From the IMG/VR virus record IMGVR_UViG_3300046318_000439, positions 1 to 64,000 of that record: DNA of 64,000 nt; one strand, 5' to 3'. This document shows positions 1 through 64,000 of this stretch, in pieces; the stretch's first letter is position 1, and the number at the start of each line of letters is the position of its first letter. The stretch comes from a virus. The position numbers and the translations under genes were made by a program. The notes under the pieces were generated by a model. It had not been told where the DNA came from and did not search any database. It saw only the letters and a list, made by a program, of their open reading frames with translations.

Positions 1-1338
1 CGTACCATTAGTTCGTATTGCTGCACTATGAGCAGACCCAGCGCTTGCTTGACACCAATCGGTGAATCCCCCAACAACTGAAACTGGTGATAATCTACTA
101 GTAGTAGTACCATCTCCTAATCGACCACAGCAGTTAGACCCCCATGCCCATAATGTGCCATTAGTTCTTATTGCTAAACCATGACACATACCAGCACTTG
201 CTTGACACCAATCAGTAAACCCTCCAACGACTGATACTGGAGACGATCTATTTGTTAAACTACCATCTCCTATCCTACCAGAATTATTTCGCCCCCAACC
301 CCACAATGTGCAATTGGTTCTTATTGCTAAAATATGATCGCACCCAGCACTTATTTGACACCAATCAGTAAACCCGCCAACGACTGATACTGGAGAGGAT
401 CTAGTGGTGGTGGTGCCATCTCCTAAACGACCGTAGTTATTAGATCCCCATGACCACAACGTACCACCTGAACGTATTCCTATTCCAAACTGATTCCCAG
501 TCGATACCCTACACCAATCAGTAAACCCGCCATTAAGAACTGCTGGTACAGCTCCGCAAGTGGTTGCTGTCACTATAGTACCCATTGAACCCCATGCCCA
601 TATATTACCATCAGGCCTCAATGCATGAGCCAACGAGTACCCTAACGAAACATCACACCAATCGGTGATACCACTACCGATGGAGACTGGGGATGTTCTC
701 GACAATGCGCCTACGCAGGCAGTGGCGTTACCTAATTCTCCACATGCTCCACATCCCCACGCCCACATGCTACCATTTTTTCTTACTGCTAAAGTATGAG
801 TTATTCCAGCACTTGCCTGACACCAGTCAGTAAATCCGCCAACGACTGACACTGGAGATGATCTACCAATAGTAGTACCATCTCCCAATTGTCCAGTATA
901 CACATTGCGTCCCCACGCCCACAATGTGCCATTTTCCCTCACTCCTACAGCATGAAGTCCTCCAGCACTTACCTGACGCCAATCTGTAAATCCTCCAACA
1001 ACTACTACTGGGGATGCTTTGCTAACAGAACTATTATCACCGAGAACCCCACAAAAATTGGCTCCCCACGTGTATGCAATCGCAGAAGTTGGTTCATATA
1101 CTGGAATCCATACGTTGCCAGTGCTATAGTATAATGATTCTTCTGCCTGTATAAAATATAACTTACCCAGGCTGCTTGAGGCGGATGGAAGAGATGAAAA
1201 TGTCTGCAAAACCCCTACAGCATTAACCTTTAGTAGCTCAATACTTCTCATCACTGCAAGTAATTTTTCTCTATTACTGTCTAAAGTATTAGCGCATGTA
1301 GTTTCTTGCAGTCTTGTAATCAAATTAGCAATGTTCAT
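1..1338 (-). CDS. RCC1-repeat tail protein, 3' end outside window
   Basis: Open frame of 446 codons from an ATG at 1338 to the window edge, with no stop, so the C-terminus is missing. The ATG shares one base with the TGA of the upstream RCC1 gene. The first ~85 residues form a non-repeated N-terminal region ending in a motif like LGKLYFIQ...YYSTGNVW, which resembles the N-termini of the next two RCC1 proteins. RCC1-type repeats of about 50 residues follow ([10 protein letters not shown] ... N-G-T-L-W-A-W-G ... L-G-D-G ... S-S-P-V-S-V-V-G-G). Seven DWC units are visible and the frame continues past the point where one-propeller relatives end. Probably an exposed receptor-binding or decoration protein of the tail (inference). 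Repeats 3 and 4 are the most divergent. Confidence 0.85.
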   Translation of the reverse strand, partial: MNIANLITRLQETTCANTLDSNREKLLAVMRSIELLKVNAVGVLQTFSSLPSASSSLGKLYFIQAEESLYYSTGNVWIPVYEPTSAIAYTWGANFCGVLGDNSSVSKASPVVVVGGFTDWRQVSAGGLHAVGVRENGTLWAWGRNVYTGQLGDGTTIGRSSPVSVVGGFTDWCQASAGITHTLAVRKNGSMWAWGCGACGELGNATACVGALSRTSPVSIGSGITDWCDVSLGYSLAHALRPDGNIWAWGSMGTIVTATTCGAVPAVLNGGFTDWCRVSTGNQFGIGIRSGGTLWSWGSNNYGRLGDGTTTTRSSPVSVVGGFTDWCQISAGCDHILAIRTNCTLWGWGRNNSGRIGDGSLTNRSSPVSVVGGFTDWCQASAGMCHGLAIRTNGTLWAWGSNCCGRLGDGTTTSRLSPVSVVGGFTDWCQASAGSAHSAAIRTNGT

Positions 1339-3788
1339 CAAACGCCTCTGTTTTTTACTTGTAGTCCAATAGTTGATACAGTTGTAGTATCAATGCAACA
1401 CCAACTAGTAATATCACCACGCACCAGCACTGGAGATGATCTGTCGGTATTAGCACCATCTCCTAACCTACCACATCTACTAACGCCCCAAGTCCATGCT
1501 GTACCATCCATCCTTACAGCTGCACTATGACACGAGCCAGCACTTGTTTGACACCAATCAGTAAATCCACCAACAACTGATACAGGTGAGGATTTATGAA
1601 CAACGGTGTTATCCCCTAAACGTCCGTATACATTACATCCCCATGCCCATAGTGTACCGTTGCGTCTTATTCCTAAACTGTGTTGAGCTCCAGCACTTCC
1701 CTGACACCAATCAGTAAATCCGCCAACAACGGATACGGGGGAACAACGATTAAATACTACTTCATACCCTCGTCCAAGCGTTCCGTTAAGATTTCGACCC
1801 CATCCCCACAATGTACCGTTAGCTCGTATTGCTAAGGTATGAGTAGAACCAGCAATCGTCAGACACCAATCCGTGAACCCGCCAATCACCGATACTGGAG
1901 ATGATCTATTAATAGTAGTACCATCTGCTAATACCCCACAATAATTACTTCCCCACGCCCATAAAGTACCATTAGTTCTTACTGCCAAACTATGATTATA
2001 ACCAGCACTTGCCTGACACCAATCAGTGAATCCGCCAATAACTGATACTGGAGAGGATCTACTAACAGTAGTATTATTTCCTAGTATACCACAATTATTT
2101 CTTCCCCACGACCATAACGTACCATTACATCTCACAGCTAAACTATGACCGCTTCCAGCGCTTGCTTGACACCAGTCTGTAAACCCACCAACTACTGATA
2201 CTGGAGAGCATTTACTAGTATTAGTGTTATCCCCTAACTCACCAAAATTTTGTCCCCATCCCCAGAGTGTACCGTTACATCTTAGTGCTAAATTGTGAGC
2301 TGCCCCAGCACTTGCTTGACACCAATCAGTAAATCCACCAACAACTGATACTGGAGATGATCTACTTGTTATTGTGCCATCTCCCAACCTACCGTTCGAA
2401 TTAACACCCCATGCATATAATACACCATTACTTCTTAATCCTAAACTATGACTGCTTCCAGCGCTTGCCTGACACCAGTCTGTAAACCCACCAACGACTG
2501 ATACTGGTGATGAACGATCCAATATTGTACCATCGCCTAAACGGCCAGCACAATTACACCCCCACGCCCATATTGTGCCATTGGTTCTTACCGCTAAACT
2601 ATGAGTACCGTTAATGCCGCCAACACTTATTTGACACCAATCGGTGAATCCACCAATAACTGATACTGGAGATGATCTAGTGTTGTTTGTGCCATCTCCT
2701 AGACGACCGCAGGCACCAATCCCCCATGCATATAATACACCATTACTTCTTAATCCTAAAGCAAACTGATTTCCAGTAGTCGTCGAACACCAATCTGTAA
2801 ATCCACCAATAACTGATACTGGCGAGGAATATGAACACTCAATTGATTTAGCAATGCCATTACCTAGTTGTCCGCCTTCACCAAGTCCCCATGCCCACAT
2901 TGTTCCATTTTGTCTTGTAGCCACAGTGTGACGGCAACCAACGTTAACCTGACACCAATCAATAAATTCCCCAATAACTGATACTGGAGATGATTTGTTT
3001 GTTTCAGTACCGTCTCCCAAGCTACCGCAGAAATTTCCTCCCCACGCCCACAGTGTGCCATTACATCTAACAGCTGCCGTATGTCCCCCATGAGCACTCA
3101 CTTGACACCAATCAGTAAACCCTCCTGCTACTAATCCTGGGGAACTGCGATTATTAGTAGAATTACTTCCTAAATAACCATTGAACCCCAGCCCCCAAGA
3201 CCACAGAGTGCCATTATTTCGTAGTCCTACAACAGTACCATTACCAACATCAACAGCACACCAATCAGTAAACCCTCCAAGAACAGATACAGGAGATAGA
3301 ACACTTGTCAAACCAGTTGTTGCTCCAATGCCAAGTTCACCACTTGAATTAAGACCCCATGCCCATAACGTGCCATCAGATCTTATAGCAGCTGCGGTGT
3401 TACAACCTATAGCAACATCACACCAATTTGTAAATCCGCCAACAATTGATGTTGGCGACGATCTATCGATAGTAGTATTGTTGTTTCCTAATAACCCAAA
3501 GGCACCACATCCCCAAGTATACACAATACCTTGTTGTGCAGTAGGCTCGTTGTTAAACGTAGACCTCCAACCACTACCATCACTGTAACGATGCTCATTT
3601 ATATCTTCAACATAAAATATTTTACCAACGTGGTTTGCCGCTAAAGGCAGCAAAGCAGTACAAGATACCTTAAATGAATTAACGATGTCAGTAAGTGTAT
3701 TTTTAGCACCAGTAGATTGCCATTCAGTTACGTTATCGCAGGATGTAAATTCATTTATTTTTTGTTGTAAACATTTAATAGGAATCAT
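1338..3788 (-). CDS. RCC1-repeat tail protein, 14 repeats (two propellers' worth)
   Basis: 816 residues from the ATG at 3788, which lies one base after the TAA of the upstream gene and is preceded by a GAGGG ribosome-binding site. An in-frame start at 3827 exists but would lie inside the upstream gene. Residues 1-95 are an N-terminal adapter with LPLAANHVGKIFYV and YSDG-GW motifs shared with neighbouring fibres. I count 14 W-C-containing RCC1 units after it, twice the seven blades of an RCC1 propeller. The opening half-blade (YTWGCG...) and the closing unit (TSWCCID...) are the least canonical, as expected where strands from both ends close a propeller. RCC1 domains are protein- or ligand-binding propellers; the tail-adhesin role here is inferred from the neighbours. 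Confidence 0.88.
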   Translation of the reverse strand: MIPIKCLQQKINEFTSCDNVTEWQSTGAKNTLTDIVNSFKVSCTALLPLAANHVGKIFYVEDINEHRYSDGSGWRSTFNNEPTAQQGIVYTWGCGAFGLLGNNNTTIDRSSPTSIVGGFTNWCDVAIGCNTAAAIRSDGTLWAWGLNSSGELGIGATTGLTSVLSPVSVLGGFTDWCAVDVGNGTVVGLRNNGTLWSWGLGFNGYLGSNSTNNRSSPGLVAGGFTDWCQVSAHGGHTAAVRCNGTLWAWGGNFCGSLGDGTETNKSSPVSVIGEFIDWCQVNVGCRHTVATRQNGTMWAWGLGEGGQLGNGIAKSIECSYSSPVSVIGGFTDWCSTTTGNQFALGLRSNGVLYAWGIGACGRLGDGTNNTRSSPVSVIGGFTDWCQISVGGINGTHSLAVRTNGTIWAWGCNCAGRLGDGTILDRSSPVSVVGGFTDWCQASAGSSHSLGLRSNGVLYAWGVNSNGRLGDGTITSRSSPVSVVGGFTDWCQASAGAAHNLALRCNGTLWGWGQNFGELGDNTNTSKCSPVSVVGGFTDWCQASAGSGHSLAVRCNGTLWSWGRNNCGILGNNTTVSRSSPVSVIGGFTDWCQASAGYNHSLAVRTNGTLWAWGSNYCGVLADGTTINRSSPVSVIGGFTDWCLTIAGSTHTLAIRANGTLWGWGRNLNGTLGRGYEVVFNRCSPVSVVGGFTDWCQGSAGAQHSLGIRRNGTLWAWGCNVYGRLGDNTVVHKSSPVSVVGGFTDWCQTSAGSCHSAAVRMDGTAWTWGVSRCGRLGDGANTDRSSPVLVRGDITSWCCIDTTTVSTIGLQVKNRGV

Positions 3789-3789
3789 A

Positions 3790-5139
3790 TTACAACCCTC
3801 TTTTAACTGCTCGAATAGCAGCAACAAAGCATCCCTGCGTACTTACCTGCCACCAGTCAGTGAATCCGCCAATCACGGACACTGGGGATGATCTAGTATC
3901 AGTTGTACCATCTCCTAATTGTCCAGTAGAATTCCCGCCCCATGCCCACATAGTACCATCAGTTCTTACTGCCAAACTATGATTAGAACCAGCACTTGCT
4001 TGACACCAATCAGTAAACCCACCAATAACTGATACTGGAGATGATCTGTCGTTTATTGCGCCATTTCCTAATTTTCCATTCCCATTAGATCCCCATGCCC
4101 AGAGTGTACCGTTACGCCTTATTCCTAATGTATGATTCATAGCACTTGCCTGACACCAGTCAGTAAATCCCCCAACAACTGATACAGGTGATGATCTAGT
4201 ATCAGTTGTACCATCTCCTAGTTCTCCAGTAGAATTCCCGCCCCATGCCCACATAGTACCATCGAGTCTTATTCCTAAACTGTGAGTCAGCCCAGCACTT
4301 GCTTTCCACCAGTCAGTAAATCCTCCAACAACTGATACTGGTGATGATGTACTGGTGGTAGTATCATCTCCTAACTGCCCAATATAATTATTACCCCAAG
4401 CCCATAACGTACCATTACATCTCACAGCTAAACTATGACACAAACCAGCACTTGCTTGACACCAATCTGTAAATCCACCAACGACTGATACCGGAGATGA
4501 TCTACCAATAGTGGTATTAATTCCTAATTGTCCGTCAGAATTCCCGCCCCATGCCCACAATGTACCATTCTTCCTTACTGCTAAATTGTGGTTGAATCCA
4601 GCACTTGCTTGACACCAATCAGTAAACTCACCAACTATAGATACTGGAGATGACCTAGTATTTCCTGCAGTACCATCTCCTAATTCTCCAGAAATGTTTC
4701 CTCCCCATGCCCAGAGTGTACCGTTGCTCCTCAGTCCTAGTGTATGATTTACGTTTGTACTAACTTGGCACCAATCCGTAAATTCACCAATAATTGATGC
4801 TGGTGAAGATGTGTCGGTTGTATTACCATTTCCTAACACGCCGTTGGTATTAGTGCCCCACGACCATATATTTTGCGTTATCCATGAAGGCTCACTATTA
4901 AAATTATTAGCCCAGGATAAACCATCACTATAAACATAATGACACCCACTACGAACAAATATCATTCTGCCTGTATTATTAGCTGCTAATGGTAAAGAGG
5001 CGCATGTATCTACCGCATAATAGGCTTTATCCCCAGCACACTGCATTGCAGTCATTTGTGCTAGTTCAAGTGGCGTTTGATTATAACCATTAACTAACTC
5101 ATTTACTAAGCCAACAACATTTTTAACACTTATTGACAT
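3790..5139 (-). CDS. RCC1-repeat tail protein, 7 repeats (one propeller)
   Basis: 449 residues. Residues 1-95 form the adapter ([22 protein letters not shown]) also seen in the next gene. Exactly seven RCC1 units follow, flanked by an opening half-blade (NIWSWG...) and a short closing strand ([12 protein letters not shown]), so one closed seven-bladed propeller is expected. Two of the seven units carry W in place of the usual Cys in D-W-C (DWWKAS, DWWQVS). The start ATG lies one base after the stop of the collagen-like gene upstream. Probably an alternative or accessory tail tip protein built on the same scaffold as its neighbours (inference). Confidence 0.88.
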
Positions 5140-5140
5140 T

Positions 5141-5491
5141 TTATAAACTCAATAACGCTATTGTTCGAGCATATGGATCTAAATCACCAGCAGATCCAGT
5201 AAATCCCACAGATCCAACATATCCTGTAGGTCCAGGAACAGAGCTAGTATATCCTATCGGTCCTTGAGAACCGGTATATCCTGTTAACCCCTGAGAACCA
5301 GTATATCCTAAACCAGCATATTCCCCGATTGACCCAGTATATCCTATTATTCCTTGTGAGCCAGTGTATCCCCTCACGTCGCTCTGAGATCCTGTATATC
5401 CTATTGATCCCTGTGAACCAGTATATCCTATAGAACCAGTGTAACCAGGGGGTATCGTCGATTTTAGAATATTTTTTATATCTATTGGCAT
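5141..5491 (-). CDS. Short collagen-like tail protein
   Basis: 116 residues, nearly all Gly-X-Y triplets of the type GYT-GSQ-GxI. The N-terminus [11 protein letters not shown] resembles the MPINITQLINK start of the next gene upstream. The last ~15 residues ([14 protein letters not shown]) are not collagen-like. Gly-X-Y proteins form trimeric stalks in phage fibres. This one has no head domain, so it may be a bare stalk, a spacer, or the remnant of a longer fibre whose propeller was lost or now lies in the next gene. A CATAAATA late-promoter-like motif sits 24 bases upstream of the start. Confidence 0.75.
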
Positions 5492-5514
5492 ATTTGAGAT
5501 TTTCTTGTTTTAAT

Positions 5515-5522
5515 TATTTATG
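5515..5522 (-). promoter_or_regulatory. T4-type late promoter-like motif
   Basis: The minus strand reads CATAAATA, one mismatch from the T4 late consensus TATAAATA. It overlaps the stop codon of the upstream gene and lies 24 bases before the start at 5491. This would give a short leader for the collagen-like gene and the three RCC1 genes after it. Confidence 0.4.
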
Positions 5523-6969
5523 ATGGAGGTAAATATTGACGAACAGCAATCCCAGTATCTATCTTGTACCAGTCTGTAAATCCTCCTACAACAGAAACAG
5601 GTGAAGATCTATTAGTAGTTGTTCCGTCGCCCAATTGACCACTAGTGTTTCTTCCCCACGCCCATAGTGTTCCATTATCTCTTCTTCCCGCGCTATGTCT
5701 ATACCCAGCTTTAATTTGACACCAGTCAGTAAATCCTCCTGCTACAGAAGCAGGGGAAGTAGAATTGGACCCATCAACAACGCCAGCACGGCCACATAAA
5801 TTACTTCCCCAAGCCCACAATGTTCCATTTGTTCTTAATGCTAAATTATGACAATGTCCAGCACTTATTTGACACCAATCTGTGAATCCACCAACGACTG
5901 ATACTGGAGAGGATCTGTCAGTAGTTGTACCATCTCCTAACTGTGAGGAACTATTGCGTCCCCAAGCCCATAACGTTCCATTAGTTCTTAATCCTAAACT
6001 ATGATATCCTCCAGCACTTGCCTGACACCAATCGGTAAATCCACCAATAACTGATACTGGAGATGATTTGTTAGTAGTTGTACCGTCACCCAATCGACCA
6101 TAATTTCCTCTTCCCCACGTCCATAAAGTACCGTTAGTACGTAAAGCTAAAACGTGCTGTATTCCCATGCTAGCTGAACACCAATCAGTGAATCCACCAA
6201 CGACTGATACAGGGGAGGACTGATTACCAGTACTACATAAATTTCCTAAGGATCCTTGACCATTATATCCCCATGTCCAAATTGTACCATTAGATCTTAT
6301 TCCCACCATACTCCTAGTACCATGGTTAACATCGACTGAACACCAATCAGTAAATCCGCCAACAACTGATACTGGGGAGGATGAATTAGCACTACTATTG
6401 TTACCAAGTTGCCCAAAGCTATTAAAGCCCCATGTCCACAGTGTTCCGTTTGAGCGTATGGCTGCATTATTGTAGTCAGCTGAACTAATATAACACCAAT
6501 CAGTGAATCCCCCAACGACTGATACTGGAGAGGATTTAGCAACAGTTGTTCCGTCTCCCAACTGTCCAAATGTATTGGGTCCCCAAGCATATGCTAAGTA
6601 TTGAAAAGGATCAGATTGTGATACGTTGGAAATGATTGGTGATATGTTGTCTACTGGAGATGTTCCATTTGACCCAGTATATCCTCGTGAGCCTGTATAT
6701 CCTACTATTGCCGATGCTGCTGATCCAATAAATCCTCTATCCCCTATACTACCAATATATCCAATTTCTCCTTGGCTACCAGTAAACCCAATTTCAGCAA
6801 ACGATCCTGTATACCCTATTTGTCCTTGACTTCCAACGTACCCTTCAACGCCTTGAACCCCAACGCTTCCTGTCTCTCCAATATCACCTTGAAATCCTAC
6901 ATCCCCTCTTGAGCCTGTATACCCTTCTGGAGATGTTTTATTAATTAGCTGCGTTATATTGATTGGCAT
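5518..6969 (-). CDS. Collagen-like stalk plus RCC1 propeller (7 repeats)
   Basis: 483 residues. Residues ~15-110 are Gly-X-Y collagen-like repeats (GYTGSRG, GFTGSQG), a short linker follows, and then come exactly seven RCC1 units with an opening half-blade (LAYAWGPN...) and a short closing strand (GIAVRQYLPPS). The architecture reads directly as a fibre, with a triple-helical stalk ending in a seven-bladed propeller head. The last unit has DWY instead of DWC. The start MPINITQLIN is close in sequence to that of the short collagen-like gene just downstream, which looks like the same stalk without its head. Likely an exposed tail fibre or adhesin (inference). Confidence 0.88.
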   Translation of the reverse strand: MPINITQLINKTSPEGYTGSRGDVGFQGDIGETGSVGVQGVEGYVGSQGQIGYTGSFAEIGFTGSQGEIGYIGSIGDRGFIGSAASAIVGYTGSRGYTGSNGTSPVDNISPIISNVSQSDPFQYLAYAWGPNTFGQLGDGTTVAKSSPVSVVGGFTDWCYISSADYNNAAIRSNGTLWTWGFNSFGQLGNNSSANSSSPVSVVGGFTDWCSVDVNHGTRSMVGIRSNGTIWTWGYNGQGSLGNLCSTGNQSSPVSVVGGFTDWCSASMGIQHVLALRTNGTLWTWGRGNYGRLGDGTTTNKSSPVSVIGGFTDWCQASAGGYHSLGLRTNGTLWAWGRNSSSQLGDGTTTDRSSPVSVVGGFTDWCQISAGHCHNLALRTNGTLWAWGSNLCGRAGVVDGSNSTSPASVAGGFTDWCQIKAGYRHSAGRRDNGTLWAWGRNTSGQLGDGTTTNRSSPVSVVGGFTDWYKIDTGIAVRQYLPPS

Positions 6970-6978
6970 ATTTTTATT

Positions 6979-9900
6979 TTATATTAAACAACGTCTTCTT
7001 ATAGCTATATTAGTACAAGACTTAGAACCTGTATTAACACAAACCCAATCACTATAAGGTGTAATAGATAATGGCGATGAGGCTGATGTAAACTCTCCTA
7101 TCCCTAGGCATGTGTTATTAAAATTATCCCCCCACATCCATATAGTACCGTCACATTTTAATGCCATTGTGGTGCTTGCACCAGTTTTCACTTGACACCA
7201 GTCCGTAAACCCACCAATTACAGATACAGGAGATGATTTATTAATAAATGTCTCTCCATTTCCTAGTGCTCCACTGAACTCATTACTTCCCCATGCCCAT
7301 AATGTACCGTTCCGTCTTAATCCGACTGTGTGGTACCGGGAGCTCACTTGACACCAGTCAGTAAAACCCCCAACGACTGATACTGGAGATGATCTGCTTG
7401 TAGTTGTGCCGTCCCCTAGTTGACCCTTATAGTTATACCCCCACCCCCACATAGTACCATCTGATTTTATAACAAACGTCGAGCTATAGCCAGCAGCCAA
7501 ATGTGTCCAATCCCCAAACCCGTAGATTACAGATACAGGAGAAGATCTACTTATGGTAGTGTTGTCTCCTAGCTGTCCATAATTATTTGCCCCCCAAGTC
7601 CATAGTGTACCATTACAACGTACGCCAATAGTGTGAGCATACCCAGCAACTACTTGACACCAATCTGTAAACCCACCAACGACTGATACTGGAGATGATC
7701 TGCTTGTAGTTGTACCATCTCCCAATCGTCCACTAGAGTTACTCCCCCAAGCCCATAGAGTGCCATTCGTTCTAACAGCTACACTCGATTTGTTTGTCAC
7801 TGCCGCGGAACACCAGTCCGTAAACCCACCAACGACTGATACTGGAGACAGTGGGTATAGATCATTATTTGTTCCTAATTGTCCATCACAATTTAGACCC
7901 CATGCCCAGAGCGTACCATTAGACCTTAGCCCTAACGTATGATATCCACCTACTACTTGACACCAATCGGTGAATCCTCCAAGAACTGATACTGGAGAAG
8001 TGATATCGCATACATTTCCCATACCTAAATTTCTATTTCGACCAGCACCCCAAGCCCATAATGTACCATTGCTTCTAATCGCCAAGTGTGAAATTGATCC
8101 TGCAACTATACAACACCAATCGTTATATCCTCCAATAACTGATACTGGAGAAGTCTCAACAGGTAATATAGAACATGCTTGCCCTAAACCTCCAAACAGC
8201 TCGTACCCCCAAGCCCATAAAGTTCCGTTAGTTCTCAATCCTAAACTGTGTTTGTGTCCAGCGCTTACTTGACACCAATCAGTAAATCCGCCAACGACTG
8301 ATACTGGCGACGAACGGTCAATTAGGGTACAATCTCCCAATCGTCCATGGTAATTACAACCCCACGCCCATAATGTTCCATTAGTCCTTAAGCCTAAACT
8401 ATGATATCCTCCAGCGCTTGCTTGGCACCAATCTGCAAATCCGCCAACGACTGATACTGGAGATGATTTATTAAATACAATATCGTCGCCAACCCCTAAT
8501 ACTCCAACCCCTTGGTTGTTGATTCCAATTGTCCACATTGTGCCATTACATCTTATTCCAACTGCATAGCAATTTTCGTTGCTAATAGCACACCAATCGT
8601 TAAAATCCTCCATAAAAGGTGTAGGACATCTATATTGTCCCCCCCAACAAAAAGCAGAACCATCACACCGTACAGCAGCAGTATTATACTCTGAGCTTGA
8701 GCAATTTAATGTGAGCCAAGTAGTATTGCCGAAAACTGGGGTAGGAGAGCAGCGGCCTGAAAACCCTCCATCTCCTAATGGAAGAACATTTCCAAACATC
8801 CACATCTTTCCATCACACGTCAACGCCGCGGTAGAATAACACTGAGCCCTTACTTGGCGCCAGTTTGTGATGCCACCAATAACTGATACTGGAGATGATT
8901 TATTAGTTGTTGTATTATCCCCGAGTTGCCCTTCAGTGCCACGACCCCATGTCCAAGCAGTACCATTGGTCCTTAAGCCTATACTATGAAATCCTCCAGC
9001 ACTTACCTGACACCAATCAGTAAATCCGCCAACGACTGATACAGGTGAAGATGTACCACCAATAGTGCCATTTCCTAGTTCGCCAAGAGTATTCCGACCC
9101 CAAGCCCATAAGGTTCCATTAGTCCTTAAGCCTAAACTATGATTACTTCCAGCACTAGCTTGACACCAATCAGTAAACCCACCGACTACAGATATTGGAG
9201 ATGACCTATTATTTGTGGTACCATCTCCCAGTTGCCCTTCCCAATTAACGCCCCATGCCCATAACGTACCATTACATCTCACAGCCAAATGGTGACCATT
9301 ACCACTACTTACATAGCACCAGTCCACAATTCCACCAACAACCGATACTGGCGACGACCTACCAATAGTAGTACCATCTCCCAACCTACCATTCGTATTG
9401 GACCCCCATGCCCATAATGTTCCATTGGTCCTTTGAGCTAGAACATTTAGTTCCCCAGTTCCCACCCAACACCAATCAGTCAATCCACCAACGACTGATA
9501 CTGGAGACATAGTCCTGTAAGGTTTTATTGATCCTTCATTATTTCCAAGTTGTCCATGCTGATTTTGCCCCCAAGCCCACATTGTACCATTCGTTCTTAC
9601 TGCCAAGCTATGATTAGTTCCAGCACTTGCCTGACACCAATCAGTAAATCCTCCTACAACAGAAACAGGTGAAGATCTACTAGTTGTTGTACCATCTCCC
9701 AGTATACCCCTAAAATTATCCCCCCATGCCCACAATGTGCCGTTGGTCCTTATACCTAAATTATGATAGTTTCCAGGACTCGCTTGGCACCAATCGGTAA
9801 AGCCACCGACAACTGATACTGGAGATGTTTTATTAGTTGTAGTATTGTCCCCTAGTTGGCCTCTATAATTATTACCCCACCCCCATAAAGTTCCAGTACA

Positions 9901-10845
9901 GCATCTTCCAATTATGTGAGATGATCCTGCATCGATTGAAATAAAACATGATCTTTGTGTAGTGGTCGAGACTGCTGTATAGGTGAATCGCTGGCTAGAA
10001 AAAGCAGTGCTATCGAGTGTTGCTATTTGATTTGATTCAGTGAACACTCCACTTATCCCATTTGTGCCGAGCGCATTCGTCCCAATATGTAAATCGAATT
10101 GGTTTGGGTTATTCTCATAAAATACAATTTCCCATACCATATTAGGCGAGCCAAGAGTTCCACTTGTAGCTGCTGTACCTTCAAATCTAGCTCTATAAGT
10201 TCTATTTGGAGCCACGCCTTCAGTACCGAAATATATCCTTTGCCCTGAATTATCAGCGGCCGATATCATAATCTTTGGTAAGTTGGGATTGGACGCGGAT
10301 AAGCTAGAATAAACATTCGAACCGCTTCCAAATGTTATATAAGAATTAGTTCCTACCCAAAAACCACTATAAGAAATTCCATTAAATATAATATTCCATG
10401 GCACTGAACAAAACCAATACCCATCATCATTATTTCCAATAGGCGTTGTTGAAGATTCAAGGGACGCTGCCCCAATCAAGTTCTGGGGTATGCTAACACT
10501 TGAGTATGCACTCCCTGAAGTAGAAGTAATGGATACATCTTGTGGTAGTATTAAACAGTTTGGCATGTTATCAACTCTTGCCCTGCTTCCCCAAACTCTT
10601 GTCACACCATCTCTACCGATACCTCCGACGGCGTTTTTTCCCATACTGATTGAACACCAGTTGTTGAATTGTGCAGCTACTGGGGTAGGCGAACGAACAG
10701 CGCAAACAGCTCTATTATTGATACCCAATACCCCTTCACACGGAGTGTCACGATTTAACCCCCATGTGTATGCTACATCTTCAGTATTGCGGGGTTGTAT
10801 ATCGGTTGTTAAATTGGTGCCAGTAAATAGAGAGAATAATGGCAT
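6979..10845 (-). CDS. Giant RCC1-repeat tail protein, 21 repeats (three propellers' worth) with inserted domain
   Basis: 1288 residues beginning almost directly with a blade (VAYTWGLN...). I count 21 blade units, three times seven, ending in YSDWVCVNTG and a short Arg-rich tail. Between units 1 and 2 (about residues 95-305) sits a non-RCC1 domain with motifs DDGYWFCSVPWNIIFNG and GTNSYITFGSGS. It looks like a compact beta domain found in other phage and adhesive proteins, but I cannot name it firmly. Units 9-10 are degenerate (NTTWLTLN, missing the SPVSVVGG core), so not all blades are equally recent copies. Probably a large exposed tail protein. It has no collagen stalk and no adapter, so its attachment must differ from its neighbours. 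Confidence 0.87.
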   Translation of the reverse strand: MPLFSLFTGTNLTTDIQPRNTEDVAYTWGLNRDTPCEGVLGINNRAVCAVRSPTPVAAQFNNWCSISMGKNAVGGIGRDGVTRVWGSRARVDNMPNCLILPQDVSITSTSGSAYSSVSIPQNLIGAASLESSTTPIGNNDDGYWFCSVPWNIIFNGISYSGFWVGTNSYITFGSGSNVYSSLSASNPNLPKIMISAADNSGQRIYFGTEGVAPNRTYRARFEGTAATSGTLGSPNMVWEIVFYENNPNQFDLHIGTNALGTNGISGVFTESNQIATLDSTAFSSQRFTYTAVSTTTQRSCFISIDAGSSHIIGRCCTGTLWGWGNNYRGQLGDNTTTNKTSPVSVVGGFTDWCQASPGNYHNLGIRTNGTLWAWGDNFRGILGDGTTTSRSSPVSVVGGFTDWCQASAGTNHSLAVRTNGTMWAWGQNQHGQLGNNEGSIKPYRTMSPVSVVGGLTDWCWVGTGELNVLAQRTNGTLWAWGSNTNGRLGDGTTIGRSSPVSVVGGIVDWCYVSSGNGHHLAVRCNGTLWAWGVNWEGQLGDGTTNNRSSPISVVGGFTDWCQASAGSNHSLGLRTNGTLWAWGRNTLGELGNGTIGGTSSPVSVVGGFTDWCQVSAGGFHSIGLRTNGTAWTWGRGTEGQLGDNTTTNKSSPVSVIGGITNWRQVRAQCYSTAALTCDGKMWMFGNVLPLGDGGFSGRCSPTPVFGNTTWLTLNCSSSEYNTAAVRCDGSAFCWGGQYRCPTPFMEDFNDWCAISNENCYAVGIRCNGTMWTIGINNQGVGVLGVGDDIVFNKSSPVSVVGGFADWCQASAGGYHSLGLRTNGTLWAWGCNYHGRLGDCTLIDRSSPVSVVGGFTDWCQVSAGHKHSLGLRTNGTLWAWGYELFGGLGQACSILPVETSPVSVIGGYNDWCCIVAGSISHLAIRSNGTLWAWGAGRNRNLGMGNVCDITSPVSVLGGFTDWCQVVGGYHTLGLRSNGTLWAWGLNCDGQLGTNNDLYPLSPVSVVGGFTDWCSAAVTNKSSVAVRTNGTLWAWGSNSSGRLGDGTTTSRSSPVSVVGGFTDWCQVVAGYAHTIGVRCNGTLWTWGANNYGQLGDNTTISRSSPVSVIYGFGDWTHLAAGYSSTFVIKSDGTMWGWGYNYKGQLGDGTTTSRSSPVSVVGGFTDWCQVSSRYHTVGLRRNGTLWAWGSNEFSGALGNGETFINKSSPVSVIGGFTDWCQVKTGASTTMALKCDGTIWMWGDNFNNTCLGIGEFTSASSPLSITPYSDWVCVNTGSKSCTNIAIRRRCLI

Positions 10846-10848
10846 AAT

Positions 10849-11775
10849 TTATCCAAATGATGTGAGATGACCTAAGACAGTCCAGGCAGATCCTGTTCTT
10901 ACTAAATTGAAGCTGACGACATCTGTTTTGGTTGAGTTGCCACTAGGAGTGCTACCACCCTGCCATTTGATTGTCTGAGCCACTCCGTTTATTTGTATAG
11001 CTGTTGGAATATAGGCAATCACGCCTTGCGAGATAATAAGCGCAATTGACAAAGAACGATCGTTTGTTGTAGGCACGTTAGTAAAGTTTGCTGTAAAGTT
11101 ATCGGCTGCTGAACTGTGATACCAAACGGCACCTAATGTAAAATCATGATCTACAACACCTGTAGCTCCTGTTAGAGCATTCATTACCTCAAGCGTGCCT
11201 TCAAAAGTTACAATCTCTGTCCATGTTGTTGGGGATGAACCAGTATATCCTGTTATCCCTTGTGAACCACTGTATCCTTGCGAACCAGTATATCCTTGAG
11301 GACCAAACGTAGATGTTACTTGCCAAGTTGATCCATCGTAAATAAATTCAAACGTTGCACCGCCTAATGTTATTAAAACATCATCGGCGAATCCCTCTAT
11401 CGTACTGCCATTTCTTACAACGGTTAAGTTATTAATTTCAAAATCACTGCCATCTGTAATTTGTATATAGTGTCCAACTGTAGGACTTGATGGTAGGGTG
11501 ATATTAAAAGAACCCCCGCTAGTATCAGCAATTATTCTATCTTCTGTTGATGCTGTATAATTAGATGTTTTTACTGTCCATGGAGTGAAAGAACCAGCAG
11601 GTCCTAAACTACCTGTAAATCCAATAGAACCAGTATATCCTAACGATCCACGAGAACCAGTATAACCAACAACGGCACCAACCATTTCCCAACCATAGCC
11701 GTTATACTTCCAGGTTCTGGGACCTAGAGAATAGGTATCATTTAATACGGGGGATGAAGGGAAATCTAATGGCAT
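10849..11775 (-). CDS. Modular tail fibre with collagen-like segments
   Basis: 308 residues. The N-terminal cassette MPLDFPSSP...TWKYNGYGWEMVG is shared with two other proteins of this window (13687-14184 and 19862-20815) and probably is the attachment module. Two short Gly-X-Y stretches (near residues 37-60 and 157-180) flank a beta-rich domain with repeated IT, ITL and TV motifs (VKTSNYTASTEDRII...). A C-terminal beta domain of ~125 residues follows. The chain of stalk, domain, stalk and head is typical of phage tail fibres. Binding target unknown. A GATAAATA motif sits only six bases before the ATG and is discussed under rejected items. Confidence 0.7.
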   Translation of the reverse strand: MPLDFPSSPVLNDTYSLGPRTWKYNGYGWEMVGAVVGYTGSRGSLGYTGSIGFTGSLGPAGSFTPWTVKTSNYTASTEDRIIADTSGGSFNITLPSSPTVGHYIQITDGSDFEINNLTVVRNGSTIEGFADDVLITLGGATFEFIYDGSTWQVTSTFGPQGYTGSQGYSGSQGITGYTGSSPTTWTEIVTFEGTLEVMNALTGATGVVDHDFTLGAVWYHSSAADNFTANFTNVPTTNDRSLSIALIISQGVIAYIPTAIQINGVAQTIKWQGGSTPSGNSTKTDVVSFNLVRTGSAWTVLGHLTSFG

Positions 11776-11797
11776 ACCTTTATTTATCCTGTTTAAA

Positions 11798-13396
11798 TCA
11801 TATGATTACTACGTATGTGCTGCCAAAAGTGACAGGGGTTGAACTAAAGGTTAAATTCTCTGTTAATTCAACGAACGAAGCGTGGTTTGTAACTGTTGCA
11901 CCTTGAGTGGTGTTTACGGTAGTGCCATCAAAATAAAAATTACACACATATGGGGAAGCCATTGATTGAGTAGAGTTTGCCCATATCTCACATACAACAA
12001 TATCACCCTTTTGTGCACTAACAGCGCTTGTAGTAATACCAGTTATATGTTGAACTGTTATACCAGTGCCACCAGTACCGCCACCAAGAGATGCATTACC
12101 AGAATCTCTTACATAGCCAACAATTGTCCCTGTTCTTGGTCGCCACACATATATGTTAAGCGCGTTCACAGAAAATGCTGCAGCTGCTGAGTCAGCATTT
12201 TGAGCAGTGTTCAATATCATTGTGCCACCACCAACCGTTTGATTAGAATCCAACGGTAAAGTAGCAAACATGGCACAGAATTGTTGTTGTAGAGTAGAAA
12301 GAGATGCTGATGTAAGTGTTGTGTTTGTTTGAGCTGTACCTATTGAGGTATTCATCAAACGAAGTCTTGACATAGAAGTGTCAAATATACTTGTGCCATC
12401 AGAATCAGGTGTGGCTGTACTTAATTCAGAACCAACGGTCTCCCATGTAAGTCCCTTATCAGCTGACCTATACACCATCGACACACCACCGGTAGCATAA
12501 AGGTATGTGTTAGCTCCAGCACTCTCGCCAGGCCAAACAGCATATAATGTATTAACAGAGTCTGGTGTTGGATTTGGAGAAGGGGAACGTGTTGTCCATG
12601 TAGTACCATTTGTCGAAGTGAGTAATGCCCCTCCTGTTCCACTTACAACAAGGGTGTCGTCAACTTTTGTAATACCCCACACATTTTCAGCAAAACCCAC
12701 TGGTGCTCGAGGCGTCCATGTTGTACCATTTGTTGATGTTTCTATTAAGTCAACACCACCAGTAATAAACAACGATAGAGAAGAATCCCAATATATGTTG
12801 TAACGGCTGGCCGCACCGGATGTTGTGTTGGTCCACGTTCCAGCTGGATCTGACGTCGTCCATATAGCACCAGCACTACCTACCGCTACCCATAGGTTGA
12901 GTGTTGGAGAATAATCAACGCCAATCACGTTCGTAGCGGTGCCAATATTGCCACCACTCCAATTGATACCGTCTGTGGAGGTAAAAACACATCCTTGAAC
13001 TCCAGCTGCTGTATCTCCAACTACGACCCATATATTATTTTTATAACGAACTCGCTCTAAGAAACGTGCAGATGGGTCTGTGAATCGAAGTGTCCAGGTA
13101 ATACCATCTGCAGATGAATATATACGTCCTTGCGTATCGGCCATCACATATAACGAACCGCTGTAATATACATCTGATACAACGAAGTTTCCAGTTATTG
13201 TACAGTTATTCCAGTCCACACCATTTAATGAGTATTGCAGGGATCCGTTAGTAGGATTCGTATCTCCACCTACAAAATGCTTACCGCCTGCGTAGTATCC
13301 CGTGTAGTTAATAAGATTATTAACGCCTTGGTTGTACTTGCCAGTGAATGTAGCTCTATCATAGGCAGCATTATGTAAATATAATCTAGTTGCCAT
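11798..13396 (-). CDS. Exo-sialidase-like (BNR/YCF48-type) beta-propeller tail protein
   Basis: 532 residues. Residues ~35-325 contain repeated motifs of the kind S.NGxxW, SSADGITWTLRF, TSTDGINWSGG, TSTNGTTWTPR and SADKGLTWETVG. These are the Asp-box/BNR-like turns of a sialidase-type propeller. The C-terminal ~200 residues form a different beta domain (VYVWRPRTG-like and HASFVELTENL). No catalytic sialidase residues can be assigned, so a carbohydrate-binding role is as likely as hydrolysis. Its start overlaps the end of the cysteine-cluster protein by 11 bases, the same arrangement as in the paralogous pair at 21.5 kb. Confidence 0.7.
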   Translation of the reverse strand: MATRLYLHNAAYDRATFTGKYNQGVNNLINYTGYYAGGKHFVGGDTNPTNGSLQYSLNGVDWNNCTITGNFVVSDVYYSGSLYVMADTQGRIYSSADGITWTLRFTDPSARFLERVRYKNNIWVVVGDTAAGVQGCVFTSTDGINWSGGNIGTATNVIGVDYSPTLNLWVAVGSAGAIWTTSDPAGTWTNTTSGAASRYNIYWDSSLSLFITGGVDLIETSTNGTTWTPRAPVGFAENVWGITKVDDTLVVSGTGGALLTSTNGTTWTTRSPSPNPTPDSVNTLYAVWPGESAGANTYLYATGGVSMVYRSADKGLTWETVGSELSTATPDSDGTSIFDTSMSRLRLMNTSIGTAQTNTTLTSASLSTLQQQFCAMFATLPLDSNQTVGGGTMILNTAQNADSAAAAFSVNALNIYVWRPRTGTIVGYVRDSGNASLGGGTGGTGITVQHITGITTSAVSAQKGDIVVCEIWANSTQSMASPYVCNFYFDGTTVNTTQGATVTNHASFVELTENLTFSSTPVTFGSTYVVII

Positions 13397-13685
13397 TTAA
13401 ATAATTTCCACTCAACGTACATTCTGGAAAATGTTGTTTGATTTCAGGTCTGCAAGGATTATCAACACGAGCTTCTCCTGAGATGTTATAACAAGCTCCT
13501 GGTTCACCTGGTTGCTTTCCTTCCACCCAAGCTATTTCTGGATCATTAGCACCTACCTCACACAACCCACACTGGTTGCATGTTCCCAGTATCTCCCATT
13601 GCTCACCGCTAGTGGTTTCATATACCACACGCCCAGCCGTCTGCTCAATAATAAAGATATTAGGATCTCTAGTTGCTATTTTCAT
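13386..13685 (-). CDS. Small cysteine-cluster protein, YkgJ-like
   Basis: 99 residues. C36-x2-C39-G-x-C42 is followed by three further cysteines (GAC, NPC, PEC) in the order seen in YkgJ-type putative zinc- or iron-chelating domains. It is a shorter relative of the 123-residue protein at 21509-21880: both have an acidic 30-residue beta-type lead (VVYETTSGEQW versus VIFQNEEGLQL) before the cluster. Both overlap the next structural gene by 11 bases. Metal type and function are unknown. A virion cofactor-carrying piece or a partner needed to make the downstream tail protein are the two obvious options. Confidence 0.65.
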   Translation of the reverse strand: MKIATRDPNIFIIEQTAGRVVYETTSGEQWEILGTCNQCGLCEVGANDPEIAWVEGKQPGEPGACYNISGEARVDNPCRPEIKQHFPECTLSGNYLNGN

Positions 13686-13686
13686 A

Positions 13687-14184
13687 TTATGGTGTTGTTA
13701 CAATTTGTAGTGCTACAGTCACACGTGTCGCGTTGACTGGAGTTGGAGTTGCATTGACGCTAAATTGTATGATGTCGCCAGCTGTAAATGAAGTGAAGTT
13801 TGTCCAGTCGATTGTGGTATTAGCATTCTTTTGCGCTGAGGTCAATGTTGGACTTGTGCCACCCGAGTTGGTGAATGTAGGGAAGTTAGCATATGTTGCT
13901 TTCGATACATCTACTTTGACAGTACTTGAAGCGACATCAGAATAAATGTCCCACGACACGACGTTCGCATTGAAGTCTATCTGAACAAACCCTTTTGAGC
14001 CAGCTGTAACGACAGATCCACCACCATCAACAACAAAGTTAATTGTTCTTGTTTTTTCGTTTGGGGATGCAACAGCAACAGCCTGGCCTTCAAGCACCCA
14101 GGCACTACCATTATACCTCCACGTCTTACCACCAAACGTATATGTTTGGCTCGTGGCAGGGGATGTAGGAAAATCAATTGGCAT
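13687..14184 (-). CDS. Small tail protein with MPxDFP N-terminal cassette
   Basis: 165 residues. MPIDFPTSP...TWRYNGSAWVLEG is the same N-terminal cassette as in the genes at 10849 and 19862. It is followed by a ~130-residue all-beta domain (SKGFVQIDFNANVVSWDIYSD..., ending RVTVALQIVTTP). No collagen segment. Likely a short tail-attached adhesin or plug. An AATAAATA motif 23 bases upstream and an AAAAGG site before the ATG fit late expression. Confidence 0.6.
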   Translation of the reverse strand: MPIDFPTSPATSQTYTFGGKTWRYNGSAWVLEGQAVAVASPNEKTRTINFVVDGGGSVVTAGSKGFVQIDFNANVVSWDIYSDVASSTVKVDVSKATYANFPTFTNSGGTSPTLTSAQKNANTTIDWTNFTSFTAGDIIQFSVNATPTPVNATRVTVALQIVTTP

Positions 14185-14206
14185 AACTTAACCTTTTCAA
14201 TTTCTA

Positions 14207-14214
14207 TATTTATT
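14207..14214 (-). promoter_or_regulatory. T4-type late promoter-like motif
   Basis: The minus strand reads AATAAATA followed by TAG, one mismatch from TATAAATA. It is 23 bases upstream of the ATG at 14184 and overlaps the stop codon of the 1495-residue gene. Spacing matches the motif before 5491. Confidence 0.35.
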
Positions 14215-17200
14215 ATGCGGCGGTCTTGCCGCCAAAACCGTACGATGCATCAAACTCAATCATCGTTCCATTTATTGTACTGTCCGCAAATGTTGCACGT
14301 GAATAACCAGTAATAATTAGTCGCTCGCCAACAGCATGAACACTTGATGTGAAATCCGTAGCACCAGAACCAACTTGATACTTAGTCCACGTACCAGTTG
14401 TTAGATTCAAAATGCCTAAACACATATCTAACAATCCATATGTTTGTTGATCGTCGCTGAACGAGCCAGCAGAGGAACAAACAATACATATGTGTTCATT
14501 ATCGTCCATTAAAACACTTGGCTTGCCATTTTGCTCAAAAAACTCAGAGCTTGTACTACCAGTCTGATAGGCAGTTCCCCACGTTCCAGTTGAATAGTTA
14601 AACAACACAACACCGATGTCTTCAGTACCAGTGTTTGTTTGGTTACCTAAAGCACCATAACTTGAATAAACAACAGCAAGGGTATTAGCACCAAGATCAT
14701 GCACATTGACGCCTTTATCATCTAGACCAGAACCTATATTATAGTAGCTAGATGTTTCCGTGGTAGGATCAAATATTCCCAAGAATACATCATAACCTCC
14801 TTGGTTTGTGCCACCTAGGTTACCAGATGTTCTTCCAGTGTATGCAATTTTACCATTTGCTAGTTCACATAGTGCATATGTTTCTTCATCTAAACTTGTG
14901 CCATTTTGATAGTAATCAAATGTTTCGTTTACAGGATCAAACTCAAATATAATATAATCATAAACACCTGAAGTGCCTGTATTAGTCTTGCTAACATCTC
15001 CAGAAGTTTGACCGATGGCATATATTGTACCATCGCTTGCTTCAATTATATCATATCCAAATATATTTCCATCGTCGGCAGTGCCATCGCCAACTGTGCC
15101 TACTTGATAGAATTGGAATATGTCGCTAGTATAATTTAACTTAATGCCATTTAATCTATTTGTCAAATAATGTTCTGAATTTAAGTATGTCTGAATACTA
15201 TCTAAGTCAATATAACCCAACCAGAACATAAACACACCTGAAGGTCCATATGAACCATCATAAATGTTTGCTGTGAACCCATAATCATTTGTTTGGAAGT
15301 CATTAGACAAACTTGGGTTTTCAATAATGTTGATTGTTCCACCCATGCCACTATGACTACCACAACGATAGTATAATATATCCGGAGCGTCATGTGGTAC
15401 AGTAAATGTTAGCGTAACACCAGCAGTAGCTCCATTATTTGTCACGCCTTCGTTATAAGCGCCAGCTGAACCTACAGTATTGACTGATTTAATCCAGAAA
15501 GGATGGCTGCCTGTATAAGCCATCGTAAATGTGTAGGTACCACCTCGGGCTAACGTTAGTGTTGGATCTTGTGCGTTAACTAAATCACCACCATTGAAAA
15601 CATAGTTGTTGGTACCAGAGTTAGTGACGGTATAAGATGTACCAGTAAAGGGTGTGTATATGCCACCTGTTTGAACTAAGCTTGCTACTATGTCAGAAGG
15701 AGCGGTTTGACTAGAAGGATCTCCTGTGCCACTACTACCAGTTAAAGAAGTTGCTTGGTAAATATAAGGCACGCCAGGATTACCTTCAATGTGATACAAA
15801 CCAGTACCAAAACCACCTGTCCAACATCTGAACAAAACAGCATCACGCCCAAAACTATGGCTCTCACTCCATCCAACTGATACAATATTTTCTCCAGATG
15901 GATCTTTCCTTACAGCAACAAGACGCTCGTCCATATCATGCCCAAAAGCATTTTGCCAGAGCAGTGTACCCGCTAAACTGTACTTAGCCACAAATCCATC
16001 GTCCATGGCCATATTAGTTACACCGGATGCTGTAGTATATCCAACAACATGAACGCCAGTACTGTTAACTGCTAGAGAGTTAAATGCAGTAGTAGCTATT
16101 TTATTAGCCCATGTTTTAGTTAGCGTGTATGTACCAGAAGATTCTGTTATTTGGAAACGCATCGCGTATCCGCTTGTTCCTACGCTACCAGCTAATACAT
16201 ACTCATCAGCATCAACAATATCAATATCTCTAGCATAGCATGCAGTACCATCGGTGTAAGTTTGTACCCACTTAATCATTCGATCGGAGTCGTCAATTAC
16301 TCCCATACCAAACTTCATTGATGGCGTACCTGCACCATTATTACCAGCAAACAAGAATTGTCCGCCATTTGAATTGTTTGTATCTCTACGCAATCTGTTG
16401 ACTACAAGATTAGATACAGAGTTTTGTTCCAACACAACCCCATCATGATCTGTCACTACAAATATTGTAGATGTTCCTGATACGACAGAAAGTGTGAAGA
16501 AGTCAGTACCAGCTTTACGAGTAAGAGCAATGCTTGATGCATATTCTTCGCCTGCTGAACCATATACAGCAGCAAACTCCAAACGTCCTGTTGCGCAATT
16601 AGCTTTAATTAATAAAGCATCACTGCCACCTTCTCCAGCATTCGTTGTCTTGCCAGCTATAAACACATGCTCTTCTGCAGTATCGGCAACAAGAGAATAT
16701 GCTGTATCTACACCTAGTGCACCACCATCAAATGATGTTTGCCATACTAATTCGTAGTTGGCATTGAATTTCATTAATATGATATATCCAGCATCATGAT
16801 TACCGACAGCATACATGTTACCATTAGAATCAATAGCAACATCCACAAAATCCATCTGGTTAGATCCGTCCGTGAAGTTGCGGACAAACCCATGAACCTT
16901 CATATCCTTCTTTTCTACTAACTCACTCTTTGTGTAACCAGTCAGCCAGAGTTTTCTTGATGTTGGAGATTCGAATACACCAGTGATGTAATCATCGCCA
17001 GCACCTCCCCACGCAAAGTGATATGGTTCCTCGTTGGTGTTTGGAAACACACTAACTAATAAATCTCCACTCGTAGATGAAGTATCAAACCCATTAGCAG
17101 CTTGTGTTATTCTTCCGACAGCAACTCTTCTACCATCTGTTAATTCGATTCCTTGGTAGTAAAATTCTTCACCCCCAAGTATAGATTCTTTTCTATTAAT

Positions 17201-18700
17201 AAATTTAGGGCTTGATATTGTATATTCTAAAACTGATGTATCATCTGCAATACCAGCTGGTTCTATTGTTGTGTGTTTTGTAAGCTCGGATGTTATATGA
17301 TCATACGACACGTATCCAGTATTGCTAGCAGGCTTAGTTGTAAATGAATTAGTAGATGGATTATAATCTAAATGAGGATATCCTGTAAATGTACCACCTA
17401 CTTCAAATGAATACATTCCAGGACCAGCATAACTTCCGCCTCCTAATGATGTGCCACTAAGAAGTGCGTAAAACTTAGCATCTGTAGGGTTGTGTTCAAA
17501 TCCATGAACACGTACGTATTTGGTGTTGCTGTTTGTAACAACTTGACCTTCGCTTGTCCATGTAGTGCCATCAAAAGATTGTAAAGATACTCCACCTGTT
17601 GCTGGATCCGTATAGCAAGCATAAAGTTTGTTGTTATATACAAGCAGATGACAATCTGGTCTTACGGCAGCGCCAGACACTAATGTGTATTGAATAAGAC
17701 TACCACCAGCAATTGTATCTAAGCTATTCAAGCTCCATATCTTAAGATCAAAACCGCTAGTAGCATTATTAAAAATAACTGGGAAATATATACGTACCCC
17801 ATATGCTGCACCAGCACTAGCGCGAACAGGATAATTGTGTTGAGTGTTTGTTGATGGGTTGAATGAAGGGTCAGCTAGATTATATGTTCCTAGATTAACT
17901 TCACCAGTAAATGATAGCGAACTTTGAGTATACGTTCTAGTGAACACATCCCAATCTGATCCATTAGCTGTAATATAGAAACAATGGAAACGATTACTAT
18001 TACCTTTAATAATACCACCTGGCATATAATTCTTTGCACTAGTAGTTGGTAGAGTTACGTCATTGTGTGAGTTATGAGCGCCACCAATACTTGGTGTGTG
18101 TATACGAGCAAGAACGCTTGCGTAATCGGTACCCATCACTGCAATTCGCGAATTGATCATGTAACCATATGCTTTATCCTCTGGATTGATGTATCCTCTT
18201 GCAGACATTGTTTGTCTGCCATTTTCATAAGTTGGATAAAATAACGGTAAGTGTTTGTGGTATTGATAATAATCCCACTCAGAACTATTCTCACCTAGAT
18301 ATGCTCTGTCCCAATAAAAGGCATCATCATCTGTAGCTGGAGCCAATGAGCCAAGATGGCCAAAGAAGAATGCATCTCTTTCAACAGTAGCTGTTATATC
18401 ATTAACGCCAGCACCGACGTTTTCAATTGAAGAGCCGTGATATTTTGTAGAGGTACCTTCCCATACTTCTTGTATGAAAGGAACAGTTCCTTCCATTTGA
18501 ATTGTTGGCTGACTATTTAATATTGAAAGAGCGTTGTTCCACTGGTAAGGCTTAATTGCAGCGCCAAGTGTGTCATTGTTACTATTAACAGGCACATAGT
18601 AAAACCAATGGCCGCTAGTACTAATACCGCTAGTTGCTGGTATATTTAAATATTCACTGCTTGTCAGTGATACTTCTCTAACAGTATTTGCTATAGACAT
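14213..18700 (-). CDS. Large tail protein with repeat propeller and cupredoxin-like domain
   Basis: 1495 residues. The first ~350 residues form a unique domain (SLTSSEYLNIPATSG, WDYYQYHKHLPLFYPTYENG). Residues ~560-960 carry repeats about 55 long with motifs like VDIDSNGNMYAVG, VDADEYVLAGSVG and NSTGVHVVGYTT, which read as an SBBP-like beta-propeller. Residues ~1015-1125 look like a cupredoxin: LTLARGGTYTFTM, then HPFWI, then YYRCGSHSGMGG. His, Cys, His and Met ligands are all present with C-x2-H-x2-M spacing as in amicyanin. The last ~330 residues hold a second set of propeller-type repeats (ASDGTIYAIGQTSG, LANGKIAYTGRTSG). Probably a large tail or fibre-base protein. Copper binding is an inference from the ligand pattern. 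Confidence 0.72.
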   Translation of the reverse strand: MSIANTVREVSLTSSEYLNIPATSGISTSGHWFYYVPVNSNNDTLGAAIKPYQWNNALSILNSQPTIQMEGTVPFIQEVWEGTSTKYHGSSIENVGAGVNDITATVERDAFFFGHLGSLAPATDDDAFYWDRAYLGENSSEWDYYQYHKHLPLFYPTYENGRQTMSARGYINPEDKAYGYMINSRIAVMGTDYASVLARIHTPSIGGAHNSHNDVTLPTTSAKNYMPGGIIKGNSNRFHCFYITANGSDWDVFTRTYTQSSLSFTGEVNLGTYNLADPSFNPSTNTQHNYPVRASAGAAYGVRIYFPVIFNNATSGFDLKIWSLNSLDTIAGGSLIQYTLVSGAAVRPDCHLLVYNNKLYACYTDPATGGVSLQSFDGTTWTSEGQVVTNSNTKYVRVHGFEHNPTDAKFYALLSGTSLGGGSYAGPGMYSFEVGGTFTGYPHLDYNPSTNSFTTKPASNTGYVSYDHITSELTKHTTIEPAGIADDTSVLEYTISSPKFINRKESILGGEEFYYQGIELTDGRRVAVGRITQAANGFDTSSTSGDLLVSVFPNTNEEPYHFAWGGAGDDYITGVFESPTSRKLWLTGYTKSELVEKKDMKVHGFVRNFTDGSNQMDFVDVAIDSNGNMYAVGNHDAGYIILMKFNANYELVWQTSFDGGALGVDTAYSLVADTAEEHVFIAGKTTNAGEGGSDALLIKANCATGRLEFAAVYGSAGEEYASSIALTRKAGTDFFTLSVVSGTSTIFVVTDHDGVVLEQNSVSNLVVNRLRRDTNNSNGGQFLFAGNNGAGTPSMKFGMGVIDDSDRMIKWVQTYTDGTACYARDIDIVDADEYVLAGSVGTSGYAMRFQITESSGTYTLTKTWANKIATTAFNSLAVNSTGVHVVGYTTASGVTNMAMDDGFVAKYSLAGTLLWQNAFGHDMDERLVAVRKDPSGENIVSVGWSESHSFGRDAVLFRCWTGGFGTGLYHIEGNPGVPYIYQATSLTGSSGTGDPSSQTAPSDIVASLVQTGGIYTPFTGTSYTVTNSGTNNYVFNGGDLVNAQDPTLTLARGGTYTFTMAYTGSHPFWIKSVNTVGSAGAYNEGVTNNGATAGVTLTFTVPHDAPDILYYRCGSHSGMGGTINIIENPSLSNDFQTNDYGFTANIYDGSYGPSGVFMFWLGYIDLDSIQTYLNSEHYLTNRLNGIKLNYTSDIFQFYQVGTVGDGTADDGNIFGYDIIEASDGTIYAIGQTSGDVSKTNTGTSGVYDYIIFEFDPVNETFDYYQNGTSLDEETYALCELANGKIAYTGRTSGNLGGTNQGGYDVFLGIFDPTTETSSYYNIGSGLDDKGVNVHDLGANTLAVVYSSYGALGNQTNTGTEDIGVVLFNYSTGTWGTAYQTGSTSSEFFEQNGKPSVLMDDNEHICIVCSSAGSFSDDQQTYGLLDMCLGILNLTTGTWTKYQVGSGATDFTSSVHAVGERLIITGYSRATFADSTINGTMIEFDASYGFGGKTAA

Positions 18701-18861
18701 CTACATACCTTTTCGTAATACAATCTACTAGACATTATGCTCATCACCAACCACATGAACCACATTTGTCCAGTTACTTGTCCAGACCCACATACTGGAG
18801 ATAAATTAATATATTCAAAAACAGCAAAACAAAGTAAAAGAGGAGCCCATACCCACTTCAT
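18691..18861 (-). CDS. Very small membrane protein (two hydrophobic segments)
   Basis: 56 residues if started at the ATG at 18861, which overlaps the TGA of the methyltransferase-like gene as ATGA. Upstream in-frame ATGs at 18888 and 18915 lie inside that gene and are less likely. Two hydrophobic stretches, WAPLLLCFAVFEYI and MWFMWLVMSIM, are joined by a short loop (CGSGQVTG), with a basic C-terminus. Size and hairpin topology would allow a holin-like or accessory membrane role, but nothing in the sequence proves it. It overlaps the start of the next structural gene by ten bases. Confidence 0.55.
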   Translation of the reverse strand: MKWVWAPLLLCFAVFEYINLSPVCGSGQVTGQMWFMWLVMSIMSSRLYYEKVCRCL

Positions 18862-19490
18862 ACTGCCTCGCCTAATCCATTCAACCATGTGTGGTTTGCG
18901 TTTAGTGTTCTCCACTCTTCTAATGTTTTTTGTTCAAAAGGAGGCAAAGCGTTTGTGTCGACTAGATGGATGATGTTGCTTTTTGGTACTGATGGGTTTA
19001 GTATACCTTCAATATTATTAAATATTCCGGTATATGAGTCATGAGAAGTTAGTACATCTTCTGTGATAACATAATCAAACCACATTGCTCCAGTTGCGTT
19101 TCTTGTCTTTGTTACAAACTGCGCTTCAGTTAATGATACATCGTGAATAGCAAACTTTACTTTTTCTTTATTTTTAATTGTGTGTATATATCGAGAGCTA
19201 TCACATCCCCATACATTCATGCCTAACGTTTTCAACGCTTCCATTAAGAACCCTAATGCACAACCTCCAACAAATATATCGGAGCCTTCTGGAATGTTGC
19301 AGTTTGTTACAATATTTTGAGCACGTACATTAAATAACTGATCATCTTCAAAAAATAGACGTGAGTATGTAATATCTACTTCAGCACAACGACAGTTGTG
19401 AGCCCTAGCAGCTCCACAACCACGCTGTCTATAGTATTGTCTCCAGTAAGCTTTTTCGAACCCTGCTTTATCCCACGTATACAAGAGCAT
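18858..19490 (-). CDS. SAM-dependent methyltransferase-like protein
   Basis: 210 residues from the ATG at 19490, one base beyond the TAA of the preceding gene. An earlier in-frame ATG at 19550 is inside that gene. It contains a class I methyltransferase-like glycine motif (DIFVGGCALGFLMEAL, then NVWGCDSS) and an acidic strand later (FDYVITEDVLTS) in the place of motif IV. The N-terminus is rich in Arg, Tyr and Cys (YWRQYYRQRGCG), and several Cys residues (CGAARAHNCRC) could bind metal. The substrate is not evident. It may act on a glycan, a small sugar precursor or a protein. It sits between tail genes rather than with the sugar enzymes. Confidence 0.55.
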   Translation of the reverse strand: MLLYTWDKAGFEKAYWRQYYRQRGCGAARAHNCRCAEVDITYSRLFFEDDQLFNVRAQNIVTNCNIPEGSDIFVGGCALGFLMEALKTLGMNVWGCDSSRYIHTIKNKEKVKFAIHDVSLTEAQFVTKTRNATGAMWFDYVITEDVLTSHDSYTGIFNNIEGILNPSVPKSNIIHLVDTNALPPFEQKTLEEWRTLNANHTWLNGLGEAV

Positions 19491-19491
19491 G

Positions 19492-19860
19492 TTATGTTCC
19501 TGAGATTGGTGTACCTGGCTTAAACAAGAAGTCAGTTGAATTAATCGCAAATCCCAAAAACACTGTTCTTACTGTCGATGTTGGTGTTGGAGGTGAACTT
19601 GTAATACTTCCATTTGCTGCTAAGAAATATGGCGAGCCTGCACTGAGTGATGTAAACCCAGGAACAACTCCTGATGCGTAATATATGCCGTTTTGTTTAA
19701 GCAAGATCGCATTCAGTTGCACTGCGCTGTCTCCACTAGATGCGTCTGTGCATGAATTTGATCCACTTATTCTAACAACTTTACCATCTGTACCCCCAGT
19801 GAGACTTGGTACAGTAATTGCTGTATCTGTGACTGTGCTTGTTGATTTAACAAAAGTCAT
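19492..19860 (-). CDS. Small tail-associated protein
   Basis: 122 residues, beta-rich, Ser/Thr/Gly-rich and without transmembrane segment. Motif GKVVRISGSNSC, then LLKQNGIYYASGVVPGFTSLSAGSPYFLAANGSI, resembles small domains found at the ends of phage fibres and capsid decoration proteins (a surface beta-barrel with SAGSPYFL-type turn). Two bases separate it from the gene before and one from the gene after. Likely a virion or fibre component. Confidence 0.55.
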   Translation of the reverse strand: MTFVKSTSTVTDTAITVPSLTGGTDGKVVRISGSNSCTDASSGDSAVQLNAILLKQNGIYYASGVVPGFTSLSAGSPYFLAANGSITSSPPTPTSTVRTVFLGFAINSTDFLFKPGTPISGT

Positions 19861-19861
19861 A

Positions 19862-20815
19862 TTAAACTCCTACCCTTGAAACTTCTAAAAATGAACTACT
19901 TGTAGCTGTACCAACAGCTCCAGAATTGCTTGCAAACAACTCAATGTAGTCTCCTACACTGAATGTAAATATTTCATCGATTATTGCCGTTTGATTAGCA
20001 TTCATGGTAACACTTGTTACAGTAGTTGTAATGTTTTTCTTTATTGTAAATGTGTATGAATTATCACTTCCAGCTGTACTAGTTATAATTGCTCCCTTGA
20101 GTCTAAAATAACCAGTAGATCCAAACGTAATTCTTGTCGGTGTACCTATATCCCAGTATGTGGCCCCATCAGCGTTCGCATTTGCGTCGTACGCAGGCGT
20201 TGTCCATATAATCGCTGTTGGTGTACTGGTCATTGATACAGCACCGCTTAAAGCTGTTCTAATCCCGCTAAATGAATCACCTTGTGATACACCTTGGCCA
20301 AATGTAAGACCAAGACGTACTATTTCAATAACACTATTTACTAATAACGTACCGACGTTATCTGATTCATTGGCTAAAATTTCAATATAGTCGCCAGCAG
20401 CCAATTCAATAATCTCATCATACGTCACCGCTTGATTGGCAGCTATTGTTTCTGATGATAAAATAGTAGTACCATTCTTTCGTACTTTTATAGTGTAAGA
20501 ACTACCAGCTCCACTAGGACCAGCATATATTGTCGTCTTTACATTATAATATGCATTATCTGGAACTGTTAGTTTAGTTGCATCAGCAGTTGTAAAATAA
20601 TTGCCAACATCAAAAGACTCAACATCCCAATCGATAGGGACGTCAGTAGATGTTAAATAAATTGGTGCGTCTGTGTATACTTTAGCTCCACTAAAAAGAC
20701 GATTAGTGGTACCAATAACAACGCTCCACTTGACGCCATCATACTTCCATAGTACTGCATTTGGATCAGTGTATGTGTCGCCAGTTGTAGGGGAAGAAGG
20801 AAAGTTAAGTGCCAT
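19862..20815 (-). CDS. Tail protein with FPSSP cassette and duplicated beta domain
   Basis: 317 residues. The N-terminal cassette MALNFPSSPTTGDTYTD...WKYDGVKWSVV is shared with the genes at 10849 and 13687. It is followed by two related ~130-residue domains, each with the pattern TVPDNAYYNVKTTIYAG / YTIKVRKNGTTI / NQAVTYDEIIELAAGDYIEI and its copy TGYFRLKGAIITS / YTFTIKKNITT / NQTAIIDEIFTFSVGDYIEL. These are C1q/TNF-like jelly-roll features and suggest trimeric head domains. Likely a tail fibre or receptor-binding protein. Confidence 0.68.
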   Translation of the reverse strand: MALNFPSSPTTGDTYTDPNAVLWKYDGVKWSVVIGTTNRLFSGAKVYTDAPIYLTSTDVPIDWDVESFDVGNYFTTADATKLTVPDNAYYNVKTTIYAGPSGAGSSYTIKVRKNGTTILSSETIAANQAVTYDEIIELAAGDYIEILANESDNVGTLLVNSVIEIVRLGLTFGQGVSQGDSFSGIRTALSGAVSMTSTPTAIIWTTPAYDANANADGATYWDIGTPTRITFGSTGYFRLKGAIITSTAGSDNSYTFTIKKNITTTVTSVTMNANQTAIIDEIFTFSVGDYIELFASNSGAVGTATSSSFLEVSRVGV

Positions 20816-20826
20816 ATGTGTATTTA

Positions 20827-21519
20827 TTAGTTAATATTATAATCTCTTGATCTAAAATTAGGAGAAACCATTGTACATCCAGAGCCATGTCTCAACAAAA
20901 AGTCAGCACTGTTTGATCCACTTGCGGTTGTAATCTGAAAACCAACTTTAACAATTAAAAATTCATTATTTAATCTTACAGCTGGTGCTGCCCATGTTAC
21001 AGTTGAAGCGCGCGTTGTGGTTGTTGTTGGGGCCGATGCAATCGTTCCAGCTTGCATAGCTCCAGTCAATTCTGTTACGTTAGAAAAGGCAGTGCCGTTC
21101 CGAGTCCCTTTAAACACTCTCAAATTGATACGACCAGCTCCAGTAGCAGCGGCTGTCACGGATATTAAGTTAAATGTAAAGATCCAGTTTCCTGCAGGAA
21201 ATACGCCATTGTATTCATATAAGGAACAAATTGATCCTGTGTGGTATAATAATGTAGGTGGCGTATATGTTGCGGTAGCTGCAAACGAACCTGTTGCTGT
21301 CGGAGCAGTGGTATTAGGAACAACAGTAGTTGAAAAAGCAGCTACTTCAGATCCTTGTACTAAATCACGATAGTTGTTAGCTGCTGTTTTAGCAACTGTC
21401 CAACCAGAAGCAGAAGTTGCTTGTGCTGGTGCAGTTGCGTTAGATGGGTCCCACCAAAGAATATTCGCTGGAGACCCACCTGTAGCAACTTGTCTTAAGG
21501 TCCATGTTTTAACTGCCAT
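20827..21519 (-). CDS. Putative virion structural protein
   Basis: 230 residues, beta-rich. MAVKTWTLRQVATGG and SGWTVAKTAANNYRDLVQGSEVAAFS at the N-terminus, then alternating beta strands (NWIFTFNLISVTAAATG-type) and a C-terminus FRSRDYNIN. I do not recognise a named family. Its start overlaps the cysteine-cluster protein by 11 bases, so the two are probably translated together. Confidence 0.5.
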   Translation of the reverse strand: MAVKTWTLRQVATGGSPANILWWDPSNATAPAQATSASGWTVAKTAANNYRDLVQGSEVAAFSTTVVPNTTAPTATGSFAATATYTPPTLLYHTGSICSLYEYNGVFPAGNWIFTFNLISVTAAATGAGRINLRVFKGTRNGTAFSNVTELTGAMQAGTIASAPTTTTTRASTVTWAAPAVRLNNEFLIVKVGFQITTASGSNSADFLLRHGSGCTMVSPNFRSRDYNIN

Positions 21520-21880
21520 CCGTCACAACCTCAAATTTAAAAGCACAATCTGGATAATCTTGAATATGCTCTGGTATGGTTGGCCATACGTTGCAACCAT
21601 TCTTGTAATATAAAGTATCACGTCCTACACATCCAGCTAAGCCATCTTCCATCCATCTAAAATACGCACACTTGCCAGGCACTACTGGCTCTATGCCAGG
21701 AGCATTTCCATTTCCATCAACATCTTTAAAAATGTTTTCTATATCATCACAGCAGTTTCCACATCTATTACATCGACCAGTTCTACGTAGTTGCAGCCCT
21801 TCTTCATTTTGAAAAATAACTTCACCATCAGAATTCTGATCGACGTTGTTAGGAAAACCTACTGGGTAAATTGGTATCAT
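21509..21880 (-). CDS. Cysteine-cluster protein, YkgJ-like
   Basis: 123 residues with C37-x2-C40-G-x-C43-C44, followed by four more cysteines in GKCAYF, AGCVGR, NGCNVW and PDCAFKF. CxxCGxCC plus later C...Y...C...YPxC is the pattern of the YkgJ-type putative Zn/Fe-chelating domain. It is a longer paralogue of the protein at 13386-13685. Both end by overlapping the following structural gene by 11 bases. Role unknown; it may carry a metal centre in the particle or modify its structural neighbour. Confidence 0.68.
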   Translation of the reverse strand: MIPIYPVGFPNNVDQNSDGEVIFQNEEGLQLRRTGRCNRCGNCCDDIENIFKDVDGNGNAPGIEPVVPGKCAYFRWMEDGLAGCVGRDTLYYKNGCNVWPTIPEHIQDYPDCAFKFEVVTDGS

Positions 21881-21884
21881 ATTA

Positions 21885-24800
21885 TTAGAATGTTAAACTT
21901 ACTGAAAATTCGTTGACTGTGCCAGATACGGCAGTTGTTTCTAACCACACAAAGTTACCAGCTGGAATAGACGCGCTAGCAATAGTGGCAGCTGTACCTG
22001 TTGTAGTGCTTGTCACTGTAGCAGCAGAAACAGCTGCTGTACCAGTTGAACTTCTATCAGAAGCATAGCGTATGGTATATGTTACAGATGGAGTAGCAGA
22101 GCCTCGTAATACAGCTCTAACTTCCGAAAGCGTTATTGCATCCACAGCATAGAAGAATGTAATATCTTCAGCTGATGTTGGATCCATTACTGATAATGAT
22201 TTTGGAGATGCAGAACCGGCGGTACCGACAGAACCAGTAAAACCAACAGAACCAGTAAATCCAGCAGATCCAGTAAAGCCAGTTCCCTCACTACCTGTGA
22301 ATCCAACTGAACCAGTAAAGCCAGTACTGCCAGCAGAGCCAGTGAAGCCAGAACCTGCTGAACCAGTATATCCAAGTATACCTTGGTTGGCTAGTTCTAC
22401 CCACTGCGAACTTGTTCCATCATTGAAGTATATGAATTGTGTACCATTATCATCAATCCACAAATCTCCATTCAGCGGCGAAGAAGGAGCAGTGGAAGAG
22501 AATGTCACGTTTACACCACCGGCAGATCCAGTGAAGCCAGAACCTTGACTACCAGTGAATCCAGCAGAACCAGTAAAGCCAACAGAGCCTGTGAATCCAG
22601 CAGAACCAGTGAATCCAGCAGAACCAGTAAAGCCTACACCTTGACTACCTGTGAAGCCAGTAGAACCAGCAAATCCAGTATCACCTTGGCTACCTGTAAA
22701 GCCTACACCTTGACTACCTGTGAATCCAACAGAGCCAGTAAAGCCAGTATCGCCTCGACTTCCCGTGAAACCTATATTACCTTGACTACCTGTGAATCCA
22801 ACAGAGCCAGTAAATCCAGTATCACCTTGACTTCCTATAAAACCAGTATTGCCTTGACTACCAGTAAATCCTATATCTCCCTGACTACCAGTAAAGCCAA
22901 CAGAACCAGTAAAGCCTACGTCGCCTTTAGACCCAGTAAAGCCTACATCGCCTTTAGAGCCAGTAAATCCTATATCTCCCTGACTACCAGTAAAGCCAAC
23001 AGAACCAGTAAAGCCTACGTCGCCTTTAGAACCAGTAAAACCTATATTACCTTGAGAGCCAGTGAAGCCTGTATCTCCACGACTACCGGTAAAGCCTTGA
23101 CTACCAGTGAAACCTATATCGCCTTTGGATCCAGTAAATCCAGTATCTCCACGACTACCGGTAAAGCCTTGACTGCCAGTAAAGCCGATGTCGCCTTGGC
23201 TACCAGTAAAGCCTGTATCACCACGACTACCGGTGAAGCCTTGTGAGCCTGTAAAGCCTATATCACCTTGAGATCCAGTAAAGCCTTGACTGCCAGTAAA
23301 GCCTATATCACCTTGACTACCAGTGAATCCACGACTACCAGTATATCCAACAAAAGTACCAACGTCACTCCATGCAGATCCATCCCATATCCAAAGATTA
23401 CCGGTATCGGATGTTACGTAAGCATCTCCGGCTGTATTGCCGCTAGAAGGTAAATTGCTAGATGTTGCTACAACACCTTTTACTGTAATTGAAGTTCCAT
23501 CATTACCACGACTACCAGTAAACCCTTGTGAGCCAGTAAATCCAGTATCCCCTTGGCTACCAGTAAATCCAGTATCGCCTCTAGAACCAGTAAAACCAAT
23601 ATCGCCTTGACTGCCAGTGAACCCTTGGCTACCAGTAAATCCAGTATCGCCTCTAGAACCAGTAAAACCTATATCACCTTGAGAGCCAGTGAACCCTTGA
23701 CTACCAGTATAGCCGATGTCACCCTTACTTCCAGTAAAACCAATATCTCCCTGACTACCAGTAAAGCCTTGACTGCCAGTATAACCAATATCTCCCTTTG
23801 AGCCAGTGAAACCAAGGTCGCCTTGAGAACCAGTAAAGCCTGTGTCTCCACGACTACCAACGAATCCAGTATCGCCTTTAGAACCAGTAAAACCTATATT
23901 ACCTTGAGAGCCGGTGAAGCCAACGACACCTTGCGATCCAGTATAACCCTGACTACCAGTAAAGCCTATGTCACCTTGACTACCAGTAAAGCCAAGGTCT
24001 CCTTTAGAACCAGTATATCCAATTATACCAGCGTTTGTCAACTCTACCCACTGACTGCTAGTGCCATCGTTAAAGTACCAATACTGAACTCCGGTTGTGG
24101 AGTCTACCCACACATCGTTTTCGTTCGGTGATACTGGAGGAGTACTTTGGAAGTATGTCATCACAGCACCACGGCTACCAGTAAAGCCTATGTCACCTTG
24201 GCTACCAGTAAAGCCTTGTGATCCAGTATAACCTATATCACCACGGCTACCAGTAAATCCAGTATCACCCCTAGAGCCTGTGTACCCTATATCGCCTTGA
24301 CTACCAGTGAATCCTATATCGCCTTTGGATCCTGTGAATCCAGTATCACCACGACTACCAGTATAACCCACATCGCCCTTGTCGCCAGTACGTGCAAAAG
24401 AGATGAATATATCTTCATTATTACTAAATGATGTTGCAGAACCAGCAATGTAATTACAACTTACCTCAAAGTAACCTGTTTGTTCTGTAATTGATGAAAT
24501 GGTGAATAAGGCAAAGTCATTGCTATCCTGCTTATTAGATATTCTAAAATGACCTTTGATTGTGCTTGTGCTGTCATCGATCGTACGCAGATATTGTTGT
24601 ATATCAAAAGCCCCATCACTTTCATCATCGATGTATAAAGTTGTAGCAAGAGATATATCTGCATTGTTAAACTTTAGATAACCGCTTGTCGGGTCACTGC
24701 CTGTCGTATCAGTACTAAACGTGTAGTCAAAAGAAGCACCACCGAAGCCACCTTGGCTACCAGTAAATCCTAAAGAGCCTGTGAAGCCAAAAGAACCAGT

Positions 24801-25598
24801 AAATCCAGTATCCCCTCGGCTACCAGTAAATCCTTGGCTACCGGTAAATCCTTGGCTACCAGTGTAGCCTTGAGATCCAACAAAGCCAGTATCGCCCTTG
24901 GAACCTGTAAATCCAATATCTCCTTTAGAGCCTGTGAAGCCGAAAGAACCAGTAAATCCAGTATCCCCTCGGCTACCAGTAAATCCTTGGCTACCAGTAA
25001 AACCACGCGATCCTGTATAACCAACAAATGGACCTACGTTCACCCATTGACTGCCGTCCCAAACCCATATATCGCCTGTATCAGATGTTACATAAGCATC
25101 ACCTGATGTTGCGCCGCCTGGTAGATTACTTGATGTAGTTACTACACCTTTAAGATTGACAGAAGTACCGTCTAAACCTTTAGAACCAGTAAAGCCTTGA
25201 GAACCAGTAAAACCTTGAGAACCAACATATCCCAAAACACCTTGAGATCCAGTATAACCAGTTAAGCCACGTGAGCCAGAATATCCTATAGGACCTTGCG
25301 AACCAGTATAACCTATATTTGTAGGGTCGGCAAATAATACCCACTGAGCACCATCGTAGATGTATGTCTTACCAGTTGTTGTATCGCGCCAGAGATCGCC
25401 AGCGAAGGGAGAGGAAGGTGCAGTTGTGCTATCCGTTACGGGCTTGTCAAATTTAACGACCGCGTCCGTACCGTCGTTCTTTTTGATGTATATTCTACCG
25501 TCATATGTATTGACGGCCAATTCACCAAGAGCAAGGTCTGTTGTGAGCGGTACTTTTCCAGCAACCGCACTGCGTTTTATCTTTATTTCATTAGCCAT
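21885..25598 (-). CDS. Long collagen-like tail fibre with WDG modules
   Basis: 1237 residues. Residues 1-50 (MANEIKIKRS...TTDLALGELAVNTYDGRIYI) are the N-terminal tail-attachment module known from many phage fibres. After a first short module with YDGAQWVLFADPTN, five long Gly-X-Y blocks (mostly GFT-GSQ-GDI and variants) alternate with small globular modules. Two of these share GDAYVTSDTG...WVWDGSQWVNVG, two share FNDGTSSQWVELTN, and one has FDYTFSTDTTGSDPTSGYLKF. The C-terminal ~85 residues form a beta domain (AEDITFFYAVDAITLSEVRAV). Probably a long trimeric stalk with regular bulges and a terminal head. The codons of the Gly-X-Y units are highly repetitive, so length variation by recombination is likely. 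Confidence 0.85.
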   Translation of the reverse strand: MANEIKIKRSAVAGKVPLTTDLALGELAVNTYDGRIYIKKNDGTDAVVKFDKPVTDSTTAPSSPFAGDLWRDTTTGKTYIYDGAQWVLFADPTNIGYTGSQGPIGYSGSRGLTGYTGSQGVLGYVGSQGFTGSQGFTGSKGLDGTSVNLKGVVTTSSNLPGGATSGDAYVTSDTGDIWVWDGSQWVNVGPFVGYTGSRGFTGSQGFTGSRGDTGFTGSFGFTGSKGDIGFTGSKGDTGFVGSQGYTGSQGFTGSQGFTGSRGDTGFTGSFGFTGSLGFTGSQGGFGGASFDYTFSTDTTGSDPTSGYLKFNNADISLATTLYIDDESDGAFDIQQYLRTIDDSTSTIKGHFRISNKQDSNDFALFTISSITEQTGYFEVSCNYIAGSATSFSNNEDIFISFARTGDKGDVGYTGSRGDTGFTGSKGDIGFTGSQGDIGYTGSRGDTGFTGSRGDIGYTGSQGFTGSQGDIGFTGSRGAVMTYFQSTPPVSPNENDVWVDSTTGVQYWYFNDGTSSQWVELTNAGIIGYTGSKGDLGFTGSQGDIGFTGSQGYTGSQGVVGFTGSQGNIGFTGSKGDTGFVGSRGDTGFTGSQGDLGFTGSKGDIGYTGSQGFTGSQGDIGFTGSKGDIGYTGSQGFTGSQGDIGFTGSRGDTGFTGSQGFTGSQGDIGFTGSRGDTGFTGSQGDTGFTGSQGFTGSRGNDGTSITVKGVVATSSNLPSSGNTAGDAYVTSDTGNLWIWDGSAWSDVGTFVGYTGSRGFTGSQGDIGFTGSQGFTGSQGDIGFTGSQGFTGSRGDTGFTGSQGDIGFTGSQGFTGSRGDTGFTGSKGDIGFTGSQGFTGSRGDTGFTGSQGNIGFTGSKGDVGFTGSVGFTGSQGDIGFTGSKGDVGFTGSKGDVGFTGSVGFTGSQGDIGFTGSQGNTGFIGSQGDTGFTGSVGFTGSQGNIGFTGSRGDTGFTGSVGFTGSQGVGFTGSQGDTGFAGSTGFTGSQGVGFTGSAGFTGSAGFTGSVGFTGSAGFTGSQGSGFTGSAGGVNVTFSSTAPSSPLNGDLWIDDNGTQFIYFNDGTSSQWVELANQGILGYTGSAGSGFTGSAGSTGFTGSVGFTGSEGTGFTGSAGFTGSVGFTGSVGTAGSASPKSLSVMDPTSAEDITFFYAVDAITLSEVRAVLRGSATPSVTYTIRYASDRSSTGTAAVSAATVTSTTTGTAATIASASIPAGNFVWLETTAVSGTVNEFSVSLTF
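22190..25360 (-). repeat. Collagen-like Gly-X-Y coding repeats
   Basis: DNA repeats of 9, 18 and 27 bases coding for GFTGSQ, GDIGFTGSK and similar units, in five clusters separated by unique modules. The larger units (about 27 bases) are repeated with few differences, which makes slippage or unequal crossing-over likely. Confidence 0.8.
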
Positions 25599-25638
25599 TT
25601 GGCATCCCTACAAATTTGCTATATAGCAGAGGAAAACG

Positions 25639-25667
25639 TTGATTACAACAGTATTTAGTTGTATAAT
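25639..25667 (+). promoter_or_regulatory. sigma70-like promoter for glycosyltransferase gene
   Basis: TTGATT at 25639-25644, 17 bases, then a perfect TATAAT at 25662-25667. The ATG at 25700 lies 33 bases after the -10 box, with AGG at 25691-25693 as a weak ribosome-binding site. It is host-type and unlike the T4 late motifs used by the minus-strand structural genes. Confidence 0.65.
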
Positions 25668-25699
25668 TATTAGTAATTTTCGATATATTTAGGTATTTG

Positions 25700-28600
25700 A
25701 TGATCTCCATAGCAATTATTGATGTTCTTGGTTTGACATATGATGGCACGACACTAGAGAAGCGTGGACTGGGTGGTTCTGAGTCAGCTATAATCCTTAT
25801 GGCCCGTGAGTTGGCTAAAGTAGGATTTAATGTTACTGTGTTTAACAATTGTATTGATTCGCAGTCAGAGGAAGGTGTTTATGATGGCGTAAAATATATT
25901 GACCTTACAAACATTAACACTTCTCCACAGAACTACGATGTTGTAATTTCTTCCCGAACGGTTGTTCCGTTTCTACCAGAACATCTTTGGTCACAGTTCC
26001 AGTATAACCCTTCAGCATTTAAACAAATCAAACAAAACGCAAAACTAAAAATCATGTGGATGCATGATACGTTTTGCACTGGAGATCATCTGCTTGAAGA
26101 TATGTTAGTGCGCGGTGATATTGATGAGATTTTCACACTATCTGATTTTCATACATCGTACGTAACAACATGCGCACATGGACGCAAGCGTAACTTTGAA
26201 GTATTAAAGAATAAGATTTACATGACGCGTAACGGAGCTGTTGCGCACAATAAAGAAATAGATTACAGTAAAAAAGATCCAAACCTTTTTGTTTACAATG
26301 CCTCAGTAACAAAAGGAATGATTCCACTCGTTACAAAGATCTGGCCAAAACTAAAAGAAAAAGCCCCAAATATTAAACTAAAAGTAATTGGGGGTTATTA
26401 TAGGTTTAGAGATGGCGCCCCGCCTGATGCTCAAGAAGTAAAGTTCTGGCAGCTAGCAGATGAACCAAAAAATAAAGAGTTGGGTATAGAATTTACTGGA
26501 ATTATAAAACAATCAGAAATTGCTGACATCCTTGCCTCTGCATCTTTCATGATATATCCTGGAGCGTTTCCAGAAACATTTGGTATATCATCGCTCGAGG
26601 CGTTATTGAATAACACACCAATTATAACAACGCGTTTTGGAGCATTAGAAGAAACAGCAATCGGTGGTGCATGTTATTTAATGGACTATGCCATTGAACC
26701 AAATAGCTTATTTCCAGAAATTAATCACGAACGACAGGTTGATCAGTTTGTAGATCTCACTTTACAATCATACCACAACCGTTACTTGCATCAACAAAAA
26801 TCATACTATTGTAATATTATAAAAGATGTTAGTGGTTGGGATTCAGTATCACTACAATGGAAACAACATCTTTATAAGAAACTTGGAATGTGTTTACCGG
26901 TTGATGATTACCGCAAAGTATCTAAAATCAACTTTAAAGTTCAAAAAGTATTCGGAAGAAGATTTTCAAATATTGAAGAATTATCATATCCACGCCAATC
27001 AACTGAACAGCGTATTGTTGTTGTGAGCCCATTATATAACGCGCAAGACTATGTAAGTAAGTGCATTCAATCAGTAGCTCAACAGGATTATGATAATTAT
27101 CACCATTACATTATTGATGATTGTTCAACAGACAATACCAGTCGTGTAGTACACGAAACAATACAAAAGCTACCGGAACAGTTACGGGAAAGATTCACCC
27201 TAATAACCAATAAAGAAAATTATGGAGCTGTATACAATCAAATTTCCTTAATACGGGATTTAAATGACAATGATGTTGTTATGTTATTAGATGGGGACGA
27301 CTGGCTAGTTAATGATAATAACGTTTTTAGCTACTACAACAATCTGTATGATGGCACAACGGAGTTTACATATGGATCGTGTTGGTCTGTTGTGGACAAT
27401 ATTCCGTTAATCTCACAACCTTATCCAGAGCATATAAAAAAATCTAAGCAATATAGAAACCACAAGTTTAATTGGGGTATTCCATACACACATCTTAGAA
27501 CATTTAAAAAGTATTTACTTAATAACGTCGATGATGCAGCTTTTAAAGATTCAGAAGGACATTGGTACAAAGCTGGTGGAGATGGATCTACCTTCTATAA
27601 CATTATTGAACAAGCTGATCCAGATAAAGTGAAGGTAGTACAAGATATTGTGTATAATTACAACGATGCTTCTCCTCTCAACGACTATAAAGTAAATGGT
27701 GCATTACAAAACCGCAACGCAAGACAAATACAACAGAAAAAGCAGATTATGAAAACAATTTTGATAGCAGTACCTACAGCAAAGAACATTGAGGTGGATA
27801 CATTTAAATCCATATACGATCTAACCGTGCCAGAAGGATATAAGACTACATTCCAATACTTTTATGGATATAACATCGATCAGGTTAGAAACTTAATTGC
27901 TGATTGGGTGGTGAAGGGGTTTGATTATCTTTTGTCTGTAGATAGTGATATAGTACTTCCTAAAGACACTCTCGTAAAGATGTTACAGCATGATAAAGAT
28001 TTAGTAACAGGCGTTTATATACAACGCAAGCACGGTGTGCAAATACCAGAGATGTATCAGCTAAATTCCTTTGGAGGAGTTGCTAATATGTCGCTGGATC
28101 AGCTTGCGACAAATAATCTGACAGAAATTGCAGGTTGTGGTTTTGGTTGCGTGTTGGTTAAAAAGGAGGTGTTTGCAAAAGTAGGATATCCTCAATTCGA
28201 ATATCATTCAGCTATCGATCATAAATTCACTGTATCGGAAGATGTAGACTTCTGTAGAAAGGCACGCGATGCAGGATTTAAATTATATGTAGATCCAACA
28301 ATCGTTTGCGATCACATTGGTGGCTTTGTGTTTAAACCATCAATTCCAGAAGCTAGACCAGTCGATAATACTGAGCAACGATTGAGAGAGCTAGGTAGTT
28401 GGCCATTGCTACCGAAAACGCATATCGACTACCTACACAAACTTAAAACCGATTATAATTTTGAACCAAAGGTAGTGTATGACATTGGTGCATGTGTACT
28501 GCATTGGACTAATGAAGCAAAGCAAGTTTGGCCAGATGCTGAGTTTGTTGTGTTTGAAGCAATGGAAGCTGCTGAGTTTCTTTATAAAGAAAAAGGATAT

Positions 28601-29047
28601 AAGTACAACATCGGTTTACTGAGTGATCGCGATAATCGATTAATTGACTTTTACGAGAACACAACTCATCCAGGTGGTAACTCTTACTATAAAGAAAACC
28701 CACAAATCAATCCAAGTGCTTCTGAATGTTTCAACGAAACTCATAAAAAAACTCTTAGATCCATTACCGTTGATACCGTAATGAAACAAAAGAAATTTCC
28801 TTTACCTGATCTCGTGAAGATGGATGTGCAGGGAGCGGAGCTTGATGTGTTACGAGGTATGGAAAGATCGCTGAGAAAGTGCAAGCATTTGATTCTAGAA
28901 TTGCAGCACGTACCTTATAACGAAGGAGCTCCATTGAAGGATGCTGTTATAAGAGAGGTAGAAAAAATGGGATTCAAATTGGAGACACCCCTATTCAGCA
29001 TGAATAAGGATATCGATGGAGACTACCACTTCATTAGAGTAGACTAA
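25700..29047 (+). CDS. Four-domain glycosyltransferase / FkbM methyltransferase fusion
   Basis: 1115 residues from the ATG at 25700; a TTG three bases earlier is in frame but less likely. Residues 1-~410 form a GT-B glycosyltransferase (GLGGSES, then YPGAFPETFGISSLEALL). Residues ~438-680 are a GT-A family-2 domain (VVVSPLYNAQDYVSKCIQSV, YIIDDCSTDNT, LLDGDDWL). Residues ~684-905 are a third GT-A-like domain (AVPTAKN, LSVDSDIVLP, CGFGCVLVKKEVF, EDVDFCRKARDAGFKL). Residues ~924-1115 are an FkbM-type methyltransferase (VVYDIGACVLHW, KMDVQGAELDVLRGM). One polypeptide could therefore add several sugars and methylate the product. Acceptor unknown: a host surface glycan or virion proteins. It stands alone on the plus strand with its own promoter and terminator. 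Confidence 0.85.
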   Translation: MISIAIIDVLGLTYDGTTLEKRGLGGSESAIILMARELAKVGFNVTVFNNCIDSQSEEGVYDGVKYIDLTNINTSPQNYDVVISSRTVVPFLPEHLWSQFQYNPSAFKQIKQNAKLKIMWMHDTFCTGDHLLEDMLVRGDIDEIFTLSDFHTSYVTTCAHGRKRNFEVLKNKIYMTRNGAVAHNKEIDYSKKDPNLFVYNASVTKGMIPLVTKIWPKLKEKAPNIKLKVIGGYYRFRDGAPPDAQEVKFWQLADEPKNKELGIEFTGIIKQSEIADILASASFMIYPGAFPETFGISSLEALLNNTPIITTRFGALEETAIGGACYLMDYAIEPNSLFPEINHERQVDQFVDLTLQSYHNRYLHQQKSYYCNIIKDVSGWDSVSLQWKQHLYKKLGMCLPVDDYRKVSKINFKVQKVFGRRFSNIEELSYPRQSTEQRIVVVSPLYNAQDYVSKCIQSVAQQDYDNYHHYIIDDCSTDNTSRVVHETIQKLPEQLRERFTLITNKENYGAVYNQISLIRDLNDNDVVMLLDGDDWLVNDNNVFSYYNNLYDGTTEFTYGSCWSVVDNIPLISQPYPEHIKKSKQYRNHKFNWGIPYTHLRTFKKYLLNNVDDAAFKDSEGHWYKAGGDGSTFYNIIEQADPDKVKVVQDIVYNYNDASPLNDYKVNGALQNRNARQIQQKKQIMKTILIAVPTAKNIEVDTFKSIYDLTVPEGYKTTFQYFYGYNIDQVRNLIADWVVKGFDYLLSVDSDIVLPKDTLVKMLQHDKDLVTGVYIQRKHGVQIPEMYQLNSFGGVANMSLDQLATNNLTEIAGCGFGCVLVKKEVFAKVGYPQFEYHSAIDHKFTVSEDVDFCRKARDAGFKLYVDPTIVCDHIGGFVFKPSIPEARPVDNTEQRLRELGSWPLLPKTHIDYLHKLKTDYNFEPKVVYDIGACVLHWTNEAKQVWPDAEFVVFEAMEAAEFLYKEKGYKYNIGLLSDRDNRLIDFYENTTHPGGNSYYKENPQINPSASECFNETHKKTLRSITVDTVMKQKKFPLPDLVKMDVQGAELDVLRGMERSLRKCKHLILELQHVPYNEGAPLKDAVIREVEKMGFKLETPLFSMNKDIDGDYHFIRVD

Positions 29048-29259
29048 TCAGTCTGTTTGAAATCGTCTTCTTGTTCGACTGAACCAGGCTCTTTTGTGCC
29101 TGGTTCATTGTCTTTTTCTTGTTGAGCTAATAGAGCGTTGTATCTTTGCTCTAATAGTACTAACTTTGTTTCTAACATTACATTCTTATTTGTCAATTCA
29201 CTATTCAGTGCCAACATCCGTTGAATGTAAGCATTCAAAAATTCATGATCCAAAATCAA
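29044..29259 (-). CDS. Small coiled-coil protein
   Basis: 71 residues. Residues ~5-48 (YIQRMLALNSELTNKNVMLETKLV...) form a heptad-patterned helix and the C-terminus is acidic and Pro/Gly-rich (NEPGTKEPGSVEQEDD). Its 3' end overlaps the end of the plus-strand glycosyltransferase gene by four bases. An AAGGAG ribosome-binding site precedes the ATG. Small coiled-coil proteins like this are common beside fibre genes in T4-like phages. Role unknown. Confidence 0.6.
   Translation of the reverse strand: MILDHEFLNAYIQRMLALNSELTNKNVMLETKLVLLEQRYNALLAQQEKDNEPGTKEPGSVEQEDDFKQTD
29080..29120 (+). terminator. Rho-independent terminator of the glycosyltransferase gene
   Basis: A perfect 10-base stem, TGAACCAGGC and GCCTGGTTCA, with an 8-base loop and a following tract ATTGTCTTTTTCTT on the plus strand, 33 bases after the stop codon at 29047. 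On the minus strand no such U-rich tract follows, so it acts in one direction. The hairpin lies inside the coding sequence of the minus-strand coiled-coil gene and corresponds there to the NEPGTKEPGS residues. Confidence 0.7.
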
Positions 29260-29271
29260 ACTCCTTAATAA

Positions 29272-30693
29272 TTAAAACGACCCACCATCAATTCCAGCGA
29301 ATGCTGGTACGTTAGAAATAACTTGTAATACTTGTCCATTAGCACCAGCGGCAGTTGTTTGTAATGCAGCTGAACCATTACCATACAAAACGCCATTTTG
29401 TGTGTGCGTTGTTGTTCCAGTACCACCGCTACCAACTGGTAGAGCTGTTGCTAAAGATAATGTATTTGCTGCCAATGCAACGGCATATGTGCTGTTTGCT
29501 GTAATTGAGAAATTAGTTGCATTTGCTACAAAACCGCCGACTTCGAAGAAAGCATTCAAAGTAGCTAACTTGTAGGATAGAGCAGCTGTGTCTACAGTCG
29601 TTGAAGGTTCAGCTTCTAATCCTGTAAATATTTTATATTTGCCATCAGACGCGTCACGGAAAATACCAGTGTAGAAATCTGTTGTATTGTTAGCATATAC
29701 AGAGTAGAAACCAGCATCAATTGCATCGCCAGCTGAGTTAGCTACGTTATTGTTTTTAGCCAATTTAAACATTGGATCTTCGACGACTAAGTTGACTGTG
29801 TCAATAGTAGTCAAAGTACCGTTAATGTTTACGTTACCAGAAACAGTTAAATCGTTGTTGATTGTAACGTTATTAGCAACTAAATTAGCCGTAACGTTTG
29901 CATCGCCGGTGATGTCTAAAGCAACACCAGGGGTTGTGTCGTTAATACCAATACGATTGTTTACTGTATCAACAAATAAAACACCAGAATCGAAATTGAC
30001 GTTAGCATTAAATGTGGCTAGGTTACTGAATGTAGCATTGCCTGTAACAGCAATAGTATTACTGAATGTAGCATTACCAGTTACAGTAATTGTGTTGCTA
30101 AACGTTGCATTACCAGTTACAGTTAGTTTACCACCTAATGCAGTATTACCAGATACGTTGGCTGTACCAACAACTTGTAAGCTAGCATCTGGAGCTGTAG
30201 TTAAAATACCAACGCGGTTATTGAAAGCATCAACGAACAATGTATCAGTGTCATAAACAACGTTGCCACTACCAAAAGTCGTAATGCCGTTGAATGATAG
30301 ATTACCACTAACTGTTAACGTTCCACCAACTGTTGCGTTACCGCTAATATTAGCAGTACCAGAAACAACTAAGGTTGCAGCTGCGTTTGTTGTACCATCT
30401 GGACCAATAACAATTGTATTTGTCTTAAACTGATCTAAGAAGTTATTGGCGTTTGTGACAACGACAGCGTTAGCTGTTAGAACACCACCAGATCCAGAAT
30501 CAGTATTGGCCTGATGGATAAAGCTGTATTTACCACCAGCAATACGCAATGGCGTACCTGGCGTCACCGCAATCGGATCACCAATGAATAGCGAATTGGC
30601 AGTGTTTAAGAACGAAAACGCTAGTTCGCCATTAGCTAACGACGCTGGTGCGCTTTGGCTGGTACTGCGTTTTATTTGAATAATATTGGACAT
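29272..30693 (-). CDS. Tail fibre protein with Asn/Thr-rich repeats
   Basis: 473 residues. It starts with MSNIIQIKRST...SLANGELAFSFLN, the same type of tail-attachment N-terminus as the collagen-like fibre at 21885. Residues ~80-290 are built of repeats with VTGNATFSNTI, VSGNVNINGTL and NNRIGINDTTPGVALDITGDANVTANL. This is the triple beta-helix-like repeat of phage fibres. The C-terminus is a different domain (TTTHTQNGVLYGNGSAALQTT...GQVLQVI). A GATAAATA motif at 30734 lies 41 bases upstream. Confidence 0.75.
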   Translation of the reverse strand: MSNIIQIKRSTSQSAPASLANGELAFSFLNTANSLFIGDPIAVTPGTPLRIAGGKYSFIHQANTDSGSGGVLTANAVVVTNANNFLDQFKTNTIVIGPDGTTNAAATLVVSGTANISGNATVGGTLTVSGNLSFNGITTFGSGNVVYDTDTLFVDAFNNRVGILTTAPDASLQVVGTANVSGNTALGGKLTVTGNATFSNTITVTGNATFSNTIAVTGNATFSNLATFNANVNFDSGVLFVDTVNNRIGINDTTPGVALDITGDANVTANLVANNVTINNDLTVSGNVNINGTLTTIDTVNLVVEDPMFKLAKNNNVANSAGDAIDAGFYSVYANNTTDFYTGIFRDASDGKYKIFTGLEAEPSTTVDTAALSYKLATLNAFFEVGGFVANATNFSITANSTYAVALAANTLSLATALPVGSGGTGTTTHTQNGVLYGNGSAALQTTAAGANGQVLQVISNVPAFAGIDGGSF

Positions 30694-30927
30694 TTAAAAT
30701 GTTCCCCCGTCTAGATTTAATTCTTGTACGACATATTTATCTGTTGCTGAATTGTACACTAACGTTGCGTTGTTAGCGGCCGTTTCTCCCTCAATAACAT
30801 CATCTAGATTGTCAAGCCTGTTAAGCGAAACTGCAGTGGAACCTGAAAGCGTTAAAACATCAGTAGATTGGAATGTATCTATTGGTGTAAATTCAACTAC
30901 TATTCGATTAGTGGTATCAATTGCCAT
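30694..30927 (-). CDS. Small hypothetical structural protein
   Basis: 77 residues, starting MAIDTTNRIVVEFTPIDTF. Beta-rich, acidic, no signal and no membrane segment. It contains DVIEGETAANNATLVYNSATDKYVVQ, a phrase also found near the ends of phage fibre proteins that bind DNA-free tail spikes or act as short connectors. It lies between a BppU-like protein and the fibre gene with no gap, so it is probably a co-expressed tail component. Confidence 0.5.
   Translation of the reverse strand: MAIDTTNRIVVEFTPIDTFQSTDVLTLSGSTAVSLNRLDNLDDVIEGETAANNATLVYNSATDKYVVQELNLDGGTF
30734..30741 (-). promoter_or_regulatory. T4-type late promoter-like motif
   Basis: The minus strand reads GATAAATA, within the coding end of the 77-residue gene and 41 bases upstream of the fibre gene start at 30693. 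One mismatch from consensus. The coding location lowers confidence. Confidence 0.3.
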
Positions 30928-30930
30928 CGA

Positions 30931-31260
30931 TTACCTCGTCACATTCGGTGATATCGTAACAACACCTTCTACGATTCGTGAAATTCTTCCTAAACTATCT
31001 GTCAATTCTACATCATACACGTAGCGGCCTGCATTGAGGTTGGCTGTGGCATTAGCCGTAAGTGTTAAAATCACTCCTCCAGATTCTGGAGTTATAGTGG
31101 TACTAAAGCTAACTGCATTACTCGATGTGTAATGCTTTCTCATTTGAGCGGCTGCAGTATATCCAGTCAGATTGACGGCAGATCCGTCAGTGTCCGTTAG
31201 GAAAAGCTGAGTTGCGTATGTTGCGCCTTGATCGATGAATAGGTTCGCTTTGATAGCCAT
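30931..31260 (-). CDS. Small beta-sandwich tail protein (BppU N-domain-like)
   Basis: 109 residues. MAIKANLFIDQGATYATQLFL, then LTGYTAAAQMRKHYTSSNAV, and an N-terminal strand pattern ending in AGRYVYDVELTDSLGRI. This matches small baseplate or fibre proteins of marine T4-like phages and the first domain of BppU-type proteins. It likely links a fibre to the baseplate. A perfect TATAAATA late-promoter motif lies 31 bases upstream, so this gene starts a late transcript that runs into the fibre. Confidence 0.6.
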   Translation of the reverse strand: MAIKANLFIDQGATYATQLFLTDTDGSAVNLTGYTAAAQMRKHYTSSNAVSFSTTITPESGGVILTLTANATANLNAGRYVYDVELTDSLGRISRIVEGVVTISPNVTR

Positions 31261-31290
31261 TTTTAAGCACTAAAGTAAGGATTCTTGTTC

Positions 31291-31298
31291 TATTTATA
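31291..31298 (-). promoter_or_regulatory. T4-type late promoter (perfect TATAAATA)
   Basis: The minus strand carries TATAAATA, the exact T4 late consensus, in a true intergenic gap and 31 bases upstream of the ATG at 31260. It is the cleanest late promoter in the window and is divergent from the sigma70-like promoter of the deacetylase gene. Confidence 0.65.
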
Positions 31299-31319
31299 AC
31301 ACCCATAAACTCTAGTCTG

Positions 31320-31347
31320 TTGACTTTTATAGTATACTAGGTATAAT
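31320..31347 (+). promoter_or_regulatory. sigma70-like promoter with internal palindrome
   Basis: TTGACT (31320-31325), 16 bases, TATAAT (31342-31347), then a 28-base leader to the ATG at 31376. The spacer holds the perfect 10-base palindrome TAGTATACTA (31330-31339), a possible operator. No clear Shine-Dalgarno sequence precedes the start. Confidence 0.65.
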
Positions 31348-31375
31348 CAGCTTGTGGCTGTAAATATATAATTAT

Positions 31376-31933
31376 ATGGCTAATAATAAACCAATACTGA
31401 TGATTCACAAGATAGAAGAGGAGATGTTTAAGCTTCCTCTTCATGAGTACACCCTAACATTTGACGATGGGTTATACAATCATTATTTCTATAAAGACGC
31501 GCTGTCTCTAATACCTACTAAAAAGATATTCTTTATATCATCTAATATAGTATGTAATAGTGCTCAAAATCAAGCATTTACCACAAGCGACCTAGCGCAT
31601 GAAAAATCCAAAAATGGCAATTATGAGGATTTCATGACGGTAGATCAGATCAAAGAGATATCAAACACCCCTGATATGGAAATTGGGTGTCATTCCCATT
31701 ATCACAGCAACATTGACCACTTGTCAACGCTAGCAGATAAAATCAAGTTTATTAAGCAGGATACCAACACTTCTTTACAGTGGTTCGCAGATAATGTTGG
31801 CATCATTCCAACTAAGTATTGTTTTCCTTATAACAACGATCTGCAAGGAATGTATAAACTCGCAATACAAGATAAGTTTACGGAGTTTTACGGTCGCGAG
31901 AGAATACCAATTGAAACGCTTCTGCGTAGTTAA
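31376..31933 (+). CDS. NodB-type polysaccharide deacetylase (CE4-like)
   Basis: 185 residues. It has the CE4 signature: TFDDG at 28-32 (catalytic base D30 and metal D31), H106-x3-H110 (CHSHYH) as metal histidines, and CFPY at ~149-152 in the place of the RxPY motif. Such enzymes remove acetyl groups from N-acetylated sugars in capsules, chitin-like polymers or peptidoglycan. No signal peptide is visible, so it may act inside the cell on a precursor or depend on the phage particle. It is read from its own sigma70-like promoter, opposite to all neighbours, and its 3' end overlaps the PIG-L gene by 56 bases. Shorter than many NodB domains, which suggests a minimal form. Confidence 0.78.
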   Translation: MANNKPILMIHKIEEEMFKLPLHEYTLTFDDGLYNHYFYKDALSLIPTKKIFFISSNIVCNSAQNQAFTTSDLAHEKSKNGNYEDFMTVDQIKEISNTPDMEIGCHSHYHSNIDHLSTLADKIKFIKQDTNTSLQWFADNVGIIPTKYCFPYNNDLQGMYKLAIQDKFTEFYGRERIPIETLLRS

Positions 31934-32528
31934 ATCCAGCCTGGGAACCTCTTACGGAAGCTACATTGATTACATTATCCACCGATCTGGCATCCGGATA
32001 ATTGTATAACTCAGTACTATAAAGTTCTATAGCTTTACGTTTTATCTCAATCACATCCGATATATCAGAATACACATTCGGATTGAACCCCCCAAACTGA
32101 CCCATACCCCACATTGTACTAGGCACTACTTCTGAGTAATACAATGCGTTTACGGAGGATGAGGGCTTTGGCCTTGATGCTACTAGGCAGCCTTCCGCGA
32201 CCATTCTATGATCAAGATGCACGTCATTTATACTATGAGTGTATATAATTTCTGGCGCATAATGTTGGACCACTCTGCATATATGTTCTGTAACATGTTG
32301 ATTATCAAGGCTACAGTCTGGATTGTCCCATATCAGAGGAGTAGCACCTAACAAATCACATGATAGTTGAAATGCCTGGCCTCTTTGATCTTGTACATTA
32401 GCTCCAGGCCTGTTACCATTGCAAAGAGACATAACAAGCACTTCATGCTGCTTGGCAAGTTTGCTTATTGTTCCAGACGGACCAAAAGCTTCATCATCTG
32501 GGTGTGCAAAAATAAAAGCTATTCTCAT
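31878..32528 (-). CDS. PIG-L/LmbE-type sugar N-deacetylase
   Basis: 216 residues. AHPDDE at 8-13 (metal ligands H9 and D12, catalytic D11) and HLDH at 104-107 (third metal ligand H107) define the PIG-L/LmbE family. These zinc enzymes deacetylate N-acetylglucosamine-type sugars. Its ATG overlaps the stop of the epimerase gene (ATGA). Together with the CE4-type gene on the other strand, the window holds two unrelated deacetylases next to sugar epimerases, pointing to amino-sugar or glycan modification. The exact substrate is unknown. Confidence 0.8.
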   Translation of the reverse strand: MRIAFIFAHPDDEAFGPSGTISKLAKQHEVLVMSLCNGNRPGANVQDQRGQAFQLSCDLLGATPLIWDNPDCSLDNQHVTEHICRVVQHYAPEIIYTHSINDVHLDHRMVAEGCLVASRPKPSSSVNALYYSEVVPSTMWGMGQFGGFNPNVYSDISDVIEIKRKAIELYSTELYNYPDARSVDNVINVASVRGSQAGFNYAEAFQLVFSRDRKTP

Positions 32529-33451
32529 AACATTGCTTTTATAATGGCCTCTAAATTGTATCTTGGCTCATATTGAATGTGCCTTTTGATTTTATCTAAC
32601 ACCGGCACTCGATATTGAATATCCACGAACCCGCTAGAAAACGCTTGCTCATATGGCACCATTTTAATATTCGAAGATGATCCACTAACTGCGATTACCT
32701 TTTCTGCTAACTGAAGCATTGTCACAGGCTCAACATTATTACCGATATTAAACAGTTCACCATTTATCTCTGCTACCTTAATCAATGCATCAATAGCGTC
32801 GTTAATGTGACAGAATGAGCGTACTTGTTGTCCATCTCCATGAACAATCAAATCATCACCAGATTTAGCAGCATTAACGAACCTAGGAAGAACCATACCG
32901 AAATCTCCTAGTTGGCCTGGCCCTACTACATTGAAAAAACGTACAATGGTATATGGACATTCAGAGGTACGTATCATAAACTCCGTAAGAAGTTTGGATG
33001 TTGAATACGCCCAACGCGTTTTAGATGATGGTCCTATGTTAGCATTATCTTCTTCACTAAAAGGTCCTTCACCGTAAACTTCAGAAGTAGAAGAAAAAAC
33101 TACGTGAGTCTTTGCTTTATCAAACAAAGGAACTAATTTGTGGGCTAACTTTACATTATTGTAGAGTGTTTCTTTAGGCTTCTTATCTCCCAAAGCTACA
33201 CCAACCGAACCAGCCAAATGATATATCTTATCTTGCTTCTTAAATAACCTAAGGAGGACATCATCATCCATCTCGCCTAAGTCACCTTCTACAAACTCAA
33301 ATAGATTTTTATACTCAGCAAAATCTTCTTTATTGAACTTAGCTGTGTTTAAGTTATCAATTACTGTTACGCGATTTTGTCTGTCTTGTAGTAGTCTATG
33401 TACAAGATGTTGGCCGATGAAGCCCGCGCCGCCCAGAACTAAAATCTTCAT
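32525..33451 (-). CDS. NAD-dependent nucleotide-sugar epimerase/dehydratase
   Basis: 308 residues, complete extended SDR. GGAGFIG at 7-13 binds NAD, and Y149-x3-K153 (YSTSK) with the preceding SSTSEVYGE region forms the active site. VRFFNVVGPGQ and the substrate-domain RSFCHINDAIDA are typical of UDP-sugar 4-epimerases and UDP-glucuronate decarboxylases; the sequence alone does not decide. It overlaps the 3' end of the second epimerase gene by 56 bases. Likely supplies a modified nucleotide sugar to the glycosyltransferases of the window. Confidence 0.82.
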   Translation of the reverse strand: MKILVLGGAGFIGQHLVHRLLQDRQNRVTVIDNLNTAKFNKEDFAEYKNLFEFVEGDLGEMDDDVLLRLFKKQDKIYHLAGSVGVALGDKKPKETLYNNVKLAHKLVPLFDKAKTHVVFSSTSEVYGEGPFSEEDNANIGPSSKTRWAYSTSKLLTEFMIRTSECPYTIVRFFNVVGPGQLGDFGMVLPRFVNAAKSGDDLIVHGDGQQVRSFCHINDAIDALIKVAEINGELFNIGNNVEPVTMLQLAEKVIAVSGSSSNIKMVPYEQAFSSGFVDIQYRVPVLDKIKRHIQYEPRYNLEAIIKAML

Positions 33452-34004
33452 AAATCTCTCCTAATGTAATCTCTTCAATATTAATACTTCTCAAATCAAT
33501 CAGTGCTTCTACGACCTCGTCTATATGAGCGATGTAGTGTAGAGTGTCTGGCTCGCTAGGTTTGTAAGCGTTTTTATCAACACATCTTTTTATGAAATTG
33601 CTATTATGCATTCCATAACCATACACAGATGGTATTCTATAGTTGATGTGCTTTAATGTACTATTATTTAGGTAGATCTCCATACACCGTTTTGCAACAT
33701 TATATGACCCTTGAGGTGTATCATTGATGTCTGCAGCTCCCTTAGAAGAAGCATTTATAAACAAAGCAGTTGGACATATTTGAATGGCTGCTCGTGTTGC
33801 GTCCATAATTGAATCCATCACCTCCAGTGGATTACTATTGATGCGTTCCGTAGTAGATGGAGATGCTAAGTGATATACTCTATCACATTCTATCTGAGGA
33901 AAAGGTCGACCCATAGGATGTACAACATAACCACGTTTTAGTAGTTCTTTAACTAAGTTACTTCCTATAAATCCACTAGCGCCAGTAACAACTACTTTTT
34001 CCAT
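33396..34004 (-). CDS. Short NAD-dependent epimerase-like protein
   Basis: 202 residues from the ATG at 34004, which has GGAG four bases upstream. A GTG start at 34019 is possible. TGASGFIG at 7-14 and Y101-x3-K105 (YNVAK) are the SDR cofactor and catalytic motifs. A YRIPSVYGYGMHNSNFIKRCV segment matches the substrate-binding domain. About 100 residues shorter than common epimerases and ends in FSSGRRGLHRPTSCT, which reads through the start of the next gene, so the C-terminal domain is reduced. It overlaps the transketolase C-subunit gene by 13 bases. Function probably oxidoreductase or epimerase on a nucleotide sugar. Confidence 0.7.
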   Translation of the reverse strand: MEKVVVTGASGFIGSNLVKELLKRGYVVHPMGRPFPQIECDRVYHLASPSTTERINSNPLEVMDSIMDATRAAIQICPTALFINASSKGAADINDTPQGSYNVAKRCMEIYLNNSTLKHINYRIPSVYGYGMHNSNFIKRCVDKNAYKPSEPDTLHYIAHIDEVVEALIDLRSINIEEITLGEIYEDFSSGRRGLHRPTSCT

Positions 34005-34483
34005 ACTTCTCCATCCCACCCCAATCTAATATACCTACACCCTTTAACTTGTAATCCTTCTTTTATGTTCTTTACAAACGTCTGTCGGTCTGGTGGATCA
34101 AAAAGTGGTATGTCTAAAGCCTGCATTAACAATTGATCATCATCCAATAAATGACCTCTTCCGCAAATAGAATAACAACCATTAGATCCAGCATTGACAA
34201 ATATTACCGATCCGTGGTGCTCTGCCCAACCTTTAACATTCAATTTTATTTGCTCGTAGGCTTTGTATAAAACAAATCCAGCAACTCCATATACAATCAC
34301 TCGCTTGCCCTGAGACGCTAAACCAGCTGCAATATTAACCATTGTAGGTTCTTGTATTCCGCAGTTAATCACTCTTTCAGGATATCTACTTACAAACTTT
34401 TTAAATCCCCACATATCAGCATGTAGAAGATAAATGTCATTATTTCCCGCTCTAGCTAAGAATGTGTCCAAAGTACTTCTCAT
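33992..34483 (-). CDS. Transketolase-like, pyrimidine-binding (C-terminal) subunit
   Basis: 163 residues. It matches the middle (pyrimidine) domain of transketolase or DXS-type enzymes: DIYLLHADMWGFKKF, RVINCGIQEPTMVNIAAGLA with the cofactor-activating Glu in IQEPTM, and VYGVAGFVLYKAYEQIKLNV. It lacks the C-terminal domain of normal transketolases. The gene overlaps the N-subunit gene by four bases (ATGA), so the two together give one thiamine diphosphate enzyme. In sugar clusters such split enzymes move two-carbon units between sugars. Donor and acceptor unknown. Confidence 0.72.
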   Translation of the reverse strand: MRSTLDTFLARAGNNDIYLLHADMWGFKKFVSRYPERVINCGIQEPTMVNIAAGLASQGKRVIVYGVAGFVLYKAYEQIKLNVKGWAEHHGSVIFVNAGSNGCYSICGRGHLLDDDQLLMQALDIPLFDPPDRQTFVKNIKEGLQVKGCRYIRLGWDGEVWKK

Positions 34484-35175
34484 AACATACTATCCAATTC
34501 TTCTTGTGTGCTAATTTTTCTATAATGCCATTTCTGTACATTTTCCGACATGCATTGCACGCCGTTACCCTTCGTTGTATTGCAGAACACCACATTGGGG
34601 TGGTGACTGCACAGGTGGTCGAACGCTTTCCTCAATTCCTGCTTATTATGCCCATCTACCTCTTGTACACTCCAGCCGTAGTTATCAAAGAAAGATTTGC
34701 ACGGATCAATCGAAACAATGTCCTTTGTACAACCAGTGACCTGAGCGTTATTATTATCAATGGTTACAAAAATGTTACTAATCTTATGTTGACCTATAAA
34801 CTGTATCGCTTCTAAAATATTGCCCATTTGAAGACTTGCATCACTAAGATTCACCCAAACACGTTTAGGATTTACTAAAGCGATTCCAATTGCAACTCCA
34901 AGAGCATTACCGATTGTTTCGTCAGCATAATCTACAAATGATATTTCATCATGCTTAACTCCAACATTCAGTTGTTCAATATTGTCGATTAACCCCATAT
35001 CCTTCCACACGAGATAATATGCCTGAGCTCCAAACGGTTTTCCAATTACAATACCATCCGTGGGTTTGACATACTGATCTTTAAATAAAACCTCAATGTA
35101 ATCCAACATACTTAATGCTGAAGGTATGTGAGATAGTTTATTGTGGTATGAGTAGGTTAGTAATTTATTCTTCAA
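34480..35175 (-). CDS. Transketolase-like, diphosphate-binding (N-terminal) subunit
   Basis: 231 residues. It resembles transketolase N-terminal domains: SHIPSALSMLDYIEVLF, DETIGNALGVAIGIAL, and the Mg-ThDP motif as LSDASLQMGNILEAIQF...IDNNNAQVTG, where SDA stands for the usual GDG, while the Asp and the following Asn are kept. VDGHN and NTTKGNGV further on also fit. The degenerate GDG should be noted. It overlaps the radical SAM gene before it by 11 bases. With the next gene it probably forms a two-subunit transketolase. Confidence 0.72.
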   Translation of the reverse strand: MKNKLLTYSYHNKLSHIPSALSMLDYIEVLFKDQYVKPTDGIVIGKPFGAQAYYLVWKDMGLIDNIEQLNVGVKHDEISFVDYADETIGNALGVAIGIALVNPKRVWVNLSDASLQMGNILEAIQFIGQHKISNIFVTIDNNNAQVTGCTKDIVSIDPCKSFFDNYGWSVQEVDGHNKQELRKAFDHLCSHHPNVVFCNTTKGNGVQCMSENVQKWHYRKISTQEELDSML

Positions 35176-36193
35176 TTTGTTTTGGGGGCTTCACTTTATT
35201 AACATAATAATCGCCAGAGCAAATATCCCAGCGACATATTGAACCACTATTATGCAATATTACCATTTTGGTTACTGCTAGGGGATCAGTTACTAAATTA
35301 GTATAAACATCTTTTGGATTCTGCTCTTGCAGGAAGTTGGTCATTGGTCTAGAGCACACAAATACATTACCATCTCCATTTAGATACATGGTGCGCTTAC
35401 CCGCATCGCATTGCCATCCAGTAAAATCAACCCCTCGTTTAAATAGATCATTAGTTGAATATTCAACTCCATCCACTTTATACATTCGTTGGGTTTTGTT
35501 GTGTTTTTTGTAGAAAGCTAAATGACTGTCTCTAATATCATCACTATATTCGTAAGCGTAATAATCGTATATCATCTCACTATTTAATATATTTTTATAT
35601 TGTAAATACTTCTCTACTCTTTCATAGAACTCATTCAATAATTCTTTAGGTATATTTTCCAACATAATATCTAGATTGTATATTGGAATACCCTTAGCTT
35701 CAAGCATCGCAAAGTTATCTTCAAAGTCTTTCAGCTTATATCCGCCACCACGCGTTTTCAATTCCATGAAGTGGTAGGATATACCAATGCGGTCAAAAAG
35801 GTGTATGATCTTCTCTAACTTAGCTGGAGGTAAAGACAAATTGGTTTGCATTTCAATAAACGCTTCTATTCCAGTTTCTTTTGACTTTTGTTTAATGTAG
35901 GATAAAATGTCATACACTCTGTTATGCCGGGTTGCCTCTCCTCCATGGCAATAAAACACAACTCGTTTAAACTTAACCTTGTTAAAGAATATAAACAATT
36001 TGTCTATGGATGTGATAATATCTTCATATGCATAATGCTTGCCAGAATACCAATAGCAATACTCACACTTTAAGTCGCAAGCTTCCGTGATTCGTATTTG
36101 TACGTGATACTCAGAGGCTATGGCATCAGTTCTTCTCTCGCCCTCAATAATCTCATAGCTCTTTGTTGGCTTTAATCTGCGATAGACATTCAC
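35165..36193 (-). CDS. Radical SAM protein 1
   Basis: 342 residues. C39-x3-C43-x2-C46 (CDLKCEYC) binds the 4Fe-4S cluster that splits S-adenosylmethionine. GGEATRHN follows, a variant of the glycine-rich SAM site. A C-terminal cysteine set (QCDAGKRTMYLNGDGNVFVC ... ICRWDIC) resembles the auxiliary-cluster SPASM/twitch region. The start overlaps the stop of the U32-like gene (ATGA). It is the last of eight radical SAM proteins in the operon. Product and substrate unknown; SPASM-type members usually modify peptides or sugars. Confidence 0.82.
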   Translation of the reverse strand: MNVYRRLKPTKSYEIIEGERRTDAIASEYHVQIRITEACDLKCEYCYWYSGKHYAYEDIITSIDKLFIFFNKVKFKRVVFYCHGGEATRHNRVYDILSYIKQKSKETGIEAFIEMQTNLSLPPAKLEKIIHLFDRIGISYHFMELKTRGGGYKLKDFEDNFAMLEAKGIPIYNLDIMLENIPKELLNEFYERVEKYLQYKNILNSEMIYDYYAYEYSDDIRDSHLAFYKKHNKTQRMYKVDGVEYSTNDLFKRGVDFTGWQCDAGKRTMYLNGDGNVFVCSRPMTNFLQEQNPKDVYTNLVTDPLAVTKMVILHNSGSICRWDICSGDYYVNKVKPPKQIEE

Positions 36194-36996
36194 TGGGAGG
36201 CCTCTTTGCTTCTACTAACGTATGTCATTAGTTCTTTATAGAACTCTTCATCATTCATTTCTCGGCCTGTTATCTTGAAGCTTTTTACTCCAGCTTCCTT
36301 CAACTTTTTGAGATGAGGTGAATCGATATCCATACAGTTATATTTACTTTCTTTATTAAAGTCAAATCCTTTAATCCAACACTCCTCTACTTCCTTACTG
36401 TACGGACGACCTGCTGTGTTTTCATCTGCAATTGCCTTAAAGTGCTCATCAAACCGTGAACAATTCCAAATGCATGTATCATTCACCATCACTTCCCATT
36501 TAGTTTTATCTAGTTCTTCTGAACGCTTATCAAATATATGTTCATATCTAGGTACAATCCAGTCATAATCTTTTTCTAGTTGTTTATAGAAGTTAATGTC
36601 TTCGTCTTGTAGAGGAATATTTAACAGTCCCATTCCAGTGATACTGTATATTAAATCATATTTGGGATAGTTAGCTCTAATATATTTACGCAAATCTTCA
36701 TTAACTAAAATAATAGCGTTACCATCTTTATGAAACTTTTCCAGTAGATGATTGCCTACTGGATCATTAAGATCAATTCTATGATTAGTAAACGTGAGGG
36801 CTATACTAATACCTTTATTATAATAGTATTCAATCATACCATCATTATAGTAAATATCTCGGTTGATGCGCCCACCATTCCACTTGCATTTATTAATGCC
36901 ATCATACACAACTAGTTGATCGTTGCCGTTGTACTGAGCTAAAAACTTAATCAGAGGAATGGTTTTACTGAACGCGCCAGCTAAAAGATATCTCAT
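36190..36996 (-). CDS. U32-peptidase-like protein
   Basis: 268 residues. C175-x3-C179, C206 and C221 form a four-cysteine set. VNDTCIWNCSRFDEHF and HLKKLKEAGVKSFKITGREM match the cluster region and the end motif of U32 family proteins. Known U32 members (UbiU/V, RlhA, TrhP) are 4Fe-4S proteins that hydroxylate small molecules or RNA rather than cleave peptides. The N-terminal 60 residues are an alpha/beta start without signal peptide. It lies between two radical SAM genes with one and four bases of spacing, so it likely shares their substrate or pathway. Assignment rests on motif order, not on alignment. Confidence 0.6.
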   Translation of the reverse strand: MRYLLAGAFSKTIPLIKFLAQYNGNDQLVVYDGINKCKWNGGRINRDIYYNDGMIEYYYNKGISIALTFTNHRIDLNDPVGNHLLEKFHKDGNAIILVNEDLRKYIRANYPKYDLIYSITGMGLLNIPLQDEDINFYKQLEKDYDWIVPRYEHIFDKRSEELDKTKWEVMVNDTCIWNCSRFDEHFKAIADENTAGRPYSKEVEECWIKGFDFNKESKYNCMDIDSPHLKKLKEAGVKSFKITGREMNDEEFYKELMTYVSRSKEASQ

Positions 36997-36997
36997 A

Positions 36998-37753
36998 TTA
37001 CATTAAAAAACACTTGTCGTGATTGCATATGCCATCATGCTTTGTTCGATAGCAACAATTATACAATTCTAAATTGGGTCCATATAGAAAATACTTACCA
37101 TTGTACATGCATGGCTTACCTCGAGGACTGAAGTTGGGATCTCCCCACACTTCAGAACGGAACTTGCCTAAGCGCTCTACATTTTCAAACTGAATAAACT
37201 TAGTGTAATTGGAGTCCCGTCTTAAGGCATTAAATTCTTCTAAAGCCCCATTGGATATACCATCTCCAAAGTCTGATATTGGTGTTAGAAATAAACTCGG
37301 ATGATTATCTGTTAACTCTTTCACCTTTAGATAGTATTTAATAGCTTCTTTACCAGTGTACATTACATCAATCACTTTTATGTTTACTGGATTGTTATTA
37401 AACAAATCGTCAAGCTGATCCAATCTTATCTCTGTAGGATGTATGCTTATGTTGATCTGAAATGGATGTTTGATCCGCTTCATTACAGCAACACTCTTTT
37501 TGCTAAAGTTAGTTTGTATTACAAACGGAACGCTGAACTCATTAAAACATTCTATAATATGTTCAATGTGGGGATGAATGAAAGGCTCACCTCCAAATAT
37601 AAAAACTTCTACGCCAGGATACTTTTCCCCTAATCCTTTAATAAACTCGCGGAGCACATTCTTATCCATTTCAGTGCGCAATGACTGATCTAAGTTGGTG
37701 CAGTAAAAACACCCAAAATTACATTTAAGAGTTATTTCCCATTCAACTAGCAT
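36998..37753 (-). CDS. Radical SAM protein 2
   Basis: 251 residues, the most compact of the eight. C11-x3-C15-x2-C18 (CNFGCFYC) with FIFGGEPFIHPH as the GGE SAM-binding motif. A small C-terminal cysteine group (KPCMYNG ... NCCYR ... GICNHDKC) could hold an auxiliary cluster. Overlaps the next radical SAM gene by 11 bases. Function unknown; the short length is like activating or epimerising types, and a peptide or sugar substrate is possible. Confidence 0.82.
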   Translation of the reverse strand: MLVEWEITLKCNFGCFYCTNLDQSLRTEMDKNVLREFIKGLGEKYPGVEVFIFGGEPFIHPHIEHIIECFNEFSVPFVIQTNFSKKSVAVMKRIKHPFQINISIHPTEIRLDQLDDLFNNNPVNIKVIDVMYTGKEAIKYYLKVKELTDNHPSLFLTPISDFGDGISNGALEEFNALRRDSNYTKFIQFENVERLGKFRSEVWGDPNFSPRGKPCMYNGKYFLYGPNLELYNCCYRTKHDGICNHDKCFLM

Positions 37754-38678
37754 CTCGCACCTTTAGTTGTTTAAGTAACCCATCGCAATTACAGGCTCGA
37801 TGAGGACACGTCATAGGAATGGTTTTAGTTATTCTTTTGAAATAGTCTGGATCATCTAATAAATTAGTACGAGCATGCTCCATACAGAATTTAATTACTC
37901 CCCCATCCACATCTATCTCATAGTTGTTATTGTAACAACTCCATCCCTTAAAGTTAGTAAGCTTCTGATTATATACTTGATAGTCATTAAACACATCATC
38001 ATCATAACATAGATCTTTTTCAAAATCTTCTAAAAACTTAAAGTACTCCCAAAAATCTTGTCTGTAGTTAAATAGCGTGTGTACGTTCTTTCCGTAAATA
38101 AAATGAGGATGAACTTTGAGACCATCAATCTTGGCACATATTTCAAACATCTCTTTTATTAAAGGCCATAATTTTTTATCATGATGAAGCATGATGTTGA
38201 CCTTACATTGATACCCACGACTTATCATCAACTTGATATTAGATATAAATCTATCTCGATCTGTACAATCAGCTGGATGATAAGAAAACAAAAAAGCTAC
38301 TCTATCACTATACTGGGGATGATCGGTGAAATCTTTCTCTGCATTAGTAACAACATATACGCGGTTAAATTTATCAATCGTGGCAAGTTGGTTTAGGATG
38401 TAATAATAATGAGGGTTGAGGGTAGGTTCTCCACCAAGCAATCCTAGATTGAATGGTAAACTACTTCGTCTTAGGGATTCAATCACCCCATCAATAACTT
38501 CTTTCTTTCCCAGCTTACCCCACTTCTCACCATACTCATTTCTAGCATAGCAGTATGAGCACTTTAACTGACAAATAGTCAAAGTATCCCAATGCACATT
38601 GATGTGATCAGGATTCTGCTGATTGTGATATTGTTTAGAGTATTTCATTTTTAGGAAAGGAGATGTTATCTCCTCCAT
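37743..38678 (-). CDS. Radical SAM protein 3
   Basis: 311 residues. C36-x3-C40-x2-C43 (CQLKCSYC), then LGLLGGEPTLNPHYYYI as the GGEP motif, and a C-terminal MTCPHRACNCDG cysteine group. The same type of C-terminal end (CPxxxCxC/CxA) is found in the proteins at 41334 and 36998, so these three may be one subfamily. It overlaps the glycosyltransferase gene before it by 44 bases. Substrate unknown. Confidence 0.82.
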   Translation of the reverse strand: MEEITSPFLKMKYSKQYHNQQNPDHINVHWDTLTICQLKCSYCYARNEYGEKWGKLGKKEVIDGVIESLRRSSLPFNLGLLGGEPTLNPHYYYILNQLATIDKFNRVYVVTNAEKDFTDHPQYSDRVAFLFSYHPADCTDRDRFISNIKLMISRGYQCKVNIMLHHDKKLWPLIKEMFEICAKIDGLKVHPHFIYGKNVHTLFNYRQDFWEYFKFLEDFEKDLCYDDDVFNDYQVYNQKLTNFKGWSCYNNNYEIDVDGGVIKFCMEHARTNLLDDPDYFKRITKTIPMTCPHRACNCDGLLKQLKVRDAS

Positions 38679-39249
38679 CTATTGTTTGGTAATATAAAAC
38701 TTTACTTAATGTTTTGATGCTGGAAGCTTTAGATGCTGCATGCATAGTTAGTTTTATGTCGTTGTGAATGTCGCCATCATTAGGAAAGTTAAAATCACAA
38801 ATCACAGACCGTTTGTATATGTGCTGAGATAGTTGTAGATGTTCTATATTAACACTATCCATAAATTCTTTAGGAGTTAACCATGCATCTTTATATAGAG
38901 TCATAAATGTTAGCATGTTTGGGGTTTCATAACGCGGACAATAATTTCCAGCGATCAAATCAGCATCTAATACTTGATCAAAGAACCCTTCTACTAAGTA
39001 ATCATCATCTTCTAAGAAATATACATACTCCCCTTGAGCTGCTGATAGTAGCAGCTGATAAACTCCACAAAGAGTATCTGTCTTATTGTAGTAATAAGTT
39101 ACTTGAGGATGGTTTATTTCCAATATATCCATACTATCATTATTAACTATAACCTCCACATCAGACGTAATTTGAGCAAGCACACTCTCTAGGCAACGAG
39201 TGAACAGCTTAGGTCTATTGTGAGTAGGTATTAGTATGGATAGCTTCAT
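38635..39249 (-). CDS. Family 2 glycosyltransferase
   Basis: 204 residues. MKLSILIPTHNRPKLFTRCLESVLAQ is the classic GT2 opening, NNDSMD is in the nucleotide region and FLEDDDYLVEGF carries the DDD metal motif. No transmembrane segments, so it is a soluble transferase using a nucleotide sugar. Its ATG overlaps the stop of the radical SAM gene upstream (ATGA). Shorter than the usual ~250-300 residues; the C-terminal acceptor part is reduced. Acceptor unknown. Confidence 0.8.
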   Translation of the reverse strand: MKLSILIPTHNRPKLFTRCLESVLAQITSDVEVIVNNDSMDILEINHPQVTYYYNKTDTLCGVYQLLLSAAQGEYVYFLEDDDYLVEGFFDQVLDADLIAGNYCPRYETPNMLTFMTLYKDAWLTPKEFMDSVNIEHLQLSQHIYKRSVICDFNFPNDGDIHNDIKLTMHAASKASSIKTLSKVLYYQTIDGGDNISFPKNEIL

Positions 39250-40400
39250 CGCACATCAGTGTTTTTTCTATAGAACGTCACATACTTAATTTTATCTCCA
39301 GGTTCTGGAAATACTTCTGTATCCTTGGCTACTTCTTTCTCAATACCATCGCAAATATAAAAGTGCTTACACTTAAGACAGCTAATATCTTTTTGATAAA
39401 AACGCGCTCTATGAGTGGCACAAGCATCATACGCCAATCCAAGCTTTTCTTCTGGAGTATAAGGTTTACTAACATCGATGGTGTATGTGTACATTTCTCG
39501 ATTCCAATCCCGCACATCATAAATGTGTTGATAGGTTCCAGTGACGTACTTCTCATACCCCTTCATGTAACAGAATGGTACATATCGAACATTTACTGTG
39601 ATTCCATTTTGAAGCTTGTCAATGCATTTTTTAATACCATCTGTCATATCTTTATAAGTGGCATTTTTAAAATCGATTACATTGAAATCCCCCCAATAAT
39701 TTAACGTTAGAAAGTTAGCTTCTAATGGGTTGATAGAATTGATTAGATCTGCATATTCGTTTTCAAGTTGATGGTAATTCCTGTAATATACAGTGGCATT
39801 GGTACGAACAATCATACCAAGTTCTTTTGCGTTCTCTATTCCTTGCAATATTCTTTTGAATGAACCTTTACGTCCAGTTATTTCATCGTGAATCTCTTCG
39901 GTCGCTCCATGCAGACTAAACAATATTTCCTTTAGTCCTCTATCTTTTGACTCCTTCAAAAACTCCATATTAGCAAATTTACCACCATGCGATAAACAGC
40001 TAACACTACTAAATCTTTCATTACAATAGTCTAGTATTTGAAACCAATCTGGGCTGACGGAGCTTTCACCTCCACTAAGATCTACCTCTGTAATACCATA
40101 TGCTAGTAAATGATCTGCACGTTTCTTGACAATTTCAAAAGGAGTCTTAATATCCAACATGTCTTTATAATAGCAGAACTCACAATCATAATTGCAGAAT
40201 GTTCCAGTATCCAATCTAGCACGGTTACATGATGGAGTACTATAATCAATGTCAATACCAGCTACCCCTAACTCAGATAGAGCGTTGGGAGTGGCAGATC
40301 CAAGAGTCGCAACACGGTTTTCCGACATTCTATGCACGGCTTTATTTTCCAGCATGTTGTGGAGCTCGATAGGAATTATTTTACGAGGTTTATTACTCAT
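39246..40400 (-). CDS. Radical SAM protein 4 with C-terminal cysteine cluster
   Basis: 384 residues, the longest of the eight. A 60-residue N-terminal lead precedes C69-x3-C73-x2-C76 (CNYDCEFC). VDLSGGESSVSPDWF is the SAM site. The C-terminus has ACATHRARFYQKDISCLKCKHFYICDG, a SPASM-like auxiliary cluster. The N-terminal lead (CNRARLDTG at ~58-66) is unusual and may serve substrate recognition. Overlaps the GT-B-like gene by eight bases. Confidence 0.82.
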   Translation of the reverse strand: MSNKPRKIIPIELHNMLENKAVHRMSENRVATLGSATPNALSELGVAGIDIDYSTPSCNRARLDTGTFCNYDCEFCYYKDMLDIKTPFEIVKKRADHLLAYGITEVDLSGGESSVSPDWFQILDYCNERFSSVSCLSHGGKFANMEFLKESKDRGLKEILFSLHGATEEIHDEITGRKGSFKRILQGIENAKELGMIVRTNATVYYRNYHQLENEYADLINSINPLEANFLTLNYWGDFNVIDFKNATYKDMTDGIKKCIDKLQNGITVNVRYVPFCYMKGYEKYVTGTYQHIYDVRDWNREMYTYTIDVSKPYTPEEKLGLAYDACATHRARFYQKDISCLKCKHFYICDGIEKEVAKDTEVFPEPGDKIKYVTFYRKNTDVR

Positions 40401-41334
40401 TGTTTACCGCCATTTGTTCTTTAACGTAACCAACAAAAAAATCATTAGGAAGAAGTTCTAACCCATTTAAATTAGAATCAATATCTTCTCTTCTTCTATC
40501 AATTCCCCTGCATTCGTAATCAATTTCATACACAACATTTTTTCCATACACGGCACACTCAACGATAAACCTTGGACTGCAGTCTATCTGCCATCTTGTA
40601 GGGGTGTATATGTACGTATCAAATTTCTCAAAGATGTTTTTAATTGGAGCTCTAACAACTTCTACATTTGGTTGCTTAATACTTTCATACAAGTCTGGAT
40701 TGTTTGTGACAATAAGATATTTCTCACATATTTTTTTATCTATAATATGTTTGATGTTATCTGCAGCAGTGGCTCTCATGCTGGTGGTTAGATACAGTAA
40801 TGCAGTGTTTGTTAAGGATTGCTTTGGGGGTTGATATCTTCCCCATAGTATCTTTTTAACATAATCTACTACTTTAATGTTTAGCTCCTCAAACCGTTCT
40901 GGATATAGTTTAAAGTCTTGCATTAAATGTGTGCGCTTGATTGTTTTATTATTATGAAAATAACCAAAATTATTTTCTGAACACCTTAACAGAAATACAT
41001 TATCAGCATACATTACACAATCAAGGATGCGCCACGAACCATCTACTATACAAACATTATTGGCTAATATTATCTTGGGACGATAACACTCAAACGTGTT
41101 GTCTAATATATCCCTCAACTCTTTGTCGTTGAAATTATATTTGTCCTTTAAAGCTGTGGTGAATATTTCTTTGGTAATTCCATCTGATAAAAGTACAGCA
41201 CATTTAATATTGTTAATACTACAAATATAATAATAGTCTATCATCTCGTAAAGATGACCAGACACTCCATGAGTATAAAAGAATGATGTTGTGAATACTA
41301 AGTCATAATCCTTTAGATTGAGTATCTTCGACAT
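40393..41334 (-). CDS. Possible GT-B-type glycosyltransferase
   Basis: 313 residues. A GT-B-like layout can be seen: the N-terminal half has THGVSGHLYEMIDYYYI and the C-terminal half ALLYLTTSMRATAADNIKHI, KYLIVTNNPDLYESI and RFIVECAVYGKNVVYE. This is the arrangement of a two-Rossmann sugar transferase with a donor-site Glu. No clear family signature, so the call is tentative. Spaced by one shared base with the radical SAM gene downstream of its start (41334). Likely acts with its glycosyltransferase and radical SAM neighbours on a glycan. Confidence 0.45.
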   Translation of the reverse strand: MSKILNLKDYDLVFTTSFFYTHGVSGHLYEMIDYYYICSINNIKCAVLLSDGITKEIFTTALKDKYNFNDKELRDILDNTFECYRPKIILANNVCIVDGSWRILDCVMYADNVFLLRCSENNFGYFHNNKTIKRTHLMQDFKLYPERFEELNIKVVDYVKKILWGRYQPPKQSLTNTALLYLTTSMRATAADNIKHIIDKKICEKYLIVTNNPDLYESIKQPNVEVVRAPIKNIFEKFDTYIYTPTRWQIDCSPRFIVECAVYGKNVVYEIDYECRGIDRRREDIDSNLNGLELLPNDFFVGYVKEQMAVNNE

Positions 41335-42224
41335 TATTGCTTTTCCTTATAAAAGTTTAGCATAAAGTCAGCATGACAATACTCTCTGGGGCATGTTACG
41401 TTCACGCAGGCATTCTGTTTATTGATTCGAATCGGCATAGGAGCTCTCGTGCACGAGTTAACTATTGTACCATCAGATAAGATTTCATATAACAAAGCCT
41501 TACAACGATATCCCTTGAATTTGACCATGTCATCTTTCAAGGCATTGAATATTGGAACATGCACTTCCCGACCGTCGCTATATTGAAAGCGATATGTTTG
41601 TTTATCAGCTATGTTCTTGAGTCTAGGTTCAAATATCTTATAAAACTCATCATTATACGTTATTGTATTGCCTGGAGTGGATAATAATATATTGAGATCG
41701 TATCTTACGCCATGGCGGTCGAACTGATCGATCATGTCTAATATCTGAGGCCAGTCTTTTGGATTATCTGATAAATTTATATGACAGTAGAAGTTCTTGT
41801 CTTTAAAAGCTATACACTTATCAAGAAATGTCTGATCGTAATATTGTGCATGGTATGAGGCTGCTAGTCGTATCTTATCGCTGACAAATGTCTGCTGCAA
41901 GAAATGCATGGGCTTTGATAGATTTGTTTTAATTTCTATCAGTGTACACTTAGACATATCAGATAGTTGCTGAAGGATGTCTATAAAGTTTGGATGAAGA
42001 GTGGGTTCTCCGCCATACAGATCTACTTCAAAATCTGTATCAATCATAGAAAGTCTTTGAAGTACTAGCTTGTGTTTGGATGGCGATGTATCTTTAGAAT
42101 ATCGCTCTACCATTTTGTCTGCAGCGTTACAATAGGTGCACTTAAAGTTACACCAATCTACAAGGAACCATTCAAAGTGTATTGTGTTATAATTTTCAAT
42201 ACCAACATTATCTATAGCGGTCAT
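41334..42224 (-). CDS. Radical SAM protein 5
   Basis: 296 residues. C25-x3-C29-x2-C32 (CNFKCTYC), VDLYGGEPTLHPNFI as the GGEP motif, and a C-terminal SDGTIVNSCTRA with NVTCPREYCHADF, the same end as in the protein at 37743. Together these features suggest an enzyme with one auxiliary cluster. Starts six bases after the stop of the previous gene. Substrate unknown. Confidence 0.82.
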   Translation of the reverse strand: MTAIDNVGIENYNTIHFEWFLVDWCNFKCTYCNAADKMVERYSKDTSPSKHKLVLQRLSMIDTDFEVDLYGGEPTLHPNFIDILQQLSDMSKCTLIEIKTNLSKPMHFLQQTFVSDKIRLAASYHAQYYDQTFLDKCIAFKDKNFYCHINLSDNPKDWPQILDMIDQFDRHGVRYDLNILLSTPGNTITYNDEFYKIFEPRLKNIADKQTYRFQYSDGREVHVPIFNALKDDMVKFKGYRCKALLYEILSDGTIVNSCTRAPMPIRINKQNACVNVTCPREYCHADFMLNFYKEKQ

Positions 42225-42230
42225 TTTGCT

Positions 42231-43148
42231 TTATGGGGATAGCACTTGATCTGGCTGAACTTGTTCGTACCCTAAAATTTCAAACACATTGTGTGGTATC
42301 TGTGGCATTTCAGCTTGCTCATCGAGTGCTGTTAAGGCAGTGTTAATCTTAGACAAGCGCTCCAACTTCGAAGCAAACTGAGTAGTAGGAACTATGTTAG
42401 TATACTCATATTCAGTAATGTACTGGTTGTGTTTTACTATTTGAGGTATATTGATAGTTCGTTCGAGTACATTAATATACCCATTCTCAATTATATCTTC
42501 AAACTTAATGTAATGAACATTGGGTCCTCCCAACTGCCTCATCACGCACATATTTAACAATGACTCCACATACGATTGTCCAACCATATCCTCCACCAGG
42601 AACCATTCTGCAGTGGCTTGTGGGGTATTATCAATTAGATATGTTATGGAAGGATTACGTTCTATACACAAAACCACAACATTGGTTTCTCCTATATCAG
42701 CTCTAACCCGCTCAATAAAGTTTTTAGAGAACAGGCCAGAAACCACATGCACATCAAAGGGACTATTTTCATATGCTTGCATGAATTCTTCATACGATCC
42801 CCCTGTGTTTTCTGGAGGTAGTCCTAAATCTGGAGTAAGATTGTTAAACTTGTCTCCATAGTAGGTTAGTTCTGGATTTGTGAAAGATTTGAGAGTGTCA
42901 ATATTTCTAACAAATGTCAACCCTCCATCAGCAGCGTATAGCAACGTTTCCGATCCATTAGGATCTTCAGAGGAAACTGGTTTATATACAAGTTCGGAGT
43001 CGGCATTATATACTTCAATTGGAATAGTATGAATATTTGCTGTGTAGTTTCCAATTGAATAATTGTCGTAGTTATTAAAGGCGCGGGACACTTCATAAGC
43101 AATCCCTGGCTTAAACGCTCCTACCGACCCTGTTACAAATATTAACAC
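42231..43148 (-). CDS. Hypothetical protein, alpha/beta fold
   Basis: 305 residues. It begins MLIFVTGSVGAFKPGIAYEV, a Rossmann- or P-loop-like beta-loop-alpha start without a canonical GKS/T. A strand VVVLCIERNPSITYLI in the middle (like a PAPS/substrate strand in sulfotransferase folds) and YIKFEDIIENGYINVLERT near the C-terminus also recall sulfotransferases, which is only a weak hint. No cysteine motif. Located between radical SAM and small hypothetical genes, all tightly spaced, so probably part of the same pathway. Confidence 0.45.
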   Translation of the reverse strand: MLIFVTGSVGAFKPGIAYEVSRAFNNYDNYSIGNYTANIHTIPIEVYNADSELVYKPVSSEDPNGSETLLYAADGGLTFVRNIDTLKSFTNPELTYYGDKFNNLTPDLGLPPENTGGSYEEFMQAYENSPFDVHVVSGLFSKNFIERVRADIGETNVVVLCIERNPSITYLIDNTPQATAEWFLVEDMVGQSYVESLLNMCVMRQLGGPNVHYIKFEDIIENGYINVLERTINIPQIVKHNQYITEYEYTNIVPTTQFASKLERLSKINTALTALDEQAEMPQIPHNVFEILGYEQVQPDQVLSP

Positions 43149-43149
43149 A

Positions 43150-43551
43150 CTATCTCCTTAGATACTCTTCTACTATTGAGTTAACAGCATCCCTATCATT
43201 GTAATTGGTTAGCGATTGTAATTTACTAATAATGCCTGTATACTCTTTTTTTTGTTCTTCTAGACGCTTGATATTATCCTTAAGACTTAGATATATCTCT
43301 AAATCATTAATTAAGTATTCGTCCCCTGTCTCGATAATCTTAATGTAGCATTCTTCTTTGTTTTTATCGGTAATAATTATTCCTCTATCGAGAAACTTAT
43401 TATTAATTAGCATTATGGAAATAAAGTCTAGCAGTTTAAATGTTAATAAATCATCCCCAATTATCCCTCGCACTTTTATTTTACATGCGGCTGCCGCTTT
43501 ACCAGCATAGGTACTACTATCAATACATTCAACTTCTTTATACTTCTCCAT
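43150..43551 (-). CDS. Hypothetical protein with coiled coil
   Basis: 133 residues, charged. An N-terminal beta part has two cysteines (ECIDSSTYAGKAAAACKIKV). The middle is rich in Ile/Lys (DRGIIITDKNKEECYIKII) and residues ~85-115 (SLKDNIKRLEEQKKEYTGIISKLQ) form a coiled coil. Its start overlaps the end of the cysteine-repeat fibre gene by one base, so it may be a specific chaperone or partner of that fibre, as tail-fibre chaperones often follow fibre genes. No family recognised. Confidence 0.5.
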   Translation of the reverse strand: MEKYKEVECIDSSTYAGKAAAACKIKVRGIIGDDLLTFKLLDFISIMLINNKFLDRGIIITDKNKEECYIKIIETGDEYLINDLEIYLSLKDNIKRLEEQKKEYTGIISKLQSLTNYNDRDAVNSIVEEYLRR

Positions 43552-44309
43552 CAGTCACCTCTTAACATATCCACTGGTAATTTGTCATAATCTACTACGT
43601 AAAATCCATTGTCCGCTTTACTTACAGCATCAGCATATTCTGTGCCTAATAACTCTTGAGCCATAACTCCAACATATGTGGTATCTTTATCCCAAATGTA
43701 GCTAAAGGAATATAATTTTATTCCATGCTCAGAGCCAACATACTTAATATTTTCTTTTAATCGTTTGTCGCTATAGTTGCAATTACATGTGCAAGAGTAA
43801 TTACAATTACATGTACAATAATTACAATTGCATGTGCAATAATTACAGTTGCATGTACATACACCAGCAGCCCCTTGTATATCCGTTATGAGACTATTAA
43901 TGTTGGCAGCTGTGATTGTGCTTCCAATTGATACGCTTGTTGCACCAACATATCCCGCAACGGTTGGCCACAATATTAATTGATTGGCTCCATCGATGTA
44001 TCCATTATTAGGAGGAGATGCTTGAACGTTAAGAGCTGCTCGAAAGTTGTTTATATCGCTAGCAGTAATCGGGGAGCTAGGCGTATATGCCACAGTACCA
44101 ACACGACGTCGTGATCGCTCAGCATTGACAGCAGCAGCAAGTTGCGTATATTGGGATGTTGCAATTAGTTGTCCAGCACTTACATTTGTCAGTGCATGAG
44201 TAGTAGCATCTGATGCGTTTGTGCCATAAACAACAATATATGTTCCACTAAAGCCAGATGCGCTTGTGTTATTGAATGCTGGGACTGGGTACGGGGTGTA
44301 CGTCGCCAT
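43551..44309 (-). CDS. Tail fibre-like protein with CTCNCNY repeats and S74-type chaperone domain
   Basis: 252 residues. Residues 1-150 are Ala/Thr/Asn-rich beta-type sequence typical of fibres. Residues 151-179 hold four copies of the heptad C-T-C-N-C-N-Y, with 12 cysteines in 27 residues (151-177). From S180 the sequence is SDKRLKENI, the start of the peptidase S74 intramolecular chaperone domain that trimerises and often self-cleaves at that serine. If cleavage occurs as in the endosialidase family, the Cys tract would be the distal tip of the mature trimer. Twelve closely spaced Cys per chain could bind metal or iron-sulphur clusters, or be crosslinked. It sits amid eight radical SAM genes. 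Confidence 0.8.
   Translation of the reverse strand: MATYTPYPVPAFNNTSASGFSGTYIVVYGTNASDATTHALTNVSAGQLIATSQYTQLAAAVNAERSRRRVGTVAYTPSSPITASDINNFRAALNVQASPPNNGYIDGANQLILWPTVAGYVGATSVSIGSTITAANINSLITDIQGAAGVCTCNCNYCTCNCNYCTCNCNYSCTCNCNYSDKRLKENIKYVGSEHGIKLYSFSYIWDKDTTYVGVMAQELLGTEYADAVSKADNGFYVVDYDKLPVDMLRGD
43773..43859 (-). repeat. 21-base repeat coding for CTCNCNY
   Basis: Four tandem 21-base units (the last offset by an extra Ser codon) coding for Cys-Thr-Cys-Asn-Cys-Asn-Tyr. The units have synonymous differences (TGT/TGC, AAT/AAC), so the protein repeat is held while the DNA has diverged. Confidence 0.85.
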
Positions 44310-44323
44310 TTAATTATTCCTTG

Positions 44324-44701
44324 TTAAATTTTTCCTGCTAAGAAGTTTAAATCTTCTTTTGCTTTTGTTTCCGCAATAAACTTTTCATAATCATCTAATT
44401 CTGATGTGATAAAGTCTAATGTTTGTTGATCAGGTTCTTTCATCATATCTACAGCAGAACCGCTTTCCACAACATAACGTACTAGGTCTGCTAAAGAAAA
44501 CCCTAATGCAGCAGAAACCATTTCTATCTGCTCACTAGCTTCAATGGTTTCCCGGCCACCTTTCAAAGCAACCTGCTCCAACGTACGTAATCCTATACCG
44601 AAGCTTTCCATCAATACTGCTCCGACTCCGGAATCTTCTTCTGCAATGTCTTTAATTGCACCAAAAATAATGTCTAATTTATCTTGTATACTCATTTTCA
44701 T
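44324..44701 (-). CDS. Hypothetical helical protein
   Basis: 125 residues, acidic, mostly alpha-helical, with no cysteine. MSIQDKLDIIFGAIKDIAEEDSGVGAVLMESFGIGLRTLEQVAL, then a Gly-Asp-like linker and a terminal helix (ITSELDDYEKFIAETKAKEDLNFL). A second ATG at 44695 may be the true start, as AAAAGG lies only three bases before the first ATG. Overlaps a radical SAM gene by 23 bases. Small helical proteins in radical SAM operons can be leader-binding partners, but there is no RRE-like winged-helix signature here. Confidence 0.5.
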   Translation of the reverse strand: MKMSIQDKLDIIFGAIKDIAEEDSGVGAVLMESFGIGLRTLEQVALKGGRETIEASEQIEMVSAALGFSLADLVRYVVESGSAVDMMKEPDQQTLDFITSELDDYEKFIAETKAKEDLNFLAGKI

Positions 44702-45560
44702 TTTCCTTTTCTTTAAAATCGTGGAATTTTAAAGCACTTTCATCATACTTGTATGTTGTAACGTTACCTTCGTCTGTAAAATACGTTTTGGTAGCATGCA
44801 CAACACCGCACCCACTACACATATCGCAGAAAAACTCACAAACTGGTATACTATTATCCCTATTTATCCAATCAGTTCTGAAGCGATTTTTACCGGCTAA
44901 TAACAGCTGTTGATCTTCATCTGAAAGGGTATCCCACGCTATTGACGTAATTACACGCAACGGCTTGAATGTTTTAATAATTCTGTTTATGTCATCATAA
45001 AAAAACTTAATATTATTGTTATGGATAGTATAACGTACTCTGAAACCCATCCTATTTTTCATTAATTTCTTAAATACTGTAATCATGGCTGATGTTGAAT
45101 CAGACCCATCATGGAATATTCTATTACCGTTTCCTACACCATCAAAACTAACATCAATGGACATGAACCCCCTCTTATAGAAAAAGTTCTCCTTTACTTC
45201 TTGCGTAAACTTATCGCTTAGAAATTTAATGCCATTAGTCTCTAAATTAAAATGCACATTCTTTTTCTTGCTGTATGCATACTCCATTAGATAACATACA
45301 TTTTCCCACTGCAATGTTGGTTCCCCTCCAAACAACACTATTAAAGTTTGTTTGTCTGGATCCTCTCTTTCGATAATACCATCAACATATTGTTCAATAT
45401 CTTGCTTTGTTAGAATTTGGGGAGGACGATTCGCCAAATCTTGATAACAATGCTTACATGCCAAATTGCAAACGTTAGTAAAATAAATGACATTAACAGC
45501 TGTATTTTCTTCTACAGGTTTGTCGTCTTTTCTTATAAAGTTTGCAATGATCTCGTTCAT
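44679..45560 (-). CDS. Radical SAM protein 6
   Basis: 293 residues. C31-x3-C35-x2-C38 (CNLACKHC) and LIVLFGGEPTLQWENV as the GGEP motif. The C-terminus has CEFFCDMCSGCG, four cysteines close together for an auxiliary cluster, then KTYFTDEGNVTTYKY. The CxxCxxC order at the end differs from classical SPASM, where the cysteines are more spread. Overlaps the preceding small gene by four bases. Likely peptide- or small-molecule-modifying; substrate unknown. Confidence 0.82.
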   Translation of the reverse strand: MNEIIANFIRKDDKPVEENTAVNVIYFTNVCNLACKHCYQDLANRPPQILTKQDIEQYVDGIIEREDPDKQTLIVLFGGEPTLQWENVCYLMEYAYSKKKNVHFNLETNGIKFLSDKFTQEVKENFFYKRGFMSIDVSFDGVGNGNRIFHDGSDSTSAMITVFKKLMKNRMGFRVRYTIHNNNIKFFYDDINRIIKTFKPLRVITSIAWDTLSDEDQQLLLAGKNRFRTDWINRDNSIPVCEFFCDMCSGCGVVHATKTYFTDEGNVTTYKYDESALKFHDFKEKENENEYTR

Positions 45561-45862
45561 TGTATAATCATTTGATGAGAATTCTTATATCGATCATCTT
45601 TAGGACGCGATTGAGCCTCTTTGATAATGTGAGTCATATTATCTAAAAACTTAGGATAGTCAATTTGATATTCGAATAGATGGCCGCGTTCCTGATAATT
45701 AACATACTTACTATCTACACGGGCTTTACCTTTTTTAGCTTCTTCAATTTGCACTGCTAGCTCATCTACAGTCAAAGCATTTCGTGAATCATGCTCTACT
45801 TGACTCATTTCTACTCTCACTGGTATGTCTAGTATACTTTTAAAACGTCTAGGTTCACTCAT
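45557..45862 (-). CDS. Hypothetical protein
   Basis: 101 residues, charged, without cysteine. MSEPRRFKSILDIPVRVEMSQ, then a central helix (ALTVDELAVQIEEAKKGKARVDS) and a second one (YPKFLDNMTHIIKEAQSRP). No family recognised. It lies between two radical SAM genes, overlapping the first by one base and the second by four. Its size would allow a small adaptor or substrate-delivery protein. Confidence 0.5.
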   Translation of the reverse strand: MSEPRRFKSILDIPVRVEMSQVEHDSRNALTVDELAVQIEEAKKGKARVDSKYVNYQERGHLFEYQIDYPKFLDNMTHIIKEAQSRPKDDRYKNSHQMIIQ

Positions 45863-46986
45863 TAGTTTCTACACTCCACGCCTTCATTTTCGACCCCAAC
45901 GTTCTCAATATAATGCAAGATTAAATCTTGGAATACTGGAACGTCTCTGCATTCATCTACCACTCTCATACCCTGCTCGTATGTAATCATAAACAATTCA
46001 CATATACTATCAAGAGGTTTGTTGTCGTTCATAATCTGGGAGTATGTACAGCCAGCATTACAAACTTGTCTTAGCTTACATTCCACACACTTGTCAAAAC
46101 TGTGAGGGCTGAACTTCTCTTGAAAATATTTAAAGTTGTATTGCTCATCAATCTTCATAATCTTTTTACTTGCAAAGCGAGCACAAGGATAAAATTCTCC
46201 ACTGCTCATAAGCACGCCGCCATTGGTACCAGCAAAACATCCTGTTTTACGTTTACCTTTTACTAGACCATACAACGTATCTAAAATAGCAAGTCTCAGG
46301 AATCCAACTGAACACGGAATGCCTGCTTTTAACTTTTCAATATATCGATCAGTTAATCTAATTAATTCTGTACGATATTCTCTGATATCATCAGCCGTCC
46401 ATACATCGTCTCTCACTAAGCTGAAATCTGGATGTTCAATCCCCCAGTCCAACAAAAACTCAAAGTTTTCTGTCATGTCCCTTACATTACCAGGCCAGAT
46501 CATAACTTTGCAACCGTTAGTCAAGTTGACTATAATATCTTTTTTGTATTTGTACAGTTCAAGAATGCCATCAAACAACTTACCAGTTTCTGGGTTTGTG
46601 TTTTCTAGCAGTGGTAGGAGAGGGCGCGTTTCGTTTGAACTCATTCCATCAAAAGACCAAGATACGCCCACACCATTGTCTGTTAGGTACTTGGCTTTCT
46701 CTGCATCAATCATTGTCAGGTTAGTAATAATGTTGATACCTTTACACTTAGGATCTGACTTGAGGTAAGGAACAGCGTGCTGGATTAACTCCCAGTTCAA
46801 TAAAGGTTCCCCGCCAAAGAAGCTAACGTGATATGTGCTATCTCCAGAATTTTTCATCAACACAGGTAAGTCTTGCATGCCTTTGTCAAATACCTCTTTA
46901 GTCATCCAAGTAGGCTTATTAGCAACATAGCAATACGGACATCCTAGATTGCATTTCTCTGTTACTGAAATTTCTAAAGTGAACAT
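45862..46986 (-). CDS. Radical SAM/SPASM protein 7
   Basis: 374 residues. C12-x3-C16-x2-C19 (CNLGCPYC), HVSFFGGEPLLNW as the SAM motif, and a full SPASM-type tail: PCARFAS, CVECKLRQVCNAGC, SICELF. This is the pattern of peptide-maturing radical SAM enzymes (anSME and relatives that process RiPP precursors or sulfatases). It is therefore the strongest case in the island for a protein or peptide substrate. Overlaps the next radical SAM gene by 13 bases. Confidence 0.87.
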   Translation of the reverse strand: MFTLEISVTEKCNLGCPYCYVANKPTWMTKEVFDKGMQDLPVLMKNSGDSTYHVSFFGGEPLLNWELIQHAVPYLKSDPKCKGINIITNLTMIDAEKAKYLTDNGVGVSWSFDGMSSNETRPLLPLLENTNPETGKLFDGILELYKYKKDIIVNLTNGCKVMIWPGNVRDMTENFEFLLDWGIEHPDFSLVRDDVWTADDIREYRTELIRLTDRYIEKLKAGIPCSVGFLRLAILDTLYGLVKGKRKTGCFAGTNGGVLMSSGEFYPCARFASKKIMKIDEQYNFKYFQEKFSPHSFDKCVECKLRQVCNAGCTYSQIMNDNKPLDSICELFMITYEQGMRVVDECRDVPVFQDLILHYIENVGVENEGVECRN

Positions 46987-48080
46987 TGTTTAGCCTCAAC
47001 TTTAATAGGGATAATCTTAGAGTTCAGAGCTTTACGTAAAGCATAATGAATAACTTCGTTCATTTTAAACACTTTACATACCTGCCAATTGGATGTATGA
47101 TCACTCCACTTTTCAATATACGTTTCTTTTTCGCTCTTTTCAAACGTAGCAGCATTACACTTCATACAGAATTGAGAATCGCACGATTGACAATCAAGCG
47201 GTTGATTCTTTAAGGCATCCTTAAACATCTCTGTTTTCTCTTTGATCAGAGCATCGATATCTGGTACATTGCGAATGTTGCCTAATACGTGTGCGTGGGA
47301 TTCCTTATACATGCATCCATGACAAGGACTAATGTCACCGTTCAAATCCACGCTGACATAATTGATACCAGCAGAGCACAAGGCTCGCGATTGTTGGAAC
47401 CATCCAAACTTTTCTGGTGGAAGTTTATTTGTGTAGATATACTTTGCTATCTTTGTCAACCCAACTTTAAGTTCTTCCATGTGAACAGCAAATTCTTCCT
47501 GTGACAGAGTAGAATACAAGTCAGGAGTAGGGAAGTAGTTATCCGCCATACTAATGACGTCAAGAAATGCTTCGTAAATTAGATGAAAATGCTTAGCTGT
47601 TAATACTGATTTCATATTAACGTTCAGACCATTTTGTTTAGCAGCAAGATAGTTAGATTTAACTAACGCTGAAGATGGGTTACCTACCTTATCAATTCTC
47701 GTAATGTCGTTTACAGGTTTACCATCATATGATATTTGAAGGCGCAATCTGCCTTGACCTAATTCTTTATGCAACTGAACTAATTCAGCCATGTACTTCT
47801 TTAGATACACTCCATTTGTGTAAAAGAAGAAAGAGAAGTTAGGATCGTGTTTGTACTTATCAATCACCCCTTTGCAAAATTCCCAGTTTACAAATGGTTC
47901 TCCACCCCAAAAATACACGTCCTTTTTAGGATCGGATATTTTGGACATGAATTCGTCAATGTTGTCGAGAGTAACTGATGTGTTTTCTTCAAATTCAGTG
48001 GATAGACCGCACTCATACCCCTCTGAACAGTATGTACATGCTAGATTGCACGTGCTTGTTACGTTAATGTCAATAACCAT
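46974..48080 (-). CDS. Radical SAM/SPASM protein 8
   Basis: 368 residues. C11-x3-C15-x2-C18 (CNLACTYC), VYFWGGEPFVNWEF as the GGEP motif, and a SPASM-like tail: SPCHGCMYKESH, DCQSCDSQFCMKC and VCKVF. It is similar in layout to the next gene (45862), including position of the GGEP motif, so the pair may be paralogues acting in sequence or as a complex. The start lies 32 bases after the dehydrogenase-like gene's stop, one of the larger gaps in this operon. Confidence 0.87.
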   Translation of the reverse strand: MVIDINVTSTCNLACTYCSEGYECGLSTEFEENTSVTLDNIDEFMSKISDPKKDVYFWGGEPFVNWEFCKGVIDKYKHDPNFSFFFYTNGVYLKKYMAELVQLHKELGQGRLRLQISYDGKPVNDITRIDKVGNPSSALVKSNYLAAKQNGLNVNMKSVLTAKHFHLIYEAFLDVISMADNYFPTPDLYSTLSQEEFAVHMEELKVGLTKIAKYIYTNKLPPEKFGWFQQSRALCSAGINYVSVDLNGDISPCHGCMYKESHAHVLGNIRNVPDIDALIKEKTEMFKDALKNQPLDCQSCDSQFCMKCNAATFEKSEKETYIEKWSDHTSNWQVCKVFKMNEVIHYALRKALNSKIIPIKVEAKQCSL

Positions 48081-48111
48081 AGTATAAATCTCTCATTGTG
48101 AGTGTTACAAA

Positions 48112-48855
48112 TTACTGTTGTGATCTGTATTCGTAGTTTAATTCCAGTATGGTATTTAGCAATCTAATATCATACTGTTTTGCTAGGGCTTCAGTATCCT
48201 TTGGCAAACAAGGACCTCCAAACCCACGCTTTCCGTCTGGACCAGGTACGCTAAAGTGGGTCGTGCCCATGTATGGGTGATGGATTAACATAGATGTTAG
48301 TTCAGAAAACTCTACTCCCATTTCCTTAGCTACATCGTGTATGGAATTCATATATGTTACCTTTAGGGCTGCAAATGAATTGAGAGTGTATTTAAATAAT
48401 GCTGCAGTCTTAATATCCACGAGAAACGTTTTACCTGGAACTACCGTAGACTGTTGTTCATATATTTGGAGTAGCCGCTCAGCCTTTTCTCTATCACCAC
48501 CAATCACGAGTACTGGCGGCGCTACAAAATCGCTAAAGGATGTTGTTCGCGATAAAAACTCTGGGTTGTATAATATATCAAACTCCTCCAAATGGTGGGG
48601 GAGGATTGTTGATTTAACTACTGTAAGACCCTTGTAATTACTTTTCCTGATTTCCTGAAGTACTTGCTTTAGAATACTATAATCAGTATCGTCAGTAGGA
48701 GTGGGCACGCACACAAAAATGACGTCTGGATTTTGCATGCAGACGTCATTTATTGTTGTTGTGTTATACTGAGGATCACTTATCACAGAAGTTGTATGTT
48801 TGAAGCCGTACTCTACAGCTTTACCTACCATACCATAACCAATAATACCAATCAT
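48112..48855 (-). CDS. Short UDP-glucose/nucleotide-sugar dehydrogenase-like protein
   Basis: 247 residues. GYGMVGKA at 6-13 binds NAD, PTPTDD and KSTILP (81-86) are family motifs, and GFGGPCLPKD (C216, K219, D220) is the catalytic Cys region. K165 and N170 are also in place. Ordinary UDP-sugar dehydrogenases are ~390-450 residues; this one ends shortly after the catalytic domain and lacks the C-terminal UDP-binding Rossmann domain. The truncated form may still oxidise a nucleotide sugar to a uronic acid, or depend on a partner. It probably feeds the glycosyltransferases of the operon. A GGAG site precedes the ATG. Confidence 0.78.
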   Translation of the reverse strand: MIGIIGYGMVGKAVEYGFKHTTSVISDPQYNTTTINDVCMQNPDVIFVCVPTPTDDTDYSILKQVLQEIRKSNYKGLTVVKSTILPHHLEEFDILYNPEFLSRTTSFSDFVAPPVLVIGGDREKAERLLQIYEQQSTVVPGKTFLVDIKTAALFKYTLNSFAALKVTYMNSIHDVAKEMGVEFSELTSMLIHHPYMGTTHFSVPGPDGKRGFGGPCLPKDTEALAKQYDIRLLNTILELNYEYRSQQ

Positions 48856-48867
48856 AAAACTCCTAAA

Positions 48868-50310
48868 TTATAAAATGTAACACTCCACTAATTTTTCTTC
48901 AAGTTGAGAGTTTGTATGTAAGGCAATAGCAATAGGATTCACTATACCCGAAATTGCGCATCCATCAAGACCAGCTACAAGAGTCTGTCCTTTTTTGATA
49001 GCCCCAACTACTCGAACAGGCACTCGCCCTTTTAGCGCAATTGGTTGACCTGCTGCATCTGCATTCATTAGGTAAGCTGGATTTGTGGATACCACGCCAA
49101 TCGCTGGTTGACTAAAATGACTTGATGCAGTGCATTCGGCTTCAGTTGTATCATCTGCTATCACCACAACAGTGCCAGGTATATATTCTTTGTCTGTAGT
49201 GTATTTTTCTGCTATGTCGGCATATCGTGCACTGGTAGCAGTTGCTGTTATAACGCCAGCGCTGAAATTGCCACTTGCATCACGAGCAACAATTGTAGAT
49301 CCCGTCGCTGCGTCTGTCGCACTACGATTGGCACCAGCATACAGTAACGTATTGGCACCCGTTGCCGTACCACTCAATGAGGCCGTTATAACACCAGCAC
49401 TGAAATTGCCACTTGCGTCTCGTGACACTACTTTATTTGCTGTGGCAGCAGACGTTGCATCAACGTTAAGAGTGATATCTGATGTTAGTGTTCCACCACC
49501 AACCATAAAGCTTCCGTTTGACACTGAACGAGCACATTGATTGGCCGTACCGTTTAATGTGCCAGTAACTCCGCCTGTGGCTGTAATTAAGCCAGTAACA
49601 CTGACTGTGTTAGAGAAAGTAGCCGCGCCTACCACCCCTAGTGTAGTAGAAACGTTCGCAGAACCAGTTACGTTTATACCAGCGCCAGGACTAAGAAGTC
49701 CTCCAACAGAAAGTGTGTTAGAGAAAGTGCCAGCGAGAACGCCAGTAAATGTTCCACCTATTCTTAAAGCACTGGCTACGTTTGCAGAACCAGTTACAGT
49801 TAAAGCAGCGTCTGGAGTAGTGTTATTAATACCTACACGGTTATTAACGCCATCAACAAACAAAACTCCACTATCAAAAATTGAGTTACCAGTTGTGACT
49901 GTAAGATTAGTTGTGGTGACGTTGGATGCAGCTGTAATGTTTGTTGCAACAAAATCGCCGATTACGTTAGCAGCACCAGTTACAACAAAAGCTACCGTTT
50001 GACCTAATGCAGTATTAACCCCGACGCGATTGTTAGTAGCATCAATAGAAAGTGTACTTGTATCGAATGTTGCATTTGCAGCACCAAATGTTGAGATGCC
50101 TGCTACTTGAAGGGTTGTCCCAACGTTGGCAAATCCACCAATTGAGGTATTACCGGTTAGTGTGCTAGTGCCAGTAACTGCTAATGTGTTTGAGAAAGCC
50201 GCTGCATTGATGACAGATAGCTGTTGAGTTATTGATACGTTTCCAGTAACCGATGCGTTTTCTGAAACGATGAGTCCTTTACGGACTCGGAAGTCTTGAA
50301 TTGCTGCCAT
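48868..50310 (-). CDS. Tail fibre protein with Asn/Thr-rich repeats and conserved phage fibre C-terminus
   Basis: 480 residues. Residues ~15-260 are repeats such as TGSANVSTTLGVVGAATFSNTVSVTG, interspersed with NNRVGINNTTPDAALTV, a beta-helical fibre repeat like that in the gene at 29272. The end (YADIAEKYTTDKEYIPGTVVVI ... IGVVSTNPAYLMN ... KGRVPVRVVGAIKKGQTLV) is the widespread conserved C-terminal domain of marine phage fibres, related to the Peptidase_G2-type self-processing module. Likely a tail fibre. The GAVIS- and Ala-rich linker at 265-330 has two near copies of VVSRDASGNFSAGVI. Confidence 0.78.
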   Translation of the reverse strand: MAAIQDFRVRKGLIVSENASVTGNVSITQQLSVINAAAFSNTLAVTGTSTLTGNTSIGGFANVGTTLQVAGISTFGAANATFDTSTLSIDATNNRVGVNTALGQTVAFVVTGAANVIGDFVATNITAASNVTTTNLTVTTGNSIFDSGVLFVDGVNNRVGINNTTPDAALTVTGSANVASALRIGGTFTGVLAGTFSNTLSVGGLLSPGAGINVTGSANVSTTLGVVGAATFSNTVSVTGLITATGGVTGTLNGTANQCARSVSNGSFMVGGGTLTSDITLNVDATSAATANKVVSRDASGNFSAGVITASLSGTATGANTLLYAGANRSATDAATGSTIVARDASGNFSAGVITATATSARYADIAEKYTTDKEYIPGTVVVIADDTTEAECTASSHFSQPAIGVVSTNPAYLMNADAAGQPIALKGRVPVRVVGAIKKGQTLVAGLDGCAISGIVNPIAIALHTNSQLEEKLVECYIL

Positions 50311-50344
50311 TAGTTTCCCTTTCCACTAACGTTAAATTGTATAA

Positions 50345-51079
50345 TTATGATAACATTAATCTAGCTACCTTAAATGTAGCGTTTGTTGTTGGTGTTGCAA
50401 GAAGACGTACATTACCAGCACTGATATCAGCATCGAATGTACAGAATGTTGCTACTGTGTTGACGACTGCATACTCAGTTAAGAATACAGTAGTACCATC
50501 ATGCGTAAGAAGTAATTCTTCGGACATATATCCAGTCGTTGCATTTTTTACTTCGATTAGATATTTTGTTGTTCTGTATGTAGTAGAGAATGTATCTACA
50601 ATAGTTTGACCTGCTACAGCGTTTGCATATACTGTATTGGTAGATTGAACCGATAATGTAGGTCCAACAGCAGCTCTAACACTTACTGTCAATGTGTTAC
50701 TAATAGTTGTGTTGTTAGATATTGTTACTGTATTAGAAACGTTGAGGTTTGTTGCATACACGAACCATCTATTATCTGTGGTACCTAATGATATATTATT
50801 TGTGCTCGGAACTGTTGATCCTCTAAAGGTCACAGTATTTGCAAAATCGGCTGAGTTGGCAAACAATTCCCAACGGTTGTTAGTATTACCAAGAGCGCGT
50901 CCAGACACATCAGGTACGAAGTTGCCGGTAACGTTGGCGGTAAATACAACACTTCCTCCAACCGTCAAATCTCCAACAACGTTGGCAAAGCCTCTAACGA
51001 GGATATTCTGCTCTATCTCTGCGTCACCAACAACCAGTAACCCGTGTTCTGCTTTGAAGTTTGTATTTCCAGTTGCCAT
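50345..51079 (-). CDS. Fibre protein with short repeats
   Basis: 244 residues. N-terminus FKAEHGLLVVGDAEIEQNILVRGFANVVGDLTVGG and repeats NNRWELFANSADFANTV / NNRWFVYATNLNVSNTV, then a C-terminal ~100-residue beta domain (IVDTFSTTYRTTKYLIEVKN...GYMSEELLLTHDG). The second part, with an LIEVKNATTGYMSEELLL-like strand, is found at the ends of several phage fibre proteins. Three bases from the next gene. Likely a short fibre or fibre connector. Confidence 0.65.
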   Translation of the reverse strand: MATGNTNFKAEHGLLVVGDAEIEQNILVRGFANVVGDLTVGGSVVFTANVTGNFVPDVSGRALGNTNNRWELFANSADFANTVTFRGSTVPSTNNISLGTTDNRWFVYATNLNVSNTVTISNNTTISNTLTVSVRAAVGPTLSVQSTNTVYANAVAGQTIVDTFSTTYRTTKYLIEVKNATTGYMSEELLLTHDGTTVFLTEYAVVNTVATFCTFDADISAGNVRLLATPTTNATFKVARLMLS

Positions 51080-51082
51080 ATA

Positions 51083-52033
51083 TTATGCTAGTAATGAAAC
51101 ATTTAAGGTAAGTTGAGAGTTCGGTGCAGTTTGATTAAATCTCAACAGCGCATGAGTGGTATTAGCGGATATACTATACACTCCTAAATTGGATGAAGGA
51201 GGAGAGTGGAGTGTTGCATATTCTGTTAAGTATGCATTTGTACCATCAGTAACTATTAAGAATTTAGACACACGAGATGTAGATCCATTTTTAATTACAG
51301 ATGTGAAGTCTCCGCCCTTATACATCATCATTTCCCAACTATAAACATTGAGAGGAGAACCTGTCGACGCCCCTAGATCAGTGTTTGATACGTGGGTTTG
51401 AATGCCATCCATACCGTCCGGACCGTGACGCCATTCTCCCATCATTGTTATGTTGTCTGTTACTTCTACTGATCCTGTAAACAATGTATTGGATGTGATG
51501 TTAACGCCATTGGATGTAATATTGACAGTATTGCTGGAAACTGATAATGTATTCCCAGTAATATTAATAGTATTAGATCCAAGCGTTGTATTTGCCCCTG
51601 TAAAATTAGCGTTGCTACCAACGACGATTCTATTGCCAGTTAAAGTAACGTTAGCATTGAATGTAGAATTTGAGCTAACGTTTAATGTGGGACCAGTCAC
51701 ATTCATAGCAATCGCGTTAATGGAGGTCACTGCATTAGTTATGTTTAGATTGGAACTGAAGGCAGCATTAGCACCAGTAAATATTACATTAGAAGAAACA
51801 GTTAAGTTTGCTGCAGCGTTGACTGTACCGCCTCTTATACTACTACCAACTGCAATTGTATTAGCACCAAAAATACCAATCAAGTTAGTATTGCCGGTTG
51901 TATTAGCTCCATCGTTAGATGAGTTGGCTGTAATTATCTCTGAACCAAGAGTAGAAATTATTTGATTAGTTTTTGTAATAAGTGAGGAAAACGTATCCGT
52001 CGCTATTACAATTGAGGTTATATTCTTTGCCAT
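51083..52033 (-). CDS. Fibre protein with Asn/Thr-rich repeats
   Basis: 316 residues. Residues ~40-200 are repeats like VSSNVIFTGANAAFSSNLNITNAV and GSNANFTGANTTLGSNTI. The C-terminal domain (GSPLNVYSWEMMMYKGGDFTSVIKNGSTSRVSKFLIVTDGTNAYLTEYA, cut into parts here) resembles the end of the neighbouring gene (LLTHDGTTVFLTEYA). These two fibres share a head type, so they may be alternative or co-assembled fibres. Confidence 0.68.
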   Translation of the reverse strand: MAKNITSIVIATDTFSSLITKTNQIISTLGSEIITANSSNDGANTTGNTNLIGIFGANTIAVGSSIRGGTVNAAANLTVSSNVIFTGANAAFSSNLNITNAVTSINAIAMNVTGPTLNVSSNSTFNANVTLTGNRIVVGSNANFTGANTTLGSNTINITGNTLSVSSNTVNITSNGVNITSNTLFTGSVEVTDNITMMGEWRHGPDGMDGIQTHVSNTDLGASTGSPLNVYSWEMMMYKGGDFTSVIKNGSTSRVSKFLIVTDGTNAYLTEYATLHSPPSSNLGVYSISANTTHALLRFNQTAPNSQLTLNVSLLA

Positions 52034-52248
52034 TATGCCTTACCGTTCGTTAATATTTCTAGCATACGTTTTATATCAGTCATGTCCTGCTTCAAACCGT
52101 TCACTTCCTCCACTACTTGGGTAAGAGCTAATTCTTTTGCTCTAGCATCCTTGTATGCTTGAAGTCCTGCACTATCAATATTTAGGACAGCTCGAGCACG
52201 GCCAGGAGTATCGTCCTTCATAAACCCAGGAAATTCTGTCTTTATCAT
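52033..52248 (-). CDS. Small coiled-coil structural protein
   Basis: 71 residues. A conserved lead (TPGRARAVLNIDSAGLQAYKDARAKEL) precedes a C-terminal coiled coil (VVEEVNGLKQDMTDIKRMLEIL). Its ends overlap both neighbours by one to four bases. This small protein type is recurrent beside baseplate genes of marine T4-like phages; role unknown. Confidence 0.6.
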   Translation of the reverse strand: MIKTEFPGFMKDDTPGRARAVLNIDSAGLQAYKDARAKELALTQVVEEVNGLKQDMTDIKRMLEILTNGKA

Positions 52249-54296
52249 GCTGATACCGCAATCGCTCTAAGATCGTTAATATGAGGAACGCGATAATTAT
52301 TATCCGCTAATAACACAATTTTTATAGCGAAAGTTTTATAACCATCGTAAGCTCCATTTGTAGTGTTGTAATACCGAATGATATTGCCATTCTGTACATT
52401 AACAAATGCAGCATGGGTATCAGTAATTTTTTCAATTTTTAATCCAGCAGAAACCATGCTTGAATTAGAAATGGAATCCGCTACTGTTAATGTTGATGTG
52501 TTTGCAGCAGTCACAACTGATATGATGTGATTATTAGGGAAGTTAGGCTGATACACCTTAACTAAGTCATTTACGGATATAGCAGTGTTTACTACCACAT
52601 CTGTTCCAATGATAACATTGTTGCCTAGCTGAGTTGTATATAATCCATTAGCAGATACCCCAGTATGATATGATGGTACCTTATACTCAAACTCGATAAC
52701 ATCATTACGGTTAGATGGATTACTTAACAACCCCTTGTCTGTTACAAGCTCAAGAATTGTCCAATTTTTATCGTCAAACGGTTCTGGATCCACATTATTA
52801 TGAAACTTTGCATATACTTTAATATCTGTATTAGCAGGCTTGTAGGCACTTATATACACACGAAGATCTTCAGCGTCCTGGCCATCTGCTAACACAACAC
52901 GTTTAGCAACATACTTGGTAGTAGAGTTGCCAGAGTTGGTATATTCATTAGTTGCATCATTATTAATTTCGTAACGATTTACAAATAAGTCTAAGTTTTC
53001 TTCTTTAGCGTATGGAGAAGTATAGATGTTTATTGTATTGAAAGTAATTTCTGATTCTAGAGACTTAGCACCATCAAATAAAGTACCACCATTTAACACC
53101 TCATAAGAGCGAGATGCAATAATGGCTGGGTATGTATCCACAAACTTGATTTGATTGTTTTCTACAGAGGCTTTATTACCAGAAGATTGATAGTACGTAG
53201 AATTGGCTATATTAATTGCCACATTAGAATATGTACTAGCTGGTGTAATTATATTAAATGCTGGTCTAACTTGATTCGCTTCAAAATTTTCAATATACTC
53301 TATCTTACAAGAGGCACTTGAATCCACACCATGGATAACACCATTGTTTGCAAAATAAGAAGTTGAGTTTGCAGTTGAATTTTCTAAAGTCAAACGCTCA
53401 TTCAAAGTATTGAAATCATATACAGTACCGACAGGAGTCTTTAAATAAAATCCTGCAGCATTAGAGAATGAAGGAGCAGTATCAATTGTCATGTATGTGT
53501 TGTTAGCAATTGTTGCGACTGATCGAACATCTGCATTACCGACTGTACCGTCTGTAATTACAAACTTATCTCCAACTTGCAACGTTGAGGCAAACAAGGT
53601 TCCATTACCAACAATAGCTGCACTTGTTGCATTAATAGTTAGTGTGCCTGTGCTGGGAGCTGTGTTCTGATAAACATATTCGCCTCCCTTAAAGTTGCCA
53701 CTAATACTATTAGCAAACATCTTAAAGAATTCGTTATAGCTATTATTGAGTTTGTATGTGGCAGTGTTGCTTGTAAAGCGAGCAATATTCAACGCAAACT
53801 TTAAGTCAGCGTCTTTTAAGGCTGTTAACACTTTACCATTAGTAATGGTGTAAAAGAATCCATCTACCTTACCAGAAGATACTTGAGTGTTGTTTGTAGT
53901 GTTTAAAACCTTTTCGCCAGCTTTATTCCACCACAACTTAAAGTCATCATCACTACCATCGAATTTAACAAGAATAGCATACGACTGAGCTGTTTTAATA
54001 GCAACTGGGAAATTAAAGTTGAATTTTGTTGGAGTTACTGCAGTACTGGTTTCAAATATATCGTTATATTCGACTCGCGCAACTTCCGGATAGGCAGCAC
54101 TTAAATTTGGAACATCATTGTCGATTGGACAAATATAAACTTCAGCGCCTGGCTGAAATATACCAGTTTTGGTTTTACCAGCTACTGGTTTGTTTTTAAA
54201 ATATAGGTCAACGCTAGTAATAAAAATAGTGTCAGCTTGTCTAACTGAATCTTTATCTACGTAGAATGTTTGGGCTAGATCAAATTCTGTTGCCAT
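52245..54296 (-). CDS. Virion structural protein (baseplate or fibre-associated)
   Basis: 683 residues, all beta-type. MATEFDLAQTFYVDKDSVRQADTIFITSVDLYF, then long stretches of VYDFNTLNERLTLENSTANST-type sequence, ending in YKTFAIKIVLLADNNYRVPHINDLRAIAVSA. The C-terminal KTFAIKIVL...VPxxNDLRAIAV region is familiar from structural proteins beside DUF4815 proteins of marine T4-like phages. No enzyme motif. It shares one base with the gene upstream. Possibly connects the baseplate to the fibres that follow. Confidence 0.68.
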   Translation of the reverse strand: MATEFDLAQTFYVDKDSVRQADTIFITSVDLYFKNKPVAGKTKTGIFQPGAEVYICPIDNDVPNLSAAYPEVARVEYNDIFETSTAVTPTKFNFNFPVAIKTAQSYAILVKFDGSDDDFKLWWNKAGEKVLNTTNNTQVSSGKVDGFFYTITNGKVLTALKDADLKFALNIARFTSNTATYKLNNSYNEFFKMFANSISGNFKGGEYVYQNTAPSTGTLTINATSAAIVGNGTLFASTLQVGDKFVITDGTVGNADVRSVATIANNTYMTIDTAPSFSNAAGFYLKTPVGTVYDFNTLNERLTLENSTANSTSYFANNGVIHGVDSSASCKIEYIENFEANQVRPAFNIITPASTYSNVAINIANSTYYQSSGNKASVENNQIKFVDTYPAIIASRSYEVLNGGTLFDGAKSLESEITFNTINIYTSPYAKEENLDLFVNRYEINNDATNEYTNSGNSTTKYVAKRVVLADGQDAEDLRVYISAYKPANTDIKVYAKFHNNVDPEPFDDKNWTILELVTDKGLLSNPSNRNDVIEFEYKVPSYHTGVSANGLYTTQLGNNVIIGTDVVVNTAISVNDLVKVYQPNFPNNHIISVVTAANTSTLTVADSISNSSMVSAGLKIEKITDTHAAFVNVQNGNIIRYYNTTNGAYDGYKTFAIKIVLLADNNYRVPHINDLRAIAVSA

Positions 54297-54784
54297 TATT
54301 GCTCTCCGAATCCTGATTCGAATTCTGCTTGTGTGGGTCTATATGCTTCAATTGTAATAAAATTCTTGGCGTAGGAAAAGGCCAAGCTTTCGTAGTTTTC
54401 AGGTAGCGTGGATTGATTAATATTCGCTACCACTAATTCCTTCTTACCTGCTAGTAAATTAATTAGGCTGTAATATTGAGCTAGTTCTGTTGTATAACCA
54501 GGAACATTAGATGAATAATAAAAAGTAAACTGCAACTGGCCATTTTTATCACTAACTAGCGGTCCACCCAACTTACCCCCTTGAGGTTTGAATTGCGTAC
54601 TGGTAGCAAGCTTGCCCTCAAAGAATAGATAATGGTAAGTGAGTGGTAGTAAGCCACTCACTGTTATTTCGAAAGACTGATCTCTGACTAAAAATACAAT
54701 TTGGGGATTGCGATTAGTAATTGAACCGCCGCTGCCACCTCCGTAGCCGCTGCCAAAAATATTTAATCCGCTAAAAAATCTCAT
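54296..54784 (-). CDS. Small structural protein with Gly-rich start
   Basis: 162 residues. A Gly/Ser-rich start (GSGYGGGSGGSITNRNP) precedes a compact beta domain (RDQSFEITVSGLLPLTYHYLFFEGK, TSTQFKPQGGKLGGPLVSD, GQLQFTFYYSS) and a C-terminal helix. The Ig-like strand order suggests a decoration or adaptor domain of the baseplate. A GATAAATA motif sits 29 bases upstream of the start. Confidence 0.6.
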   Translation of the reverse strand: MRFFSGLNIFGSGYGGGSGGSITNRNPQIVFLVRDQSFEITVSGLLPLTYHYLFFEGKLATSTQFKPQGGKLGGPLVSDKNGQLQFTFYYSSNVPGYTTELAQYYSLINLLAGKKELVVANINQSTLPENYESLAFSYAKNFITIEAYRPTQAEFESGFGEQ

Positions 54785-54812
54785 TTATTTAACCTTGTTT
54801 ATCTACTTCTAT

Positions 54813-54820
54813 TATTTATC
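54813..54820 (-). promoter_or_regulatory. T4-type late promoter-like motif
   Basis: The minus strand reads GATAAATA, 29 bases before the ATG at 54784, overlapping the stop codon of the DUF4815 gene. One mismatch from the T4 late consensus, with a spacing close to the perfect motif at 31291. Confidence 0.45.
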
Positions 54821-57800
54821 CCTGACTTTTTAAGCTGCGTTTAGCAAACTTAGAAAAGAAGCCAGTGATTTTATTGTAAGGAATTTCGATTGCTTGAGCC
54901 ACTAAAGAAGTTGCTAGTAATACAGTACATATACCCCATACTCCATAACCTCTCAACTTAGAACTTACTGGCACAGGCTTGAAGCCTAACTTGCCGATGG
55001 TCCAACATATCGGTAAACCGACTGCCATAATAATCTTACCAGCTAAGCTGCTCTGCTTTCTTACGCCCATCATATAAGCCATCTCTTCTGCCCATGGACG
55101 AGCTAACTTATTCAAATATTTAATAGTCAACTCTTTCTCTATACGAGAATGGGTTTCATTGCTTATGAAAGGAATTACTTTAGGACCATGGCCCTCCATC
55201 CAATCTACAACAGTTTGAGCCCATGCCAAGTAACCATTGAATATCTCTGGATGAGAATCACGCAAATATCTACCAAACGCTTGGTCAGCTGCGTTAACAT
55301 CATCTTCAAAGAATCCTAACTCGTTTAACTTAGCGCAAATAATCTTGCCACCACCACCGCCACCGCCGCTGCTAGGTACTGCTTCTGTAGTGATTTTAAC
55401 TTCACCGCGTGTTCTCAAGCGGAAGGTTGATGGGCCGATCACCATTGATCCACCGTAGTTTGTTTTATTGCCATCAGAATTAACTGTAGAAGTAGCTAAA
55501 TCTTGAGTAATTAATGATTCTTCAACATAAGGCAATAAAATAGAGTTACTATTATAGATTGCATTATTCGTTGTAGAGTCTGTTCTACTGAAAATGGTAT
55601 TTAAGTTAAACTGTTTAGATCTTGGATGCAACTCACTAAGACTTTGTTCAATGGTAGCATTGAACTCTTTGCTTGACTCTTCTGCAAACATATAGTCATC
55701 AAAATCATCTACAAAGAATCCGTTTTTAAATCTATTCACCAATGGGTTAGCTGTACTAGGAATTACTAGATCTTTTACTTCTGTTTCTAGTAAGTTGAGA
55801 CTTACGTAGTATTCAAGCTGATTAATCCGTTTTTCTAGATTGCCAATATCAGTCATAGAATAACTCTTTGCCTGATTATTTTCCTCAAAAATAGAGGTAG
55901 AAATACTAGAAGAATAATTACTAATGCGTGAGTTGATTACCCCAAGCTCGTTACCTACACTCTTATCAAATATTTCTACATTGGTGTTGCTTACTGACAA
56001 CGGTAGAGAAGGATATGGGCTTGTTGAGATTATAGACAACGTTACGCTGTCGTTAGGTTTACGAGGAGGACGTGCTCCAGTCACAGATGGGTTACCTTCT
56101 AGTACTTGGAAAGATCCATCTTTCTTAGCAACTACTCTATCAACACGTGAGAGATAGTATTCAGCGTTGAAAGAGATTTCTGAATCAGGCGCTGGAAATA
56201 ATTTATCATTAGAGTTGAATACTTCAGTGTTAGCTGGATTGACCGGAGCCCCAGCTACTGTGTTAGCAATTGCCACTGTATTAGCTACGTATGGTCGGAA
56301 GTCGAACGAATCGCGCAAGTCAAAATATTGTTTGTCTGATGTAATTACTTCTGGAATTTCTACTGTATTAACAGTATTGCTAGAAGCGCTTAATGTTTTA
56401 CCATCATTGATTGAATATGAGGATACAGTTAAGAATCCTTCACCAGAAGATGTAAAATTATCACATTTAACTAACAACCATTGTGTCGATCCAATATTTA
56501 ACGTAGATGTGCTCTTCTTGACCAAATAGGACTGACCGTAGAAGTTACCATCGTGGCCTTGGTCGATGTAGAAGTGTTTAGTTACATCGAGATCAGCAGC
56601 TGTATTTCCAAGATATACCTTTTTCAAACGCACCGCATCCGGTAGACCTAAAGACCATGGTCCAGTCGATCCAGCAACGTTATTGCCAGTATATAACTTA
56701 ATGTAGTTATCACGACGTACTGTCTTTGTTGACTGAACTGCTGTTGTTCGTTTTACGTTATATGTGACAGCTGTATTTACAGTACCACTTAGCGTTTCAT
56801 TTACATACACCTTCAACGTGCTACTACTAGGACCTGTATTAACTACACGTGTATCACGTGAAGCTAAAGGGATCGGATAGAATGCAGGGAAAAACTTCTT
56901 AGCTTTAGCTGAGGTGTTAGAAAATGATCCATTACTGTTAATGGATATATGAGTTGCATTTGTAATGCCAGTAACTCGACGCACTCCTGTTGCAGTTGCG
57001 TTTGCAGCTAGCAATATGTAATCACCAACACGCAAATCGTTAGCAAAGTTGGTGGAAGATCCTATAACGACATTAGAAGTCGTAGACACCGTCAGAGTAC
57101 CACCCAAGTTAGCAGAAGCTTCAGCATTAGCCAACGGAACAACAATAATATCATTCTTTTGAGTTGTAGTTAAACTAGCATCTGGCCCATAAGGAAACTG
57201 CTCATTAGGGTTGGCTGTTAAGTCCAACGTTAGCATACCATTAGCATTTAAAGTAACCGCTTCATCAGTGGTTCGATATGTAAATCCTATATTGTTAGCT
57301 ACTTTAACGGCATTAAGTCCTGTTGGGAAAAGCAGATTGCTATTATCTGTATCTTTTAGTACAGCTTCGTTTAATGTAGTAGTTGGATTATATTCCAAAA
57401 CAGCATCAGCCACACCATCATTAGTGCCATTGTAATTAACTGAACGCACATTACGGAATACTTTACCAGCAGACATCTTTATATCAAACAAATATATGCG
57501 ATATACTGCATCTGGTGTGCCTGGTTCTCCAGCCTCATGTACTAAGGATCTGATACGAGCAGTACCAATCACTTCGCCAGTAGGCGTAATAGAAGTGCCA
57601 GAAGGAACGCCAATGTTTGTTATATAAGCTTGAGCTGTATCATATAATGATATTGTATCGCCAGACTTAAATTTGAAATTCCCAGCCAACTCTTTGATTC
57701 GTAAATAATTGCCATAGTTTGCTGTAATTACTTGCCCACTCTTTGTTAAAGTGTCTGTTGATTTTCTTACATCGAGATATGTATTTTTTAACGTCTGAAT

Positions 57801-59324
57801 GCGCTCACCAGAAATATAGGCCAATCCTGGATCAATTACTACTGCATTATGAGTGGTATTTGATAGGGAAGTGCCATCATCGAAATCTTTATCTTTAGTA
57901 ATTACTAAAAACTCATCTACGACAAAGTCTCCACTCGTTTCACTGGTGCGTCGAGCAAATTCTTTACCTAAGATATTGTATACAGTGTTTCTATTTTCTT
58001 TATATGGTTCGCCGTTCTTAAATTCAACTAAAGTAAAGAACTCAACGTTGGCAGCTGCATTTGCAGAACTAATTGTTACTAACTCTGGTACTAACTTTAA
58101 TCGATCAGCACCTGGAGCAGCATAGTTAGTGGTACCTAACGCATTATCATATAAAGTACTATCAGTATTAACGTTAGCAGTAGTTTCTGCTGTTTTGAAA
58201 CCGACCACTACATTATTAGGTTGGCCTGAGTATTTGTCAACCACAATTACTTGTGGATCCACTCTTAGGAAATATCCTTTTTGATATATGATACCTTCTG
58301 TTGTGGAGAAAGCATATCCATTACCAACAGGAGCAGTGAAGTCATTATTAGCAATAGTTACTTGTGCTTTATAATTTTTACTTGTCAAACTCAACGTGCT
58401 GATTGAAGCGGTATTGTTTGTTGGCTTAATAGTAACATGAGGTGGAATAACGTAATTGTTACCCCCTGATTGAATATTTACGTTTACAATCACTCCAAGT
58501 GAGTCGGTTGTAATCACACCCGCAGCACCACTACCAACTAAGCTAGTTACGTTTGCCACAGCTCCGGATGATCCTCCAGTAATGTTGTAGCCAGGTGTAA
58601 AGGACCACTCACTGGTATTTGCCGATGTGTTTGCTAAATCAGCATTCAATGGTTTAATCTGTAGTACTAAAGTATCTGTGATAATACTATTATTGACGCC
58701 AATAACAACAGCTTGAGCTCCAGTGGTAGCTTGTGTAATCGTTTCGCCGTTAGAGAATGCACCAGACGTTGTATTGACTCCCAACGCACTAACAACAACA
58801 AGACTGTCGGAGTTAGAGAAATTCAAACCTCCGTTATTAACATCTACTGCATAAATTGGATAATCCTTGCTGTATACGGTTAATACATCACCATTAGAGT
58901 ATAGAGTTGTATTTCCAGTATCAGAACTATTAACATATTGTAAATATAGAGTGTTTAGATCTGGATCCTTTTGCTCGAATCCTGGACTTGTTTTGACGAC
59001 GCGTGCTACTAAATTGGAGCTGTTTCTGACAAACAACCCTTCATAAGATACCGGAATTGTTGGCTGTCCGTCTACCTGCAAATCGAGAACTTTAATATAT
59101 TGGTAGTTAGGAAGATATCTAAAGTTAACACCACTGATGATGGTTCCACTCTTAAATACATGATCCCCAAAACGTTCAATTTGTTTTTGGAGAATTGATT
59201 GGAGTTGGTTTAACTCACGGGCTTGTAAAGCAACGCTTGGCTTGAATAAGATACCGTAGTAATCTTTTGCTTCAGTATAGTCGTTAAAATATGGACTACG
59301 TGATAAATTGGTCTCGAGTGGCAT
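54816..59324 (-). CDS. Large DUF4815-type baseplate/structural protein
   Basis: 1502 residues. The N-terminus (LSRSPYFNDYTEAKDYYGIL, FKPSVALQARELNQLQSILQ, QIERFGDHVFKSGTIISG) is the DUF4815 signature of marine T4-like phages. The body (~100-1310) is beta-rich. After a run of seven Gly (near 1318) comes a helical C-terminal domain (ICAKLNELGFFEDDVNAADQ, AFGRYLRDSHPEIFNGYLAW, VVDWMEGHGPKVIPF) also typical of such phages. Then come two hydrophobic segments near 1425-1445 and 1460-1477 (AGKIIMAVGLPICWTIG, GVWGICTVLLATSLVAQ). Its position after gp8 matches T4 gp9/gp10 territory. The hydrophobic end is odd for a baseplate protein. Confidence 0.82.
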   Translation of the reverse strand: MPLETNLSRSPYFNDYTEAKDYYGILFKPSVALQARELNQLQSILQKQIERFGDHVFKSGTIISGVNFRYLPNYQYIKVLDLQVDGQPTIPVSYEGLFVRNSSNLVARVVKTSPGFEQKDPDLNTLYLQYVNSSDTGNTTLYSNGDVLTVYSKDYPIYAVDVNNGGLNFSNSDSLVVVSALGVNTTSGAFSNGETITQATTGAQAVVIGVNNSIITDTLVLQIKPLNADLANTSANTSEWSFTPGYNITGGSSGAVANVTSLVGSGAAGVITTDSLGVIVNVNIQSGGNNYVIPPHVTIKPTNNTASISTLSLTSKNYKAQVTIANNDFTAPVGNGYAFSTTEGIIYQKGYFLRVDPQVIVVDKYSGQPNNVVVGFKTAETTANVNTDSTLYDNALGTTNYAAPGADRLKLVPELVTISSANAAANVEFFTLVEFKNGEPYKENRNTVYNILGKEFARRTSETSGDFVVDEFLVITKDKDFDDGTSLSNTTHNAVVIDPGLAYISGERIQTLKNTYLDVRKSTDTLTKSGQVITANYGNYLRIKELAGNFKFKSGDTISLYDTAQAYITNIGVPSGTSITPTGEVIGTARIRSLVHEAGEPGTPDAVYRIYLFDIKMSAGKVFRNVRSVNYNGTNDGVADAVLEYNPTTTLNEAVLKDTDNSNLLFPTGLNAVKVANNIGFTYRTTDEAVTLNANGMLTLDLTANPNEQFPYGPDASLTTTQKNDIIVVPLANAEASANLGGTLTVSTTSNVVIGSSTNFANDLRVGDYILLAANATATGVRRVTGITNATHISINSNGSFSNTSAKAKKFFPAFYPIPLASRDTRVVNTGPSSSTLKVYVNETLSGTVNTAVTYNVKRTTAVQSTKTVRRDNYIKLYTGNNVAGSTGPWSLGLPDAVRLKKVYLGNTAADLDVTKHFYIDQGHDGNFYGQSYLVKKSTSTLNIGSTQWLLVKCDNFTSSGEGFLTVSSYSINDGKTLSASSNTVNTVEIPEVITSDKQYFDLRDSFDFRPYVANTVAIANTVAGAPVNPANTEVFNSNDKLFPAPDSEISFNAEYYLSRVDRVVAKKDGSFQVLEGNPSVTGARPPRKPNDSVTLSIISTSPYPSLPLSVSNTNVEIFDKSVGNELGVINSRISNYSSSISTSIFEENNQAKSYSMTDIGNLEKRINQLEYYVSLNLLETEVKDLVIPSTANPLVNRFKNGFFVDDFDDYMFAEESSKEFNATIEQSLSELHPRSKQFNLNTIFSRTDSTTNNAIYNSNSILLPYVEESLITQDLATSTVNSDGNKTNYGGSMVIGPSTFRLRTRGEVKITTEAVPSSGGGGGGGKIICAKLNELGFFEDDVNAADQAFGRYLRDSHPEIFNGYLAWAQTVVDWMEGHGPKVIPFISNETHSRIEKELTIKYLNKLARPWAEEMAYMMGVRKQSSLAGKIIMAVGLPICWTIGKLGFKPVPVSSKLRGYGVWGICTVLLATSLVAQAIEIPYNKITGFFSKFAKRSLKSQG

Positions 59325-59332
59325 AGGTCCTC

Positions 59333-61093
59333 TTAGAACTTTATGATAATCTTAATAACCTCTGTTTGGTTATTAGATCGTGATATTGGGTCTGTATTTT
59401 CTATATATAACACCTCTCCAGAGCCTATTACTAAGTCTGGAGGAAGTACAGAAACAACGTTTGCAGTAGCTGAACTAGTCAGTCCGATAATGGTGTTACT
59501 GCTGTTGATGTTTCCTCTAACGTCCGTTAAATATATGTAATTAGAATCTACCGAATGGAATACTCCATTTGATAATTCGACCGACGATTGATATACTTTT
59601 TCATCTGGAACAAACGTACCAGTATTACTACTTACGACGTAGCGATACCGTTGATCGAATGTGCCAAAATCTTTTGTTGTGTTATTAATCTCAAAGCTAT
59701 CAACGTTGGCTGTAGCATTGGATGACTGACCAGTTACAACTTTGCCGCTAATGAACTGTCCACTTACATTTGATAATCTTAGGGTACTACCACTGAAGGA
59801 AGAAACAACTCCAGAAGCGTTGCTATTAGCTTGTGTAACCAGTTCTGCATCAGTAAATATTCCAACAACTGATGTTAATGAAAACTCCACGTTGGCAAAA
59901 AGAGGATCTTTCAATAGTCCAATTGTACGATAATCGTTGGTAGTAGGGATTGTGTTTGATTCGCCGTTTGCAAAAGACACAGAACAACCAATATATCTAC
60001 CACCCAACTCATATTCTGGATCAGAACCATGGCCACCTTTAGGGCCAACAACAACCGTTAAAACAGCGTTGTTGGAAACACCACCAGTATTTCCTTGTAC
60101 GGTCGCTGTCGCAAAAGAATAGTTTTGCCCTCTATTAATAATTTCTACACGATAGATTGAATTACCAGCAGCTGAATTAACAAGAGCTCGGGCACGTGCA
60201 CTACTACCATCGCCTATGATATTAACAGCAGGAGTAATTTCATATGCAGATGTTGTGTCTGGAGCTATATCAAATGCAGCGTCTAGTGTGATGATTTTAT
60301 CAGTACCAACCACTGCATAATCCAAAACTTTACGAATTTGACCAATACCGGTGCCAGACTTAATGTAAATGTAACTGTCGTTGTAAAAATCGTTATTAGC
60401 ACTTGCTACGGCAGATAAACCGTATTTCTTTGTATCCCCACCAATACGTAGATTGGTAGAGTTGAATGTGTTAGCTAGATAGGCATCGTAATTTGATCCC
60501 CTGCTACTAATAGTAATAACGTCAATGGCTCCACTAACAGCATTTGCGGTTACGTTGGCGTTAGGAATTACTGGAATAAAATCTGCTGTTGCAAATTTAT
60601 CAAACTCACTCTTAGTCATGCTGTACATGTACTTCCACACATACCCATCACTAGTGCTATAATATTCATCATCAGCACCAGTATCAGAGATTTGAGGTTG
60701 ATCAATAGAAGCTGCCCCACCATTATTATCTAATACTTTGAATACGTGATATGATGAAGCTGCGTTAGTGACGGCATAAAACGGAGTGTTAGCTAAATCT
60801 ATATTACTGCGATATGATGAATACACTACATTAGACGTCCAATCGTAACGTGGTACCATTATTTTAACATCGTCCGCTGTAACACGCTTTCCAAACACCA
60901 TGTTGCGATATGAATCTACGGAAATTTCCTCAACGCTATTAACAGGATCAGCAACGATACTATCTCCGTTTGCGTAGGGGGTATGACGGCCTGCAAACAC
61001 ATAATAAACAGTGTTTGCAGGTTCTGTAATAGACTCACGCAATTGCTTTGCGTTATTTAATCTAAAAAAATCAGTTATTAGTTGCTTTGCCAT
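59333..61093 (-). CDS. 8: Baseplate wedge subunit, T4 gp8-like
   Basis: 586 residues. T4 gp8 features can be followed: the start TVYYVFAGRHTPYANGDSIV parallels TIFITFGRSEPW; VKIMVPRYDWTSNVVYSSYR parallels the PRRDW segment; SDGYVWKYMYSM parallels GDGYVWEYLFEI; and the end GEVLYIENTDPISRSNNQTE...IKF parallels GEMIYMENRPPI...QTEEINILFTF. T4 gp8 is 334 residues, so ~250 residues are inserted, mainly between ~200 and 560, with repeats of the type GNTGGVSNNAVLTVVVGPKGGHG and GVVSSFSGSTLRLSNVSGQF. Gp8 is part of the baseplate wedge, in complex with gp7, gp6, gp10 and gp53. The upstream neighbour ends two bases before the start. Confidence 0.85.
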   Translation of the reverse strand: MAKQLITDFFRLNNAKQLRESITEPANTVYYVFAGRHTPYANGDSIVADPVNSVEEISVDSYRNMVFGKRVTADDVKIMVPRYDWTSNVVYSSYRSNIDLANTPFYAVTNAASSYHVFKVLDNNGGAASIDQPQISDTGADDEYYSTSDGYVWKYMYSMTKSEFDKFATADFIPVIPNANVTANAVSGAIDVITISSRGSNYDAYLANTFNSTNLRIGGDTKKYGLSAVASANNDFYNDSYIYIKSGTGIGQIRKVLDYAVVGTDKIITLDAAFDIAPDTTSAYEITPAVNIIGDGSSARARALVNSAAGNSIYRVEIINRGQNYSFATATVQGNTGGVSNNAVLTVVVGPKGGHGSDPEYELGGRYIGCSVSFANGESNTIPTTNDYRTIGLLKDPLFANVEFSLTSVVGIFTDAELVTQANSNASGVVSSFSGSTLRLSNVSGQFISGKVVTGQSSNATANVDSFEINNTTKDFGTFDQRYRYVVSSNTGTFVPDEKVYQSSVELSNGVFHSVDSNYIYLTDVRGNINSSNTIIGLTSSATANVVSVLPPDLVIGSGEVLYIENTDPISRSNNQTEVIKIIIKF

Positions 61094-61094
61094 A

Positions 61095-64000
61095 TTAAGT
61101 GTCTAGTGAGATGCTAATGTAAGAAGCATTAGAAGTTGCACCTGAATTAGCTCCTGATATAATGGATGAATGGACAAACTGTCCAGAAACGTTTGCTATA
61201 TGCAGAGTATTTATAGAGGTTACAACAGAGTATGTATTGGTAGAATTTGTGACAGCAGCTGTGTTAGCATATGCGTTCGACGTTGTACCATACACATTCG
61301 TGTTTGTGTTCCATGTGCCAGATACTGTCCAAATCTCCACTAAAGTGCTATTAGCAGCTACCACACTACCGTTCGCTGTGTGCGCACCATCCATCGCATT
61401 GGATTGATATACAACCTCCCCCACTGCAAAGGAACCAGTTACTGTATTACCTTGTTGAACTTCGTTAATTGTTAACTTTCTTCCAAGAATTGCCTCTATA
61501 GTATCTCCAGTATCAATTGTACCTTCTAGCATAGTTGTGTACAATGTGCTATGAGAGGCATTAGATGTCACTGTAGTAACAGTAGCGCTGCTTGCATTAC
61601 TGCTAAAACTTGGTGTTGATATTTGTGTGCCAGCTTCAATATATGGTGCATTATTAGCAATTGTGATGACACCAGTGTGACCTTTGTATGTGCCATTAGC
61701 TGACGTTTGGTAAACACTTTCTCCCACGATGTAGGTACCATTACCGTCTGCAACATTTATATTATACTGACGAGGGAGAGGCGCAATCAAATTGCTATCC
61801 TCGTAAGATGCTAGTGAATCAAATACAACTTTTCCGAAGAATTTTGTACCGGCAGTATGAACAACATCTTTTAGCACGTCCGCATACTTTTCTAATGGAA
61901 TACGAGTTTGAACTTCATAACTGTATTCTTGGTAGTACTCACCGTCGTGAATTTTAGAAGAACCATCCACAAAACCACGCTCTGTTTGATAGTAACCTTC
62001 GCTCTGTCCTTGATCATTGAGTATTACTCTAGCAGTAACGTCTTGTAATCCTCCTTCAGTAGACATCGTAACAGTCTCATCCTGTACATATCCAAATCCA
62101 GAGTCAATAACTTCTAGAGAAGATACAACGGTGTTTGCAATCTGTACGTTGGCGCTTACTATAGCATTTTCTCCAACTGGTAATGTAGACTGGTCTGAAG
62201 AAACATCTAATATAGTAGCCGCTGCTCCAGACAACTTACCAAAAATTGTTTCGTTAGCTAAAAACTCATCATTTAAATTTAAACGCTTCACTGTAATTAC
62301 AGACGAGTTGCCTGTTTTGACAGAACCTGTCGTGGTGGTTACGAGGGTTACTGTATTTGCTGAAGATATGGTAGCTGTCGCATTGGTGGTTAGAGTATTA
62401 AGAGCATATGTATTAACAAACGTACCAGTAGCATTATTGATCTTAATTGATCCAGAGCCCGCAGCTACAGAAGACTCATATACAAATCCAGATGCAGTGT
62501 TGGATGTTCCATTACTCTGCCATACATACTCTCCTATCTCCGGAGCATTGGTAGCTGCTCCGTTGGCAGCTGTTCCACTAAATCCCGTAATCTGAAGTTG
62601 TTGGCCAAAGGAATTGCTCGACATCTCTATTATTTCTCCTGGAACAAATAATCCAGTGAGATTTGACAACTTAATTGTAAAGTCGTGCTTATCGAGAGCA
62701 GATATTTCTGGCTCTATCACTACGACTTTTGGATCAGCGTTATATCCCTCACCTGGGTTAATACTCCGTAGTACAGATATCTCTCCAATTGTTTTATTAC
62801 TAAAACGTAATATATTTTGAAGGGTCGTGTTAATGTCTCCAGCAGGATACTTCGGAAACCCATACGCGTTAGCAGCTACATTTGAGTTACTACCATCTAG
62901 TAAAACATTCATGAATGCAACGTTTCCAGTATTATTAGCTCTGAGTAAATCTGAAAATACTAATACCGTCTGTTCGTTTGTCAAACCACCTACGCTAAAT
63001 CTAGCGCTTGTACCGCTACTACGAACTGAAACGTTTGCGTATGTGTTACTTGTAAGTCCAACAATATAGTTGCCTGGATAAGTTACAAATTGATTGGTAG
63101 TGTCGTATACACCAATCAGAGTATTTGATACAAACATCACATTGCCAGTGGCCGTTGAATTTGTATATGTGTCGATGACGGCTGTTACGCTATTACCACT
63201 AAGGCTAATTGTAGCATCAGAACCTACGTTTCCATTAATTGGTACTACTACCATTGTACCAGATGTATTGTTTGTTGGAGTGTTTTGTATGACAACTGCG
63301 TTCGCAGATACTACTCCATTACCGTAATAATTTTCAACAATCGCGCCTGCAGAAAAAGCTGCAGAATTGGTCGTAGTAGAATAAGCAATAGTAGCAAGGG
63401 GCTGCGAAACTGTCTCGAATCTCTGAAACCCAGTAACAGCACTGTTTGCATTTGTTGGATTGTTTATTGTTAAATTAGTACTGGATATGATTACTTGAGC
63501 GTTCGTGGTGTAACCAAACCCTCCATCCTCAATTTTAAAATTAACACGTCCCGTTTCAGTCGAAATGCCAGTAACTAAGGCTTTACCTTGCTGGCCACTT
63601 CCGGTTTTGAGAGTAAGCACATCTCCGATATTGAAATCTTGGCCACCGTTTAATACAACTAATGAAGAAAGTGATCCAATAACTTTTGGAGCTCCTTCTA
63701 CAACTGGATCAGCTGAGTCAACTATACGCTCATTGTATACAAAGTTACCCTCACGAGCACTTATATAAAAAACATCAAGGAATTTACCTTGCACTCGCTT
63801 ACGCACAATCCGTTCAATAAATGCTGTTGCGCCGGAAGTAGTACCGATAGCTGTTTTACCTACCAAGCTATCATTCTTAGCTGCAGGGCTTACTTCAATA
63901 TATTCTGGAACAAACCACTGACCATCTGATGGCTTGAGTAAATCATCTCCTGGATAATATACGTCAGCTCCAACGTTGTATATTAAACGGAATAGTAAAT
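61095..64000 (-). CDS. Large baseplate/structural protein, 5' end outside window (gp7 position)
   Basis: The frame is open to the right edge, beyond an internal TTG at 63866. The edge-proximal residues read LIYNVGADVYYPGDDLLKP, SDGQWFVPEYIEVSPAAKND, then SLVGKTAIG. At least 968 residues are visible. Body: repeats with GQFVHSSIISG-, GTFVNTYALN- and GEIIEMSSNSFG-type segments, each about 50 residues, of the kind found in large structural proteins of marine T4-like phages, ending VSGQFVHSSIISGANSG...ISISLDT. T4 gene order (6-7-8) places gp7 here; sequence similarity to T4 gp7 cannot be shown by eye. Confidence 0.75.
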   Translation of the reverse strand, partial: LLFRLIYNVGADVYYPGDDLLKPSDGQWFVPEYIEVSPAAKNDSLVGKTAIGTTSGATAFIERIVRKRVQGKFLDVFYISAREGNFVYNERIVDSADPVVEGAPKVIGSLSSLVVLNGGQDFNIGDVLTLKTGSGQQGKALVTGISTETGRVNFKIEDGGFGYTTNAQVIISSTNLTINNPTNANSAVTGFQRFETVSQPLATIAYSTTTNSAAFSAGAIVENYYGNGVVSANAVVIQNTPTNNTSGTMVVVPINGNVGSDATISLSGNSVTAVIDTYTNSTATGNVMFVSNTLIGVYDTTNQFVTYPGNYIVGLTSNTYANVSVRSSGTSARFSVGGLTNEQTVLVFSDLLRANNTGNVAFMNVLLDGSNSNVAANAYGFPKYPAGDINTTLQNILRFSNKTIGEISVLRSINPGEGYNADPKVVVIEPEISALDKHDFTIKLSNLTGLFVPGEIIEMSSNSFGQQLQITGFSGTAANGAATNAPEIGEYVWQSNGTSNTASGFVYESSVAAGSGSIKINNATGTFVNTYALNTLTTNATATISSANTVTLVTTTTGSVKTGNSSVITVKRLNLNDEFLANETIFGKLSGAAATILDVSSDQSTLPVGENAIVSANVQIANTVVSSLEVIDSGFGYVQDETVTMSTEGGLQDVTARVILNDQGQSEGYYQTERGFVDGSSKIHDGEYYQEYSYEVQTRIPLEKYADVLKDVVHTAGTKFFGKVVFDSLASYEDSNLIAPLPRQYNINVADGNGTYIVGESVYQTSANGTYKGHTGVITIANNAPYIEAGTQISTPSFSSNASSATVTTVTSNASHSTLYTTMLEGTIDTGDTIEAILGRKLTINEVQQGNTVTGSFAVGEVVYQSNAMDGAHTANGSVVAANSTLVEIWTVSGTWNTNTNVYGTTSNAYANTAAVTNSTNTYSVVTSINTLHIANVSGQFVHSSIISGANSGATSNASYISISLDT

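Follow-up and report, generated by a model that had tools for sequence, protein, structure and literature searches.

Gene organization of the cysteine-tract locus

The DNA stretch analysed here (the window) covers the first 64,000 nucleotides of a 202-kb virus record (IMGVR_UViG_3300046318_000439), and its terminase and baseplate genes place the phage among the T4-like myoviruses. On the minus strand, an open reading frame at 43551..44309 encodes a protein of 252 residues that combines N-terminal helical repeats of the type I.A..IN.L..ERxRRg with a cysteine-heptad tract and a C-terminal S74 domain. The tract (43773..43859, minus strand; residues 151-179, CTCNCNYCTCNCNYCTCNCNYSCTCNCNY) is made up of three CTCNCNY heptads, one Ser and a final CTCNCNY, the single Ser shifting the fourth unit so that the spacing is 7, 7 and 8. 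It contains 12 Cys, which would amount to 36 if the protein were a trimer, as claimed in an earlier reading of this DNA from its letters (the sequence-only reading). At the DNA level, the four units differ at six positions, all of them third-codon and synonymous, while just 9 of the 63 possible single changes per heptad unit are silent, which indicates strong purifying selection on the heptad protein sequence. An alignment of 18 proteins shows near-invariant tract columns against a mean column identity of 30%. A PDB sequence search with the tract/S74 piece gave no real match.

The tract is followed by a short Peptidase_S74/intramolecular chaperone domain (43551..43772, minus strand; residues 180-252), which matches PF13884 with an E value of 4e-5 and 24.2 bits, above the 22-bit cut-off, confirming the earlier description of four CTCNCNY heptads ahead of an S74 domain with SDKRLK. 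The Ser/Lys dyad described for S74 autocleavage (PMC3742443) is present as S-x4-K at the predicted cleavage site (S180 D K R L K185), and autocleavage is predicted between Tyr179 and Ser180, after which the C-terminus would be formed by the tract. The SDxRLK Ser/Lys motif and the C-terminal PF13884 match liken the domain to endosialidase-type S74 fibre chaperones, but it is very short, and most tract relatives have 12 residues or none. Among 51 distinct tract proteins, about 8, including that of the window, keep the full S74, and in 23 a short SDxxxK remnant forms the terminus, as a rule the 12 residues SDxRLKxxIxY[M/L/I/F]. The tract genes of L022, L040/L107 and L088 stop exactly at CNY, the expected S74 cut position. 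Since several tract genes thus stop at CTCNCNY, the tract probably does become the C-terminus, as the sequence-only reading had supposed; its general reliance on S74 removal did not hold, and judging from these sequences S74 is incidental or optional to the tract and not a general partner. The constant 12-residue tail, which lies at 43737-43772 in the window and there continues into the full S74, closes about 20 tract proteins (L008, L011, L012, L013 and others), and may be an S74 relic or a recognition tag.

Immediately upstream of the tract gene, and like it on the minus strand, lie the genes for three radical SAM enzymes, B (44679..45560), A (45862..46986) and C (46974..48080). They are accompanied by two small proteins without any Pfam match: one of 101 residues between A and B (45557..45862, minus strand), which has homologs in relatives and is possibly an accessory or substrate-binding factor, and a helical one of 125 residues between B and the tract gene (44324..44701, minus strand), with helical proteins of similar size recurring in divergent cassettes. 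Neither of them yielded an RRE or PqqD-like domain in the Pfam search, which may overlook distant RREs. Fibre-like and tail-type proteins (48868, 50345, 51083 and 52245; 48868..54296, minus strand) flank the cassette and so place it in a tail/fibre region; the 252-residue tract protein is itself fibre-like and would be a virion component.

Enzyme A, the proposed main maturase, is PapB/SCIFF-like. Its invariant cysteines comprise a CX3CX2C motif (C12, C16, C19) and a complete seven-Cys SPASM set (C250, C268, C300, C303, C309, C313, C329), both retained in all 14 homologs compared, the most distant of which is 34% identical. B has four invariant C-terminal Cys (CX3CX2CX2C), and C has seven in a SPASM-like arrangement. 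All 14 A proteins match the PapB model, which tops the NCBIfam list with the best E value, followed by nif11, SCIFF, QhpD and other peptide maturases. The A protein of the window lies below the cut-off of every peptide-maturase NCBIfam model that it matches; its shortfall against PapB itself (NF047865; 138.8 bits, cut-off 340) we count against a maturase role. Among solved structures, PDB entry 5wgg, which we take to be CteB, the SCIFF maturase, is the nearest to each of A, B and C; the N-terminal extension present in CteB is missing from A.

The radical SAM island noted by the sequence-only reading is real: eight such genes lie within 35165-48080, and PF04055 matches at nine places across the whole 202-kb record. 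Five of the eight form a second group (41334, 39246, which is AlbA-like, 37743, 36998 and 35165; 35165..42224, minus strand) interleaved with glycosyltransferase-type genes. This group is conserved in only part of the tract phages and probably lies outside the core cassette. Beside it, at 31878-35175, are a transketolase half, a PIG-L deacetylase and epimerases, and on the opposite strand (25697-29047, plus) is a protein of 1116 residues with glycosyltransferase domains (GT1, GT2 and a third) and an FkbM methyltransferase.

Co-inheritance of the heptad tract and the radical SAM trio

Scanned at the protein and DNA levels, IMG/VR contains the heptad CTC[N/D]CNY in about 45 records with 3-28 heptads each. 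These counts refer to records and not to independent events, as many tract loci are near-duplicates; IMG/VR records are often fragments. All named Campylobacter Firehammerviruses (group II phages; CP21, CP220, CPt10, IBB_35 and others) have the tract, and the known carriers are all large tailed phages, several of them T4-like. Exact two-heptad DNA patterns matched 37-49 stretches among 2.9 million viral contigs and three contigs among bacterial and archaeal genomes totalling 257 Gb, one of which, from Clostridium rectalis, is also a virus record in IMG/VR; the remaining two are of ~3 kb and come from MAGs. The tract is no chance occurrence and is essentially phage-specific. Across 324 heptads, in which Cys 1, 3 and 5 were fixed by the search itself, T predominates at position 2, position 4 is occupied by N (148), D (142) or Q (23), and position 6 by N. 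The seventh residue is Y or H, as in the swap CICDCNH, with F in the later variants CPCNCNF and CTCNCNF. The tract proteins differ among loci in their N-terminal architecture, and a helix-like segment, ITAxxINxLxxxINxAgxxC, is conserved N-terminal to the tract, in Campylobacter phages too, and may serve as a recognition element. One tract protein (L009, 9890-10678) is also Cys-rich in its N-terminal part, with 33 Cys overall.

Radical SAM genes are present in 41 of 43 tract records, each of the 41 having at least three, and the two records that lack them are fragments of 16 kb and 22 kb. Six further tract records comprise three with radical SAM genes, two in which the tract sits at the contig end, and L078, which has 16 heptads on a 43.8-kb contig without any radical SAM gene; L078 is a genuine exception and is counted against a maturase role. 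Tract phages lacking all radical SAM genes, which the sequence-only reading had named as evidence that would speak against it, were thus found only as short or end-truncated contigs and this one 43.8-kb fragment. At most loci, A, B and C adjoin the tract gene and share its strand, arranged as A-small-B-C-tract or C-A-small-B-small-tract, and the cassette stays next to the tract gene where A is only 34-42% identical to the window copy. Some loci, however, seem to lack B (G010) or C (G025, where only a weak C is present), which is also counted against a maturase role. In CP21 (L016, 13150-14320), C is apparently split by a frameshift, through sequencing error or decay, and is intact in CP220 and CPt10.

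In the reciprocal test, we started from A alone in 49 IMG/VR phage loci and sought a heptad protein within 10 kb, which was found in 41 of them. The other eight comprise two Campylobacter phages in which the tract is unlinked, three loci that end at contig ends, two with a variant tract right behind the cassette (CTCNVD in L158, CHS[N/D] in L160) and one, L122, with a shortened tract gene. As the near-identical relative L002 keeps an intact tract, we read L122 as a repeat collapse in assembly. Strong homologs of A (at least 236 bits) are restricted to Firehammervirus among 50,697 phage records, which are the same phages that have the tract. In CP220 the genes are dispersed, with A at 16.4 kb, B at 83.9 kb, C at 164.8 kb and the tract at 160.9 kb, yet all are kept.

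Both the tract and A/B/C are absent from Fletchervirus, the sister genus of Firehammervirus. In the Fletchervirus NCTC12673 as well as in four other T4-like phages, S-PM2, Melnitz-1, Cr30 and P-RSM6, we found no radical SAM gene and no match to B or C, and none of them was among the A matches. Thirteen terminase relatives of the window phage have neither a tract nor an A ortholog (best match 54 bits, versus 399-549), and 78 other S74 loci (1.0 Mb) yielded no tract and no radical SAM gene. The sequence-only reading had asked whether radical SAM genes always accompany S74 fibres with such repeats; they accompany nearly all tract carriers and were found at none of these 78 S74 loci. We rejected two simpler yardsticks. 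The radical SAM count alone is uninformative because tract-less relatives can carry 1-4 such genes; as these relatives have no A/B/C, only A/B/C orthologs discriminate. Cys-dense open reading frames occur by a loose criterion in 11 of the 78 control loci, several on the other strand. Across the tract loci, A/B/C are constant and the other radical SAM genes vary from locus to locus. Among phages that have diverged widely, the repeat and one particular radical SAM trio are inherited together, also where their genes lie far apart.

A proposed maturation pathway and its alternatives

Our preferred reading, to which we assign a probability of roughly two in three, is that the Cys tract belongs to a virion fibre protein and receives thioether-type cross-links from A, B and C. 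A phage radical SAM system for protein maturation would have the tract protein as its substrate and A, B and C as its enzymes; because the trio accompanies the repeat in nearly every case, the repeat is probably cross-linked during particle building. After translation, the cassette would bind the Cys tract of the fibre-type structural protein, and A, together with B and C, would make covalent cross-links inside each heptad. The likeliest bond would be a thioether joining the sulphur of a Cys to a carbon in a nearby N/D, T or aromatic residue, with the N/D at position 4 as the leading candidate partner. The cross-links would fix the repeat as a rigid rod of beta type. S74 would then be cut off between CNY and SDKRLK in the window protein and about seven others, the remaining tract genes ending at CNY or in the 12-residue remnant, and the hardened rod would form the end of a tail fibre or similar appendage. 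Of these elements, the sequences show the gene, its tract, their conservation, the co-inheritance and the enzyme family; the substrate relation, the cross-linking, the residue pairing, the autocleavage and the virion location are inferred.

The chemistry of the CTC[N/D] core is plausible since PapB accepts Cys-Xn-Asp with n=0-6 (PMC9413430), and thuricin CD biosynthesis offers a case of two radical SAM enzymes able to work in a single complex (PMC12093266). Three further observations count against the proposal: the heptad C-x-C-[N/D]-C-N-Y contains no CX3D/E, either within a unit or across units spaced by 7; position 4 is Asn rather than Asp in about half of the heptads; and CPT_0180, the CP220 tract protein, is absent from the 11 virion bands identified on a 2010 gel. 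The sequence-only reading had favoured a radical SAM cross-link over a bare metal tip, a preference that gains strong independent support from the co-inheritance of tract and trio and from the thioether-forming peptide maturases that are the closest characterised relatives of A; the canonical PapB Cys-X3-Asp motif is absent.

AF2 modelled the S74 part of the window protein with confidence and the N-terminal helices partially, leaving the tract unfolded (pLDDT <50), and a Foldseek search of the PDB with this model found nothing significant. A single-sequence model of a 28-heptad array showed period-7 strands at modest confidence (Y-C-T-C as strand, [N/D]-C-N as turn), and its Foldseek matches were mostly beta-solenoids, every one with E>0.2, so that the modelled resemblance of the long array to a beta-solenoid is only a hint. 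With the short tract unfolded and the long array stranded at modest confidence, the cross-linked beta rod is no more than an inference.

The AF2 result would also suit a fibre, perhaps trimeric, in which CxCxC rungs hold Fe, Zn or an Fe-S centre, the radical SAM enzymes acting elsewhere or in Fe-S supply, since a short tract modelled without its ligands might well appear unfolded while a 28-heptad model forms period-7 strands. The i, i+2, i+4 cysteines with conserved N/D and Tyr/His are suited to ligation, Y to H swaps do occur, and iron-loaded fibre tips provide a precedent, T4 gp37 forming a His-X-His iron needle. The gp37 tip likewise is a fibre-tip repeat of alternating ligand-type residues, but the phage tract has Cys in place of His, a heptad period and a radical SAM linkage, and the HxH metal-binding motif is absent from the window tract. 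We nevertheless consider such a tip unlikely, because it leaves unexplained why the tract is inherited, even when unlinked, with three radical SAM enzymes bearing extra Fe-S-type Cys motifs and not with Fe-S assembly genes, and why CHSN and CTCNVD repeats follow the same enzymes. The enzymes might instead modify only some of the cysteines (for example by epimerisation, methylthiolation or a single thioether) and thereby pre-organise the rest for metal or disulfides, an arrangement that would match three enzymes to three Cys per heptad and draw on the varied peptide chemistry among the enzyme relatives; being less simple, it seems to us improbable.

Two further explanations would deny the enzymes any role on the tract. 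If the cysteines merely paired into a plain disulfide rod after lysis, the radical SAM linkage would have other reasons, for example glycan or nucleotide-sugar chemistry; the island does contain sugar genes and further radical SAM genes, and a metabolic role has been ascribed to the radical SAM genes of CP220 (Timms et al. 2010, PMC2853527). The specific and reciprocal linkage of A/B/C, set against a remaining radical SAM complement that varies among loci, and the lack of A/B/C in tract-less relatives that carry 1-4 other radical SAM genes make this very improbable. Hitch-hiking of tract and enzymes as mere neighbours in one phage lineage would fit carriers that are all large tailed phages, several T4-like, with close contigs over-represented. 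It can hardly be reconciled with A identities down to 34-42%, differing N-terminal architectures, the retention of dispersed genes in CP220, and the joint absence of tract and enzymes in Fletchervirus and the close terminase relatives.

Known radical SAM systems and other cysteine repeats

The nearest parallels to the proposed thioether maturation of the tract are the ranthipeptide maturases of the PapB type (NF047865) and CteB (5wgg), which provide the best NCBIfam model and the best PDB chain for A and are, like A, SPASM radical SAM enzymes; they act on Cys-rich repeats with thioether chemistry. The phage system differs from them in having no recognisable RRE or CX3D, in its enzyme trio and in its proposed fibre-type substrate of about 140-540 residues. 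The CXXX-repeat, Cys-every-fifth and His-Xaa-Ser systems (TIGR04115, NF038107, TIGR03978/03977) also place a short-period repeat beside one or more radical SAM/SPASM enzymes, but they are bacterial and non-virion, have other repeats, and A scores far under their cut-offs. Thuricin CD, a sactipeptide made by TrnC and TrnD, is comparable in its mode of action, with several radical SAM enzymes serving one substrate; its products are small antibiotic peptides with alpha-carbon thioethers. QhpD, from quinohemoprotein amine dehydrogenase maturation, cross-links Cys to Asp/Glu within a protein subunit and not a small peptide. All 14 A proteins match its model (TIGR03906), although A scores 87 versus a cut-off of 453 and the QhpD target is a bacterial enzyme subunit.

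Radical SAM cross-linking is known from small peptides and a few enzyme subunits, and in the literature searched we found no description of it for a virus structural protein. Searches with the motif itself across 5.39 million papers, and with radical SAM combined with phage, tail fibre, RiPP or Cys-rich, returned nothing linking the tract to radical SAM enzymes; radical SAM cassettes of pelagimyophages are mentioned without a Cys link. CP220 and CPt10 have the same tract and A/B/C orthologs as the window phage. A metabolic role was proposed for their 11-12 radical SAM genes, and the only intragenic repeat reported, of 21 bp in CPT_0180 ('repetitive region x'), was not connected with them (Timms et al. 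2010, PMC2853527). If true, the proposed cross-linking would amount to virion maturation of a new kind, would account for at least three of the 11-12 puzzling radical SAM genes of the Campylobacter group II phages, and would offer an enzyme trio acting on repeats that could be useful for rigid cross-linked protein rods. CP220 and CP21 are among the culturable phages with tract and trio, which makes the proposal directly testable.

It is tempting to speculate, with somewhat less than even confidence, that phages more generally use dedicated radical SAM sets to stitch Cys-repeat tail or fibre segments into cross-linked rods, CTC[N/D]CNY being one of several such repeats. Beside more distant radical SAM relatives we found CHSN/CHSD, CTCNVD, CDCDR, CxxC and (CT)n repeats. 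On a 314.8-kb phage contig (L160, 14555-15079), the A-B-C cassette is followed by a protein in which CHSN/CHSD/CHGN repeats replace CTCNCNY. Phage proteins of 850-1470 residues ending in CxxC/CxxCxxC repeats occur in L177 (4040-7000), L184, L186, L183, L178 and L179, together with a second small CxxC protein and adjacent distant A-type radical SAM genes (24-26% identity). CDCDRCAC, CxxxC-type and (CT)n repeats lie near radical SAM genes in L166 (9507), L167 (9549, 13884 and 15591) and L187 (7356), L167 encoding two long Cys-rich proteins. At the locus of the 28-heptad protein (L103, 17373-18054), small acyl-carrier-protein-like and hotdog-like genes adjoin A, and in CP220 (L153, 17842-18210) a protein of 123 residues, almost all CxxC repeats, lies <8 kb from A.
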